64,000 nucleotides of DNA, taken from NCBI GenBank assembly GCA_014607495.2, contig CP053155.1:124001-188000 (forward strand), given 5' to 3'. Below the pieces are notes generated by a model, which was not told the origin of the DNA, made no database searches, and saw only the letters and a list, made by a program, of their open reading frames with translations. This document shows, in pieces, positions 1-64,000 of this stretch. A program made the position numbers and the translations under genes. Origin of the DNA: Carposina sasakii (taxonomy: Eukaryota > Arthropoda > Insecta > Lepidoptera > Carposinidae). Position 1 is the stretch's first letter; each line of letters starts with the position of its first letter.

Positions 1-485
1 CATAATTTTTGAAACAAAAGCGTCGCCATGTTGCTGCTAAAAACGAGCGTTACATCTGTAAAAAAGTGCTCCAATTGTTGCGCCAAATTTAAACCGCCGG
101 TGCCGGCGTCGCTCACTTGCCATAATTTGTATATCTGCGGATATTCTTTAAAGACGCTTTCAACGCTGTTGTCACGGAACTGCCGTAGACCGGAAGAGGA
201 TAACGTCGGAGTACGTTTGTTTGTTGATAACTAACGCTCTTTCAAACGTAAACACCCATAGGCCCCCTCGTTGCAGTGCATCAAAAGACCCACCTGACAA
301 TTGTCTCTGCATTGGTCGTCGGCGACGCACGGCACGTTGACGGCGTCGCAATCTAAAATGTTGTGGCGCTCAAAAGCGATATTTACGCGGCGATTCATGT
401 TGCCGACATCCGTTCGTAGCCATTTTCCCATTAACATCACCAAACCCAAGACCACGATTACAATGAGAAAACCGCTTTCCCACAT
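1..485 (-). pseudogene. pif-3: per os infectivity factor 3, interrupted by a stop, runs off the left edge
   Basis: Reading leftward from an ATG at 485, the frame gives an N-terminal membrane anchor (about residues 5-20), then a cysteine-rich region with a CVADDQCRDNC segment typical of PIF-3, an envelope protein of occlusion-derived virus needed for midgut infection. After 84 codons an in-frame TAG (231-233) interrupts it. The same frame then stays open without another stop to position 1, so one nonsense change rather than a frameshift broke the gene. The open stretch is about 160 codons, against roughly 200 for the family; the remaining C-terminus lies outside the window. It diverges from the gene at 515 across a 29-bp gap. 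The family call rests on the anchor plus the cysteine pattern. Confidence 0.68.
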
Positions 486-506
486 ACTTGAAAAAAATAA
501 TTAATA

Positions 507-512
507 CTTAAG
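507..512. promoter_or_regulatory. palindromic CTTAAG, candidate two-way late promoter
   Basis: CTTAAG reads TTAAG on both strands, which fits the baculovirus late initiator (A/T/G)TAAG. It lies 22 bp upstream of the pif-3 ATG and 2 bp upstream of the start of the rightward gene, so one hexamer could have served both divergent genes. Motif only. Confidence 0.4.
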
Positions 513-514
513 GA

Positions 515-1294
515 TTGTCCTTAGAGAAGAGCGCCGAAGAAAGAGTGCAGCATCATTTTTTCCGGTGCGAGTATGACGATTTATTTAAATTTGAGTGGCC
601 TGTTCTCCTAGACAATACACTCAATCTGTGGTTAGATGTGTCCTGTTTGAGAAAGCATGTTAAATTTCAAGTACCCGATGGTCTGGACACGCGTAAACTA
701 AACGCCGACGATTTTACAAATGTAATCGAGCACACGCTCGATATTGACAAATGCGAAAAACGAGTCGTGAGCAATTGTTCGCCGCACTTGGTGTCGACCA
801 AAGATAGCGCGTTGGAGTTTTGTAGGGCCGCCGATTTATTAAAAGTGGTCAGCGATATACACAAAATTGTAATTATACAATTTTTGTACCAACAATTACC
901 CTACTATCTAGACAAACATTTAGACGCGCTGCGATTGATTTCAATGTTTGACATTAAAAATTATTGGGACACTTTGGTGGCGACGGAACAAATAAAAAAA
1001 TATTGGCTGTTTAGATTCAAAATTGTGACCCTCAAATACGAAAACGAGAAAAGAAACATGTCTGCAAACGAAACGAACAAACTATCCGAGTGTGAAAAGG
1101 GTTCCGCGACTCAAAGCGTTGCTCCCGGAAAAAACAACAAAATTTTGTGCGACAGCCTCATTGAAAATGTCAAACTACAATTTCAAAGTCTCAATACCTA
1201 TAATGATGTAGACAAAATGCACATTTTGTTTAGTTTCAACAAATTACTTAGAGGGTCTGTAGGACTACTTGAAGTATTATTAGAGTGGAGCTAA
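515..1294 (+). pseudogene. unrecognised 259-codon viral gene that lost its ATG
   Basis: A 259-codon open frame starts directly after a TTAAG late motif, but the first codon is TTG inside ATTG. A one-base insertion into ATG, or an A-to-T change, would explain this. No in-frame ATG follows until residue 182 (about 1058), in the last third of the frame. The product is Leu/Asp/Lys-rich and helical, with no membrane segment. Residues 95-150 look like helical BTB/SKP1-type repeats, but I cannot assign a family. Divergent orientation to pif-3 and the late motif support a viral origin. The BEL element begins 32 bp after the stop codon. Confidence 0.5.
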
Positions 1295-1326
1295 TAAAAT
1301 ACAATAATACAATAATACAATATTAT

Positions 1327-1496
1327 TGTTCAATATTAGGCGAACAAAGAAAAGAATTTGATTGCTTTTTTGGAAATTTATTACATGAAGTGCTAATTCG
1401 TTACAGACATTTTGAATAATTGAATTATATGTTTTTTTATATCTCGAAGCACAGGCAAAAGGAACTATGTCCATACAGCCATTGTTGGCGTAGACA
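1327..1496 (-). repeat. 3' LTR of BEL/Pao element
   Basis: 170 bp, matching 7677-7846 base for base as far as I can compare. It begins TG and ends CA in either orientation, as LTRs do. Confidence 0.9.
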
Positions 1497-1534
1497 TCTT
1501 GGCGGCCCTTGGAAGCTCTAACTAAACAGAGCTT

Positions 1535-4500
1535 TCAAGAATTATCTTCAGAGGTAGGCAGAAAGCAGAGACGATTTAGAGCTCTTCGTAGCGTTCCCTG
1601 CGATGTAGAGATGTCGGCGACGCGAGGTACGCCATCCGTGCCTGGAAATAGCTTAGCGACTCTTCCTAGTCGCCAGCGTAGAGGAGGAGTATTGTCCTCC
1701 TTTATTAGTACTAGATCGTCAAGTTTCAAATCTTTGCAGCTTGTACGCCATTTCGTGCGCTGTTGTAGTTCTCCGACATATTCGCGGGTCCACCTGCTCC
1801 AGAAGTGTTGTCTGGCTTGCTCGAGACGCTGGTAGCGGTCCAGGCGACTGGTGTTATCGTCCATGAGGTTCGGCGTAGGCAGCGATGTTAGCGATCTACC
1901 AATCAAAAAGTGAGCCGGGGTAAGGGACTGGTAGTCATTAGGAGAAGAGCTGAGAGGACATAGGGGACGGCTATTGAGGATAGCTTCAACTTGTGCAAAT
2001 AGAGACGACAGCTCCTCAAAGGTGAGGTGTGTGTTTCCTAAAACTCTGTGAATATGATGTTTCGCAGATTTGATTCCAGCCTCAGCCAATCCGTTAAAGT
2101 GAGGAGCGTATGCGGGGGAGAATCTAAATTCAATGCCCCGACGAGCCCCAAATTCAAATAGAGCATCTTTGTTTGATTCTATAAAACTATATATTTCTTT
2201 GGCTGCAGCGACAAAATTTGTGCCATTATCACAATAAATTATGTTAGGTACGCCTCTACGCGACGTAAACCTTTTCATTGTTAACATAAAAGCGTCTTTG
2301 CTTAGTTCACTTACGGCTTCAAGATGAACGCATTTATAACGAAAACAAATAAAAATACATAGGTAACATTTAGTAATTTTGCAACCCCTTCCTTTCCTAT
2401 CTGTAATATAAAATGGTCCAGCGAAGTCAGTCCCTACTGTTTTAAATGGAAAGTCTGGCTCAACACGTTCGTTAGGTAAGTTTCCCATAATATTCGACAT
2501 TGTTTTCGCCTTAAAACGCTGATATACGAGACAGTTACGAACCGTTTTTCGTGCTAAGTTACGACCTCTTATAGGCCAATACTGGTCTCTAACAGAAGAC
2601 AATAAATGTTGAGGGGCTGCATGTAAGAGATGTATGTGCTCTTACTGGAAAATCAACTTGGTAAGGTGATGATTAGCATCTAGAACAATTGGGTGCCTTT
2701 TCTCATAGGCATAGTTTGCGGTATCAATTCTACCTCCTACGCGAAGACACCCAGATTGATCTACAAATGGGTTTAATGAAGAGATATGGCATTTAGCTGG
2801 AAGGGATTTGTTCTTTTTTAAAATATTAATTTCTTTGGCAAAGGATTCGTTTTGAGCTATTATTATAAGGGAGTTCATTGATTTATTTAATTCATTGATT
2901 TGTAATTCATTTATTAGTTTTGTTGTAGGATATTTGCAATTATTTATAAATCTATATACCCTGGCGTAGACTCTTTGTAATTTAGATAGCTTAGAAAATC
3001 GCTTAAAATCTATTACTTGCTCCAAAGGTGCAGACTCCGTCAAAAAGGTGAGTTGAACTGGTAGTTCATTTTTGATAGAATAAGCAGTGGGCCATGAAGA
3101 TTCCGATCCCAATAGGTATGCGGGGCCATGCCACCACAAGGAACAGTGCTGTAGATTATTGGGATCTATACCTCTGGAAGCAAGGTCTGCTGGGTTTTCG
3201 GCAGTAGGCACGTGTAGCCACATAGAGGTGTCAGTGAGCTCTCCTATAGCTGCTACTCTGTTGGCTACAAAAGTTTTAGTTTTACTTGGGGACTTTAGCC
3301 AACCCAAAGCGACACTAGAATCGGTCCAGTAATAGTGTCGATCTATTTTGCATCTTAAAGCTGAAGTAGCAGATGAGCCTAACTGAGCACCCAATAGACA
3401 GGCACACAGCTCTAGTCTTGGGATAGTAGTGGGTTTTAAAGGGGCGACACGTGCCTTAGAGGTAAGTAGATGTACCTGAGTGTCACCCTTTGAATTGGTG
3501 GATTTTAGATAGACGCAAGCTCCATATGCTTGCTGTGATGCATCGCAAAAACAATGCATTTCAATTGAGGTATGATCTTGTACTAAAACATGCCTAGGAA
3601 TTTTGATTAATGAAATGAAATGTAGGTTTTTTGTAAACTTTAGCCAAGTTTTTTGGATGTCATGGGGCACTGGTTCATCCCAGTCTATTTTTAGGCTCCA
3701 TAACTGCTGCAACATAATTTTTGGTTTTATAGTGCATAATGAAACGAGACCCAGTGGGTCAAAAATTTTAAACGTTGTAGATAGGATAGATCTCTTAGTG
3801 ATCTTATCACTAGGCGAAATTTGAATTTCAAAGTGAATTTCATCAGAATTAGGTGACCAGCCAATACCTAATGTGTTAATGGCATGACTGATTATTAGAT
3901 CACCCTCTTCAGTTTGAATTTTGTCTTTGGAGAATAGTTCGGGAAAATTAGTCCTATATTTTCTAAGATTAAAACAACCTTTAGACAGTTCATCCGAAAC
4001 GGAGCGTTGAATGTGACAAAGTTCTAAGGCATAGTCGCTTCCAGTTAGTAAATCATCACAATAAAAATCGTTTTGTATGATAGATTTGATTTTTGGATCG
4101 TCACATTCCTCACCTAGCTGCCAGATGCACCGGGTACTAAGGAAACTGGCACTAGAAAAGCCATACGTAACAGTGTTTAATTGGTAAGTACTTAAAGGTT
4201 CGTTTTCATTATTGCGCCATAATATCAGCTGAAGACTGCGATCTGCTTCTCGCACATTAATCTGGCGATACATTTTTTCGATATCGCCTGATATTATATA
4301 CTTGTATTGGCGAAAACGAAGAAGTATATTATATAGGGAGTCTTGAACAGTAGGCCCTACCATTTGTATGTTGTTAACTGAGAATCCAGAAGTGGTGCGT
4401 GCCGAAGCATCAAATACCACTCGTAACTTAGTGGACTCACTTTTCTCTTTAATGACTGGATGGTGAGGGAGATAGTAGGAATTAGTAGGCAATTGTTTTG

Positions 4501-6674
4501 CGACTAAAGTTAAGTGACCCAGTTGAGCATACTCATCTATAAAGCTTGAATAGGCCCTTTGGAGCTCAGGTTGTTTTCGAAAGCGAGATTCTAAATTAAT
4601 AAATCTTTTTTTGGCTAGTAAATATGAGGAACCTAAGCAATCTCGGTCAGCTCGTAAAGGCAATGCTACACAGAAGCGTCCACTATCTTCACGAATAGTG
4701 TTAGAAATAAAATGTTTTTCACACAACTTTTCTTCATGTGTGTAGGGCTTCACATGTGGGATATTATCCAACTCCCAAAAAATGGACATTTGGCTATCTA
4801 AATTAGATTCATCAGTTTGATCTGAGTTAATTTGTGTAAAATTGCAATTAGTTTGTTTATTTAATGAAACGATTGGGAAAATTGGTAGGGGACCGGAAAT
4901 TAGCCATCCTAACTTTGACTCGCGTAGAATAGGATTATTTTTACCTAGTGATATCTGTTTAGACCCTATCAAGTCCCAAAATAGATCAGCGCCAATCAAC
5001 ATATCGATAGTTGAAGGCTCATAGAAAGTGGGGTCTGCTAGTTTGACATTAGGCAGATTCAGAACCTTAGGGTCAAAGGAAACTTTAGGTAAATAGTCTG
5101 AAATCTTAGGCAAAACTAAACAAAACATGGATACTTGATAAGAGGTTTGATTGGATTGTAATAGAAGAGTACATCTCTCTGTCGCTTGATTAAGTGGAAT
5201 TTGGCCAATACCTATTACATTGACATTGGATTGCTGAGAAGTCAAGTTTAGTTTTTGCTTTACAGCTAGGCTTATAAAAGAAGACTGACTTCCGCTATCA
5301 AGTAAGGCTCGTATTGACATAGAGGACTTAGTAATAGAATTGGTGATTTGAACTTTGGCGGTACATAATAAAATTTCAGGGGAAGATAAAGCAGACAATA
5401 CTAATGAATTGTTTGACAGGTGGTTGTCATCATTATTTTGAATGTGCAAAAGAGAATTGTGACGTTTTTTACAAACACGACAAGAGCCTGGTAGTTTACA
5501 ACTTTCAACATTATGCCCTGACCTAAAACAATTCTTACATAAGTTTAGTGACGTCACAGTGGAGATCCTATCTTCTGGCGATTTTGATTTGAATGTGGGA
5601 CACTCATATAGACGATGATTCGCTTTGCATACCAGGCATTCGAACGATTTGATAGAATTAGGAATAGTCTCCTTAGACGTGACGACAAAGGATCTTGTTT
5701 GTGTTTTAGCCTGAGCTGGGGAGATAAAGGACCCTGCCTTAGGTTGTTTGTCCTGCTTATTGCGAAAAACAGTTTCTAAAACGTCTGCACGATTTTTCAA
5801 AAAATTAAAAAATTCACTAAGTGTAGGTATTTCCGAAATAGTATTTCTATATTCTTCCCATTTAAAACAAGTAGTGTTATCTAACTTTGCTGATACCATG
5901 AAAATAATTAAGACGTCCCACTTATCTGTGGGTAACCCTAGAGTGCTGAGAGCTCGCAAGTTTTTTGTAACGTGATCGATTATAAAACGCAATGATTTGT
6001 CCGTCTCTCGCACCGATTCAAAACTAAAAAGTGATTTCAAATGATTGTTAATTAGTTGCCTTTTGTTATCGAAGCGTTCGCAAAGGAGTTTCCATGCCTC
6101 AGCATAGTTTTTGGCTGAAACTTCCATATTACAAAGAACTCGAGCTGCTTCACCTTCCAAGTAAGAATTTAAATAGTGGAATTTATGTATGTCCTTAATC
6201 TTATCGTTATCGTGTATTAATGAACTGAATGTTTCCTTAAACTCCAGCCACTTGTAATAGGTGCCATCAAGTAGGAATTTTTATAATGGGTAGTTTAAAT
6301 CCTAGCGGTTCGTGACTTTCGTTACAATGAAGAGTGGCATGCGTGGAGTTGTTACTAGATGAATTCTTTATTATTTGCTGAGCCATAGAAATATAGGTAT
6401 CGAAATCTTGTTCAAAAATCTCGCGAGTGGTTAATTCGAGGTTTAAATCGGTTGTACATAATTCTATTTGGCCCTGCAACTCGTCGAACTCAATGAACAG
6501 GGATTCCATTCTAGATAATCTCATCATAAGTTTATTTGTTTCTATTTCTGAAATCGCCGGCAAAGTTAATAAATTATCAACATAGTTTTTAAATTTAGTA
6601 AGACGTCCTTTGGTTATGCCACGCTTAGAATTAAGCACTGCATAGCTTTCGGTGGTCTTAGATTCAACAGACAT
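1535..6674 (-). pseudogene. BEL/Pao Gag-Pol polyprotein, frameshifted and with one stop
   Basis: Reading leftward: a Gag N-terminal part (6674-6267, 135 aa); then an 1172-aa frame (6160-2642) with two zinc knuckles (CKNCFRSGHNVESC), an aspartic protease motif DSGSQSSF, a Pao-type reverse transcriptase with YCDDLLTG and an RNase H region; then an integrase (2602-1535) with the TDFAGP, DNGTNF and AEAG motifs of the D,D,E core and a C-terminal DUF5641-like tail. Gag and Pol are separated by a one- or two-base deletion near 6269. Pol and integrase are one frame interrupted by a single TAA at 2642-2644. All domains are present at normal lengths. This is a host retroelement, not part of the virus. 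Confidence 0.92.
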
Positions 6675-7654
6675 TATGATAAAATATCAGAAAGAAATAA
6701 AAAATATATAAAAAATAATGTAAATTGCATACGATACGCTCCTCACTTGTGCGGTGGGTGAAGCGCGCAGAATAGGGTCGCTCAGGAATAAGGATGCGTG
6801 CGCGCAGGTAGATGTAGGCCTAAGTAGCACGGGCTGTTGACCTTGACCGAGCGCAGCTGGAATAGATTATTATTTCGCACTAAATATCTAATTATGCAAT
6901 ATGAATATGATCGAAGCTGGGAGATATGTTTGTAAAATGCGCTTTTGCTTAATAGTATGCAAAAAATTTTCAGAAAATAGGTTTGTTATGTTTGTGAACC
7001 AGTTAGGAAAAGCACAGTATAGCTAAATTAGGGCAATATTATTAAGCTACAGCGCAAATAGGGCAAAATAGTACTAATAGGAAAGAACAATTTAAACTGA
7101 AGGTAGAAATAAAATTTTGAGTGCAACGAATATTTCGAAATATTTTTGGCGTAATTTGGGCAATAATAGCATATGAATTTAAAGAATTTATAGGTAGAAT
7201 TACTAGGATTTCAAACAAAATTAGGGAATCTCGTAGGGAGACACACCAAAATCTGAGATGCAATAATCACTAGTTTGCACAAATTGAAGGGGAGAATTAG
7301 GAAAGAAGTAAAGGAACGGGCTCACAGTTAGAAAGGCAGGTAGCGAGGCTGGAGAAAGTAGTCCCAGCTGGCAGCTAGCAGCTTTGTAATAGGCGTGTTG
7401 TCCCGGGTTTCGGCACTTTGCTGACGCGGTGCAAATTGCGTAGGTAGGCAGTGGCTGGATAGGCGCAATTTGATGTAGTCACCACGACGATTGCAAACTT
7501 CCGTTCTTTCTTTCCTTGGTGTTTTCGGGGTATGGTTTACCAGGGCTTCTTGAAATTGTGGATGATACGTGCGCGAGCGATGGCCGACGACCTTGCTTGT
7601 CCTCTGACACACGATCTTGAGTTTTTCGAACTTGTAAATCCTTGGTAGATTGCA

Positions 7655-7672
7655 GTCCTGTCACGGTCGCCA
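7655..7672 (-). other. tRNA primer binding site
   Basis: Four bases inside the 5' LTR, on the minus strand, the sequence TGGCGACCGTGACAGGAC begins. TGG complements a tRNA CCA tail. The position and start fit a minus-strand primer site; I cannot name the tRNA with certainty. Confidence 0.6.
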
Positions 7673-7676
7673 CTTT

Positions 7677-7846
7677 TGTTCAATATTAGGCGAACAAAGA
7701 AAAGAATTTGATTGCTTTTTTGGAAATTTATTACATGAAGTGCTAATTCGTTACAGACATTTTGAATAATTGAATTATATGTTTTTTTATATCTCGAAGC
7801 ACAGGCAAAAGGAACTATGTCCATACAGCCATTGTTGGCGTAGACA
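7677..7846 (-). repeat. 5' LTR of BEL/Pao element
   Basis: 170-bp direct repeat of 1327-1496, flanked on its outer side by ATTAT. Confidence 0.9.
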
Positions 7847-7895
7847 ATTATTTATTGACTATAATTATTAAAATGTACTCGTGTTATCTTATTAG

Positions 7896-9377
7896 TCATT
7901 TATTACCATCTATTTTTAAATATTTTTCAAAATATCTTACACGAGCTAGTGCCTCATGGTATTTGTCGTACACCAGTCGTGTGTCCTTTTTTAATGTTTT
8001 ATATGCTGCGAGTAAATTGTCATTTGCCTCGTAATACTCGCCCATGGTTTTCTTCAGCTCTCGGATAGTTTTCTTTAAATGTAAAATTTCCCTATCTTTG
8101 TTTACAAGGTTGTCCGATTTTTGCTGGACATCTTCATCTCGTAGCCGCAAATCTTCCAAAAAATTCATTTTCATTTGTTTAAAACCCGACTCTAAATGAT
8201 CGCTAACACGCTTTAGATGATTGTGTGCACGTTTCATGTTTTGTCGGGCCCTCAGACAAGAATATTCTTCTTGAAGATTATAGTATGCGGTTTTCATTTC
8301 ATCATATGTAATCTCCTCCTCTTTTTGACCCCCATTAGTCACCGCCGCCGCTCTCAGCTCTACTACTTCAGTCGTTAGCTGGTGTAACGCGCTTTCCTTT
8401 GCTTCCAATTCAGATTTTGCTTTGTTCAATTCTTTGAGAATATTATTTCTCTCCTCCTCCCAATTCCTCAGAGCGCTTTCGTTTAATTTGTCAAATTCTT
8501 TGGAGGTACTACTCCTCTCCTCCTCCCAATTCCTCAGAGCGCTTTCGTATTTCTCCTCGACGGCGGATATTTTTTCTTTCATCTTTGACAGTGTATTTTT
8601 TAAAGCATTTGTCAAAGTGGTTATGGTGCGTGCTAGGTTTTCGTTGTGTAAACGTTTCTCCTCCTTTATATTTTCAAATAATAGCCCCAGTTGTATTTTT
8701 AATGTGTCCGGCAGCCGTTCGTAACCAAAGAGATCCTCGAGTTCTGTGGGACATTCAATAATATGTAAACTGGGGGAGTTACAGTTAGACGATGTCGGGT
8801 CCTTGGTTATAGGTTCGGAGTCTTCGATAGTAAGTGTAGTCTCTTCCATGGTTATTGCAGGCTCTTCGATAGTGGTTAAGGTAGGCTCTTCGATAGTGGT
8901 TAAGGCAGGTTCTTCGATAGTGGTTAAGGTAGGCTCTTCGATAGTGGTTAAGGTAGGCTCTTCGATAGTGGTTAAGGTAGGCTCTTCGATAGTGGTTAAG
9001 GTAGGCTCTTCGATAGTGGTTAATGCAGAATCTTCGATAGTGGTTAATGCAGAATCTTCGATAGTGGTTAATGCAGAATCTTCGATAGTGGTTAATGCAG
9101 GCTGTTCGGCGGGTTCTTCAATAATACGTGCAGAATCTTCGATAATACGTGCAGGATCTTCGGGGGTAAATGTAGAGTTTTTTAAGGTCGTAAATTTCGT
9201 ATGATCTATGAATATAATTGTATATTGTTGCCTAACTTGTTCATGCGAAAAAAAAAAAAAAAAAAAGCGCGGCGCAAGTGTCATGTCCCGCGGTAAATAA
9301 TAAAAAAAAAGTTTGAAAAAATTAGGAAAGCCAATGAAAATGCGCCAAAAAAAGAGAGGGGGCGGACGCGCGCACAT
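7896..9377 (-). CDS. repeat plus coiled-coil protein with replaced 5' end (copy 1)
   Basis: 493-codon frame. Residues about 75-190 are an acidic Thr/Glu/Pro array of 8-residue units (EEPTLTTI and variants). A central segment around FGYERLPDTLK follows, and then about 260 residues of heptad-like coiled coil rich in Lys and Glu, including a repeated block ESALRNWEEER. A second copy lies at 30327. The two agree from about 9190 inward, except that this copy lacks about 10 codons near 8610. Outside 9190 they differ completely: here the first 60-70 codons come from a GC-rich and poly-A segment and are unlikely to be the original N-terminus. Function unknown; a structural or cytoskeleton-like role is only a guess. 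The family is not recognised. Confidence 0.6.
   Translation of the reverse strand: MCARPPPLFFWRIFIGFPNFFKLFFYYLPRDMTLAPRFFFFFFSHEQVRQQYTIIFIDHTKFTTLKNSTFTPEDPARIIEDSARIIEEPAEQPALTTIEDSALTTIEDSALTTIEDSALTTIEEPTLTTIEEPTLTTIEEPTLTTIEEPTLTTIEEPALTTIEEPTLTTIEEPAITMEETTLTIEDSEPITKDPTSSNCNSPSLHIIECPTELEDLFGYERLPDTLKIQLGLLFENIKEEKRLHNENLARTITTLTNALKNTLSKMKEKISAVEEKYESALRNWEEERSSTSKEFDKLNESALRNWEEERNNILKELNKAKSELEAKESALHQLTTEVVELRAAAVTNGGQKEEEITYDEMKTAYYNLQEEYSCLRARQNMKRAHNHLKRVSDHLESGFKQMKMNFLEDLRLRDEDVQQKSDNLVNKDREILHLKKTIRELKKTMGEYYEANDNLLAAYKTLKKDTRLVYDKYHEALARVRYFEKYLKIDGNK
8860..9110 (-). repeat. 24-bp coding minisatellite
   Basis: About ten imperfect head-to-tail copies of a 24-bp unit (plus strand TCTTCGATAGTGGTTAAGGTAGGC-like, just over 20 bases) encode the 8-residue Thr/Glu/Pro repeats. 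The copy at 30590-30780 has its own variant, with AAT in place of ATC, so the arrays were homogenised independently. Confidence 0.85.
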
Positions 9378-9640
9378 AGGCCGGCGGGGGTCAGGTCATG
9401 TGACCTGAGTCTGCCGCGCGTGCTGTGCAAAAGTTTTTCACCTGTTGTTTTACCCATATCATATTATATTACTTACTTACTTTACATATGTATTTAGATT
9501 AATTATCGTGTTTTTGATAGTGAATTGTGCGTTAATTAACTAACCGAGCAGTGATCGTGTTTGTGTTGTGATTTGATGTGAGAGTTCACGCCAAAACGTA
9601 ATGAAACAGTTTTCCTCAATACGGTACGTACACAAAATAA
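9190..9640. other. foreign, host-like 5' segment upstream of the repeat protein
   Basis: The segment has an 18-base A tract (about 9247-9266), a GC-rich stretch (9340-9425) unlike the AT-rich viral flanks, and an inverted repeat TCAGGTCA-TG-TGACCTGA at 9391-9408. Homology between the two copies of the neighbouring gene stops at its edge. It has no coding signal except the first codons of the downstream frame. Host promoter or untranslated DNA joined by recombination is an inference. Confidence 0.45.
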
Positions 9641-9651
9641 ATGTCTGGTGC

Positions 9652-10101
9652 TTAGGTACTTTTACATGCATACATTATTAGATTATTTATGCGCGTTACG
9701 GTGTTATGCGCCACTGTGTCCTCATTGGAGTCGCCGACCACGGTTCTCTCGTTTGTTTTGTCTGCGTCGTCGGCATTGGACTCTCCGGTATTAACGTTAG
9801 CGGCCGGATCGTTGGTTTTGTCTTCTACCTTGGACTTTTCACCACTTTCTGTGGAATCGCTAGCGTCATTGTTTCGGTCGTCCGCTGTTTGAACATTTTC
9901 CGTTTTATCCTTCAAGAAAACCAACACACTGTCCATCTGATCCTGTAAAGATTTCAACCGATCGTCGATGGATTCGTTTCTGTTGTCCTCGTTTAGTTTC
10001 TTCTTTAATTCATTTTCTACACTCACGACGCGCCCGTACGTCACAGCAATATCTTGTTGGGTTTTGATGATCTCGTAATGCAATTCTTTCAGAGATGACA
10101 T
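9652..10101 (-). CDS. acidic coiled-coil protein, unknown
   Basis: 149 aa from the ATG at 10101, chosen over the longer frame because the upstream codons overlap the divergent gene and look non-coding. Residues 1-70 form a heptad-like coiled coil (MSSLKELHYE...; many Leu/Ile/Val at a/d positions). The remainder is low-complexity Asp/Asn/Ser/Thr/Glu. A short coiled coil followed by a disordered tail recalls baculovirus P10-type filament proteins, but no diagnostic motif is present. It is divergent from the p47-like gene, with starts 70 bp apart. Confidence 0.5.
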   Translation of the reverse strand: MSSLKELHYEIIKTQQDIAVTYGRVVSVENELKKKLNEDNRNESIDDRLKSLQDQMDSVLVFLKDKTENVQTADDRNNDASDSTESGEKSKVEDKTNDPAANVNTGESNADDADKTNERTVVGDSNEDTVAHNTVTRINNLIMYACKST

Positions 10102-10170
10102 GTGTATAAAAATAGTAATTATTCTTATATATTCGCGAAACTCTGGAGTGCACGGGTACAAGCGATCAAC

Positions 10171-11378
10171 ATGAAAGAATCTCAATTCACGGAATCTCAA
10201 CACCGATTTTTAACTCGGCGCCGTTTCGTTTCTCAATTTTTTCCCCAATGTGTCAAATATTTATTCAAAGATCTGAGCGCGTATTGGTCACAATGTGTCC
10301 ACGGTAGTATTATTGAAAACGACGCTACTAGTTTCAAAAAAACTAACGAATGTATCATAATGAAGGAGGGTTTTGTGTCGTACGCTTTCGATTTTATCTA
10401 TTTTAATGCGAACGCAGTGCACACCGTAACCGTGGAGGATTTGGAAACCTACGCCCAATGCGAAGAAGAACCGCTGCTGGCGCTGCTTCTTAAAGACCGA
10501 TGGTTTAAGGGTGATTTTGAACGCTTAAAAAGTATTATTTTGCTGGAGGATCGCACCACACTACTGGCGTTTATCAAAAACTGTTTATGGGAGCGCAGCT
10601 ATGAAAACAATTACACTCTCGGACAGCAGCTGAGCATTCGCATGACCACCAATTTGATACAGAGCGGGTTAGATTTTAAACACCATGTCAACAACGATAG
10701 CAACGTTCATGGTCGTGGATGGAACTGTGAAGAGTTTGAAAAACTAGTGGCGACCATAAATTTTCCGTGGCCGACATAACAAAACGTTACAAGTGGTCTA
10801 ACACCTATGTAATGCTAGAACTGGACAGAGTTAATCTCGCTTACACTATGTCCTTGCTCAATCTTAATTTTTCCTCGGTAATTACAAACAATTACATCGA
10901 CAATCTGTGTTTGATATGTAACGGAAAGGGGGATAGTATGAGCGTGCTGAACAGATTATCCTCTATGATTTTGTTAAAATTGGTCAATGTATTGTTCGTT
11001 AGCGACACGGAGAATTACCTGCATACCTATAACATTTTCTACATATATAATTCCATGAAATTTTACTACTATTGTCTTAAAAACAGATTTGTTTTTCATT
11101 ATGACGACTACGAGACCCTGTACTTTATGCACACAATTGTTCTCATAGAGATTATAAACGGCGGCAGCCTCAATTCTTTTACTCTGGAAAAATCTCCCAT
11201 TATGCACCCCTTGGAACTGAATTCTAGGCGTTGTAACGCGTTAAAACGTGCCGCCGCCTGTAATAAAACCCTTTGTAACGACATGGAATTGAAGGTGGAT
11301 TTTATTAAGGGTAGAAGAATTACGACGGGCACACACGATCCCAACCGGTTTGTGCAAATAGGTGATGTGGTTTTGTAA
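10171..11378 (+). pseudogene. p47: probable p47 viral RNA polymerase subunit, frameshifted
   Basis: Two abutting frames (10171-10779, and 10767-11378 one frame over) together give about 400 residues, the length of baculovirus P47, a core subunit of the late viral RNA polymerase. Continuity of coding character across 10760-10780 points to a one-base indel near the AAATTTTCC run. The first part has an Arg-rich FLTRRRF segment, and the last ends in a basic KVDFIKGRR region close to its C-terminus. Context supports the call: in many baculoviruses p47 neighbours the ADP-ribose pyrophosphatase (Nudix) gene, which follows here after 33 bp. Identification is from length, context and general resemblance, not a definitive motif. 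Confidence 0.55.
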
Positions 11379-11411
11379 GGTAACTAATTTTATTTTATCA
11401 ACACCTTACCA

Positions 11412-12080
11412 ATGGTTAAACTAGGGAAACACGCCGGTTTGTTGCTAATAACCAAGAACGAAAAAGCGGTAATATTGCAAGCCAACAAATCTTACAACGA
11501 AAACGTAAACAAGAATCTCAAGTACAATAAGCATATACCGTTTGTGGAAAAATTGAGCATCCCGCGCGGTAAACACGACGTCGGCGAGAAAGACTACGAG
11601 ACCGCCGTGCGAGAGTTCATCGAAGAAACCGGTCTAGTGTTCGATACAGTGCACGTGTTCAAAAAACCCTTTGTGTTGGAGTGGCAAGATCATACAAAGG
11701 TGTACAAATATGTGATGTATGTGGCATTTTAGTCGGGAACGTTGTATTATTAAAAAAAAAAGCCGAATAGTTTTAATATTAAACTGAAGGGGAAACCTGT
11801 CGCGGATTGCGTCTACGAATACAAGGTGGACCTGACGAAGCAAAAGTTTAGAACACACGAGTTGGTGAGACGATTGGAGGTGATGAATCTTGAAAAATAC
11901 ATTTCGTATATGGAGAACAGGCAGTTGTCCACGTACAAGTACAGCAATTATGACACTTTTTTTAGTTTTATTTATGGTGTAAAAAATTTGTATGATTCCG
12001 GTCACAATTACGATTATTTTTTTCAATTGGATCTGATGTGGTACGTGGATAGCGAACAGTACAATATTCTGTGTTATTAA
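11412..12080 (+). pseudogene. Nudix hydrolase (baculovirus ADPRase type), broken
   Basis: The N-terminal half has a perfect Nudix box, GX5EX7REUXEEXGU, written as GKHDVGE then REFIEETGL (residues about 57-80), which binds the divalent metal and hydrolyses nucleoside-diphosphate substrates. The frame stops at TAG 11730-11732. After an A-rich run (11751-11762) the coding signal resumes in another frame around 11787 and continues to 12080, for a total near 220 codons, the size of the baculovirus homologue (Ac38 group, linked to mRNA decapping). At least one stop plus an indel disable it. A GTAAG late-type motif overlaps the stop codon of the preceding gene. Confidence 0.8.
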
Positions 12081-12141
12081 ATAAAATTGAAGCAAAAATC
12101 TATTTATTTTATTTGTTTAGATCAAATACATAAGGTGAACA

Positions 12142-12753
12142 ATGTCTTTTGAATACAACTCGGGTCCCATAGAAGTGTTTATCGTGTCCAACGATGAAAC
12201 CGGTATTAACGGTTATGCCGAGGTGTCGGCAGTAGCGCATTTGTTGACTCCCTACACGAGAATTTCTACAACTCAACTGTGGAACACGACTCACAATTCC
12301 TACAAAATTACTAATAACGGTAAAAATTTTGTGCACGCTGTAGTCATTTGTAAGTATTTGAGTAGTATACCGGAAAACGAGTCTGCTAGTTACAAAAATC
12401 TACGGCAGCTCGTTAGAGATTTAATTTTGGGTGATCAAAAGGAGTTGGACGACGAAACTAAACGGGAGCTGGGCGACATTAAAAAATACGTTCAAGAACA
12501 TAATGAAATGATGGGCGAGATAAAAAATTTGGTGCAAGAAGAGTGTAATAATAATAAAAGTATTCTTTCGGATTTCAGTGGTTTATTGCAAATTTTAAAA
12601 CGCGAGTTACTTGTAGAGTTACAAGAAATTACCACTATTAGTCATAACAATAATACATGTAACATTAAAAGTGGTGATAATGAAGATGATACAATTTTAA
12701 ACGAACGTGTTGTTAATGGAAATGACGAAGCGATGCTTGTCGATAACGATTAA
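12142..12753 (+). CDS. unknown 203-aa protein with coiled-coil and acidic tail
   Basis: The ATG at 12142 follows an ATAAG late motif (about 12130). Residues 1-80 form a compact mixed alpha/beta-looking domain (MSFEYNSGPIEVFIV...). Residues 90-165 are helical with heptads, and the last 35 are acidic and Asn-rich. I do not recognise the family. The N-terminal domain is loosely like DNA-binding modules at the start of some baculovirus accessory proteins (38.7K/BRO class), but not enough to assign. Intact frame, convergent with the gene at 12770. Confidence 0.55.
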   Translation: MSFEYNSGPIEVFIVSNDETGINGYAEVSAVAHLLTPYTRISTTQLWNTTHNSYKITNNGKNFVHAVVICKYLSSIPENESASYKNLRQLVRDLILGDQKELDDETKRELGDIKKYVQEHNEMMGEIKNLVQEECNNNKSILSDFSGLLQILKRELLVELQEITTISHNNNTCNIKSGDNEDDTILNERVVNGNDEAMLVDND

Positions 12754-12769
12754 TTATTATTATTCCTCT

Positions 12770-13339
12770 TCAACTAAATAATTTTTTAACAGTTTGATAT
12801 TCTGCGCTAGTTATAAACACATTGTCGGCGAGTTGCGTTGTGCTAAAACCGCGCCCGTTTAAAATTTCAATAAACTCCCCGATACTTTCCCTGGGATCTG
12901 CAGTTTTTTTATCCGCAACACACTCGCTGTCCGCATAAAATTTTTTCAATAAATCGTAGCTGCTCGAAGGACCCGTCACAAAATTTAAAGTTGAGCCGTT
13001 GTCGATTCGCGGGCGAACAAACACTGCAATATTAGAGCACACCGAGGCGTCGTCGACACTATCGGTCAAAATGTCGTTCTGGTTTAAGTTTGTTTCATCA
13101 TCATCATGATGATCAAAATTAACAAAATCTTTGTTGGCGTCGTACCAAGACATACGCTCGATTAAACAGTGTTCTTGAAGTTGAAAAAATTTATCCTCCA
13201 ATTCACCGATGCGGTTTTCACAAGCATTTATTCTAGTTTCACACTCTTCCCTCTGACACTCCCCACTATTATCCGGTGTGTTCTCCGCTGTAATCGACTT
13301 TCGACAGTAGTCTTTGAATTTATTCAAATAATAAAACAT
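12770..13339 (-). CDS. unknown 189-aa coiled-coil protein
   Basis: The start was chosen at ATG 13339 (MFYYLNKFKDYC), which overlaps the stop codon of the upstream minus-strand gene by 20 bp, as is common in compact viral genomes. It has a cysteine-containing coiled coil (residues 35-65), a His/Asp-rich patch, and a C-terminal segment with IGEFIEILNGRGF. No family recognised. The frame is intact. Confidence 0.5.
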   Translation of the reverse strand: MFYYLNKFKDYCRKSITAENTPDNSGECQREECETRINACENRIGELEDKFFQLQEHCLIERMSWYDANKDFVNFDHHDDDETNLNQNDILTDSVDDASVCSNIAVFVRPRIDNGSTLNFVTGPSSSYDLLKKFYADSECVADKKTADPRESIGEFIEILNGRGFSTTQLADNVFITSAEYQTVKKLFS

Positions 13340-13583
13340 GATCACAGTTATATTTTTTTCCTTTGGCGTTATAACTGTACGGTGCTCTAATTTGTTTGGT
13401 GGAGACAAACACTTGTTTATCTACGTAGGGAAAGAATTCTTTGACGAGAGCTTGTTTGTCATTTATTTTAATATGTGGATAAAGAGCAATAATATTGCGT
13501 TTAATCCAAGCATTTTCAAACGAATTCATAAAACATTCGTTCAACCGCGTTGTGGGCGCCACCGCGTTCAGAAACAAATTCAT
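13320..13583 (-). CDS. small 87-aa viral protein, unknown
   Basis: The ATG at 13583 opens an 87-codon basic frame that overlaps the next minus-strand gene by 20 bp. The longer upstream extension (to 13892) is Ser/Thr/Pro-rich and looks like the shadow of the plus-strand frame, so it was excluded. A small gene overlapping its downstream neighbour resembles lef-11 arrangements, but the sequence does not let me confirm this. Confidence 0.45.
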   Translation of the reverse strand: MNLFLNAVAPTTRLNECFMNSFENAWIKRNIIALYPHIKINDKQALVKEFFPYVDKQVFVSTKQIRAPYSYNAKGKKYNCDHVLLFE

Positions 13584-13962
13584 CTTTATAGATGACCATC
13601 TCTGGTTCGAGTATAACGACACCGCGCTAGAAAAGGTGACACTGTCGGGGGAGCCCAGATATTTTACCGCGCTGTTTGTAGAGGATGACGTTTTATTCGG
13701 CATTGTGAACAAACAGCATTTGTACGAAATCACGCTCACGAGCGGTATGCACAATGTCTTCAAGTATCGTGGTGAGGTTGCCGACAAATTTGGCGGCGTG
13801 CAACAAGTCGACTGGGTGGCGATAGACGACCGCACGGGGACGGTTAGCGCCGGTGTCGGACGGGGCAGATGGGTCTTTGAGGAAGGCGGCAACGCAAACG
13901 CAGACGTGGGTCGAGTTTATCGCACCATAACACCAATACAACCCCTCATGCGCGGATGTTGA
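13495..13962 (+). CDS. unknown 155-codon frame without ATG, possibly a C-terminal fragment
   Basis: The frame opens on TTG with no ATG before residue 111. From about 13570 it reads like a real beta-rich protein (FIFIDDHLWFEYND, ALFVEDDVLFGIVNKQ, WVAIDD). The first 25 codons overlap the minus-strand 87-aa gene. Either the gene lost its 5' part or one of the two overlapping frames is spurious. No family recognised. Confidence 0.4.
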   Translation: MRLIQAFSNEFIKHSFNRVVGATAFRNKFIFIDDHLWFEYNDTALEKVTLSGEPRYFTALFVEDDVLFGIVNKQHLYEITLTSGMHNVFKYRGEVADKFGGVQQVDWVAIDDRTGTVSAGVGRGRWVFEEGGNANADVGRVYRTITPIQPLMRGC

Positions 13963-14068
13963 TTGAGCTTTGGGTATAAGTGATAGCTGCGCGTGAAAAT
14001 AATCACATTTCTAATTAAAATTTTTGAAAGAGCGGGCGTGTGTATCATAGACTTATCTATCGCTAACC

Positions 14069-14494
14069 ATGGATTCAGAACTTGCCGACTTGAAATCCAC
14101 GCTCGAAATCTACAAAATGGCGTTCGGCACCCTGAAACAGGAACTGGAGGCGGCCCGTAACCGAGAAATGCAAACGTGTAACGAATTGAACACGGACCGC
14201 ACCAATTGGTGTTTTTTGGAAAAACAGAATAACGATGTAATAGCCACGCTGGCGGATCAGCTGAGGAAAACCGACAACGAGCTACAAACCGTGCAGGAGG
14301 AAAAAAGGAATTTAGAAGTTGAAAACCAAAAATTGAACAAACGGTGTTTGGATTTGAAGAAGGATGCTGATGATTTGTATAAAAGCAACAAAATTCTCAA
14401 GAGAAAATTGAAAAATATAAAATTGCACATCAGCACCTGCAATAATACTCTCGACGATGTCATTTGTAGTGGTGATTTGCTGTTGAATGATTAA
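14069..14494 (+). CDS. 141-aa coiled-coil protein
   Basis: The ATG at 14069 gives a protein that is almost entirely alpha-helical coiled coil (residues 1-120, regular Leu heptads, high Glu/Lys/Asn), ending with a short Cys-containing tail. An ATAAG motif lies near 13975. Function unknown; self-association is likely from the sequence. Confidence 0.6.
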   Translation: MDSELADLKSTLEIYKMAFGTLKQELEAARNREMQTCNELNTDRTNWCFLEKQNNDVIATLADQLRKTDNELQTVQEEKRNLEVENQKLNKRCLDLKKDADDLYKSNKILKRKLKNIKLHISTCNNTLDDVICSGDLLLND

Positions 14495-14665
14495 TTTTGA
14501 AAATACTTTGTTTAAACCCTGTTAACGACTAATAAAATGTGAATATTTTGAAATGTATTTACGTTGACTCATATCCCTCTACCTATAAGGTACATATCTT
14601 CGGTAATTTAGAATTTTTATTAGTTCTTTAATAAAGGTCGAGCAATAGACACATTTTATATTAAA

Positions 14666-15526
14666 ATGAAAGACTGTAGAGGGCTAATATACGTCGTGAC
14701 CAATGATTATTTGAAACGAAAAAATATTTACAAAATTGGCTACACGGGCGGAACACAAATTACCCATCGACTGAAATGGCTCAATGAGTCCATGCCCGTG
14801 GAAGAATTGGTGTTGCGGGCAATTGTTACGTATCGAGTATCGTGTCCGAAAGTTGTCGAACAAGGGTTACATAAACTCTTTTGTGGTCAACGAATAATGG
14901 AGAACAATAAACGAGAATGGTTTCACTTGTTTGACGACGATTTTACAAGAATTAAACAATTTATTAAGGAGCAGTGCGACGGTTATTGTCAATGTCTTGA
15001 GGAGAAAAAAAGAAAAGAAAAGACAAAATTGCGCGTTATAATGTTCAAGAAACGCAAAAGATTTTTTACCAGCAAGATCTGCAACGATGTGACCAGATGG
15101 AGATCTTCGAGTAAATTGTCGTTTACGCAAGTTTGTAAAAAATTCGACATTGATATCGAAAACGACCAGCGAAATGCATTTTTCTGGAACATAATGTTGG
15201 ATAAAAAGATGGTTGTCGACGAAAAGGTTTTGAATTGGTGCGGTTATTCCGGTGCATATAAAACTAAAAAAATAAATTTCCTAGCTTTAGTGAAGAAAAA
15301 TGCCCACATTAAATATGAAGAGGTTCCGGATCGCGTGGTGACGAAAAAGCGCTACGTCGTGCTCGACACGATGGATTTTGAGTCGTTGTTGATGCAAATG
15401 CGCAGTCCGAAGGCGAGCGAACTGAAAGAATTGTATTTGCATCTGAAACACATCTCGGTCCAATACACAAAATATGAAAAGTATCACGGGAGCGCAGCTC
15501 TTCCTCAACCGAAAAATAAATTTTAA
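14666..15526 (+). CDS. T5orf172/GIY-YIG-like protein
   Basis: Residues 6-105 show the T5orf172 pattern of the GIY-YIG superfamily: GLIYVVTNDY, then YKIGYTGG, then RLKWLNES, a His-containing helix and a terminal NKREWF. This module is found in phages, poxviruses and insect DNA viruses, often next to KilA-N or MSV199 domains, and is thought to act on DNA. The remaining 180 residues are basic (KKRKEKTK..., KKRKRFF) and could bind nucleic acid. The frame is intact, with an ATG start. The 5' flank 14495-14665 is AT-rich and has a TATAAGG-like site near 14584. Confidence 0.62.
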   Translation: MKDCRGLIYVVTNDYLKRKNIYKIGYTGGTQITHRLKWLNESMPVEELVLRAIVTYRVSCPKVVEQGLHKLFCGQRIMENNKREWFHLFDDDFTRIKQFIKEQCDGYCQCLEEKKRKEKTKLRVIMFKKRKRFFTSKICNDVTRWRSSSKLSFTQVCKKFDIDIENDQRNAFFWNIMLDKKMVVDEKVLNWCGYSGAYKTKKINFLALVKKNAHIKYEEVPDRVVTKKRYVVLDTMDFESLLMQMRSPKASELKELYLHLKHISVQYTKYEKYHGSAALPQPKNKF

Positions 15527-15540
15527 ACATAGTTACGCTC

Positions 15541-15560
15541 TGTGTGTGTGTGTGTGTGTG
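15541..15560. repeat. (TG)10 microsatellite
   Basis: Ten perfect TG dinucleotides lie in the intergenic gap before the chitin-binding gene. Confidence 0.95.
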
Positions 15561-15617
15561 GGGAATTTTTCATGTACCACGAAACACCAAATACTCACCC
15601 GTTAATAAGGATAATGA

Positions 15618-16208
15618 ATGATATCGCCTATCTTAATTATAGTTTTTCTAATTGTAATTGTAATTGTATTTATTAACACTTCCAATTCCTCGCAGTCCAA
15701 TTTAGAACCAAACCCTGACCCAGACGTGATTTTAGATTTTTGCCCTCCAGATGTTGAACTCATCAATTTACCCCATCCATCAGACATACAAAAATTTATC
15801 ATGTGTGTTAATGGTGTAGGACATATACTTAGTTGTAGTAACGGTTTCTATTTTGAGCCTACACTAAACCGTTGTAAGTCAAACCCCGACTTAAAACCAA
15901 ACCCAGATCCAGAGCCAGAGCCAGAGCCAGAGCCAGATCCAGAGCCAGAGCCAGAGCCAGAGCCAGAACCAGAGCCAGATCCAGAGCCAGAACCAAAACC
16001 AGATCCAGAGCCAGAGCCAGATCCAGAGCCAGATCCAGAACCAGAGCCAAAACCAGAGCCAGAACCAGAGCCAGATCCAGAACCAGAACCAAAACCAGAG
16101 CCAGAACCAGAGCCAGATCCAGAGCCAGATCCAGAGCCAGAGCCAGAGCCAGATCCAGATCCAGAGCCAGAGCCAGATCCAGAGCCAGAACCAGAGCCAG
16201 ATCCAGAT

Positions 16209-16249
<41 letters not shown>

Positions 16250-16666
16250 TCCAGATCCAGAACCAGAGCCAGATCCAGATCCAGACCCAGAGCCATATCC
16301 AGATCCAGAGCCAAACCCAGACGTGATCTTAACCATTTTTGCCCTCCAGATGTTGAACTCATCAATTTACCCCATCCATCAGATAAACAAAAATTTATCA
16401 TGTGTGTTAATGGTGTAGGACATATACTTAGTTGTAGTAACGGTTTCTATTTTGAGCCTACACTAAACCGTTGTGAACCAAACCCAGACTTTATATTAGA
16501 TTTTTGCCCTCCAGATGTTGAACTCATCAATTTACCCCATCCATCAGATAAACAAAAATTTATCATGTGCGTTAATGGTGAAGGACATGTACTTAGTTGT
16601 AGTAACGGTTTCTATTTTGAGCCTACACTAAACCGTTGTGAACCGCTGCCGATAGATTATAAATAA
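15618..16666 (+). pseudogene. secreted chitin-binding (CBM14/peritrophin) protein with PEP-type linker, frameshifted
   Basis: The ATG at 15618, after an ATAAG motif (about 15604), starts an N-terminal hydrophobic anchor or signal (residues 3-20). A first CBM14 module follows ([16 protein letters not shown]...C...[11 protein letters not shown]), then about 140 residues of Glu/Pro/Asp hexanucleotide-coded repeat, then two more near-identical CBM14 modules (16340-16480, 16500-16645). A frame change near 16325-16340, where GACGTGATC replaces the expected GACGTGATT context, separates linker and modules 2-3, so the 266-aa frame ends out of phase and an 88-aa frame carries the end. Baculoviruses encode small chitin-binding ODV proteins; peritrophins are the host equivalent. 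The modules probably bound peritrophic-matrix chitin. Confidence 0.75.
15892..16320 (+). repeat. hexanucleotide repeat encoding (E/D)-P
   Basis: About 430 bp of variants of GAGCCA/GATCCA/GAACCA encode alternating Glu/Asp-Pro. The array is translatable on both strands without stops, but only the plus frame connects to CBM14 modules. Confidence 0.9.
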
Positions 16667-16678
16667 AATAAAATTATT

Positions 16679-16921
16679 TCACTCCCGAATACAGTATATT
16701 TGATGTGGATTTTTACACATTTCAATTAGATACCTAGTCATTTCTACATTACACACGCGCAAAAAATATAACAATTTTAACAGATCTCTCTCCTTTTGTG
16801 TCACACAGTACAAATCGATCAACATGTATATTTTCTCCACCCTGTGGTATACCTTTTTGACGGCTAACCATAATTTCAGTTTCTGTAGTATGGGAACAGT
16901 AACTGGAAGATCGCGCGTCAT
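16679..16921 (-). CDS. possible small 80-aa helical ORF
   Basis: A Leu/Lys-rich 80-codon frame; another minus frame (16749-16991) and a plus frame (16824-17078) overlap it. None has a recognisable domain. I list this one only because its composition is most protein-like. The region 16680-17070 may be non-coding. Confidence 0.2.
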   Translation of the reverse strand: MTRDLPVTVPILQKLKLWLAVKKVYHRVEKIYMLIDLYCVTQKERDLLKLLYFLRVCNVEMTRYLIEMCKNPHQIYCIRE

Positions 16922-17074
16922 CGCATCGCAGATTTATACGTTGCGGCAACGGATCGGAAAGTATGTGAATAAAACGCGATGTAATAAACAAACTAACTTA
17001 CTTTCGCATTCGCATTCGCATCATATTGATCTTTTGTACCCTGTTCACTGTTCATATACGAGTATATACAATAT

Positions 17075-17320
17075 ATGAACAAATCTTTTGAGAAAATACG
17101 CGATGACATCTTGGCGGTGTACGAGGTGTGTCGAAACAATGTTATTAAAAGGGTAATTTTAACCGAGAGCTTCTACAAGAATTGTCGAGTCACCAATTTG
17201 ATATTGTTATCCTCTTTGGAAAAATATGATATGATTTTTAAAAGCGAAAAGGTTCGTTTGCGTGTTCATTACGTGAACGACCGTTCGTTGTGTGGGAATT
17301 GTTACACGGAATTATTCTAA
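17075..17320 (+). CDS. unknown 81-aa protein
   Basis: ATG at 17075, preceded by a TATA-like GTATATAC (about 17062). Helical and basic, with a C-terminal Cys pair in CGNC that could bind metal. No family recognised. The intact frame lies between a chitin-binding gene and an hr. Confidence 0.4.
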   Translation: MNKSFEKIRDDILAVYEVCRNNVIKRVILTESFYKNCRVTNLILLSSLEKYDMIFKSEKVRLRVHYVNDRSLCGNCYTELF

Positions 17321-17375
17321 TCTCCCTCTGATCATACATATACATACCTTATAACGAATAAAATTAAAATAAGAC

Positions 17376-17580
17376 CCATTTTTCGTCGACACAAAAGTAG
17401 TGGATTTCGTCGACATACGAGTCTGAATTATTTTAGAATTCTGAGCGAAAAATAATTTCACAAATTTACTCGGACTCGAGTCAGGGATTTGAGTAGTGTC
17501 ATTTCTTGTAAAATCTACTGAGTGTCGACAAATTGAGTGGTTTTCGTCGTCGACACAAAAGTAGTGGTTTTCGTCGACAT
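17376..17580. repeat. small homologous region (hr) unit
   Basis: One composite hr unit: SalI-rich satellite (GTCGAC...AAAAGTAGTGG...GTCGAC), then an imperfect palindrome centred on AGAATTCT with arms GAGTCTGAATTATTTT and AAAAATAATTTCA...GACTC, then a closing ACTGAGTGTCGAC element. The same modules make up the large arrays at 35.9-58.7 kb. Baculovirus hrs act as enhancers and are proposed replication origins. The span 17581-18000 is AT-rich with no convincing gene. Confidence 0.85.
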
Positions 17581-18065
17581 TATTTCTATAAGTTTGGCTT
17601 CAAAAGATCCTGTCGCTATAAGTTTAATATGAAATATTGTTTTGAAAATATTTTTAAAGCAGAACGTCGACAAATTTTCGTTGTTTTTATTTTGATTACC
17701 ACCTCCAACAATGGTCATGAAATTCATTCTACTGAAATGAAATTCAACATAGTTAAATAACACCCCTTAATTAATAATTTAATTTAATTGAGTTAACCCC
17801 AGTTACAACTAACTTCGTAACTAACGTCACAATTATTGCTTCACAACAATTACGAAAACATCGCTCCAATTAAAATGACGTAACAACAAGTTCCTGTTCT
17901 ATTCGAATTTGTACCAATGTAGACGCACTACTTTTGTAAATATAACTTTAAATTAGAAAATAGTTGTTGGAATTTTTGTGGTAAAAAGAGGAAGGGGTTG
18001 TAAATTTCTTAAAATTGTATAGTGTAAGAATTTTCAAATTTGTAATACACTCTATAAGACAAATC

Positions 18066-18710
18066 ATGTTGGGAACTATTGTGCTACTGTTGGTTATTGG
18101 CGCGGTGCTTTATTTGCTATGGGTAAACGAGAAACTGAACGCCAATTCACTTAACGAAAGTTCGGGTCAATCCAGCGGCGACTCAATTCAATTTACTCCA
18201 GAGGGACGCGCCAATATAAGTCTAAATAACACCAAAACGAAAAATGTTCGCATTTCACACGGTGACACCAATTTTAGTAAAGTTCTAGTGACGGAGGCGC
18301 CCGTTAATTACGACCAAATCGTAGAACAGGGAGATCGAGCGGGTGCAAATACCGTCTTCATGGGCGTTCTCAACAATCCCCTCAGCGGAACCAACGTGTC
18401 TCATCGAAGCACCAATAATTTTGCGATAAAACAATTCAAAAATCTTTTTATAGTGTTTAAGGGTGTCGATTTCACCGAAATAGACAGCAACAATCTCATG
18501 GTGCGCTACGATTGCAATAAAATGGTGTACGCTCTCATAGATGCAAGTAATAGCACACTACCCGAGTTACTGCGAGACGTCAGCTATCCAATTTGTGTGC
18601 TTGTAAATAATTCTAGCGCACAACTAGTGCTCAAAGAGTGGGGTTATACACAAATAAACGATAGCGCTACACTTTTTGTAAAAAATGAAAAAAGTTTTAG
18701 ATTACAATAG
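18066..18710 (+). CDS. odv-e25: ODV-E25 envelope protein, intact copy
   Basis: The ATG at 18066 was chosen because an ATAAG late motif lies 12 bp upstream and the membrane anchor (MLGTIVLLLVIGAVLYLLW) begins there; the longer frame from 18015 lacks ATG. At 214 aa it is close to the family's 220-230. It has an N-terminal anchor, then a soluble domain with the family segments VRISHGDTNFSKV, NTVFMGVLNNPLS and NNFAIKQFKNLFIVFKG. ODV-E25 sits in virion envelopes and is needed for nucleocapsid egress and envelopment. The helicase gene follows convergently, the conserved baculovirus order. Three partial copies exist at 32.7, 61.3 and 62.2 kb; this is the only full one. Confidence 0.88.
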   Translation: MLGTIVLLLVIGAVLYLLWVNEKLNANSLNESSGQSSGDSIQFTPEGRANISLNNTKTKNVRISHGDTNFSKVLVTEAPVNYDQIVEQGDRAGANTVFMGVLNNPLSGTNVSHRSTNNFAIKQFKNLFIVFKGVDFTEIDSNNLMVRYDCNKMVYALIDASNSTLPELLRDVSYPICVLVNNSSAQLVLKEWGYTQINDSATLFVKNEKSFRLQ

Positions 18711-18801
18711 AGGTTTAATTGAATTACTTTAGACTCCATTTACACATTATATCTTGTTAAACCAACACATATTTATTTTGTTAGTAGTTTGACTTATTTC
18801 A

Positions 18802-19992
18802 TTACACGGTTTCATCGACGTTAGCCTTAAACTTGGGCGCGTAATATCTAAAATGTTTCGCATTCAGTGAAATTTGTAGACCTTTATAAATTTTGGTGTC
18901 CGGATTAAAAAATCTCGGAGAATTATATTTTTGTTTGAAATCGGCACACAGACTTTCATAGCTCACATTATTTCGTTTAGTGTAGTGTAACATGTGTATG
19001 ACGTACTTTTCAGCCTGTTTGATTAGATCGTCCAGCGTTTCCTCGCCAAACTCTTGTGCATTTTTATTCTCGACCACGTTCATGACATACAACAACGCTT
19101 CCAAACTCGAATTATAAATATACAGGCATTTTTTATTATGCTTGTATGTGTTGTCGTTTTGTAAAAAACATTTGTAGTACAACTGTCCGTCCGTCGGATT
19201 ACAATTGTACTGCAGCACGTTGGCTAAAAACTCACGCACAGGGTTCTGCAGGTAGTCGGCCACGTCGCGTAATTCACAATAACGTTTCTTTATGTGATGC
19301 TCATACACGCTACCCGAGAATTCTTTGTTATTTTCTTCTTCGAATACATGATCGAAATACATTTGACCGATGCGATTGCTGCACGCCCTATCATACCCGT
19401 CCACCAAAATCTTATCGTCCTCGTTGTTACAAATTAAAGTTTTGCAGGTTATATTAAAAGTTTCCATTATCCCGTAATTGCACCGTGCAGAATCCTCCCT
19501 GCTACTATCCACTATGGTCTTTAGAAATACTTTGCTGAATTTTTGCGCTTCGTTCATTACATACAATTGGGCTTCGTACAATTTGACCTTTTCGTCACGC
19601 TCACTTTTATTATGTTTGTAATGCTCCTTGTCCTGCTTAAATACCAATATTTTATTTTTACTAAGCAACTCCCACAACGAAGATTTTCCACAATTGGGTA
19701 GAGACGAGAGCACCAAACACATTTTCTCATTGTTGATGGGTTGCGCGAGAGACGCACAAAAATTAATGAGTGCCTTGGAGTTATTTGAATGAAAATTGGT
19801 AAATACTCGAAAATAGCTAAAACCCAGCACCACATTGTACAATTCTCTCATATTACCCGTATAGTTATACAGAAACATTCGGATATAGAAACGCGACAAC
19901 CAATCGTACAGTGTTTCGCCCGCTCTGTGCACAATCAACAAATCCGACCAAACGTTAAACTGTTTGAGTAATTTGTTGTATTTGGGTGAATT
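18802..19992 (-). pseudogene. p143: baculovirus DNA helicase, C-terminal third only
   Basis: An open frame of about 395 codons ends at 18802 and carries a Walker A motif in SLPNCGKSSLWE followed by superfamily-3-like helicase segments (LYVMNEAQKF, TLICNNEDD). This matches the C-terminal part of the baculovirus replicative helicase P143, which is about 1200 residues. The gene is cut at about 19992, where an in-frame TGA and non-viral sequence begin, so roughly two-thirds including the N-terminus is missing here. Adjacency to odv-e25 confirms identity through conserved gene order. Confidence 0.8.
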
Positions 19993-22862
19993 TCAACAAC
20001 CTCGATTTTTGACTAATTACGCTGGCGAAATTTTATATCCACTTTCTATAACTTTTTTGTATTCGAAGTAATAGCTAAAAATATATAATATTCAGTCATA
20101 TGGTACACATTTTTAAAAACTTATTATTTCTTGAGATATCTGCATTTAAAAATTTCAATCGCCACCGATATTATTATCAAACCACCGAAATTGTTAATCT
20201 CTCCACTGAAATTTATTACAACCAGCGGAATTATAAATACAGGAGAACATCATACGAATTACCTGTTTATTTATTTTATAAGAACTTGAAAACTTTAGAT
20301 TTTTCGTTTATTAGTTGGTAATAATGTTTATCATCATCAGCTTAGAAACTATGATAACAAATTTAAGGAACACGTTAACAGTTAGGGAAATATTTTATTA
20401 CATACTTTAAAATGCTTCCTAGTGAGTTTTTTCTTAGCATAAAACGTAGTGGCCATGGTATCTCCTTTAAGATCTCGCAGTTCTGACTACACCATTTCAG
20501 GAACCTAGCCGTATTTATTTATATATACGTAAAAATCTTCGAAAACCAGAAATAAGGCTCATTTCTTTTGTTCATGTGAAATGTGAAAGTGCATCTCGTT
20601 AGCTACCTTTATATATAAGGAACATCCCATCCGGAAATTCACTGTGTCGGAGATATGACATTTTATGATTTTTTTTTAAATCTCCTTTTAGAGGAGTAGA
20701 ATGGCATATATGAAATGAATCACATTTTATACTTTGAAACCCCTACTCTTTCAAAATAATATACTGCGTCATGCGTACCCTTTATCAAACTAAATTTCTT
20801 ATTTAATAAGCTACTCAAAAAGGTGTAACTTATTATGAGAAAGCTTACCAGCAGCTGACCAATAAAGGTTTCGAAAAATACATTCCGTGGCGCTACAGCC
20901 TATAGCAGTGTTATATTAAAGTAAGTAGAATGTAGAACTCTTCTGTTATCATCAAGCGTACTTGTTCAAGCTACTCGGGTTTATCGCAAAGTTACTCGGG
21001 TTTATTCGTAACTGTTCATTTATAGTAGCAATTTTAGGTGGTTTCCTTGAGGTTGAACTGAAGGCCAAGTCAGAATCAATATCACAAAACGTGGGATTGA
21101 AGTAGATAATAATTATGTGCATGAGTACACCTACTAGGCCAAAAGAACATTCAATATATAGACGTTTTTTCTGAGAACAGTTAGGACTCAGAAAAATATT
21201 ACATTCTTATTGGTCAGCTATTAATATTGAGAGATTAATCTTAAGTGCGTGGAAGAACTTAGTTCATTTAGGAACGGTTCCCTTCCTATGATCTTATAAC
21301 GTCTACTTGTCGATATTTGTACTTATGCTCAGACTGCATCAGGAACACCATTAGGTATGCTGATCGCCTACCAAAAAGGAACTGGACAGTAAAAGCGCCG
21401 GCCATGTTAGTCGTTTAGACACCGAAAGATAGATGAACAGTGCAACTGGCTGGATGCTACAGAGCGGCTGCCTGGGGTAAGTGTACGAGATGGAGGTGGC
21501 GGTATGACCTCGATTCGAGTTGAACTGCATCATGAAAAGGCCTTTGGATAGCAGTAAGATTCCTATGCTATAATATACTCGTATATACAGGGTGATTTTT
21601 GAAAATCACCCTGTATATATATTTATATTTTTTTATTTAAAAAAGGTTGTCGCGCCATAGGATAGCACTTTTAAAATTCTTATTAGTCAGCTGTTGGTAG
21701 GCTTTTTCATAATTATACCTTTTGAATGTAGTTTAATGAAGTGTTCGAATTACGTGAAATCATTATTTTGAATAAATAGGAAAGAATCAGGAAAAAAAAA
21801 TTATAAAGCTTTTGGTAATTGTACTTTGACAATGCCAAGTTGATGTCTGTTGTTTTGTCTCCAATGATTATTTATTTATCTAGTTCAATTACTGAAATAT
21901 ACACGTATTTTAGTTTTTTTTATGCATTTCCATTTAATAATAAGGTGATTTTAAAAACATTACAAAATGGGGCATAACCCTAAAGCCGTAATGAAGCCGA
22001 AGGTCTCCCTACCCATGAAGGTAGAAAATGGGCTGTACTTTTACATCTCAATAGAAATAATACCCGTTTTCCAGTCATCCTGTATATAAAAAGACAAATT
22101 ATCAATTACGGTGACATTATTAAATTACGGTGGCCCTCTTTTTTGCCACCGGAGCCACTGGAGTTGCGACACCGTACTTAGAATTAAGTAACAAATTTCA
22201 AATTATAACGGACACTATTATTTTAATTGTAATAATTCATTTGCAATTACATCGATACATCTAATCTTTAATCATCTGTAAAATTTCTTTTTAAACAGCT
22301 TTTTAGTTTTTTAAATACACATGACACCGTTATATGATAAATTTGTATTCCTGCGCCACCGCAGGTTATACTTACGTTTTTGGCGGGAAAACTGTTCAGT
22401 GTATCAAACATCCTTGTACTTGGTATACGATGGCTTGACAGAGCAGTGCGGGGAAAGATAGCTTAGCATATATCTCATTCATTATGATGAAATAGTGTAA
22501 TGTTCAAAATGCGCCAGCGTTATTGACTTTTTCCGCGGGACATTTTTAAAAAGCTGTTTCAGGTACTACCGGGTTAGGTTAAATTACTACTCATGGTGTA
22601 AATAATAGTGTCAATTAATGTATTTTTAAAATATGTATGTATCCTGTTAAATTAATTCACCCGAAAATTGAAATAGCCAAATTTATTTTTGCAAATGAAG
22701 TGGGGACATAGCACCGCAATTAGATTTAGAGCCTTTGATAATTTTTTTAATGCGTAAAAAAATAGATTTTGGTCTTAAGTTTTAAACGTTAGTCTAGATC
22801 ACTGTCTGAACTTAATGAAAAAAAAATTAAAAATGTGCATTTTGCACTTTCCACTACGATTT
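19993..22862. other. AT-rich non-coding host-like sequence
   Basis: About 2.9 kb with no credible ORF longer than 75 codons. It includes a short hairpin with CAGGGTGATTTT ends (21583-21618) and a matching CATCCTGTATATA near 22075, resembling ends of Tc1/mariner-type non-autonomous elements. It begins exactly where helicase coding stops. Composition and element ends suggest insect DNA. No gene seen. Confidence 0.6.
21583..21618. repeat. perfect inverted repeat with transposon-like ends
   Basis: Arms of 17 bp (ATATACAGGGTGATTTT and its complement) are separated by TG. They could be abutting terminal repeats of two small elements, or a foldback. Confidence 0.75.
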
Positions 22863-23047
22863 TCATCCACGCCGCGCTAAAAACGTACCTGGGAAATTCA
22901 CCCATTTCTTGTATTCCGCGCTAATATTCTGCACAATCCTCTTCTGTTCATACTTGCTACTGGACGACGACTCGAGACCGCTTACATCATAAACCAATTT
23001 TTCAATCTCAACTAAAGTCACTTGATCATCATAGTTAACATTGTATA
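22863..23047 (-). other. open minus-strand coding remnant, unidentified
   Basis: About 60 codons stay open to a TGA at 22863-22865, with protein-like composition (acidic, a run of five Ser, then KYEQKR and a Trp). It lies on the helicase strand between host-like DNA and the LINE, so it may be a viral gene scrap, possibly helicase. I cannot confirm either. Confidence 0.3.
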
Positions 23048-23092
23048 AAAAATCAGTCTGCCGTCAGGCATCGCGCGCGCATCACGTACATA

Positions 23093-24307
23093 ATGGTGCG
23101 TTCCCCACCCCGTGACGCGGCTTCTAACAATGCGAGTAGTCCAAGAATGTGTACTTTAAAGTGTACCGAGTGCAACGTCGTAATAAATGAATTATTGGCT
23201 TTCATAACCAACAAAGTTGATACGTTGCCAGAAACCGGTCTGATCCAAATATGTTCAAGTGCATACTCAAGTGACGAGATTGAGAACGCGAGATCTATTG
23301 TGCATAAACTCCTAGCACCCACCAAGAAATTTATGAGAAGAAAGGACGGAAATGAGCAAAAAAGTCTTCAGGATATTATTAAACTTATTAAGGAACATGA
23401 ACCGGAATGTCTACCCGTTTTTGTGGCGAAAGACCTGAATAAACTACCTGCCGTGTCATTTGATCACATCGATGTGACTACCTTTCTTAAGGAAATAACC
23501 TTATTGAAACGTGATGTGGCTCATATAAAAGCTAGTAAAAAAGAAATGCCCAATAATCCACTTTCTCCTGATATACAAGCACTCAGGAAGGAAGTAGAAG
23601 ATGTCAGAATGATGATGTCAAACTTAGGCCCACTTCTTGAGTCTTATAAGGATAGAAAAAATAATACAACGAGTATAAGCATAAGTAATGTGGATTACGA
23701 GCTAGATGGAATTAATGAGTCACAGGCTTGTAATGTTAATAAAAATGGCCCAGTGCGAGTTCATACGACTACTTCGAATACGCTGACGCAGCAGGTCTCG
23801 CCCGCCGTGCGCGCGACCGTGCCTATGTTATCTCAGCAGTACCCGAGCGAGGTCAACCACACGCCCATTGTACCTATACATACTCCGTCTTACAGGGATA
23901 TAATAGCAGGCACTAATCCAGTACATACACAAGATAAGGATGGTTTTACAGTAGTGACGAGAAAAAAACGTGTATATAGATATAAAAATTCGCGTGGAAC
24001 AAAGTCATCTTCCAGTAAGCTGCAAGCTGCGGAGTCCTGTGCGTATGTATACCTATCTAGAGCGAAAAAACATATAACTGAGCAGGATGTAATAGACCAC
24101 ATAAAGGAAATGCAGGAGGATTGCCTACAAGTTGAGTTATTAAAACAGAAACGGGAAGCGAATTTTAACTCATTTAAAATAACAATACCAATATCTAAAT
24201 TGAATAAATTTCTACAAAATGATTTTTGGCCAGAGGGGCTGGTTTTTCGTAGGTACAAACAACCGCTGCAGCGTTCTGCAAGAAATGATAATACCGCAAT
24301 ACAATAG
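23093..24307 (+). CDS. LINE ORF1 protein
   Basis: 404 aa from ATG 23093. The N-terminus has a CTLKC-TEC cysteine pattern that may be a partial zinc finger. A helical region, a low-complexity middle, and a C-terminal RNA-recognition-like segment (YVYLSRAKKHITEQDV...) typical of LINE ORF1 follow. It probably binds element RNA. Intact. Confidence 0.72.
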   Translation: MVRSPPRDAASNNASSPRMCTLKCTECNVVINELLAFITNKVDTLPETGLIQICSSAYSSDEIENARSIVHKLLAPTKKFMRRKDGNEQKSLQDIIKLIKEHEPECLPVFVAKDLNKLPAVSFDHIDVTTFLKEITLLKRDVAHIKASKKEMPNNPLSPDIQALRKEVEDVRMMMSNLGPLLESYKDRKNNTTSISISNVDYELDGINESQACNVNKNGPVRVHTTTSNTLTQQVSPAVRATVPMLSQQYPSEVNHTPIVPIHTPSYRDIIAGTNPVHTQDKDGFTVVTRKKRVYRYKNSRGTKSSSSKLQAAESCAYVYLSRAKKHITEQDVIDHIKEMQEDCLQVELLKQKREANFNSFKITIPISKLNKFLQNDFWPEGLVFRRYKQPLQRSARNDNTAIQ

Positions 24308-24322
24308 CAATACAAGTGATTT

Positions 24323-27139
24323 ATGGATACACAATTAAAAAAGGAGTTAATTTTAGTGTCTTTTAATTGTCAGTCTATTAAAAGATCTTTACATCATGTT
24401 CGAAAATTATGCAGTGAAGCAGATATTGTGGTTTTGCAGGAGACCTGGCTGATGCCGAACGATTTAGGTCTCATTAATGAAATTGACAATGAGTTCAACT
24501 GCTCAGCGAAGTCATCCATGGACACATCGGTAGGTGTGCTGCGGGGGCGGCCGTACGGCGGGGTCGCGATACTGTGGAGGGCTAGCTTGTTCACAAGTGT
24601 CGAGATTATTCCGTGTGATAGTGACCGCGTGATTGTGGCGCGTTTAGTGCGTGGTAATCGTAGTCTACTCATATGTAATTTATACATGCCTACCAATTGC
24701 AAGGATAATCTACCGGAGTTCTCCCATTGTTTTGCTTTAGTTAGTGCTGTGATAGAAAGTGCCGATACGGAGAATGTGTTTGTGTTAGGCGATTTCAACT
24801 CTCACCCTGGAACACTTTTTGGAAATGAGCTGCTGGACTATTGTAAAGAACAGTCGCTGACTTGTGTAGATATGGAGCGGTTAGACTCGCTAACTTTCAC
24901 GCGTGTTTGTCCGTATTATGGTACCTGTAGCTGGCTCGATCACTGCATAGTGACTGAGGCCGCGGTTAATCTGGTTACTGATATATTTGTAAAGTATGAC
25001 GCACTTTGGTCGGATCATTTGCCCTTAGTGATAAAATGTAAGTTTGACTCAATTATACCTAAAATAAAATGTGATAACAATATAGTGAATAATAATTTAA
25101 AATATTTATGGGGAAATAGGGAGCGGGATGAAATAGATTTATATGCAAAAGTTTGTGACAGTAAATTAAGTAGATTATTAAATATTTATAACATATCTGT
25201 ACTGGACTGTTCCGATAAGCAAGTATGTACAGATACCAGACATTTTTTATACATTGACAAGTTTTATTGCGATATTATTGAGACGCTGCAATCATCAGCT
25301 GTATGTAGTAATAATACTAAGACTGTCAGCAGTAAGCGTAAAGTAATAGGATGGAACTTTCACGTCGCGAAATTACACGCTAAAGCTAGGGAAACTTTTT
25401 TCTTGTGGACTTCATATGGGAGACCGGGCTCGGGTTATTATTTTCAAATGATGTCTGTGGCCCGTAGAGAGTTTAAAGCTGCCTTAAAATATGTACAGAA
25501 CAATCAAGAAAAAATTAAAATGGATATGCTGGCCCGGCATCATGCGGCCAGTAACTTTCAAAAATTTTGGAAAGAAACTAAAAAGTTAAATACTAAAAAC
25601 TGTAGACCAGTCAATGTCGAGGGTCGAAGTAACTTGAAAGATATTGCAAATTTATTTAAAAATCATTTTAAGGTCGATCAGTTTGACCAAAGTAATAAAT
25701 TAACATGTAATGAGCATTGTCGTCGTGGCTCGGAGACTCAGAAGTTAATAGTATCTAGTACTCAAATTGAAAAAATTCTAAGGAACATGAAGCGGGGAAA
25801 GTCTCCGGGGCACGATGGTCTTAGTATAGAGCATCTATTGTATGCGGGCCAGCATATCTGTGAGATGTTGGCGAGGTTTTTCACTCTCTGCTTACAGCAC
25901 TGTCATTTACCTCAGGAATTGATAAGAACATTGGTTATACCCATTACGAAAAACAAAATGGGTGATATTTCGAGCTTGGCTAACTATAGGCCTATTTCGT
26001 TGGCGACAATTGTGGCCAAGGTGCTTGAACGCGTCATACACTGCTACTTATTACACATTAATATCGACGATGGACAATTTGGGTTTCGCCCGAATGTGTC
26101 AACTGACATGGCAATATTCTCCATGAAGCAGGTGGTTAGTTACTACACCGAGCGTAAAACTACAGTATATGCATGTTTTTTGGACATGAGCCGTGCATTT
26201 GATACACTGAATCATGAGTTATTGTGGAAAAAGCTGCGTAAAGAATGTGTACCGTCTGGCATTGTTGATCTCATGGCATATTGGTATAGCAATCAGGTCA
26301 ACAATGTCAGATGGGGTTCTGAGTTGTCTGATAGCTATAAGCTATCATGTGGTGTGAGGCAGGGGGGGCTTACTTCTCCTGATTTGTTTAACACATATGT
26401 AAATGATTTGATAGTGGAGCTGAGTAGCACTCCGGTCGGGCTCAGGTTAGATGATAGATATGTCAATAACCTGAGCTATGCTGACGATATGGTGCTGCTC
26501 AGCCCCTCTATCAAGGGCCTGAGAAAACTATTGTCCATCTGTGAAAAATATGCAACCGAACATTCCTTAGCATATAATGTAAAGAAAACGGAAATGGTGA
26601 TATTCAGGGCAGGTATAGGACCCCTCAATGTACCTGCTGTCTCAATTAACAAGCAACCGATAAAAGTGGCAGATAGCTTCAAGTATCTTGGGCACATTGT
26701 AACCAGTACTATGGAAGATAGCTCGGACATTGAGCGGCAGCGTAGGTCGTTATGTGTAGTAGGAAACATGATTGCGAGAAAATTCTTTAAATCTTCGTCT
26801 GACGTGAAAGTTACCTTGTTCAAGTCGTTCTGTCAGTCATTTTATACGTGTCGACTCTGGACCAATTACACTAAAAAAGCACACGATGCTATACGTGTTG
26901 CGTATAATAATGTATTTAGACATCTAATGGGCTTAAAGCGTTACTGTAGCGCATCTGAAATGTACACCGAGTTTCGAGTTGATTCGTTTAATGCCATACA
27001 GCGGAAAAGAATAGCTTCATTTATGTCCACAGTTGACACGTCTAAAAATACAATTGTAAAAAGTTTGGCCGATAGGGTGCATCTGACGCCGGTATATAGG
27101 CGGTGGGTAGGCATTGCTGCGCACGGTGTCGCCACCTAA
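24323..27139 (+). CDS. LINE ORF2: endonuclease and reverse transcriptase
   Basis: 938 aa. Residues 1-235 are an apurinic-type endonuclease/exonuclease/phosphatase domain (QETWL, GDFNSHPG, SDHLPLV). Residues about 480-770 are a reverse transcriptase with RGKSPGHDG, ANYRPISL, GFRPNVSTD, DMSRAFDTL, GVRQGG and the catalytic YADD. No RNase H is obvious at the C-terminus. All expected catalytic residues are visible and the frame is uninterrupted, unlike the surrounding viral genes. Confidence 0.92.
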   Translation: MDTQLKKELILVSFNCQSIKRSLHHVRKLCSEADIVVLQETWLMPNDLGLINEIDNEFNCSAKSSMDTSVGVLRGRPYGGVAILWRASLFTSVEIIPCDSDRVIVARLVRGNRSLLICNLYMPTNCKDNLPEFSHCFALVSAVIESADTENVFVLGDFNSHPGTLFGNELLDYCKEQSLTCVDMERLDSLTFTRVCPYYGTCSWLDHCIVTEAAVNLVTDIFVKYDALWSDHLPLVIKCKFDSIIPKIKCDNNIVNNNLKYLWGNRERDEIDLYAKVCDSKLSRLLNIYNISVLDCSDKQVCTDTRHFLYIDKFYCDIIETLQSSAVCSNNTKTVSSKRKVIGWNFHVAKLHAKARETFFLWTSYGRPGSGYYFQMMSVARREFKAALKYVQNNQEKIKMDMLARHHAASNFQKFWKETKKLNTKNCRPVNVEGRSNLKDIANLFKNHFKVDQFDQSNKLTCNEHCRRGSETQKLIVSSTQIEKILRNMKRGKSPGHDGLSIEHLLYAGQHICEMLARFFTLCLQHCHLPQELIRTLVIPITKNKMGDISSLANYRPISLATIVAKVLERVIHCYLLHINIDDGQFGFRPNVSTDMAIFSMKQVVSYYTERKTTVYACFLDMSRAFDTLNHELLWKKLRKECVPSGIVDLMAYWYSNQVNNVRWGSELSDSYKLSCGVRQGGLTSPDLFNTYVNDLIVELSSTPVGLRLDDRYVNNLSYADDMVLLSPSIKGLRKLLSICEKYATEHSLAYNVKKTEMVIFRAGIGPLNVPAVSINKQPIKVADSFKYLGHIVTSTMEDSSDIERQRRSLCVVGNMIARKFFKSSSDVKVTLFKSFCQSFYTCRLWTNYTKKAHDAIRVAYNNVFRHLMGLKRYCSASEMYTEFRVDSFNAIQRKRIASFMSTVDTSKNTIVKSLADRVHLTPVYRRWVGIAAHGVAT

Positions 27140-27493
27140 AAGTACGAGCATGGGAATGGCGGCCGGTCGCATTGCGGGATCTCGAGGTTGGGTACGTTGC
27201 GAGCCGGGGATCTTGTTTTTTGCTGTCGGCCGTCATTCACACTATGTGATTAGTTGTGTGTTTTTAGTATATGTTTATTTTAAATTATCTATTAAATTAA
27301 ATTACCTATTATATTGTATGGATCATGTGTCTGAAACAAATATTATTATTATTATTATTATTAAAAACCGATGCAAAGTCCTTCCACGTGGTATATGTCC
27401 TTGTATTACGATTCACTAACACTACACGAAACGTTCGTTAGTTATAAAATTAATACTAAGGATAACCAAACGGCCTACAATGGACATTTACAC

Positions 27494-29242
27494 ATGTCTA
27501 ATAATTATTGTAGTAATATATTAGTGTTGCTGCTTTTTGCGACAGCATCGTGTAACGAATATGTGCATAATGATATAATTAACCAAACTGGTTTTCATTT
27601 TGAGTATCAAAACAATCTTGGTTTTGTTGTAAACACTTGGAGTTTCATATTAAATGTGAAGTACACTCGTCTTAAAAGTAGACTGGACGAAATTGAGAGC
27701 GTGACAAACTATGTAAAAAATAAATTTATTTTGTCCACCGTTAACAACTGTAGCGAATATAGACAAGAGGCGGAATATGTGCTGAACGAAAAGATAGTGA
27801 ACTTGCGCGAAACATACAAAAGTGTCGAATATTTGTTGACGCATAAGCGGCTATCGGCGCCGGTGGCATCGAGACAAAGGCGCGGTTTGCTTAATGGTGC
27901 GTTTAATTTTATGGGACGATTCTACAAATACACCATGGGGGTTATGGACGATCGGGACGCGGCTCTGTTGTACGAAATGGCCAACCACGTCAACAATACG
28001 GAGTTTAGGGTTAAAACGCTCACCAACCAAACATTGAATATGAGCAAGTACCTTAAAAGTATCCGGACCGAACTGGCGACCGTTAACAATTGCTTTTCGG
28101 TGAGCCGACATTTGGTGCACGTCAAAGACGAATTGGAAGACGTGGAGACCACCCTTGACAAAATTATCATGGGCATTCAGATGGCGCTGAATAGTGCCCG
28201 GTTGTCTTCGCTAATTCTACACCCCGGTGTACTTTTAGAGGAAATGGTTTCGGTGGACTCCAATTCTTGGGACAAGGAGAGTGAATGGGTTGTGCAGCCC
28301 AATAATGAAACGATACACACCATAATGCGCATGGTTCAATGTTTCGTGTTCATAAATCCTAGAGACGAGCTGATGTTTGTGATACAAGTGCCGCGCATAG
28401 ACAAATCGAAATATCTGCTGTACAAACCGGTGCCGCTGCCTCAGTGCGATCATAATCGCATTTGTAAATTTCTTACGCCCCAGAGCAAATATATCGGCTT
28501 CGAGGCGCGCGGTAATCATTTTGTGCGCTTGGACGACACGGGCACTTGTACCGTCTTTGAGAATATTACATTGTGCTACGGCTCCGTGACCAGCAAGAAA
28601 ATAATGTACTCGCCCGATTGCGACGTGCGCCTGTTTAAAGGGATGAATAGCTACAATTGCGAAGTGCATGCCACCCGTTTTCACAACGAAATATTCTACA
28701 GTTTAAACAATGCCAATCGATGGTTGTATATGGTGCGCGATAAGCCGATACGTGCCGAGCTTAACTGTGGCACGGGTCGTTACGATAAACAAATTACCTT
28801 GCAAGGAACGGGCATATTAACGCTAATACAATATTGCAAAATGCGCACGTCTCGTTCGTTGCTAATTAGTAAACATGTGAACAATTACAAGAGGGAAATC
28901 TTTAAAATTGTCGACTTTAATTTTTCTCGTTTTCTGTTGCCGTCCGAAGACACGGACAAATTTATCGCGAAAAATTTGGATTTTGATACGCTCAATGATA
29001 TTACGCGTAACCTCAAGCGTCTGGTCACGCAGGAAGAAGCCGATGAAAATTTGGAACATTTGATGCACGATGACGACAATTCCAACGCAAATTGGTATAT
29101 GAACCTGTTCGGGAATTGGTGGTGGGAATTAAAATTCGTCGGCTATGCAATATGTGTCGTATTTGTGGTGGGTTTAGTAATGTACACTAAACGTTGCGCA
29201 ACTGGTCATCGCGTTATCCTACCCATGTTATCACCAAAGTAG
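27494..29242 (+). CDS. f: baculovirus F-type envelope fusion protein, intact
   Basis: The ATG at 27494 was preferred over the upstream frame because it starts a signal peptide (residues 1-20, LVLLLFATASC). The 582-aa protein has a furin site RQRR at 127-130, directly followed by a hydrophobic fusion-peptide region (GLLNGAFNFMGRF) with downstream heptads, many conserved cysteines, and a transmembrane helix near residues 546-563 (FVGYAICVVFVVGLVMYT). The cytoplasmic tail is only about 17-20 residues, shorter than in most group II baculovirus F proteins. Low-pH fusion and budded-virus entry are the known family roles. Errantivirus Env proteins share this fold and are an alternative origin, but no LTRs flank it. 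No stop or frameshift is present. Confidence 0.85.
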   Translation: MSNNYCSNILVLLLFATASCNEYVHNDIINQTGFHFEYQNNLGFVVNTWSFILNVKYTRLKSRLDEIESVTNYVKNKFILSTVNNCSEYRQEAEYVLNEKIVNLRETYKSVEYLLTHKRLSAPVASRQRRGLLNGAFNFMGRFYKYTMGVMDDRDAALLYEMANHVNNTEFRVKTLTNQTLNMSKYLKSIRTELATVNNCFSVSRHLVHVKDELEDVETTLDKIIMGIQMALNSARLSSLILHPGVLLEEMVSVDSNSWDKESEWVVQPNNETIHTIMRMVQCFVFINPRDELMFVIQVPRIDKSKYLLYKPVPLPQCDHNRICKFLTPQSKYIGFEARGNHFVRLDDTGTCTVFENITLCYGSVTSKKIMYSPDCDVRLFKGMNSYNCEVHATRFHNEIFYSLNNANRWLYMVRDKPIRAELNCGTGRYDKQITLQGTGILTLIQYCKMRTSRSLLISKHVNNYKREIFKIVDFNFSRFLLPSEDTDKFIAKNLDFDTLNDITRNLKRLVTQEEADENLEHLMHDDDNSNANWYMNLFGNWWWELKFVGYAICVVFVVGLVMYTKRCATGHRVILPMLSPK

Positions 29243-29355
29243 TTAAAATAATGTCATCACCTGATTAATTTATCGGGTTATTTGGAGGTTATCTCGTTAT
29301 TACTCACTTGGTCCTATCTTAAGTACCCGCTTGCTTATCTTAACTATTGAAACTA

Positions 29356-30208
29356 ATAGTCCGGGAGGTAGCGTTGCATTTTTGATGGTGATTTTAGGCC
29401 GATCGATTTTGAGTGCAATTGATAGTTTAGATGAGGACATCAATTGAATTGAGCGTCAGCAGGCGCACTCAGGGTGGAGCGAGTGGGGAGAGAATGTCAA
29501 AAAAAAAAAAAAAAATATTTCTGTTCGTCCGAAAATTTGCACATTAGTAGTTTTAACAATAATAATAATTATAGAAACCGTCAGCTGTGAAGAAAATGGC
29601 GGGTTGTACGTCAGCAGGTTATATATACCTATATTAAAAATAATTATTTTCATTTCATTTCCGGTCGAATGAAACTGATACAGGTTATTCTTTATGCTAT
29701 AAAAATGATAAAAAAAAGCCTCAGCAGATCTATCGATAGGGGTAAAATCGTCAGCAAGGTTAATGCATACTCGGATTGAATACCTGCTCGGCACATATAA
29801 TCCCCTTGCTGACGATTTTACCCCTATCGATAGATCTGCTGAGGCTTTTTTTTATCATTTTTATAGCATAAAGAATAACCTGTATCAGTTTCATTCGACC
29901 GGAAATGAAATGAAAATAATTATTTTTAATATAGGTATATATAACCTGCTGACGTACAACCCGCCATTTTCTTCACAGCTGACGGTTTCTATAATTATTA
30001 TTATTGTTAAAACTACTGATGTGCAAATTTTCGGACGAACAGAAATATATATATTTTTTTTTTTTGACATACTTGAAATTCTCTCCCCACCCTTACTGGA
30101 GCTGCTCACGTTCGAGTTACTCAATGACTATCCATGAAAAGTACGTTATGACATTAATCAATCGACCAGAAATGATTTTGTAAAATGCAACGCTACCTCC
30201 CGGACTAT
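29356..30208. repeat. 853-bp hairpin element with TA-ended terminal inverted repeats
   Basis: ATAGTCCGGGAGGTAGCGTT at the left end is inverted at 30189-30208. Inside, about 260-bp arms (29500-29760 and 29795-30060) are nearly perfect inverted copies around a short centre (about 29765-29795), while the sequence between outer ends and inner arms has diverged. The TA at each outer end fits a Tc1/mariner-like target duplication. It has no coding capacity of its own. It could be a MITE or a foldback element; the span 29243-29355 before it is empty. Confidence 0.75.
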
Positions 30209-30248
30209 AACCATTTTACACTTTACATGATAACAGTAATGCGGAGAG

Positions 30249-30325
30249 TATAAATTCCTATCGTGAGTTTGAGTTTGTTTATTCTTTGTACAACTCTCTA
30301 GTTAGTCTGTAGTCTGACTAGCAGT
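30249..30325 (+). promoter_or_regulatory. TATA box and CAGT start, early promoter type
   Basis: TATAAAT at 30249-30255 and CAGT at 30322-30325, just ahead of the ATG at 30327, match the two parts of a baculovirus early (host RNA polymerase II) promoter. The spacing between them is longer than usual (about 67 bp), so a nearer initiator is possible. Confidence 0.35.
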
Positions 30326-30326
30326 T

Positions 30327-31496
30327 ATGAATAGCGAGGAAAATTTTACCACCGAATTTGATAAATATTTCAACGGCGACTTTTACAAAAATCCGACTAC
30401 GACAATGGCAGACTCCACACTGTCTCTCGTAGAGATTCTAGAAGACCCTACATTCATTCTCGAAAACCCTGCAATCATTTTTGATGACTCTACACCGACC
30501 TTAAAAAACTCTTCATATCCTGCACGTATTATCGAAGAACCCGCCGAACAGCCTGCATTAACCACTATCGAAGATTCTGCATTAACCACTATCGAAGATT
30601 TTACATTAACCACTAATGAAGAGCCTGCCTTAACCACTAATGAAGAGCCTGCCTTAACCACTAATGAAGAGCCTGCCTTAACCACTAATGAAGAGCCTGC
30701 CTTAACCACTAATGAAGAACCTGCCTTAACCACTAATGAAGAACCTGCCTTAACCACTAACGAAGAGCCTGCAATAACCACTATCGAAGACTCCGAACCT
30801 ATAACCAAGGACCCGACATCGTCTAACTGTAACTCCCCCAGTTTACATATTATTGAATGTCCCACAGAACTCGAGGATCTCTTTGGTTACGAACGGCTGC
30901 CGGACACATTAAAAATACAACTGGGGCTATTATTTGAAAATATAAAGGAGGAGAAACGTTTACACAACGAAAACCTAGCACGCACCATAACCACTTTCGA
31001 GAAGAGAGCAGAATATCGTAAAGCTGCAACAAATGCTTTAAAAAATACACTGTCAAAGATGAAAGAAAAAATATCCGCCGTCGAGGAGAAATACGAAAGC
31101 GCTCTGAGGAATTGGGAAAAGATGTGTCGATTAGTTACCACATCGTCCGCTATTAGACACATCAGGTGCAAACTGTTCCATATTGTGGAAAAACTAAACA
31201 CAAACTTGTTTGGTTGTAATTTTTCAAGATTCAACACCGTCAATTGTTCTAAGTACATGTCTTTAAACGTGTCCAATTTTATGTCCATCCCTACTGTCGC
31301 CGCCCAATCGATCAGTCGATTTATATCCTGCAAACAGTCCTCTTTATTGTACACAAGCAGACATAACAAATTGTACAAAAATTGCACCTGTTTCCTAAGC
31401 GACGTTTGTAGCTCTAGCGAAGGTGCCATGCGACACATGTCCAACATACGGTACACGAACAACGAAAAACTGTCCCTGTACCTGACTACTGTTTGA
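30327..31496 (+). CDS. repeat plus coiled-coil protein copy 2, fused to antisense p33
   Basis: Residues 1-265 are the homologue of the protein at 7896-9377, with what looks like the original N-terminus (MNSEENFTTEFDKYF), seven or so EPALTTNE repeats, the FGYERLPDTLK block and the start of the coiled coil. At about 31120 the homology stops. The remaining 125 codons are the antisense of the p33 gene and are not expected to be functional. So this is a recombination chimera that happens to stay open. It includes 10 codons (FEKRAEYRKAA region) missing from copy 1. Confidence 0.6.
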   Translation: MNSEENFTTEFDKYFNGDFYKNPTTTMADSTLSLVEILEDPTFILENPAIIFDDSTPTLKNSSYPARIIEEPAEQPALTTIEDSALTTIEDFTLTTNEEPALTTNEEPALTTNEEPALTTNEEPALTTNEEPALTTNEEPALTTNEEPAITTIEDSEPITKDPTSSNCNSPSLHIIECPTELEDLFGYERLPDTLKIQLGLLFENIKEEKRLHNENLARTITTFEKRAEYRKAATNALKNTLSKMKEKISAVEEKYESALRNWEKMCRLVTTSSAIRHIRCKLFHIVEKLNTNLFGCNFSRFNTVNCSKYMSLNVSNFMSIPTVAAQSISRFISCKQSSLLYTSRHNKLYKNCTCFLSDVCSSSEGAMRHMSNIRYTNNEKLSLYLTTV

Positions 31497-31510
31497 GTTT
31501 CGACTAACAT
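31124..31510 (-). pseudogene. p33: P33 sulfhydryl oxidase, N-terminal half
   Basis: From ATG 31510, about 128 residues match the start of baculovirus P33, the core FAD-linked thiol oxidase that forms disulfides in viral envelope proteins (VRYRDSFSLFVYRMLD, FTYT/FSFSTIWNSLH-type block). The gene is truncated at the junction with the coiled-coil gene near 31121, before the catalytic CxxC expected further on, so no enzyme could be made. It is divergent from p18, the standard neighbour of p33. Confidence 0.72.
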
Positions 31511-31526
31511 TTTCTTATTTTAAGTC

Positions 31527-32009
31527 ATGGCAACAACCATCAATTTGTTTACATACAAACCGCCACCGAGCACATTACTCGACGACAATATAGACAAAGA
31601 AGGATTTTTTATACAAGGTGTCTTGGAGGTTCTACAAGACGAGTCAAAAAGTAAACAAGCGTGTCTATTGGAGCTCAAACGTGAGCAGTGTATATTGCTG
31701 AGAAAAATTAAGCACGATCTCCTCAACAGTTGTGAGGGTAATTATTCCCAAAATCACGTTTTATTGGACTCTCTCTATCTATACAAATTGTACCATGAAG
31801 AGTTTTTCGACGAACAGTCCGCCTTCGAGGTGGACCTAATACAAACCTGCCACGAAACTGTATGCCTAATATTTGAGCTGTTTAGCTGTGCTGCCAACAT
31901 CGTGGTGTTTATTCACGCCGCGGTCAATCGGAACGACGCTTTGGTGGCATTATTAACCGAACTGGAGAATCAAGAGTTGATTACACTAATAAAAACTGTA
32001 AACCTTTAG
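31527..32009 (+). CDS. p18: P18 core protein (left arm)
   Basis: 160 aa from the ATG at 31527, with a TTAAG late motif 4 bp upstream. Length, the start segment FTYKPPPSTLLDD and the position beside p33 fit the baculovirus P18 (Ac93) core protein, which is needed for nucleocapsid egress and ODV envelopment. Mostly helical, no membrane segment. The frame is intact and identical at protein level to the right-arm copy (63426-63908). The stop overlaps the end of the convergent PIF-type gene by 4 bp. Confidence 0.72.
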   Translation: MATTINLFTYKPPPSTLLDDNIDKEGFFIQGVLEVLQDESKSKQACLLELKREQCILLRKIKHDLLNSCEGNYSQNHVLLDSLYLYKLYHEEFFDEQSAFEVDLIQTCHETVCLIFELFSCAANIVVFIHAAVNRNDALVALLTELENQELITLIKTVNL

Positions 32010-32665
32010 TGATAGTAGTAGTGGTAAAAAGAGGAGCTGTTGATGTCGGCGATAACACCGTGCGGTTTGCAGCCCACCGGAAAGGTGCAATCGTCGTAAA
32101 TGTTCAGCTGAGTGACGAGTCCCGGCGTGTCGCAGTGACAAATTAGGGCATAATTTTCACTGTCCACCCGCCGCAACATCCAGGTACCCGTGTTGGGATT
32201 ACAACTCCTCGCGCTTCTGTTATCTAGCGCCAAACAAAACTTTTGACCCGGTTCGATAAGCAATTGCCGGTCTTCGCTTATCTCCAAGATAACCCTATCG
32301 TGAAACTCTTGACATTTAGCGAGATCGCTGTCAATCTCCCGGCACGTTTGACCCCGCTTCAAATTATCTATGTATTTTTTGTAACGTTTTTTCGCCTTTT
32401 TAATGTGCACTCTGTGTCTGCTACCCGCTAGAATTTTCAACAAATCAAACAAATTATCCGCGTCCCACTCGTGAGCACCCAGTATAATTAATCTTTCCAA
32501 CAAATTACTATTAATTTCCTCCTTTTTGTCGTCGTCGTCGTCGTCGTAATCGTCGTTGTTATTGTTTCTGTCGTTATACCCATATTTTTGATTGCTCCAT
32601 GTATTGTAATTGTATGTGTGTGTTATCTCTTTCTTATCGTTATTGATTTTCAAACTACTAATCAA
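32006..32665 (-). pseudogene. PIF-1/PIF-2-type cysteine-rich fragment, 5' truncated (left arm)
   Basis: A 219-codon frame with no ATG near its start. It begins in an Asn/Asp-rich stretch (a run of six Asp) and then has a helical basic part and a C-terminal Cys-rich part: SCNPNTGTW, ICHCDTPGLV, CTFPVGC. The spacing of these cysteines with PG and VGC resembles extracellular segments of per os infectivity factors such as PIF-1 or PIF-2, but the frame is under half their length. Its 5' end is fused to truncated odv-e25 about 45 bp away, so it lost its start by recombination. Family call uncertain. Confidence 0.4.
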
Positions 32666-32708
32666 TAAATGTTCTGTTGTCTTATCGCTGCTGTGTTTTT
32701 TTAACGAG

Positions 32709-33290
32709 CCACTCTTTGAGCACTAGTTGTGCGCTAGAATTATTTACAAGCACACAAATTGGATAGCTGACGTCTCGCAGTAACTCGGGTAGTGTGCTAT
32801 TACTTGCATCTATGAGAGCGTACACCATTTTATTGCAATCGTAGCGCACCATGAGATTGTTGCTGTCTATTTCGGTGAAATCGACACCCTAAAACACTAT
32901 AAAAAGATTTTTGAATTGTTTTATCGCAAAATTATTGGTGCTTCGATGATACACGTTGGTTCCGCTGAGGGGATTGTTGAGAACGCCCATGAAGACGGTA
33001 TTTGCAATCCCCTCAGATCGATCTCCCTGTTCTACGATTTGGTCGTAATTAACGGGCGCCTCCGTCACTAGAACTTTACTAAAATTGGTGTCACCGTGTG
33101 AAATGCGAACATTTTTTATTTTGGTGTTATTTAGACTTATATTGGCGCGTCCCTCTGGAGTAAATTGAATTGAGTCGCCGCTGGATTGACCCGAACTTTC
33201 GTTAAGTGAATTGGCGTTCAGTTTCTCGTTTACCCATAGCAAATAAAGCACCGCGCCAATAACCAACAGTAGCACAATAGTTCCCAACAT
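32709..33290 (-). pseudogene. odv-e25: odv-e25 copy 2 (left arm), stop and truncated 3' end
   Basis: ATG at 33290. Compared with the intact copy at 18066 it has a 4-codon insertion (SEGI, near 33008) created by a short duplication, an in-frame TAG at 32889-32891 where the intact copy has a Lys codon, and loss of the last 20 or so codons at 32709, where the sequence jumps to the PIF-type fragment. Confidence 0.85.
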
Positions 33291-33359
33291 GATTTGTCTT
33301 ATAGAGTGTATTACAAATTTGAAAATTCTTACACTATACAATTTTAAGAAATTTACAAC

Positions 33360-33480
33360 CCCGAGTCCAACTTAATCTCAGAATTTTGAGCGGAAAATAA
33401 TTTTACAAATTAACTAGGACTCGAGGCAGAAATTTAACCAGTGTTTTCTCTTGAAAAATTTACTGAGTGTCGAGGCACTC
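33360..33480. repeat. diverged hr-like palindrome (left arm)
   Basis: A degenerate relative of the main hr palindrome: GAGTCCAACTTAATCTCAGA, TTTTGAGCGGAAAATAAT, GGACTCGAG, ending in ACTGAGTGTCGAGGCACTCG. Many substitutions relative to the arrays, and the SalI satellite is absent. Confidence 0.7.
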
Positions 33481-33496
33481 GTTTGGTCGACCGACT

Positions 33497-33736
33497 CTAT
33501 TCATTTTCCCTGACAAAGTTTTCGTAGGCGCTTTTTGTGTTGTCCAACAACGGCTTTACTATCTCAAAAACCCTGTCTTTTGTATTTTTCGACATCAATT
33601 CGGCACACCGCGCCATTAGTGTGTCTATGAAGCATTTTTCAGCCTCTGAAATTCCATTTTTATTTTTTATATCTACATGTACATCGTGCAATCTGTTCCA
33701 TTCCACTTGTTCTTCATAGTTTAAAATGTTTTCCAT
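33497..33736 (-). CDS. small 79-aa helical protein (left arm)
   Basis: ATG at 33736. Acidic and helical, no family recognised. Conserved without change in three copies (here, 60845 and 61705), and its 5' end overlaps the divergent 72-aa ORF by 11 bp. Repeated retention of an open frame supports coding. Confidence 0.55.
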   Translation of the reverse strand: MENILNYEEQVEWNRLHDVHVDIKNKNGISEAEKCFIDTLMARCAELMSKNTKDRVFEIVKPLLDNTKSAYENFVRENE

Positions 33737-33944
33737 ATTTTTTGACGATAGTTTCGTTTATATCAACTGGTACGATATCTTGCAACAGATGATTTTATGT
33801 AATTTTGAAAGCGTCGATAAAAAAATGCTACTGTGCGACAGGTTAAAAATTGTGGCGACCAATGAACGTCGCCACAATTCTAACTCGATCCGATGTATTT
33901 CGGTATGTACCGAAACCTGGGTTTATACGGAACGGGTAGTGTAG
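33726..33944 (+). CDS. small 72-aa ORF divergent from the 79-aa gene
   Basis: ATG at 33726. The N-terminal half looks protein-like (MFSIFFDDSFVYINWYDILQ), while the C-terminal part runs through a hairpin (33848-33879) and varies between arms. It may be the truncated start of a larger viral gene. No family recognised. Confidence 0.35.
   Translation: MFSIFFDDSFVYINWYDILQQMILCNFESVDKKMLLCDRLKIVATNERRHNSNSIRCISVCTETWVYTERVV
33848..33879. repeat. perfect 12-bp stem, 8-base loop hairpin
   Basis: AATTGTGGCGAC and GTCGCCACAATT flank CAATGAAC. The right-arm counterpart keeps the inner stem but has lost an outer pair. It may mark a recombination scar or a terminator-like structure. Confidence 0.7.
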
Positions 33945-34005
33945 TATCGCTGGGAAAATATGTAAATAAATTGTACAACATAAGTTGAGTAATAAACCAA
34001 ATAAT

Positions 34006-34296
34006 TTATTTGCCTTTTTTAATAATCGTACAGAAACCTTCTTCTGTGCAAATGCATATCCAATCGTCGCCGCCGCGTAATCTCAGCACCAGGTGCAGAG
34101 TGCTTTCCTTTTGAATGTTGTAGTCCTCCAGGCGGTGTTCGTCCTCAAGTTGTTTTCCGGCAAAAATCAACCGCTGTTGATTCGGCGGCACACCCTCCTT
34201 ATCGGCGATTTTTTGCTTAACAGTCGCCACGGTGTCGCCGCTCTCCACGTCCAGCGTGACCGTCTTACCCGTTAGTGTCTTTACAAAGATTTGCAT
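34006..34296 (-). CDS. v-ubi: viral ubiquitin (left arm, intact)
   Basis: 96 aa. Residues 1-76 are ubiquitin ([12 protein letters not shown] start, [20 protein letters not shown] centre, ending LVLRLRGG), followed by a 20-residue extension with three cysteines. Baculoviruses encode a variant ubiquitin in virions that may limit degradation of short-lived proteins. Substitutions from host ubiquitin ([11 protein letters not shown]..., NQQ) fit the viral type. It is divergent from the 39K-like gene across 90 bp. Confidence 0.93.
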
Positions 34297-34386
34297 GATC
34301 TGAGCGCGTATCTAGAATGACGCTGAATCGTTAATGTTGGTATACTTATAGAGACACTTTACACATTATTAAGGTCTACCCACGTC

Positions 34387-35133
34387 ATGACTTCTCCGGG
34401 AACGTCTTTAGATAGTAGCAGTGATGCTGTTATTAACGAGGGAAGCGCCGATGGACAAAGAAAAATCAACGTGTTCATCAGTGACAATTTCATATATTTT
34501 CCCTACAAACACATGAGCGAAACCATTGTCGGGGAGAAGGCGAACGTCAATCGAATCACCGTCTTCGTGCCGACATTTGAGGATGAAAAGGCTATTTCTA
34601 AACAAATCATTGCCAGGGAAACCGGTTATAGTCGTATAGAGGTCATCAAATATGTTTCTCATTTTCAAGAGGCGATCGAAATAGAAACGGGTGTGGTGGT
34701 CTATTGGAATGTCATTATACCGATCAAAACGACCGGCGTCGGAACCACACTGGTGTACAGCGTGGTGCTCAGCGACAATGTATATCCGTTTCAAAACATT
34801 TTCTTCACGGCGCCGTTAAATCTCAAGTGTCCGCTTCAGGCGGATTACAGCAGCGCCATGGTGTGTCTCAAGGGCGAATTGGCGGGCGATACGGAGGAAT
34901 TGAAAAAGGCCGCCAACCTTCAAACCAAAGAGTTTTTAGTTCATTTCGAAAAACACACCCCCATGGGTATCAAAATATTGAACACTAAGCGGTTTTTGAT
35001 CGCAATCAGCAAACGAGAAATTCCCGTCAAAGTGTGCATCTATCTGACACACGAAGAGCTCGGCCTTGAAACCAGTCGCCCTCATGAACTCCAACAATTC
35101 CATAATGTCCGAGTTGATGAATTACAATTATGA
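34387..35133 (+). CDS. 248-aa protein, candidate 39K/PP31-like (left arm)
   Basis: The ATG at 34387 opens an intact 248-codon frame: an acidic Ser-rich N-terminus (1-25), then a beta-rich region (INVFISDNFIYFPYK, VVVYWNVIIPI, TLVYSVVLSDN) and a basic C-terminal half. Size and divergent placement next to viral ubiquitin match the position of 39K/PP31, a DNA-binding late-expression factor, in several baculoviruses, but the Lys/Ser-rich tail of that protein is not evident. The 3' end overlaps the pk-1 start region. Confidence 0.5.
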   Translation: MTSPGTSLDSSSDAVINEGSADGQRKINVFISDNFIYFPYKHMSETIVGEKANVNRITVFVPTFEDEKAISKQIIARETGYSRIEVIKYVSHFQEAIEIETGVVVYWNVIIPIKTTGVGTTLVYSVVLSDNVYPFQNIFFTAPLNLKCPLQADYSSAMVCLKGELAGDTEELKKAANLQTKEFLVHFEKHTPMGIKILNTKRFLIAISKREIPVKVCIYLTHEELGLETSRPHELQQFHNVRVDELQL

Positions 35134-35863
35134 AGTGGTAAAAAAATTGTCCCAAAATGACGAAAAGTCTTACAGTAACATATATATATGCAAGAAAAAG
35201 AACGGGGGCGACCAGAGACGGTACATTTGTAAAACCGTGAAACGAAGCGGTTTCAATTCGCTGGAATTTGATGTACACATTTTGATGAAATCCAATCCCC
35301 ACTTTATAAAATTAAACCATTTTATTTACAACACCGAAGGAGACGTTATACTGATCATGGAATACATCAGCGACGGCGATCTTTTTGATTTCATCAAAAG
35401 GGGTGATCAGCGTCTGAGCGAACCGGCGTGTCGCAAACTGCTCATCACTTTGGTGACGGCGTTAAACGATTTGCACACCCAAAACATCATTCACAACGAC
35501 ATCAAACTGGAGAACTTGCTGTATGATCGAAAAAAAAAACGCCTGTATATTTGCGATTATGGATTGTCACGAATTGTGGGCACGCGATCGTGCCACGACG
35601 GAACCACGCTGTATTTTTCCCCCGAAAAAATTAAATACGAACCGTACCAACCGTCGTTCGATTGGTGGGCGGTGGGAGTCGTGGCCTACGAAATATTGTC
35701 GGGAGAGTACCCGTACGAGATAAACGACGAGAGCGAAGAGATCATCGACTCTATTGCAACCGAGGACATGCTGAAATTTTATACAAAACCGCCACCAACC
35801 ATCAGAGGGACCATTAATGGCAAACTCAAGAACCATGCTGCGATTGCACAGAGGTTTAGGTAA
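35084..35863 (+). CDS. pk-1: protein kinase 1 (left arm, intact frame)
   Basis: Ser/Thr kinase, about 259 aa from ATG 35084 (a second ATG at 35105 is also possible). Visible motifs: the ATP-binding Lys in YICKTVKR, catalytic loop HNDIKLENL (HRD changed to HND), metal-binding DYG (for DFG), SPE (for APE) and FDWWAVGVVAYE of subdomain IX. The glycine loop is degenerate. Baculovirus PK-1 acts in very late gene expression and phosphorylates viral basic protein. The frame ends at QRFR 35863, just before the hr array, so the extreme C-terminus may be clipped, but length is near normal. Confidence 0.82.
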   Translation: MNSNNSIMSELMNYNYEVVKKLSQNDEKSYSNIYICKKKNGGDQRRYICKTVKRSGFNSLEFDVHILMKSNPHFIKLNHFIYNTEGDVILIMEYISDGDLFDFIKRGDQRLSEPACRKLLITLVTALNDLHTQNIIHNDIKLENLLYDRKKKRLYICDYGLSRIVGTRSCHDGTTLYFSPEKIKYEPYQPSFDWWAVGVVAYEILSGEYPYEINDESEEIIDSIATEDMLKFYTKPPPTIRGTINGKLKNHAAIAQRFR

Positions 35864-35922
35864 AATCATGAACGTATAAAGAACAACGGACGTAATGCTG
35901 TCACTGCACAGATTGAAGCCAT

Positions 35923-37084
35923 TCGTCGACACAAAAGTAGTGGATTTCGTCGACACACGAGTCTGAACTATTTTAGAATTCTGAGCGAAAAATAATTTCA
36001 CAAATTTACTCGGACTCGAGTCAGGGATTTGAGTAGTGTCATTTCTTGTAAAATCTACTGAGTGTCGACAAATTGAGTGGTTTTCGTCGTCGACCCAAAA
36101 GTAGTGTTTTTCGTCGACCCATTCGTCGACCCATTCGTCGACACAAAAGTAGTGGATTTCGTCGACCCATTCGTCGACACAAAAGTAGTGGATTTCGTCG
36201 ACCCATTCGTCGACACATTCGTCGACACAAAAGTAGTGGATTTCGTCGACCCATTCGTCGACACAAAAGTAGTGGATTTCGTCGACCCATTCGTTGACAC
36301 GAAAGTAGTGGATTTCGTCGACACACGAGTCTGAATTATTTTAGAATTCTGAGCGAAAAATAATTTCACAAATTTACTCGGACTCGAGTCAGGGATTTGA
36401 GTAGTGTCATTTCTTGTAAAATCTACTGAGTGTCGACAAATTGAGTGGTTTTCGTCGTCGACACAAAAGTAGTGGTTTTCGTCGACCCATTTTTCGTCGA
36501 CACGAAAGTAGTGGATTTCGTCGACCCATTCGTCGACACAAAAGTAGTGGATTTCGTCGACCCATTTTTCGTCGACACAAAAGTAGTGGATTTCGTCGAC
36601 ACACGAGTCTGAATTATTTTAGAATTCTGAGCGAAAAATAATTTCACAAATTTACTCGGACTCGAGTCAGGGATTTGAGCAGTGTCATTTCTTGTAAAAT
36701 CTACTGAGTGTCGACAAATTGAGTGGTTTTCGCCGTCGACCCAAAAGTCAATGCGCGTACAATTTACTGAGTGTCGACAAATTGAGTGGTTTTCGTCGTC
36801 GACACGAAAGTAGTATTTTTCGTCGACACGAAAGTAGTGTTTTTTTTTGTCGACACAAAAATAGTGTTTTTCGTCGTCGACACAGTAGTGGTTTTTGTTA
36901 GTCTATGCAAAAGTTGCAATTTACTGAGTGTCGACTAATTGAGTGGTTTTCGTTGTCGACCAAAAAGTAGTGAATTTCGTCGACCATTTTTCGTCGACAC
37001 ACGAGTCTGAATTATTTTAGAATTTAGAGCGAAAAATAATTTCACAAATTTACTCGGACTCGAGTCAGGGATTTGAGTAGTGTC
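35923..37084. repeat. hr array between pk-1 and p74 (left arm)
   Basis: Four to five composite units. Each has one AGAATTCT palindrome block (about 130 bp through to ACTGAGTGTCGAC) and a variable number of 36-bp satellite units (GTCGACGAAATCCACTACTT... on the minus strand). Because 36 is a multiple of 3, long spurious frames occur on both strands; none is a gene. A variant block at 36740-36990 contains shortened units. Confidence 0.92.
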
Positions 37085-37159
37085 GTGACTGCAGAAATGA
37101 CGCTGTTGGTGTTGGACCGGGCTACAACCACCATACTTATTTTATTATATTAGTATTAT

Positions 37160-38317
37160 TTATTTAATTTGATGTTTTACTAGTTTTGTATAATATTGTA
37201 ATGACGGTAAAAACAGTAGAAGACAAGACAAAACCACCAGAAGCGCAAACAAAATTTCCAAGTGAATTTTGCTTTTAAAAGTCAGTCTTCGATGGTGTTT
37301 CAGATAGTACAAAAATCCGCTGATGGACGCCAAGAAACCCACGCCTATAAATATGTTATTCAAGGGACTCGGTTTGACCACTAGTTCGTTGTGACGCGCA
37401 CAAAACCATTTAAAATAGAGCCAAGTGTCGTTGGCCGCCAACCCGGCGCCCACCAGCTGTTCCTCGTCCACGTCGCTCACCTCGTCGCCCACCGTTAGGT
37501 CCACGATCTGCCCGTTGCTGTTTACGTCCAGGGCGGCCATATAATCCACCAAATGAAGCATAGACTCTGTGAAATAGTCCTCTTCGTCGTCCACCACCAG
37601 ATTGGAAAAGTGTTTGGGCGCGAACTCAATCAAATCGCGCGAGGGCGCATCGAGAGACTCGTAGTAGGCCGACAAAAACGCGGTGGAGAGGTCGTCTAGG
37701 TATCCGCGAGGGAACATATTGTTGTAACCGAACGGGTCCCACACCATTAGCACCAAGTCGGCGATGGTCAAGAACGTCAACGCTATATTCACCAGCGAGG
37801 CGGCAGCTTTCACCGTTCTGACGGTGGCCTTCGCGAGGGTGGTCACCGTGGCTATGAGAGTGCGATTGAGCGCGTGGATGGCGGCCGCCTTGTAAGTTTC
37901 TCCCAGTAGAGCGACGGTCATCCGTCTCGTTTGCATGAGAAGCATTCTGCGCAAAGACGGAATCAACACTTTGTTTATTTGTTTCAACATTGTGGTAAGG
38001 GTGGATTCTAGCACGTTAAAACCCAGATCGGCGAGGATGCCCATTATGAACGCGTGATCTTCGAGAAAGTCCATAATAATGTTTTCGAGTTGGTTTTCGT
38101 CGTAACCTTTGGGGGTTTTTAACGCGCCAAGGGTAGGATGATAATTTTCAACCACCGGTTTTTCTCTCGCAAACCTCGCCAACGTTTGCACCCTTCGTTC
38201 CAACAATTCTTCCACCAAACCCCTAGCTCTAACAGTCGCAGTTCGTTGACTACTACTACTACTAGGATTAATAAAACTGAATCCTTCGTTGGCCGTATAC
38301 CGCAACACCTTCTTCAT
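37160..38317 (-). pseudogene. p74: P74 (PIF-0), C-terminal part only (left arm)
   Basis: The frame gives 385 aa from ATG 38317, against about 650 for P74, an ODV envelope protein required for midgut binding. Residues from about 90 on carry the conserved P74 C-terminal domain (DLVLMVWDPFGYNN, AYYESLDAPSRDLIEF, YFKWFCARHNE), with two membrane helices near the end (residues about 325-345 and 350-372). The roughly 270-residue N-terminal domain is missing and replaced by about 70 residues of unrelated Ser/Arg-rich sequence. The frame itself is intact, flanked on both sides by hrs. Confidence 0.82.
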
Positions 38318-38446
38318 GCTCACTTCAGTTCTGAAAGTGTATATGTGTATATGAGGTACAGTGAGGCATCATAGTGTATACGTAAGATGTAAGATGGGGT
38401 CGAGCGTTAAATGTTTACAATAAAAACAACTTTTGATTTTATGGTG

Positions 38447-39782
38447 ACCCATTTTTCGTCGACACGAAAGTAGTGGATTTCGTCGACCCATTCGTCAACA
38501 CAAAAGTAGTGGATTTCGTCGACCCATTCGTCGACACAAAAGTAGTGGATTTCGTCGACCCATTCGTCGACACAAAAGTAGTGGATTTCGTCGACCCATT
38601 CGTCGACACAAAAGTAGTGGATTTCGTCGACCCATTCGTCGACACAAAAGTAGTGGCTTTCGTCGACCCATTCGTCGACACGAAAGTAGTGGATTTCGTC
38701 GACCCATTTTTCGTCGACACAAAAGTAGTGGATTTCGTCGACACACGAGTCTGAATTATTTTAGAATTCTGAGCGAAAAATAATTTCACAAATTTACTCG
38801 GACTCGAGTCAGGGATTTGAGTAGTGTCATTTCTTGTAAAATCTACTGAGTGTCGACAAATTGAGTGGTTTTCGTCGTCGACACAAAAGTAGTGGTTTTC
38901 GTCGACCCATTTTTCGTCGACACGAAAGTAGTGGATTTCGTCGACCCATTCGTCGACACAAAAGTAGTGGATTTCGTCGACCCATTCGTCAACACAAAAG
39001 TAGTGGATTTCGTCGACCCATTCGTCGACACAAAAGTAGTGGATTTCGTCGACCCATTCGTCGACACAAAAGTAGTGGATTTCGTCGACCCATTCGTCGA
39101 CACGAAAGTAGTGGATTTCGTCGACCCATTTTTCGTCGACACAAAAGTAGTGGATTTCGTCGACACACGAGTCTGAATTATTTTAGAATTCTGAGCGAAA
39201 AATAATTTCACAAATTTACTCGGACTCGAGTCAGGGATTTGAGTAGTGTCATTTCTTGTAAAATCTACTGAGTGTCGACAAATTGAGTGGTTTTCGTCGT
39301 CGACACAAAACTAGTGGTTTTCGTCGACCCATTTTTCGTCGACACAAAAGTAGTGGATTTCATCGACCCATTCGTCGACACAAAAGTAGTGGATTTCGTC
39401 GACACACGAGTCTGAATTATTTTAGAATTCTGAGCGAAAAATAATTTCACAAATTTACTCGGACTCGAGTCAGGGATTTGAGCAGTGTCATTTCTTGTAA
39501 AATCTACTGAGTGTCGACAAATTGAGTGGTTTTCGTCGTCGACACAAAAGTAGTGGTTTTCGTCGACCCATTCGTAGACCCATTTTTCGTCGACCCATTT
39601 TTTGTCGACCCATTTTTTGTCGACACAAAAGTAGTGGATTTCGTCGACACAAAAGTAGTGGATTTCGTCGACACCCGAGTCTGAATTATTTTAGAATTCT
39701 GAGCGAAAAATAATTTCACAAATTTCCTCGGACTCGAGTCGTGGATTTGAGTAGTGTCATTTCTTGTAAAATTTACTGAGTT
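38447..39782. repeat. hr array between p74 and the 161-aa gene (left arm)
   Basis: Four palindrome blocks with 2-8 satellite units each. It shows the same modules as the other arrays; the last palindrome (39670-39780) is slightly divergent and ends against unique sequence. No gene inside. Confidence 0.92.
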
Positions 39783-40354
39783 TTTAAAAGACATTCTTCG
39801 TTTGACTTTTTCGTGGTACAAAAGTTGTTGAGTACTTTTTACCAAGAGCACACCCGTGGTATCGCCATATAAAATGATTGATGTTTCCCGTTAGTTCTTC
39901 ATCATCAAATTCTCAGTATCACTAATCGGTTAATGATATTTCCTTCAACCTTTCTTTGTGACACTAATCAGTCACTAGGTTTGGTTTTATTACAACCTTT
40001 AGTTTATCAGTCAATAAATTACACCCTTATCAGTATAACTTTTCTTTGTACCACCAAGCACGAATCGGTTACTGGGTTTTATTACAGCCTTTACTTTTAT
40101 CAATAGTTATCATCAGTCAATAAATTATACCCCTATTAACTTTATCAAAAGCAGTTATCAGTCAATAAATTATACCCCTATTAATTTTATCAAAAGCAGT
40201 TAACAGTCAATAAATTATCTATCCCAACGTTATATTTCTAGACCACCACACTGGTATATATTGACCACCACACTAGTTATACTCTAGAGCACTACAACCA
40301 CCGATTGACCACCGCACTAGTTATACTTCTAGAGCACTACAACCACCGACAATC
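39783..40354. repeat. AT-rich leader with degenerate direct repeats (left arm)
   Basis: Repeats of a CAGTCAATAAATTATACCCC-like motif (three to four) and of a CTAGAGCACTACAACCACCG-type motif just upstream of the 161-aa gene. No ORF. The copies differ in number from the mirror region 43830-44385. Confidence 0.65.
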
Positions 40355-40840
40355 ATGAACTCCAATGTGGTAATATTCGATATTCAGGGTTTTAAAGATA
40401 CAAACAAGGAGTTTATTGTAAAAGAAGCCGCGATAGCCACTGAATTTATTACACAAGTGTTTATGTTTAAACCGCCGTGCTCCTATCACAAGCTATCTGG
40501 CGAGGAAAAGAAGACGGTGCGCTGGCTCGAGACAAATCGTGGTATTCGCTGGAGCGAGGGTCATATTAATTACGCAGACCTAAAGCGCGTCCTCATGCCG
40601 TTCCTACAATATAAAACGGTTCTGGTAAAAGGTGTGGAAAAGGCGGAATGGGTGAAGGAATTGGCACCGTTTTCCATGCCGGAGGATATGGAAACCCAGG
40701 GATGTCCCACTTTGAAGGAATTGAGTGCTCGATACACCAGGGGTTGTGAATTTAATTGTATATCTCATTTGAACCATTGTGCGTTAAAAAATGTATTATG
40801 TTTGAAAAAGTGGTATACTACTGATGTGAATAATAAATAG
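40355..40840 (+). CDS. 161-aa protein, possible exonuclease-like fold (left arm)
   Basis: ATG at 40355. It starts VVIFDIQGFKDTNKEFIVKEAAI, a beta strand with an acidic residue followed by a helix, and continues with a Cys/His-containing C-terminus. The opening resembles DEDD/RNase H-like exonuclease folds and a protein family scattered through insect genomes and mobile DNA, but catalytic residues are not clear. Both arm copies are open and differ by about ten amino acids without stops, which suggests constraint or youth. Function unknown. Confidence 0.62.
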   Translation: MNSNVVIFDIQGFKDTNKEFIVKEAAIATEFITQVFMFKPPCSYHKLSGEEKKTVRWLETNRGIRWSEGHINYADLKRVLMPFLQYKTVLVKGVEKAEWVKELAPFSMPEDMETQGCPTLKELSARYTRGCEFNCISHLNHCALKNVLCLKKWYTTDVNNK

Positions 40841-40884
40841 AACAATGTACAAAATAAAAGACTTCTGATTTACTCAATACACCT

Positions 40885-41140
40885 AGAGCACTAGAAAGGT
40901 TGTCATTTAGGCACATTATTTTATTTAAATTTGCGCCATCTAACGAAAGTGGGGTGAGCTGATTTACTAAAACACTAGAAAGGTTGTCATTTAGGCACAT
41001 TATTTTATTTAAATTTGCGCCATCTAACGAAACTGGGGTGAACTGATTTACTAAAACACTAGAAAAGTTGTCATTTAGGCACATTATTTTATTTAAATTT
41101 GCGCCATCTAACGAAAGTGGGGTGAACTGATTTACTAAGT
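40885..41140. repeat. 84-bp tandem repeat, three copies (left arm)
   Basis: Three copies with period 84 bp (CTAGAAAGGTTGTCATTTAG at 40891, 40975 and 41059). Being 28 codons long, the unit gives an open minus-strand frame, MCLNDN...SLDGANLNKI repeated. It is more likely intergenic repeat than gene. Confidence 0.8.
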
Positions 41141-41258
41141 TGATAGGTACATATATTATTAATTAAACGTTGCTATTTTTAATAATTACAATAGAATTTC
41201 CCAAAGTTGAGACGATAATTTAATAGTATACATAAAACTCGAGCGGTGACGGCGCGCA

Positions 41259-41360
41259 ATGAAGTTGCAATTACTACTGGTTGTTGTGCTGATCGATTTG
41301 GTGGTTTTCGCCGGCGCGCAGTGTAGAAGTCGACTCTCTTCCATGCTCGCCTATCTCTGA
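41259..41360 (+). pseudogene. insulin-like peptide gene, truncated left-arm copy
   Basis: This is the signal peptide and B-chain-like part of the gene at 42734-42925. It is cut at the palindrome's inner edge, where TGC of the second cysteine becomes TGA. The upstream sequence matches the right arm. Confidence 0.85.
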
Positions 41361-41533
41361 ACCTTTTTTAAATCGTATTTTTCCCACGTTAAATTATTTT
41401 ATTTTCTTTAAAGGAAAATATGATTTACATTTTGTACAATTATAGGTAAATTGAATTTATAATTAGGCCAATTTTAACAATACATATTTCTCATACAATG
41501 TGTAATGTGTAGTGTGTGATAAATAAATAAATA

Positions 41534-42361
41534 CTACGAATAATATAGACGAATAGCGCCGGTGAACAGTTTCCTGCAAATCGGACATTGGTCGCAGCAG
41601 ACTATGCACCGGGCGCACACCGCCACATGACCGCACGGTATCAGAGCCACGTCTCTTTTTTCCGAACAGCATATCACGCAGAGGTGTTCGTCTCGAATAG
41701 TCGCGGTCTTATCGTTTAATTCCACCGGCGGGGGCGAGGGCGCGGGACTTTTCACCTCGCACGTCTCCGTGGTCACCTTCTGCACATAATCTTTACCTTT
41801 CAGCAACAAAACAAATGCGCAATTTGGGTACCACTGCGCGTGCTACTGCCAAGGATCGTCTTCGCGTTTCCAATCCCTCAGGCCGCCGCCGCAATAAAAG
41901 TATTGCGTGAAATCGCTGCGACCCGAGTAAAAAAACCCCGCTTCCACCAGCTGTTCGGGCGTTTGCTGCAAAGAAATGGGCCAGTTCCAGAAAGTCAACA
42001 ACCGAGCCGACTCCAGGGCGTAATAGGGGTGCACCGGTTTGGTCATGTGCACAATGTTTGTGTCGGTATTCGTGGTGAGACACTCGTCTTCGTCCAACGG
42101 GATTACTCGACGGCCGCTCTCTTTGGCCTTTAAAAATGGACACTGTGGCACCCAGCGTCTGTGCTCCTGTTCGGGGTCGTCGTTTTCCAGCCACCGCACG
42201 ATTTCCACTTTGCAGAAAGCGCAACGCACCTCGTCGTTTCGGCCCACGTAGTAGAACCCGTTTTTGGCGAAACGTTCGGGCTCCGGAAACGGCAGGGGCC
42301 AATTGTCAAAAGTTTTCAACCGCTCCCTTTCCAAAAGCATTTTATCAACGCTAGAATTCAT
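41534..42361 (-). pseudogene. iap: inhibitor of apoptosis: two BIRs and a RING, broken
   Basis: One frame from ATG 42361 through a single in-frame TAG at 41843-41845 to 41534, 275 codons, the size of baculovirus IAP-3. BIR1 (residues about 12-80) has a complete CAFC...H...C zinc set. In BIR2 (about 112-178) the first zinc cysteine of the usual CFYCGGGL is Tyr (YFYCGGGL), and the stop falls just before its His. The C-terminal RING (CVICCSEKRDVALIPCGH...CPIC) is intact. Family role: binding caspases or their activators and ubiquitin ligation to block host cell death. It is the only unique gene in the palindrome spacer; 41361-41530 and 42362-42733 hold no other gene. Confidence 0.9.
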
Positions 42362-42733
42362 TTTCTCGGTAGAATATTTTTTAATTTTTCATCCATGAAC
42401 AACTTATATGGTGGAAGCGAGAATGAGCACTGTCGATGGGCGAGGGTGTCGGGTTTCTTAGCCTTTTATACTTCAGGATAATTAAGTTAACTATCGCACT
42501 TTGTGTCATCTTCCACGGTGAAACGCACTCTAGTACATTTAGTATTTAGTGTTAATCACGGAAAGGGCGCAAGCAGTTTTGTAGTACGTTGTACCTAATT
42601 TTAAGTCCTAGAATATTTAAAGAATAATAAATAAAAATAAATGAAACTATCAACATCTTAAATCTGAATAAACACACACAAATTATTTTTACATGTTGTC
42701 TTTTTTCATCATCCACCACGCAAGGTACTCGTT

Positions 42734-42925
42734 CTAGTTGCAATAATATTCCATTAGCTCGGTGATGGTGCACGGTTTATCACAGCAGTCTTGTCGCGGC
42801 ACCCTGTCAATGGAATTGTCGTTGCAGAGATAGGCGAGCATGGAAGAGAGTCGACTTCTACACTGCGCGCCGGCGAAAACCACCAAATCGATCAGCACAA
42901 CAACCAGTAGTAATTGCAACTTCAT
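42734..42925 (-). CDS. secreted insulin/bombyxin-like peptide
   Basis: 63 aa from ATG 42925. Residues 1-20 are a strong signal peptide (MKLQLLLVVVLIDLVVFAGA). The mature 43 residues have six cysteines as C-x11-C-x12-CC-x3-C-x9-C. The first pair (CRSRLSSMLAYLC) copies an insulin B chain: x11 spacing, Leu at +4, +8 and +11. The second group (CCDKPCTITELMEYYC) resembles an A chain with Pro before the third cysteine and Tyr before the last, but is one residue longer than the usual x8. RVPR before the A part is a minimal furin site. A conotoxin-like knottin (C-C-CC-C-C) is the main alternative. Baculovirus insulin-like genes are not something I know of; capture from a host is inferred. Confidence 0.62.
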   Translation of the reverse strand: MKLQLLLVVVLIDLVVFAGAQCRSRLSSMLAYLCNDNSIDRVPRQDCCDKPCTITELMEYYCN

Positions 42926-43054
42926 TGCGCGCCGTCACCGCTCGAGTTTTATGTATACTATTAAATTATCGTCTCAACTTTGGGAAATTCTATTGTAATT
43001 ATTAAAAATAGCAACGTTTAATTAATAATATATGTACCTATCAACTTAGTAAAT

Positions 43055-43305
43055 CAGTTCACCCCACTTTCGTTAGATGGCGCAAATTTAAATAAAATAA
43101 TGTGCCTAAATGACAACTTTTCTAGTGTTTTAGTAAATCAGTTCACCCCAGTTTCGTTAGATGGCGCAAATTTAAATAAAATAATGTGCCTAAATGACAA
43201 CCTTTCTAGTGTTTTAGTAAATCAGTTCACCCCACTTTCGTTAGATGGCGCAAATTTAAATAAAATAATGTGCCTAAATGACAACCTTTCTAGTGCTCTA
43301 GGTGT
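43055..43305. repeat. 84-bp tandem repeat, three copies (right arm)
   Basis: Mirror image of 40885-41140 with the same period and copy number. Confidence 0.8.
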
Positions 43306-43343
43306 ATTGAGTAAATCAGAAGTCTTTTATTTTGTACATTGTT

Positions 43344-43829
43344 TTATTTATTATTCACATCAGTAGTATACCACTTTTTCAAACATAATACATTTTTTAA
43401 TGCACAATGTTTTAAATGATATATACAATTAAATTCCCAATCCCTGGTGTATCGCGCACTCAATTCCTTTAAAGTGGGACATCCCTGGGTTTCCATATCC
43501 TCCGGCATGGAAAACGGTGCCAATTCCTTCACCCATTCCACCTTTTCCGCACCTTTTACCAGAACCGTTTTATATTGTAGGAACGGCATGAGGACGCGCT
43601 TTAGGTCTGCGTAATTAATATGACCCTCGCTCCAGTGAATACCACGATTTGTCTCGAGCCAGCGCACCGTCTTCTTTTCTTCGGCAGATAGCTGGTGATA
43701 TGAGCACGGCGGTTTAAACAAAAACACTTGTGTAACAAATTCAGTGGCTATCGCGGCTTCTTTTACAATAAACTCCTTGTTTGTATCTTTAAAACCCTGA
43801 ATATCGAATATTACCACATTGGAGTTCAT
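43344..43829 (-). CDS. 161-aa protein (right arm)
   Basis: Counterpart of 40355-40840 with an intact frame from ATG 43829. Differences include Tyr-His-Gln for Tyr-His-Lys, GAEKV for GVEKA and RDWEF for RGCEF: mostly substitutions rather than indels, unlike neighbouring genes. The span 43830-44385 upstream is AT-rich leader with repeats and no gene. Confidence 0.62.
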   Translation of the reverse strand: MNSNVVIFDIQGFKDTNKEFIVKEAAIATEFVTQVFLFKPPCSYHQLSAEEKKTVRWLETNRGIHWSEGHINYADLKRVLMPFLQYKTVLVKGAEKVEWVKELAPFSMPEDMETQGCPTLKELSARYTRDWEFNCIYHLKHCALKNVLCLKKWYTTDVNNK

Positions 43830-44385
43830 GATTGTCGGTGGTTGTAGTGCTCTAGAGTATAACTAGTGCGGTGGCTGGTAGTGCTCTAGAGTATAACTAG
43901 TGCGGTGGCTAATATATACCAGTGTGGTGCTCTAGAAATATAACGTTGGGACAGATAATTTATTGACTGATAACTGCTTTTGATAAAACTAATAGGGGTA
44001 GATAAATTATTTATTGACTGATAACTAAAGCTTTTGATAAAACCATAGTTAAATAATTTATTGACTGATGATAACTATTGATAAAAGTAAAGGCTGTAAT
44101 AAAACCCAGTAACCGATTCGTGCTTGGTGGTACAAAGAAAAGTTATACTGATAAGGGTGTAATTTATTGACTGATAAACTAAAGGTTGTAATAAAACCAA
44201 ACCTAGTGACTGATTAGTGTCACAAAGAAAGGTTGAAGGAAATATCATTAACCGATTAGTGATACTGAGAATTTGATGATGAAGAACTAACGGGAAACAT
44301 CAATCATTTTATATAGCGATATCACGGGTGTGCTCTTGGTAAAAAGTACTCAACAACTTTTGTACCACGAAAAAGTCAAACGAAG

Positions 44386-45832
44386 AATGTCTTTTAAAAA
44401 CTCAGTAAATTTTACAAGAAATGACACTACTCAAATCCACGGCTCGAGTCCGAGGAAATTTGTGAAATTATTTTTCGCTCAGAATTCTAAAATAATTCAG
44501 ACTCGGGTGTCGACGAATGGGTCGACGAAATCCACTACTTTTGTGTCGACGAAATCCACTACTTTTGTGTCGACAAAAAATGGGTCGACAAAAAATGGGT
44601 CGACGAAAAATGGGTCTACGAATGGGTCGACGAAAACCACTACTTTTGTGTCGACGACGAAAACCACTCAATTTGTCGACACTCAGTAGATTTTACAAGA
44701 AATGACACTGCTCAAATCCCTGACTCGAGTCCGAGTAAATTTGTGAAATTATTTTTCGCTCAGAATTCTAAAATAATTCAGACTCGTGTGTCGACGAATG
44801 GGTCGATGAAATCCACTACTTTTGTGTCGACGAATGGGTCGACGAAATCCACTACTTTTGTGTCGACGAAAAATGGGTCGACGAAAACCACTAGTTTTGT
44901 GTCGACGACGAAAACCACTCAATTTGTCGACACTCAGTAGATTTTACAAGAAATGACACTACTCAAATCCCTGACTCGAGTCCGAGTAAATTTGTGAAAT
45001 TATTTTTCGCTCAGAATTCTAAAATAATTCAGACTCGTGTGTCGACGAAATCCACTACTTTTGTGTCGACGAAAAATGGGTCGACGAAATCCACTACTTT
45101 CGTTTCGACGAATGGGTCGACGAAATCCACTACTTTTGTGTCGACGAATGGGTCGACGAAATCCACTACTTTTGTGTCGACGAATGGGTCGACGAAATCC
45201 ACTACTTTTGTGTCGACGAATGGGTCGACGAAATCCACTACTTTTGTGTTGACGAATGGGTCGACGAAATCCACTACTTTTGTGTCGACGAATGGGTCGA
45301 CGAAATCCACTACTTTCGTGTCGACGAAGGGTCGACGAAAACCACTACTTTTGTGTCGACGACGAAAACCACTCAATTTGTCGACACTCAGTAGATTTTA
45401 CAAGAAATGACACTGCTCAAATCCCTGACTCGAGTCCGAGTAAATTTGTGAAATTATTTTTCGCTCAGAATTCTAAAATAATTCAGACTCGTGTGTCGAC
45501 GAAATCCACTACTTTTGTGTAGACGAAAAATGGGTCGACGAAATCCACTACTTTTGTGTCGACGAATGGGTTGACGAAAACCACTACTTTTGTGTCGACG
45601 AATGGGTCGACGAAATCCACTACTTTTGTGTCGACGAATGGGTCGACGAAATCCACTACTTTTGTGTCGACGAATGGGTCGACGAAATCCACTACTTTTG
45701 TGTCGACGAATGGGTCGACGAAATCCACTACTTTTGTGTCGACGAATGGGTCGACGAAATCCACTACTTTTGTGTTGACGAATGGGTCGACGAAATCCAC
45801 TACTTTCGTGTCGACGAAAAATGGGTCACCAT
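44386..45832. repeat. hr array (right arm, mirror of 38447-39782)
   Basis: Same palindrome blocks and satellite units in inverse orientation, with slightly different unit numbers and point changes such as GTTGAC for GTCGAC. Confidence 0.92.
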
Positions 45833-45955
45833 AAAATCAAAAGTTGTTTTTATTGTAAACATTTAACGCTCGACCCCATCTTACATCTTACGTATACACT
45901 ATGATGCCTCACTGTACCTCATATACACATATACACTTTCAGAACTGAAGTGAGC

Positions 45956-47114
45956 ATGAAGAAGGTGTTGCGGTATACGGCCAACGAAGGATTCAGTTTT
46001 ATTAATCCTAGTAGTAGTAGTAGTCAACGAACTGCGACTGTTAGAGCTAGGGGTTTGGTGGAAGAATTGTTGGAACGAAGGGTGCAAACATTGGCGAGGT
46101 TTGCGAGAGAAAAACCGGTGGTTGAAAATTATCATCCTACCCTTGGCGCGTTAAAAAACCCCCAAAGGTTACGACGAAAACCAACTCGAAAACATTATTA
46201 TGGACTTTCTCGAAGATCACGCGTTCATAATGGGCATCCTCGCCGATCTGGGTTTTAACGTGCTAGAATCCACCCTTACCACAATGTTGAAACAAATAAA
46301 CAAAGTGTTGATTCCGTCTTTGCGCAGAATGCTTCTCATGCAAACAAGACGGATGACCGTCGCTCTACTGGGAGAAACTTACAAGGCGGCCGCCATCCAC
46401 GCGCTCAATCGCACTCTCATAGCCACGGTGACCACCCTCGCGAAGGCCACCGTCAGAACGGTGAAAGCTGCCGCCTCGCTGGTGAATATAGCGTTGACGT
46501 TCTTGACCATCGCCGACTTGGTGCTAATGGTGTGGGACCCGTTCGGTTACAACAATATGTTCTCTCGCGGATACCTAGACGACCTCTCCACCGCGTTTTT
46601 GTCGGCCTACTACGAGTCTCTCGATGCGCCCTCGCGCGATTTGATTGAGTTCGCGCCCAAACACTTTTCCAATCTGGTGGTGGACGACGAAGAGGACTAT
46701 TTCACAGAGTCTATGCTTCATTTGGTGGATTATATGGCCGCCCTGGACGTAAACAGCAACGGGCAGATCGTGGACCTAACGGTGGGCGACGAGGTGAGCG
46801 ACGTGGACGAGGAACAGCTGGTGGGCGCCGGGTTGGCGGCCAACGACACTTGGCTCTATTTTAAATGGTTTTGTGCGCGTCACAACGAACTAGTGGTCAA
46901 ACCGAGTCCCTTGAATAACATATTTATAGGCGTGGGTTTCTTGGCGTCCATCAGCGGATTTTTGTACTATCTGAAACACCATCGAAGACTGACTTTTAAA
47001 AGCAAAATTCACTTGGAAATTTTGTTTGCGCTTCTGGTGGTTTTGTCTTGTCTTCTACTGTTTTTACCGTCATTACAATATTATACAAAACTAGTAAAAC
47101 ATCAAATTAAATAA
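45956..47114 (+). pseudogene. p74: P74 C-terminal part (right arm), frameshifted
   Basis: Copy of 37160-38317. An extra A in the run near 46153-46158 (six A in place of five) shifts the frame after about 67 codons. The downstream 304-codon frame (46200-47114) is intact and carries one Pro-to-Ser change at NNMFSR. Confidence 0.85.
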
Positions 47115-47184
47115 ATAATACTAATATAATAAAATAAGTATGGTGGTTGTAGCCCGGTCCAACACCAACAGCGTCATTTCTGCA

Positions 47185-49185
47185 GTCACGACACTACTCA
47201 AATCCCTGACTCGAGTCCGAGTAAATTTGTGAAATTATTTTTCGCTCTAAATTCTAAAATAATTCAGACTCGTGTGTCGACGAAAAATGGTCGACGAAAT
47301 TCACTACTTTTTGGTCGACAACGAAAACCACTCAATTAGTCGACACTCAGTAAATTGCAACTTTTGCATAGACTAACAAAAACCACTACTGTGTCGACGA
47401 CGAAAAACACTATTTTTGTGTCGACAAAAAAAAACACTACTTTCGTGTCGACGAAAAATACTACTTTCGTGTCGACGACGAAAACCACTCAATTTGTCGA
47501 CACTCAGTAAATTGTACGCGCATTGACTTTTGGGTCGACGGCGAAAACCACTCAATTTGTCGACACTCAGTAGATTTTACAAGAAATGACACTGCTCAAA
47601 TCCCTGACTCGAGTCCGAGTAAATTTGTGAAATTATTTTTCGCTCAGAATTCTAAAATAATTCAGACTCGTGTGTCGACGAAATCCACTACTTTTGTGTC
47701 GACGAAAAATGGTCGACGAAATCCACTACTTTTGTGTCGACGAATGGGTCGACGAAATCCACTACTTTCGTGTCGACGAAAAATGGGTCGACGAAAACCA
47801 CTACTTTTGTGTCGACGACGAAAACCACTCAATTTGTCGACACTCAGTAGATTTTACAAGAAATGACACTACTCAAATCGCTGACTCGAGTCCGAGTAAA
47901 TTTGTGAAATTATTTTTCGCTCAGAATTCTAAAATAATTCAGACTCGTGTGTCGACGAAATCCACTACTTTTGTGTCGACGAAAAATGGGTCGACGAAAT
48001 CCACTACTTTCGTGTCGACGAATGGGTCGACGAAATCCACTACTTTTGTGTCGACGAATGGGTCGACGAAATCCACTACTTTTGTGTAGACGACGAAAGA
48101 AAACCACTCAATTTGTCGACACTCAGTAGATTTTACAAGAAATGACACTGCTCAAATCCCTGACTCGAGTCCGAGTAAATTTGTGAAATTATTTTTCGCT
48201 CAGAATTCTAAAATAATTCAGACTCGTGTGTCGACGAAATCCACTACTTTTGTGTCGACGAAAAATGGGTCGACGAAATCCACTACTTTCGTGTCGACGA
48301 ATGGGTAGACGAAATCCACTACTTTTGTGTCGACGAATGGGTCGACGAAATCCACTACTTTTGTGTCGACACTCAGTAGATTTTACAAGAAATGACACTA
48401 CTCAAATCCCTGACTCGAGTCCGAGTAAATTTTTTTGAAATTATTTTTCGCTCAGAATTCTAAAATAATTCAGACTCGTGTGTCGACGAAATCCACTACT
48501 TTTGTGTCGACGAATGGGTCGACGAAATCCACTACTTTTGTGTCGACGAATGTGTCGACGAATGGGTCGACGAAATCCACTACTTTTGTGTCGACGAATG
48601 GGTCGACGAAATCCACTACTTTTGTGTCGACGAATGGGTCGACGAAATCCACTACTTTTGTGTCGACGAATGGGTCGACGAAATCCACTACTTTTGTGTC
48701 GACGAATGGGTCGACGAATGGGTCGACAAAAAACATTACTTTTGGGTCGACGACGAAAACCACTCAATTTGTCGACACTCAGTAGATTTTACAAGAAATG
48801 ACACTACTCAAATCCCTGACTCGAGTCCGAGTAAATTTGTGAAATTATTTTTCGCTCAGAATTCTAAAATAATTCAGACTCGTGTGTCGACGAAATCCAC
48901 TACTTTTGTGTCGACGAATGGGTCGACGAAATCCACTACTTTTGTGTCGACGAATGGGTCGACGAAATCCACTACTTTCGTGTCGATGAAAAATGGGTCG
49001 ACGAAAACCACTACTTTTGTGTCGACGACGAAAACCACTCAATTTGTCGACACTCAGTAGATTTTACAAGAAATGACACTACTCAAATCCCTGACTCGAG
49101 TCCGAGTAAATTTGTGAAATTATTTTTCGCTCAGAATTCTAAAATAATTCAGACTCGTGTGTCGACGAAATCCACTACTTTTGCC
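47185..49185. repeat. hr array, first part (right arm)
   Basis: At least six palindrome blocks. It corresponds to 35923-37084 of the left arm but is longer. It ends at 49185 in a short unique patch (GCCGCGGTCTAAAGCCGAGG) that joins to a second copy of the p74-side flank. Confidence 0.92.
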
Positions 49186-49554
49186 GCGGTCTAAAGCCGA
49201 GGCTTAAAGGTTAATCCTAGGCGGTAGGTCGAGGCCCGGTCCAACACCAACAGCGTCATTTCTGCAGTCACCACACTACTCAAATCCCTGACTCGATTCC
49301 GAGTAAATTTGTGAAATTATTTTTCGCTCTAAATTCTAAAATAATTCAGACTCGTGTGTCGACGAAATCCACTACTTTTGTGTCGACGAAATTCACTACT
49401 TTTTGGTCGACAACGAAAACCACTCAATTAGTCGACACTCAGTAAATTGCAACTTTTGCATAGACTAACAAAAACCACTACTGTGTCGACGACGAAAAAC
49501 ACTATTTTTGTGTCGACAAAAAAAACCACTACTTTCGTGTCGACGAAAAACACT
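49186..49554. repeat. duplicated p74-proximal hr edge
   Basis: CCCGGTCCAACACCAACAGC and the following block at 49227-49550 repeat 47154-47470, showing that the right-arm array grew by a segmental duplication of about 2 kb. The Penelope-like element landed in this second copy. Confidence 0.8.
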
Positions 49555-50049
49555 ATTGAGGGATCGCCCACCACCGGGCCCTATACCCTCCGCTGACCCT
49601 CGGATCTGCCCACTCATGATCACGAACACAAGACACTACAGTCGCAACGAGAAGCCAGATCCAAGCACCTAGCATGCAACCATAAATACATAGCTGCTAA
49701 TCCGAAAACCAATTAAAATTTTAATCGACATATGTTTCGCCAACACCCGTGGCATCATCAGGATTAGTTTTCCATGTTAGTTCTATCTACCGAACCAACT
49801 AACTAACAACTAAAACCAATGTATTGCAAATCATTTTTATACCCTCAATCAACATAAAAAAATTAAATGTTAATACCTACATATTAGTTTAGAAATGTAA
49901 AATTATTATAGATAAATAATTATTAAAAATATACATTAGTTATTAATTGTTAAATTATTAGAAGAAAAATAAATTTATAATAATATTAAATATATATAAA
50001 AAAAGACCATATCAAGGCTGTACGACAAAGTCATTACCTTTGTCCGATC

Positions 50050-52160
50050 CTATTGACTTTGACATTGACAGATTGCAGCCAAAACTGGGCTAGTGTTTAC
50101 AAAATCTATTTGATTATTTACCAAATTAATACCTGAAAATTTTGCTTTCATAATTTCTAGTTTTTCTAAAATAGACAGACGGATGCCTTTATCTGCAACA
50201 TGTAGAACTCTTAACTCATTATTATCTGCCAGGGAGTGGCCCGCCTGGAGTAAATGTTCGGCAAAGTTGGATTTATTAGGATTACCATTTCTAAAAGCTG
50301 ATATATGTTCCTTGTATCGAACATTAAAACTGCGACCAGTTTGTCCAATGTAACAAGCATCACATTCATCACACTTCAACTGGTATACACCTGATTTCTT
50401 TTAAGTTCCAACTTTTGTTTTGTGTTAATTAACTTTTGTAATGAATTATAAGTCCTAAACGCCACAAATATGTCTTCTTTTTTTAATAATTTAGATAATT
50501 TTTCTGACAAACCTCCATAATATGTCAAACTACCAGTGTATGGTTTTTGAATCTGATCAACTTTAGGGTATAACATTTGTTTAACCAAAATGTTTTCCTT
50601 TTTATTGACCAGATTATAAATTAATTGAGGACTGTACCCATTAGATCTGGCAATTTGAACAATGGTATTAAATTCTTTATTATAATTGTAATTGTTAAGC
50701 GGTAAAGTTACCAGTCTATGTATCATAGACTTATAAGCCGCTAATTTATGTTGCCATGGGTGGAAAGAATCAACCGGTATTGTGGCATCTGTATGGGTAG
50801 GTTTCCGGTATACAGCAAAATCATGAAATTTATCTAATCTTGATATAGTTAAATCCAAAAAATTTATGCTATTATTAACTTCTTCTTCAATTTTGAATTT
50901 AATTTTGGCATGCTTGGTATTAATTTAGTTGACAAAAACATGAAACTATCTCACTGAGCCTGTCCAACACAAGATAACATCATCTACATATCTAAAATAA
51001 TATTTTATCTTACTATTGTTAACTATAAACTTATTTTCATACCAATCCATAAAAATTTCTGCAAGAAACGGTGATAACGGAGAACCCATAGCCAAACCAT
51101 CCTTCTGTAAATAATAGGTGTTCCGATAACAAAAATAATTTTGGTTCATACAAAGTCTAGTCAGTCCAATAATGTTATCAACCTCCGTTGGATGTAAATT
51201 GACTTTATCACACCAAGTCTTAATTATGTCTAAACAATCTTTATAAGGAACATTTGTAAACAAACTTTCTACATCTAATGAAAATAATTTTGAATTTGTA
51301 GGCAAATATATAGATATTTAATTTTTTCTATTAAATCTAAACTATTTTTAACACTATACTTAGGTGTGAATTGAATTTTTTCCTTTATATAGTTATTTAA
51401 AAACGTTGCCAATTTATATGCAGGCGCTCCAATATAGGAAACTACAGGTCTAACAGGAATATTAATTTTATGTAATTTTGGTAAACCGTATAACATTGGT
51501 GTGACAGGATTCATTGAAATTACGCGTTCAATTAAATGGGGGCATTTTTTGGGAAAAATATATTCTGAATTGGCAATACATTTCTTCAATTCTGCATTGA
51601 ATTTATTTGTAGGATCAAAGGGCAATGTTTGAAATTCATTTGTATTTAAGATTTCCATTACCTTTTCATGATACATATCCTGTTTCATAATAACCAATGT
51701 ATTGCCTTTGTCTGCTTTACTAATTAAAAGGTTGTTTTGATCTAACTTGAGTTGTACAGACTTATATATTTTTGAGTAATATGAAAATGAAGTTTTGTTA
51801 AGATTACTAGAGTTATTTATTTCCTTATGTAATTCCTTCATTTCATGAGCTAGAACGTTTTTGACAGTGGTATCTACTTTATTCCTAACTAAGGTTATTT
51901 CTGTGTCCACTGCCAAAACTTCCAAAGATTTATTGTTAATATTTTTTGGTGGACAGAATTTCAAACCTTTTGTCAACAAACTCATTTCCTGTTCTGTAAA
52001 ATTTGTGTCAGAGAGATTCTCAACTCTTTTATAAAACTTGTGTGTGTCTTTCTTAATAGGCGGAGTATTATTAGTGTGGTTCTCTCCATATTTTTTAGAT
52101 ATCAAAAGTTTTAATTTGTGTGACTGTGTATCAAATCTCTGCTGACCCTTAAAATCCTTT
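50050..52160 (-). pseudogene. Penelope-like RT/GIY-YIG protein, minus copy, broken
   Basis: It extends further toward the N-terminus than the plus copy (from FVGSKDFKGQQ). Compared with the plus copy it has two nonsense changes near 50926 and 50950, a disruption near 51300 and a one-base deletion in an A run at about 50400 that separates RT from the endonuclease. The catalytic YVDD and the GIY-YIG core (YIGQTGRSFNVRYKEH) can still be read. Confidence 0.85.
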
Positions 52161-53726
52161 GATCCTACAAATAAATTCAATGCAGAATTGAAGAAATGTA
52201 TTGCCAATTCAGAATATATTTTTCCCAAAAAATGCCCCCATTTAATTGAACGCGTAATTTCAATGAATCCTGTCACACCAATGTTATACGGTTTACCAAA
52301 ATTACATAAAATTAATATTCCTGTTAGACCTGTAGTTTCCTATATTGGAGCGCCTGCATATAAATTGGCAACGTTTTTAAATAACTATATAAAGGAAAAA
52401 ATTCAATTCACACCTAAGTATAGTGTTAAAAATAGTTTAGATTTAATAGAAAAAATTAAATATATAGAATTGCCTACAAATTCAAAATTATTTTCATTAG
52501 ATGTAGAAAGTTTGTTTACAAATGTTCCTTATAAAGATTGTTTAGACATAATTAAGACTTGGTGTGATAAAGTCAATTTACATCCAACGGAGGTTGATAA
52601 CATTATTGGACTGACTAGACTTTGTATGAACCAAAATTATTTTTGTTATCGGAACACCTATTATTTACAGAAGGATGGTTTGGCTATGGGTTCTCCGTTG
52701 TCACCGTTTCTTGCAGAAATTTTTATGGATTGGTATGAAAATAAGTTTATAGTTAACAATAGTAAGATAAAATATTATTTTAGATATGTAGATGATGTTA
52801 TCTTGTGTTGGACAGGCTCAGTGAGACAGTTTCATGTTTTTGTCAACAAAATTAATACCAAGCATGCCAAAATTAAATTCAAAATTGAAGAAGAAGTTAA
52901 TAATAGCATACATTTTTTGGATTTAACTATATCAAGATTAGATAAATTTCATGATTTTGCTGTATACCGGAAACCTACCCATACAGATGTCACAATACCG
53001 GTTGATTCTTTCCACCCATGGCAACATAAATTAGCGGCTTATAAGTCTATGATACATAGACTGGTAACTTTACCGCTTAACAATTACAATTATAATAAAG
53101 AATTTAATACCATTGTTCAAATTGCCAGATCTAATGGGTACAGTCCTCAATTAATTTATAATCTGGTCAATAAAAAGGAAAACATTTTGGTTAAACAAAT
53201 GTTATACCCTAAAGTTTATCAGATTCAAAAACCATACACTGGTAGTTTGACATATTATGGAGGTTTTTCAGAAAAATTATCTATATTATTAAAAAAAGAA
53301 GACATATTTGTGGCGTTTAGGACTTATAATTCATTACAAAAGTTAATTAACACAAAACAAAAGTTGGAACTTAAAAAGAAATCAGGTGTATACCAGTTGA
53401 AGTGTGATGAATGTGATGCTTGTTACATTGGACAAACTGGTCGCAGTTTTAATGTTCGATACAAGGAACATATATCAGCTTTTAGAAATGGTAATCCTAA
53501 TAAATCCAACTTTGCCGAACATTTACTCCAGGCGGGCCACTCCCTGGCAGATAATAATGAGTTAAGAGTTCTACATGTTGCAGATAAAGGCATCCGTCTG
53601 TCTATTTTAGAAAAACTAGAAATTATGAAAGCAAAATTTTCAGGTATTAATTTGGTAAATAATCAAATAGATTTTGTAAACACTAGCCCAGTTTTGGCTG
53701 CAATCTGTCAATGTCAAAGTCAATAG
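52158..53726 (+). CDS. Penelope-like RT/GIY-YIG protein, plus copy, 5' truncated
   Basis: Uninterrupted frame of about 520 codons without its N-terminus or an ATG: RT fingers and palm (VTPMLYGLPKLHK, FSLDVESLFTNVP, MGSPLSPFLAEI, FRYVDDVIL), then a Cys-rich linker (KCDECDACYIG) and a GIY-YIG endonuclease to the end. All catalytic motifs are visible. The domain order is the one specific to Penelope-like elements. Confidence 0.88.
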   Translation, partial: FDPTNKFNAELKKCIANSEYIFPKKCPHLIERVISMNPVTPMLYGLPKLHKINIPVRPVVSYIGAPAYKLATFLNNYIKEKIQFTPKYSVKNSLDLIEKIKYIELPTNSKLFSLDVESLFTNVPYKDCLDIIKTWCDKVNLHPTEVDNIIGLTRLCMNQNYFCYRNTYYLQKDGLAMGSPLSPFLAEIFMDWYENKFIVNNSKIKYYFRYVDDVILCWTGSVRQFHVFVNKINTKHAKIKFKIEEEVNNSIHFLDLTISRLDKFHDFAVYRKPTHTDVTIPVDSFHPWQHKLAAYKSMIHRLVTLPLNNYNYNKEFNTIVQIARSNGYSPQLIYNLVNKKENILVKQMLYPKVYQIQKPYTGSLTYYGGFSEKLSILLKKEDIFVAFRTYNSLQKLINTKQKLELKKKSGVYQLKCDECDACYIGQTGRSFNVRYKEHISAFRNGNPNKSNFAEHLLQAGHSLADNNELRVLHVADKGIRLSILEKLEIMKAKFSGINLVNNQIDFVNTSPVLAAICQCQSQ

Positions 53727-54266
53727 GATCGGACAAAGGTAATGACTTTGTCGTACAGCCTTGATATGGTCTTTTTTTATATATATTTAATATTATTATA
53801 AATTTATTTTTCTTCTAATAATTTAACAATTAATAACTAATGTATATTTTTAATAATTATTTATCTATAATAATTTTACATTTCTAAACTAATATGTAGG
53901 TATTAACATTTATTTTTTTATGTTGATTGAGGGTATAAAAATGATTTGCAATACATTGGTTTTAGTTGTTAGTTAGTTGGTTCGGTAGATAGAACTAACA
54001 TGGAAAACTAATCCTGATGATGCCACGGGTGTTGGCGAAACATATGTCGATTAAAATTTTAATTGGTTTTCGGATTAGCAGCTATGTATTTATGGTTGCA
54101 TGCTAGGTGCTTGGATCTGGCTTCTCGTTGCGACTGTAGTGTCTTGTGTTCGTGATCATGAGTGGGCAGATCCGAGGGTCAGCGGAGGGTATAGGGCCCG
54201 GTGGTGGGCGATCCCTCAATAGAGATTTGAACTTCCGAATAGTGACGCCTGATACAATTCAATATT

Positions 54267-57200
54267 GAAAAACACTACTTTCGTGTCGACGACGAAAACC
54301 ACTCAATTTGTCGACACTCAGTAAATTGTACGCGCATTGACTTTTGGGTCGACGACGAAAACCACTCAATTTGTCGACACTCAGTAGATTTTACAAGAAA
54401 TGACACTGCTCAAATCCCTGACTCGAGTCCGAGTAAATTTGTGAAATTATTTTTCGCTCAGAATTCTAAAATAATTCAGACTCGTGTGTCGACGAAATCC
54501 ACTACTTTTGTGTCGACGAAAAATGGTCGACGAAATCCACTACTTTTGTGTCGACGAATGGGTCGACGAAATCCACTACTTTCGTGTCGACGAAAAATGG
54601 GTCGACGAAAACCACTACTTTTGTGTCGACGACGAAAACCACTCAATTTGTCGACACTCAGTAGATTTTACAAGAAATGACACTACTCAAATCCCTGACT
54701 CGAGTCCGAGTAAATTTGTGAAATTATTTTTCGCTCAGAATTCTAAAATAATTCAGACTCGTGTGTCGACGAAATCCACTACTTTTGTGTCGACGAAAAA
54801 TGGGTCGACGAAATCCACTACTTTCGTGTCGACGAATGGGTCGACGAAATCCACTACTTTTGTGTCGACGAATGGGTCGACGAAATCCACTACTTTTGTG
54901 TAGACGACGAAAACCACTCAATTTGTCGACACTCAGTAGATTTTACAAGAAATGACACTGCTCAAATCCCTGACTCGAGTCCGAGTAAATTTGTGAAATT
55001 ATTTTTCGCTCAGAATTCTAAAATAATTCAGACTCGTGTGTCGACGAAATCCACTACTTTTGTGTCGACGAAAAATGGGTCGACGAAATCCACTACTTTC
55101 GTGTCGACGAATGGGTCGACGAAATCCACTACTTTTGTGTCGACGAATGGGTCGACGAAATCCACTACTTTTGTGTCGACGAATGGGTCGACGAAATCCA
55201 CTACTTTTGTGTCGACGAATGGGTCGACGAATGGGTCGACGAAATCCACTACTTTTGTGTCGACGAATGGGTCGACGAAATCCACTACTTTTGTGTCGAC
55301 GAATGGGTCGACGAAATCCACTACTTTTGTGTCGACGAATGTGTCGACGAATGGGTCGACGAAATCCACTACTTTTGTGTCGACGAATGGGTCGACGAAA
55401 TCCACTACTTTTGTGTCGACGAATGGGTCGACGAAATCCACTACTTTTGTGTCGACGAATGGGTCGACGAAATCCACTACTTTTGTGTCGACGAATGGGT
55501 CGACGAATGGGTCGACGAATGGGTCGACGAAAAACACTACTTTTGTGTCGACGACGAAAACCACTCAATTTGTCGACACTCAGTAGATTTTACAAGAAAT
55601 GACACTACTCAAATCCCTGACTCGAGTCCGAGTAAATTTGTGAAATTATTTTTCGCTCAGAATTCTAAAATAATTCAGACTCGTGTGTCGACGAAATCCA
55701 CTACTTTTGTGTCGACGAAAAAATGGGTCGACGAAATCCACTACTTTCGTGTCGACGAATGGGTCGACGAAATCCACTACTTTTGTGTCGACGAATGGGT
55801 CGACGAAATCCACCACTTTTGTGTCGACACTCAGTAGATTTTACAAGAAATGACACTACTCAAATCCCTGACTCGATTCCGAGTAAATTTGTGAAATTAT
55901 TTTTCGCTCAGAATTCTAAAATAATTCAGACTCGTGTGTCGACGAAATCCACTACTTTTGTGTCGACGAATGGGTCGACGAAATCCACTACTTTTGTGTC
56001 GACGAATGGGTCGACGAAATCCACTACTTTTGTGTCGACGAATGTGTCGACGAATGGGTCGACGAAATCCACTACTTTTGTGTCGACGAATGGGTCGACG
56101 AAATCCACTACTTTTGTGTCGACGAATGGGTCGACGAAATCCACTACTTTTGTGTCGACGAATGGGTCGACGAATGGGTCGACGAAAAACACTACTTTTG
56201 GGTCGACGACGAAAACCACTCAATTTGTCGACACTCAGTAGATTTTACAAGAAATGACACTGCTCAAATCCCTGACTCGAGTCCGAGTAAATTTGTGAAA
56301 TTATTTTTCGCTCAGAATTCTAAAATAATTCAGACTCGTGTGTCGACGAAATCCACTACTTTTGTGTCGACGAAAAATGGTCGACGAAATCCACTACTTT
56401 TGTGTCGACGAATGGGTCGACGAAATCCACTACTTTCGTGTCGACGAAAAATGGGTCGACGAAAACCACTACTTTTGTGTCGACGACGAAAACCACTCAA
56501 TTTGTCGACACTCAGTAGATTTTACAAGAAATGACACAACTCAAATCCCTGACTCGAGTCCGAGTAAATTTGTGAAATTATTTTTCGCTCAGAATTCTAA
56601 AATAATTCAGACTCGTGTGTCGACGAAATCCACTACTTTTGTGTCGACGAAAAATGGGTCGACGAAATCCACTACTTTCGTGTCGACGAATGGGTCGACG
56701 AAATCCACTACTTTTGTGTCGACGAATGGGTCGACGACGAAAACCACTCAATTTGTCGACACTCAGTAGATTTTACAAGAAATGACACTGCTCAAATCCC
56801 TGACTCGAGTCCGAGTAAATTTGTGAAATTATTTTTCGCTCAGAATTCTAAAATAATTCAGACTCGTGTGTCGACGAAATCCACTACTTTTGTGTCGACG
56901 AAAAATGGGTCGACGAAATCCACTACTTTCGTGTCGACGAATGGGTCGACGAAATCCACTACTTTTGTGTCGACGAATGGGTCGACGAAATCCACTACTT
57001 TTGTGTCGACACTCAGTAGATTTTACAAGAAATGACACTACTCAAATCCCTGACTCGAGTCCGAGTAAATTTGTGAAATTATTTTTCGCTCAGAATTCTA
57101 AAATAATTCAGACTCGTGTGTCGACGAAATCCACTACTTTTGTGTCGACGAATGGGTCGACGAAATCCACTACTTTTGTGTCGACGAATGTGTCGACGAA

Positions 57201-58665
57201 TGGGTCGACGAAATCCACTACTTTTGTGTCGACGAATGGGTCGACGAAATCCACTACTTTTGTGTCGACGAATGGGTCGACGAATGGGTCGTCGAATGGG
57301 TCGACGAATGGGTCGACGAAATCCACTACTTTTGTGTCGACACTCAGTAGATTTTACAAGAAATGACACTACTCAAATCCCTGACTCGATTCCGAGTAAA
57401 TTTGTGAAATTATTTTTCGCTCAGAATTCTAAAATAATTCAGACTCGTGTGTCGACGAAATCCACTACTTTTGTGTCGACGAATGGGTCGACGAAATCCA
57501 CTACTTTTGTGTCGACGAATGGGTCGACGAAATCCACTACTTTTGTGTCGACGAATGGGTCGACGAATGGGTCGACGAAAAACACTACTTTTGGGTCGAC
57601 GACGAAAGAAAACCACTCAATTTGTCGACACTCAGTAGATTTTACAAGAAATGACACTACTCAAATCCCTGACTCGAGTCCGAGTAAATTTGTGAAATTA
57701 TTTTTCGCTCAGAATTCTAAAATAATTCAGACTCGTGTGTCGACGAAATCCACTACTTTTGTGTCGACGAAAAATGGTCGACGAAATCCACTACTTTTGT
57801 GTCGACGAATGGGTCGACGAAATCCACTACTTTTGTGTCGACGAATGGTCGACGAAATCCACTACTTTTGTGTAGACGACGAAAACCACTCAATTTGTCG
57901 ACACTCAGTAGATTTTACAAGAAATGACACTGCTCAAATCCCTGACTCGAGTCCGAGTAAATTTGTGAAATTATTTTTCGCTCAGAATTCTAAAATAATT
58001 CAGACTCGTGTGTCGACGAAATCCACTACTTTTGTGTTGACGAAAAATGGTCGACGAAATCCACTACTTTCGTGTCGACACTCAGTAGATTTTACAAGAA
58101 ATGACACTACTCAAATCCCTGACTCGAGTCCGAGTAAATTTGTGAAATTATTTTTCGCTCAGAATTCTAAAATAATTCAGACTCGTGTGTCGACGAAATC
58201 CACTACTTTTGTGTCGACGAATGGGTCGACGAAATCCACTACTTTTGTGTCGATGAATGGGTCGACGAAATCCACTACTTTTGTGTCGACGAATGTGTCG
58301 ACGAATGGGTCGACGAAATCCACTACTTTTGTGTCGACGAATGGGTCGACGAAATCCACTACTTTTGTGTCGACGAATGGGTCGACGAAATCCACTACTT
58401 TTGTGTCGACGAATGGGTCGACGAAATCCACTACTTTTGTGTCGACGAATGGGTCGACGAATGGGTCGACGAAAAACACTACTTTTGGGTCGACGACGAA
58501 AACCACTCACTTTGTCGACACTCAGTAGATTTTACAAGAAATGACACTACTCAAATCCCTGACTCGAGTCCGAGTAAATTTGTGAAATTATTTTTCGCTC
58601 AGAATTCTAAAATAGTTCAGACTCGTGTGTCGACGAAATCCACTACTTTTGTGTCGACGAATGGC
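54267..58665. repeat. hr array, second part, strongly expanded (right arm)
   Basis: At least a dozen palindrome blocks separated by 2 to about 14 satellite units of 36 bp; doubled GAATGG and TGTGTCGACGAATG variants recur. The matching left-arm array is only 1.16 kb, so several rounds of unequal exchange are needed. Long open frames here (up to 470 codons) are by-products of the 36-bp period. Confidence 0.93.
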
Positions 58666-58719
58666 TTCAATCTGTGCAGTGACAGCATTACGTCCGTTGT
58701 TCTATATACGTTCATGATT

Positions 58720-59498
58720 TTACCTAAACCTCTGTGCAATCGCAGCATGGTTCTTGAGTTTGCCATTAATGGTCCCTCTGATGGTTGGTGGCGGTTTTGT
58801 ATAAAATTTCAGCATGTCCTCGGTTGCAATAGAGTCGATGATCTCTTCGCTCTCGTCGTTTATCTCGTACGGGTACTCTCCCAACAATATTTCGTAGGCC
58901 ACGACTCCCACCGCCCACCAATCGAACGACGGTTGGTACGGTTCGTATTTAATTTTTTCGGGGGAAAAAATACAGCGTGGTTCCGTCGTGGCACGATCGC
59001 GTGCCCACAATTCGTGACAATCCATAATCGCAAATATACAGGCGTTTTTTTTTTCGATCATACAGCAAGTTCTCCAGTTGATGTCGTTGTGAATGATGTT
59101 TTGGGTGTGCAAATCGTTTAACGCCGTCACCAAAGTGATGAGCAGTTTGCGACACGCCGGTTCGCTCAGACGCTGATCACCCCTTTTGATGAAATCAAAA
59201 AGATCGCCGTCGCTGATGTATTCCATGATCAGTATAACGTCTCCTTCGGTGTTGTAAATAAAATGGTTTAATTTTATAAAGTGGGGATTGGATTCATCAA
59301 AATGTGTACATCAAATTCCAGCGAATTGAAACCGCTTCGTTTCACGGTTTTACAAATGTACCGTCTCTGGTCGCCCCCGTTCTTTTTCTTGCATATATAT
59401 ATGTTACTGTAAGACTTTTCGTCATTTTGGGACAATTTTTTTACCACTTCATAATTGTAATTCATCAACTCGGACATTATGGAATTGTTGGAGTTCAT
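58720..59498 (-). pseudogene. pk-1: pk-1 (right arm), three frame errors
   Basis: Copy of 35084-35863. Losses of one A near 59298 (AAATCC to AATCC) and near 59076 (ATCAAACTGG to ATCAACTGG) and a gain of one T near 58966 break the frame, the last restoring it for the C-terminal lobe. Also one Ser-to-Leu change (EILLGEY). Confidence 0.85.
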
Positions 59499-60195
59499 GA
59501 GGGCGACTGGTTTCAAGGCCGAGCTCTTCGTGTGTCAGATAGATGCACACTTTGACGGGAATTTCTCGTTTGCTGATTGCGATCAAAAACCGCTTAGTGT
59601 TCAATATTTTGATACCCATGGGGGTGTGTTTTCGAAATGAACTAAAAAACTCTTTGGTTTGAAGGTTGGCGGCCTTTTTCAATTCCTCCGTATCGCCCGC
59701 CAATTCGCCCTTGAGACACACCATGGCGCTGCTGTAATCCGCCTGAAGCGGACACTTGAGATTTAACGGCGCCGTGAAGAAAATGTTTTGAAACGGATAT
59801 ACATTGTCGCTGAGCACCACGCTGTACACCAGTGTGGTTCCGACGCCGGTCGTTTTGATCGGTATAATGACATTCCAATAGACCACCACACCCGTTTCTA
59901 TTTCGATCGCCTCTTGAAAATGAGAAACATATTTGATGACCTCTATACGACTATAACCGGTTTCCCTGGCAATGATTTGTTTAGAAATAGCCTTTTCATC
60001 CTCAAATGTCGGCACGAAGACGGTGATTCGATTGACGTTCGCCTTCTCCCCGACAATGGTTTCGCTCATGTGTTTGTAGGGAAAATATATGAAATTGTCA
60101 CTGATGAACACGTTGATTTTTCTTTGTCCATCGGCGCTTCCCTCGTTAATAACAGCATCACTGCTACTATCTAAAGACGTTCCCGGAGAAGTCAT
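59449..60195 (-). CDS. 248-aa candidate 39K-like protein (right arm)
   Basis: Same length as the left-arm copy. A one-base gain and a one-base loss around 59632-59650 cancel, altering only about four residues (FFSSFRK for FLVHFEK). Otherwise identical by eye. Confidence 0.5.
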   Translation of the reverse strand: MTSPGTSLDSSSDAVINEGSADGQRKINVFISDNFIYFPYKHMSETIVGEKANVNRITVFVPTFEDEKAISKQIIARETGYSRIEVIKYVSHFQEAIEIETGVVVYWNVIIPIKTTGVGTTLVYSVVLSDNVYPFQNIFFTAPLNLKCPLQADYSSAMVCLKGELAGDTEELKKAANLQTKEFFSSFRKHTPMGIKILNTKRFLIAISKREIPVKVCIYLTHEELGLETSRPHELQQFHNVRVDELQL

Positions 60196-60285
60196 GACGT
60201 GGGTAGACCTTAATAATGTGTAAAGTGTCTCTATAAGTATACCAACATTAACGATTCAGCGTCATTCTAGATACGCGCTCAGATC

Positions 60286-60573
60286 ATGCAAATCTTTGTA
60301 AAGACACTAACGGGTAAGACGGTCACGCTGGACGTGGAGAGCGGCGACACCGTGGCGACTGTTAAGCAAAAAATCGCCGATAAGGAGGGTGTGCCGCCGA
60401 ATCAACAGCGGTTGATTTTTGCCGGAAAACAACTTGAGGACGAACACCGCCTGGAGGACTACAACATTCAAAGGAAAGCACTCTGCACCTGGTGCTGAGA
60501 TTACGCGGCGGCGACGATTGGATATGCATTTGCACAGAAGAAGGTTTCTGTACGATTATTAAAAAAGGCAAAT
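60286..60573 (+). pseudogene. v-ubi: viral ubiquitin (right arm), frameshifted
   Basis: One A is missing at about 60471 (CAAAGG for CAAAAGG), so the frame leaves ubiquitin at residue 63 and ends at 60498. The lost C-terminal LRLRGG and extension remain readable one frame over to 60573. Confidence 0.9.
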
Positions 60574-60636
60574 AAATTATTTGGTTTATTACTCAACTTA
60601 TGTTGTACAATTTATTTACATATTTTCCCAGCGATA

Positions 60637-60855
60637 CTACACTACCCGTTCCGTATAAACCCAGGTTTCGGTACATACCGAAATACATCGGATGAAGGTA
60701 GAGTTGTGGCGACGTTCATTGGTCGCCACAATTTTTAACCTGTCGCACAGTAGCATTTTTTTATCGACGCTTTCAAAATTACATAAAATCATCTGTTGCA
60801 AGATATCGTACCAGTTGATATAAACGAAACTATCGTCAAAAAATATGGAAAACAT
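60637..60855 (-). CDS. small 72-aa ORF (right arm)
   Basis: Counterpart of 33726-33944 with two residue changes beside the degenerate hairpin. Confidence 0.35.
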   Translation of the reverse strand: MFSIFFDDSFVYINWYDILQQMILCNFESVDKKMLLCDRLKIVATNERRHNSTFIRCISVCTETWVYTERVV

Positions 60856-61084
60856 TTTAAACTATGAAGAACAAGTGGAATGGAACAGATTGCACGATGT
60901 ACATGTAGATATAAAAAATAAAAATGGAATTTCAGAGGCTGAAAAATGCTTCATAGACACACTAATGGCGCGGTGTGCCGAATTGATGTCGAAAAATACA
61001 AAAGACAGGGTTTTTGAGATAGTAAAGCCGTTGTTGGACAACACAAAAAGCGCCTACGAAAACTTTGTCAGGGAAAATGAATAG
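60845..61084 (+). CDS. small 79-aa helical protein (right arm, copy a)
   Basis: Identical at protein level to 33497-33736. Function unknown. Confidence 0.55.
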   Translation: MENILNYEEQVEWNRLHDVHVDIKNKNGISEAEKCFIDTLMARCAELMSKNTKDRVFEIVKPLLDNTKSAYENFVRENE

Positions 61085-61099
61085 AGTCGGTCGACCAAA

Positions 61100-61220
61100 C
61101 GAGTGCCTCGACACTCAGTAAATTTTTCAAGAGAAAACACTGGTTAAATTTCTGCCTCGAGTCCTAGTTAATTTGTAAAATTATTTTCCGCTCAAAATTC
61201 TGAGATTAAGTTGGACTCGG
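61100..61220. repeat. diverged hr-like palindrome (right arm, copy a)
   Basis: Mirror of 33360-33480, repeated at 61960-62080 by the tandem duplication. Confidence 0.7.
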
Positions 61221-61290
61221 GGTTGTAAATTTCTTAAAATTGTATAGTGTAAGAATTTTCAAATTTGTAATACACTCTATAAGACAAATC

Positions 61291-61683
61291 ATGTTGGGAA
61301 CTATTGTGCTACTGTTGGTTATTGGCGCGGTGCTTTATTTGCTATGGGTAAACGAGAAACTGAACGCCAATTCACTTAACGAAAGTTCGGGTCAATCCAG
61401 CGGCGACTCAATTCAATTTACTCCAGAGGGACGCGCCAATATAAGTCTAAATAACACCAAAATAAAAAATGTTCGCATTTCACACGGTGACACCAATTTT
61501 AGTAAAGTTCTAGTGACGGAGGCGCCCGTTAATTACGACCAAATCGTAGAACAGGGAGATCGATCTGAGGGGATTGTTGAGAATGCCCATGAAGACGGTA
61601 TTTGCACCCAAATACCGTCTTCATGGGCGTTCTCAACTATCTATAAAATCATCTGTTGCAAGATATCGTACCAGTTGATATAA
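61291..61683 (+). pseudogene. odv-e25: odv-e25 copy 3, truncated at a foldback
   Basis: Matches the intact gene for about 90 codons to GDRS near 61565, then runs into an inverted duplication (61576-61637) and joins the second copy of the 79-aa gene's upstream flank. The last 30 codons are not viral coding in the correct sense. Confidence 0.85.
61576..61637. repeat. foldback of an odv-e25 segment
   Basis: GTTGAGAATGCCCATGAAGA...TATTT and its complement are separated by GCACCC. Both arms derive from the NTVFMGVLNN-coding stretch of odv-e25, a template-switch type scar with one mismatch. Confidence 0.85.
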
Positions 61684-61704
61684 ACGAAACTATCGTCAAA
61701 AAAT

Positions 61705-61944
61705 ATGGAAAACATTTTAAACTATGAAGAACAAGTGGAATGGAACAGATTGCACGATGTACATGTAGATATAAAAAATAAAAATGGAATTTCAGAGGCT
61801 GAAAAATGCTTCATAGACACACTAATGGCGCGGTGTGCCGAATTGATGTCGAAAAATACAAAAGACAGGGTTTTTGAGATAGTAAAGCCGTTGTTGGACA
61901 ACACAAAAAGCGCCTACGAAAACTTTGTCAGGGAAAATGAATAG
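61705..61944 (+). CDS. small 79-aa helical protein (right arm, copy b)
   Basis: Third identical copy, created by the 860-bp tandem duplication. Confidence 0.55.
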   Translation: MENILNYEEQVEWNRLHDVHVDIKNKNGISEAEKCFIDTLMARCAELMSKNTKDRVFEIVKPLLDNTKSAYENFVRENE

Positions 61945-62150
61945 AGTCGGTCGACCAAACGAGTGCCTCGACACTCAGTAAATTTTTCAAGAGAAAACAC
62001 TGGTTAAATTTCTGCCTCGAGTCCTAGTTAATTTGTAAAATTATTTTCCGCTCAAAATTCTGAGATTAAGTTGGACTCGGGGTTGTAAATTTCTTAAAAT
62101 TGTATAGTGTAAGAATTTTCAAATTTGTAATACACTCTATAAGACAAATC

Positions 62151-62744
62151 ATGTTGGGAACTATTGTGCTACTGTTGGTTATTGGCGCGGTGCTTTATTT
62201 GCTATGGGTAAACGAGAAACTGAACGCCAATTCACTTAACGAAAGTTCGGGTCAATCCAGCGGCGACTCAATTCAATTTACTCCAGAGGGACGCGCCAAT
62301 ATAAGTCTAAATAACACCAAAACAAAAAATGTTCGCATTTCACACGGTGACACCAATTTTAGTAAAGTTCTAGTGACGGAGGCGCCCGTTAATTACGACC
62401 AAATCGTAGAACAGGGAGATCGATCGGGTGCAAATACCGTCTTCATGGGCGTTCTCAACAATCCCCTCAGCGGAACCAACGTGTCTCATCGAAGCACCAA
62501 TAATTTTGCGATAAAACAATTCAAAAATCTTTTTATAGTGTTTAAGGGTGTCGATTTCACCGAAATAGACAGCAACAATCTCATGGTGCGCTACGATTGC
62601 AATAAAATGGTGTACGCTCTCATAGATGCAAGTAATAGCACACTACCCGAGTTACTGCGAGACGTCAGCTATCCAATTTGTGTGCTTGTAAATAATTCTA
62701 GCGCACAACTAGTGCTCAAAGAGTGGCTCGTTAAAAAAACATAG
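62151..62744 (+). pseudogene. odv-e25: odv-e25 copy 4, 3' end replaced
   Basis: ATG at 62151, with ATAAG upstream. It follows the intact gene to LVLKEW (62726) and then switches to LVKKT and a stop, the same fusion point as the left-arm copy 2, but without that copy's internal stop or SEGI insertion. About 197 codons, missing the last 20. Confidence 0.85.
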
Positions 62745-62769
62745 CAGCGATAAGACAACAGAACATTTA

Positions 62770-63429
62770 TTGATTAGTAGTTTGAAAATCAATAACGATA
62801 AGAAAGAGATAACACACACATACAATTACAATACATGGAGCAATCAAAAATATGGGTATAACGACAGAAACAATAACAACGACGATTACGACGACGATGA
62901 CGACGACAAAAAGGAGGAAATTAATAGTAATTTGTTGGAAAGATTAATTATACTGGGTGCTCACGAGTGGGATGCGGATAATTTGTTTGATTTGTTGAAA
63001 ATTCTAGCGGGTAGCAGACACAGAGTGCACATTAAAAAGGCGAAAAAACGTTACAAAAAATACATAGATAATTTGAAACGGGGTCAAACGTGCCGGGAGA
63101 TTGACAGCGATCTCGCTAAATGTCAAGAGTTTCACGATAGGGTTATCTTGGAGATAAGCGAAGACCGGCAATTGCTTATCGAACCGGGTCAAAAGTTTTG
63201 TTTGGCGCTAGATAACAGAAGCGCGAGGAGTTGTAATCCCAACACGGGTACCTGGATGTTGCGGCGGGTGGACAGTGAAAATTATGCCCTAATTTGTCAC
63301 TGCGACACGCCGGGACTCGTCACTCAGCTGAACATTTACGACGATTGCACCTTTCCGGTGGGCTGCAAACCGCACGGTGTTATCGCCGACATCAACAGCT
63401 CCTCTTTTTACCACTACTACTATCACTAA
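62770..63429 (+). pseudogene. PIF-type cysteine-rich fragment (right arm)
   Basis: Same 219-codon frame as 32006-32665, again without ATG and fused behind truncated odv-e25, so the fusion predates or accompanied the arm duplication. Confidence 0.4.
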
Positions 63430-63908
63430 AGGTTTACAGTTTTTATTAGTGTAATCAACTCTTGATTCTCCAGTTCGGTTAATAATGCCACCAAAGCGTC
63501 GTTCCGATTGACCGCGGCGTGAATAAACACCACGATGTTGGCAGCACAGCTAAACAGCTCAAATATTAGGCATACAGTTTCGTGGCAGGTTTGTATTAGG
63601 TCCACCTCGAAGGCGGACTGTTCGTCGAAAAACTCTTCATGGTACAATTTGTATAGATAGAGAGAGTCCAATAAAACGTGATTTTGGGAATAATTACCCT
63701 CACAACTGTTGAGGAGATCGTGCTTAATTTTTCTCAGCAATATACACTGCTCACGTTTGAGCTCCAATAGACACGCTTGTTTACTTTTTGACTCGTCTTG
63801 TAGAACCTCCAAGACACCTTGTATAAAAAATCCTTCTTTGTCTATATTGTCGTCGAGTAATGTGCTCGGTGGCGGTTTGTATGTAAACAAATTGATGGTT
63901 GTTGCCAT
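63426..63908 (-). CDS. p18: P18 core protein (right arm)
   Basis: Intact 160-aa frame, protein identical to 31527-32009, with the TTAAG motif upstream preserved. Confidence 0.72.
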   Translation of the reverse strand: MATTINLFTYKPPPSTLLDDNIDKEGFFIQGVLEVLQDESKSKQACLLELKREQCILLRKIKHDLLNSCEGNYSQNHVLLDSLYLYKLYHEEFFDEQSAFEVDLIQTCHETVCLIFELFSCAANIVVFIHAAVNRNDALVALLTELENQELITLIKTVNL

Positions 63909-63925
63909 GACTTAAAATAAGAAAA

Positions 63926-64000
63926 TGTTAGTCGAAACTCAAACAGTAGTCAGGTACAGGGACAGTTTTTCGTTGTTCGTGTACCGTATGTTGGACATGT
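63926..64000 (+). CDS. p33: P33 sulfhydryl oxidase, first 25 codons, cut by the window end
   Basis: Starts MLVETQTVVRYRD, the same as the left-arm p33 fragment, and runs open off the end. Whether the right arm has the full gene with its CxxC cannot be seen. Confidence 0.7.

What the first reader, a model, noticed from the sequence alone, without database searches (positions are those of the whole stretch)
42734..42925. Insulin/bombyxin-like peptide inside a viral gene block
Signal peptide plus C-x11-C ... CC-x3-C-x9-C, with B-chain-like leucines at +4, +8 and +11 and an RxxR site between the parts. Viral insulins are known from fish iridoviruses; I know of none in baculoviruses. If real, it would be a candidate hormone mimic acting on insect growth or metabolism. 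The A part is one residue longer than in canonical insulins, and a conotoxin-like knottin remains possible.
Basis: partly seen in the sequence, partly recalled or inferred. Interest (0 to 1): 0.9.

Follow-up and report, generated by a model that had tools for sequence, protein, structure and literature searches.

The report
Moth insulin relative in endogenous granulovirus
A tiny, shortened relative of a moth insulin hormone sits among the remains of an insect virus that entered a moth-like chromosome, which suggests that this virus may once have carried a copy of its host's growth hormone.

Summary
The 63-aa ORF is real and is derived from a lepidopteran bombyxin (insect insulin), not a knottin by descent. 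Bombyxin profiles that leave it out score it 28.8-33.3 bits; the next of 1004 window ORFs reaches 9.4. A tree joins it to one bombyxin gene on another contig of the same genome (96/91). Over the mature parts dS is 1.95 and dN 0.069, so most of its divergence was under constraint.

It departs from ordinary insulins: a 12-residue link between the chains (23-58 in 44 relatives), Arg for the conserved B-chain Gly, one extra A-chain residue. A fish iridovirus insulin that blocks a receptor also has a short link and lacks that Gly (PMC9637144, passages).

The 'viral gene block' is not a free baculovirus but an endogenous, rearranged granulovirus in a 399-Mb, 31-contig assembly. The complete ORF was found once; its fragments were found only at C8:122-265 kb.

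Uptake by the virus before integration is my favoured reading (0.5). Host DNA brought in later is not excluded: a mobile-element ORF and a dispersed host repeat flank the gene. No carrier virus was found, and the virus collection searched shows no baculovirus.

The parts
42734..42925 (-). Complete 63-aa bombyxin-derived ORF: signal-like residues 1-20, B part C22-C34, 12-residue link, A part C47-C62
   Evidence: bombyxin profiles; tree
42824..42862 (-). B-chain-like part (C-x11-C, Leu at +4, +8, +11; Arg in place of the conserved Gly)
42740..42787 (-). A-chain-like part CC-x3-C-x9-C (last loop one residue longer than in 44 of 44 measurable relatives)
41259..41360 (+). Copy of the same gene in the left arm of the inverted repeat, cut off at codon 34; its first 101 bases are identical to the complete ORF
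36171..41359 (+). Left arm of a large inverted repeat
42825..48093 (-). Right arm of the inverted repeat (96.5% over 5294 columns, gaps counted); it begins inside the insulin ORF
42454..42657 (-). Dispersed host repeat between the insulin stop and the iap start: 48 of the 55 matches listed are pieces of it, 45 of them on other contigs
   Evidence: 40 of 373 candidates scored
43046..43300 (+). Three tandem copies of an about 84-base repeat upstream of the insulin ORF; matches listed only at C8:164-265 kb
43344..43829 (-). 161-aa ORF of a dispersed, mobile-element-like family; 99 of 106 matches lie outside the viral cluster at 60% identity or less
41843..42361 (-). iap-like ORF (BIR domains), ended by an in-frame stop; an intact copy exists in L004 (C8:118-124.5 kb)
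37160..38317 (-). p74 fragment, nearest to granulovirus p74
46200..47114 (+). Second p74 fragment on the other arm

Best explanation
A granulovirus of a moth took up a bombyxin gene from a host, and the gene was trimmed to a minimal secreted peptide: signal peptide, B part, a 12-residue link and A part. The virus later integrated near one end of a chromosome-sized contig, and the locus was copied and rearranged there. The likely action is that the peptide is secreted from infected cells and binds the insect insulin receptor in place of bombyxin. The short link and the lost B-chain Gly make a single-chain partial agonist or antagonist likelier than a full agonist; it would shift larval growth, nutrient use or immunity in the virus's favour. 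Shown here: ORF, homology, nearest relative, past constraint, trimmed layout, endogenous granulovirus setting. Inferred: uptake before integration (the confidence given is for this step), secretion, folding, receptor binding and direction of effect (about 0.25 for the whole chain).
For: Bombyxin profiles without it score 28.8-33.3 bits (E 8e-8 to 3e-9); next of 1004 ORFs 9.4, best of 10,000 shuffles 20.7. Sister to host L016, 96/91. dS 1.95, dN 0.069 on 32 codons; a neutral branch of 0.2 changes per site gave at most 5 replacements in 1.0% of 20,000 simulations, 0.4 or more in none. Outside the coding part, matches to the L016 locus are chance-level (E 2 or more), so it is no recent segmental copy. 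All pieces found lie at C8:122-265 kb in the virus-bearing stretch. The neighbouring iap abuts a baculovirus DUF816 gene in another copy, and the linkage of iap to the insulin 3' end is kept in a second copy, 2 mismatches in 1427 bases. Short link and missing Gly recall the LCDV-1 viral insulin, a receptor antagonist (PMC9637144, passages); other viral insulins share short C-domains (PMC10831276, passages).
Against: No free virus with the gene was found, but viral contigs also gave no p74 or p18 relative, so that collection cannot tell. A dispersed host repeat and a mobile-element-like ORF flank the gene, so it may have come in as host DNA after integration. A milder neutral null gave P 0.17 and a neutral branch of 0.1 is compatible with the data (33% of runs). 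Both structure models are of low confidence (pLDDT 67.0 and 59.7) and find no fold match. Against the antagonist part: two other iridovirus insulins with the same kind of link stimulate signalling (SGIV and GIV; PMC10831276, passages), and if the chain is cut after RVPR only two residues remain before the A-chain CC, where vertebrate insulins contact the receptor (recalled), so the peptide could be inactive. No AATAAA or ATTAAA within 200 bases after the stop and one TAAG 123 bases before the ATG do not decide. No transcript was examined.
Confidence: 0.5

Rival explanations
1. A host bombyxin copy, perhaps carried by a mobile element, was inserted into the endogenous virus cluster after integration and was then copied with it; it was never a viral gene.
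For: A dispersed host repeat lies between it and iap; an ORF of a dispersed family lies upstream; retrotransposons are in the window; the host has at least 12 insulin loci; the nearest relative is in the same genome.
Against: dS of about 1.95 to the nearest host gene, against 0 of 101 bases between the two insulin copies in the arms, 0.14% between two copies of the iap stretch and 0.4-0.6% in p74 pieces (other, repeat-rich stretches differ by up to 3-4%), needs an old, constrained source that was not found elsewhere in this genome. No match to the L016 flanks.
Confidence: 0.35
2. An old host paralogue, still a working moth gene, stood at this place and the virus integrated next to it; its reduced form is host evolution.
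For: Intact ORF under past constraint; another host insulin also lacks the B-chain Gly (L014).
Against: The copies move with viral sequence, and two of the three protein-level matches in the genome are cut. All 44 measurable relatives have a longer link.
Confidence: 0.1
3. A conotoxin-like knottin of the baculovirus ctl kind.
For: Same order of six cysteines (C, C, CC, C, C), recalled for both folds.
Against: Pfam up to E 10 lists only Insulin (its filters drop most weak matches); the bombyxin homology runs beyond the cysteines.
Confidence: 0.01
4. Chance ORF with an insulin-like cysteine pattern.
For: Short; below the Pfam cut-off.
Against: 0 in 300 simulations; profile, tree and dN/dS.
Confidence: 0.005

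Closest known systems
Lepidopteran bombyxin; in this genome L016 (C13:10174989-10175207, minus)
   Same: Signal, B and A parts; 24 of 29 core residues (one A-loop residue of the query left out); six cysteines in order; sister in the tree
   Different: Link of 12 against 42 residues, Arg for the B-chain Gly, A loop 9 against 8, fewer residues before both cysteine blocks
Viral insulin-like peptides of Iridoviridae (LCDV-1, MFRV and others; PMC9637144 and PMC10831276, passages read)
   Same: Short C-domain (10 residues there); LCDV-1 too has lost the conserved B-chain Gly; tied to a DNA virus
   Different: Fish viruses with vertebrate-like insulins; here a bombyxin relative, in an endogenous granulovirus, with Arg not Ser. 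Independent descent is inferred
Granuloviruses (Betabaculovirus); p74 nearest by score to Cryptophlebia leucotreta GV (60%) among named hits
   Same: p74, PIF6, E25, p18, p24, F protein, DUF816
   Different: Endogenous, duplicated and partly broken; no insulin gene of a named baculovirus came up in the searches made here

Membership tests
Insulin/bombyxin family | Significant similarity to members built without the query | tested here: met
   28.8-33.3 bits with three bombyxin profiles; best of 10,000 shuffles 20.7. The 16 proteins of the third profile were found with an alignment that held the query; the two host profiles were not
Insulin/bombyxin family | Groups inside the family in a tree | tested here: met
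   With host L016, 96/91, 29 rows
Insulin/bombyxin family | Pfam PF00049 cut-off (23 bits) | tested here: not met
   11.6 bits
Insulin/bombyxin family | Six cysteines with B spacing 11 and A spacings 3 and 8 | tested here: not met
   B spacing and A spacing 3 fit; the last A loop is 9, against 8 in 44 of 44 measurable relatives. Hence filed as bombyxin-derived, not as a canonical insulin
Insulin/bombyxin family | Gly after the first B-chain cysteine | tested here: not met
   Arg here; Gly in 43 of 44 measurable relatives, Ser in one
Insulin/bombyxin family | Three-helix fold with three disulfides | tested here: inconclusive
   Two A-part helices and one merged helix over signal and B part; pLDDT 67.0 and 59.7; no Foldseek match
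Viral insulin-like peptides | Encoded in a viral genome | tested here: inconclusive
   Inside an endogenous granulovirus cluster; carriage by a free virus not shown
Viral insulin-like peptides | Short C-domain (about 10 residues) | tested here: met
   12 residues (compare)
Viral insulin-like peptides | Binds or blocks a receptor of the insulin kind | not testable with these tools
   Needs a peptide assay
Conotoxin-like knottin (ctl) | Match to a conotoxin-like family | tested here: inconclusive
   No such Pfam family listed up to E 10, with filters that drop most weak matches; baculovirus ctl sequences were not compared
Endogenous granulovirus | Granulovirus genes inside a host contig with host elements | tested here: met
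   G000:C8, 15.3-Mb contig; p74 nearest to granuloviruses; Pao and LINE-type elements

The most novel reading that the evidence does not exclude
A granulovirus carried a captured insect insulin that had become, independently of the fish iridoviruses, a single-chain antagonist through the same two changes: a shortened link and loss of the conserved B-chain Gly. It would be, to my knowledge, the first viral insulin outside Iridoviridae and the first in an insect virus, preserved as a fossil in a moth chromosome.
Probability: 0.25. Interest if true: 0.9.

Novelty: new variant of a known kind. Interest (0 to 1): 0.72.

Why it matters
The viral insulins named in the papers seen here are all from Iridoviridae (PMC10831276, passages; listing of 14 papers). 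A bombyxin-derived gene tied to a granulovirus would be a second, independent uptake of an insulin by a DNA virus, in a group long known (recalled) to alter larval growth and behaviour. It makes a testable question: do insect viruses interfere with insulin signalling directly? The endogenous granulovirus itself is also notable, but its novelty was checked only lightly: 'endogenous baculovirus' with Lepidoptera and genome gave one paper, a vector review; endogenous viral elements with betabaculovirus gave 6; two wider searches gave 50 papers (20 listed) and 11. Of all these only passages of PMC5704228 were read.

Tried and rejected

Considered and rejected: chance ORF, recent segmental copy of L016, and knottin by descent. 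A milder null (half of the 19 differences neutral) gave P 0.17, so constraint on the gene's own branch rests on the branch-length simulation, in which a neutral branch of about 0.1 changes per site is not excluded.

Not obtained: an own-genome search with the iap protein and with the p74 family.

Full report
What was reported and what is there. It is there, open, 63 aa long, with a signal-like start (by eye), C-x11-C with Leu at +4, +8 and +11, an RxxR site and CC-x3-C-x9-C. In six frames the pattern occurs once in the window and in none of 300 Markov-simulated windows.

Family. Pfam gives Insulin alone, at 11.6 bits, below its cut-off of 23. A search of 5.8 billion proteins with the single peptide found no candidate. 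The decisive comparison came from the window's own genome. The Insulin family search found 12 loci, all over the cut-off, ten of which give a bombyxin-like ORF with B and A parts. Profiles from these ten, from nine (without the nearest), and from 16 proteins score the ORF at 32.8, 28.8 and 33.3 bits; the 16 were found with an alignment that held the query, the host genes were not. The next of 1004 window ORFs reaches 9.4 bits and the best of 10,000 shuffles 20.7. In a tree of 29 rows it joins the host gene at C13:10174989 (L016) with 96/91 support; 24 of 29 core residues are the same. The alignment search returned 35 proteins; the 21 that bear a name are insects and 14 have none.

Selection. 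Over 32 mature codons compared with L016 there are 14 synonymous and 5 replacement differences: dS 1.95, near saturation, and dN 0.069. Random neutral change of 0.2 per site on the host sequence leaves at most 5 replacements in 1.0% of runs, 0.4 or more in none of 20,000, while 0.1 does so in 33%. A cruder null in which half of the observed differences are neutral gives P 0.17. If, as I take it, a fair part of the divergence lies on this gene's own branch, it was constrained for most of its separate history; recent freedom cannot be excluded.

Layout. Compared with 44 of 45 relatives that could be measured (10 host genes and 34 of 35), the link between the two cysteine blocks is 12 residues against 23-58, the residue after the first B-chain cysteine is Arg against Gly in 43 and Ser in one, and the last A loop is 9 against 8 in all 44. 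Against L016, residues before both cysteine blocks are also missing. All length changes keep the frame.

Setting. The window is G000:C8:124001-188000 of an assembly of 399 Mb in 31 contigs. Pfam finds baculovirus p47 (split over two ORFs), p24, E25 (four ORFs), a helicase fragment, p18 (two), F protein, Ac109 (two) and p74 fragments (two), and Pao and LINE-type retrotransposons. A p74 piece is closest to granuloviruses: among 27 hits (7999 candidates scored) the named granulovirus or betabaculovirus proteins score 306-491 bits and the named nucleopolyhedrovirus ones 225-261. This is an endogenous betabaculovirus. Viral genes or gene fragments were seen from about C8:118.8 kb to about 223.5 kb, and copied pieces of the insulin locus up to about 265 kb.

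Copies and neighbours. A large inverted repeat (36171-41359 and 42825-48093) has its right arm begin inside the insulin ORF, so the left arm holds a copy cut after 33 codons; those 101 bases are identical. A second copy of the iap stretch and of the insulin 3' end lies at C8:122 kb, with 2 mismatches in 1427 bases; there the ORF runs into a minisatellite. Four more places at C8:225-265 kb hold the upstream stretch and the first codons of the ORF, with 9 extra bases after the ATG, and then other sequence. No piece of the coding region was listed elsewhere in the genome (the tool scores the best candidates only, 8 of 8 and 40 of 373). On the iap side lies a stretch of about 200 bases that belongs to a dispersed host repeat (48 of the 55 matches listed, 45 of them on other contigs). 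Upstream lie an 84-base tandem repeat and a 161-aa ORF whose family is dispersed: 106 matches, seven of them in the cluster at 83-100% identity and 99 elsewhere at 60% or less. Two host copies of that family share 3472 identical bases, which suggests that they moved or were copied recently; only the ORF resembles the cluster's. In another copy the 3' end of iap abuts a baculovirus DUF816 gene, so iap is in viral company, whereas insulin has the dispersed-family ORF on its far side.

How it came there. Two readings remain. In the first, the virus took up the gene, perhaps with a mobile element, before it integrated. In its favour are the saturated synonymous divergence from the nearest host gene, set against little divergence between copies in the cluster (0 of 101 bases in insulin; 0.14% in the iap stretch; 0.4-0.6% in p74 pieces and up to 3-4% in repeat-rich stretches), the absence of the L016 flanks, and the restriction to the cluster. 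In the second, host DNA entered the cluster later; the flanking repeat and the dispersed-family ORF speak for it. I put them at 0.5 and 0.35.

How it may work. A viral insulin of a fish iridovirus, LCDV-1, has a 10-residue C-peptide and Ser for the conserved B-chain Gly, and both features matter for its block of the IGF-1 receptor (PMC9637144, passages). Other viral insulins also have short C-domains, and one is secreted as a single chain, but SGIV and GIV insulins stimulate signalling (PMC10831276, passages), so a short link alone does not make an antagonist. The present peptide has a 12-residue link and Arg at that Gly. By analogy I expect a single-chain ligand of the insect insulin receptor with weak or blocking action. 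This is inference: folding, secretion and binding were not shown, both structure models are of low confidence and expression is unknown.

Novelty. The paper searches made here found no insulin in a baculovirus: baculovirus with insulin-like peptide and viral insulin, 0 papers; bombyxin with nucleopolyhedrovirus, insulin-like and viral genome, 0; nucleopolyhedrovirus genome sequence with insulin-like and hypothetical protein, 0; granulovirus with insulin, 25 papers, of which one was opened and has the word only in its references; baculovirus with bombyxin, insulin receptor and infection, 2, not opened. The library lacks most subscription journals. As a kind, viral insulins are known; the source, the virus group and the endogenous setting are new as far as these searches go.

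Noticed in passing
Window 1-64000; G000:C8 about 118-266 kb: A rearranged endogenous granulovirus with several ORFs that look whole (E25, p18, F; p74 of 674 aa and PIF6 in L004) beside broken ones (p47, helicase fragment, iap in the window).
   Followed up: partly
36171-41359 and 42825-48093; also 31435-36528 against 58009-64000: A very large inverted repeat that covers about half the window, broken by minisatellites.
   Followed up: partly
40355-40840 and 43344-43829: 18 of 19 differences between the two 1032-base arms fall in the 161-aa ORF (7 synonymous and 11 replacement codons), while the rest is nearly identical: possible gene conversion or different source copies.
   Followed up: partly
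Genome-wide; cluster copies at C8:164-265 kb: The 161-aa ORF family has several dispersed subfamilies with many equal-scoring copies; the cluster's subfamily was found only inside the endogenous virus and may have come in with it.
   Followed up: partly
L020-L023 (C8:225-265 kb): Four near-identical units hold the insulin leader with 9 extra bases after the ATG (reading MSMRK...), then a junction to other sequence.
   Followed up: partly
L014 (C8:9208501-9208689): A host insulin locus with Ser in place of the B-chain Gly and a long branch; perhaps a divergent insulin class.
   Followed up: no
36000-40000, 44400-49500, 54300-58700: Long arrays of a GTCGACGAA-type minisatellite between viral fragments; it stands at several junctions.
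   Followed up: no
52263-53726: ORF with a reverse transcriptase domain and a weak GIY-YIG match, the domain pair of Penelope-like elements (recalled).
   Followed up: no
14666-15526 and 15618-16418: ORFs with MSV199/T5orf172 domains (bro-like, recalled) and with a chitin-binding domain.
   Followed up: no
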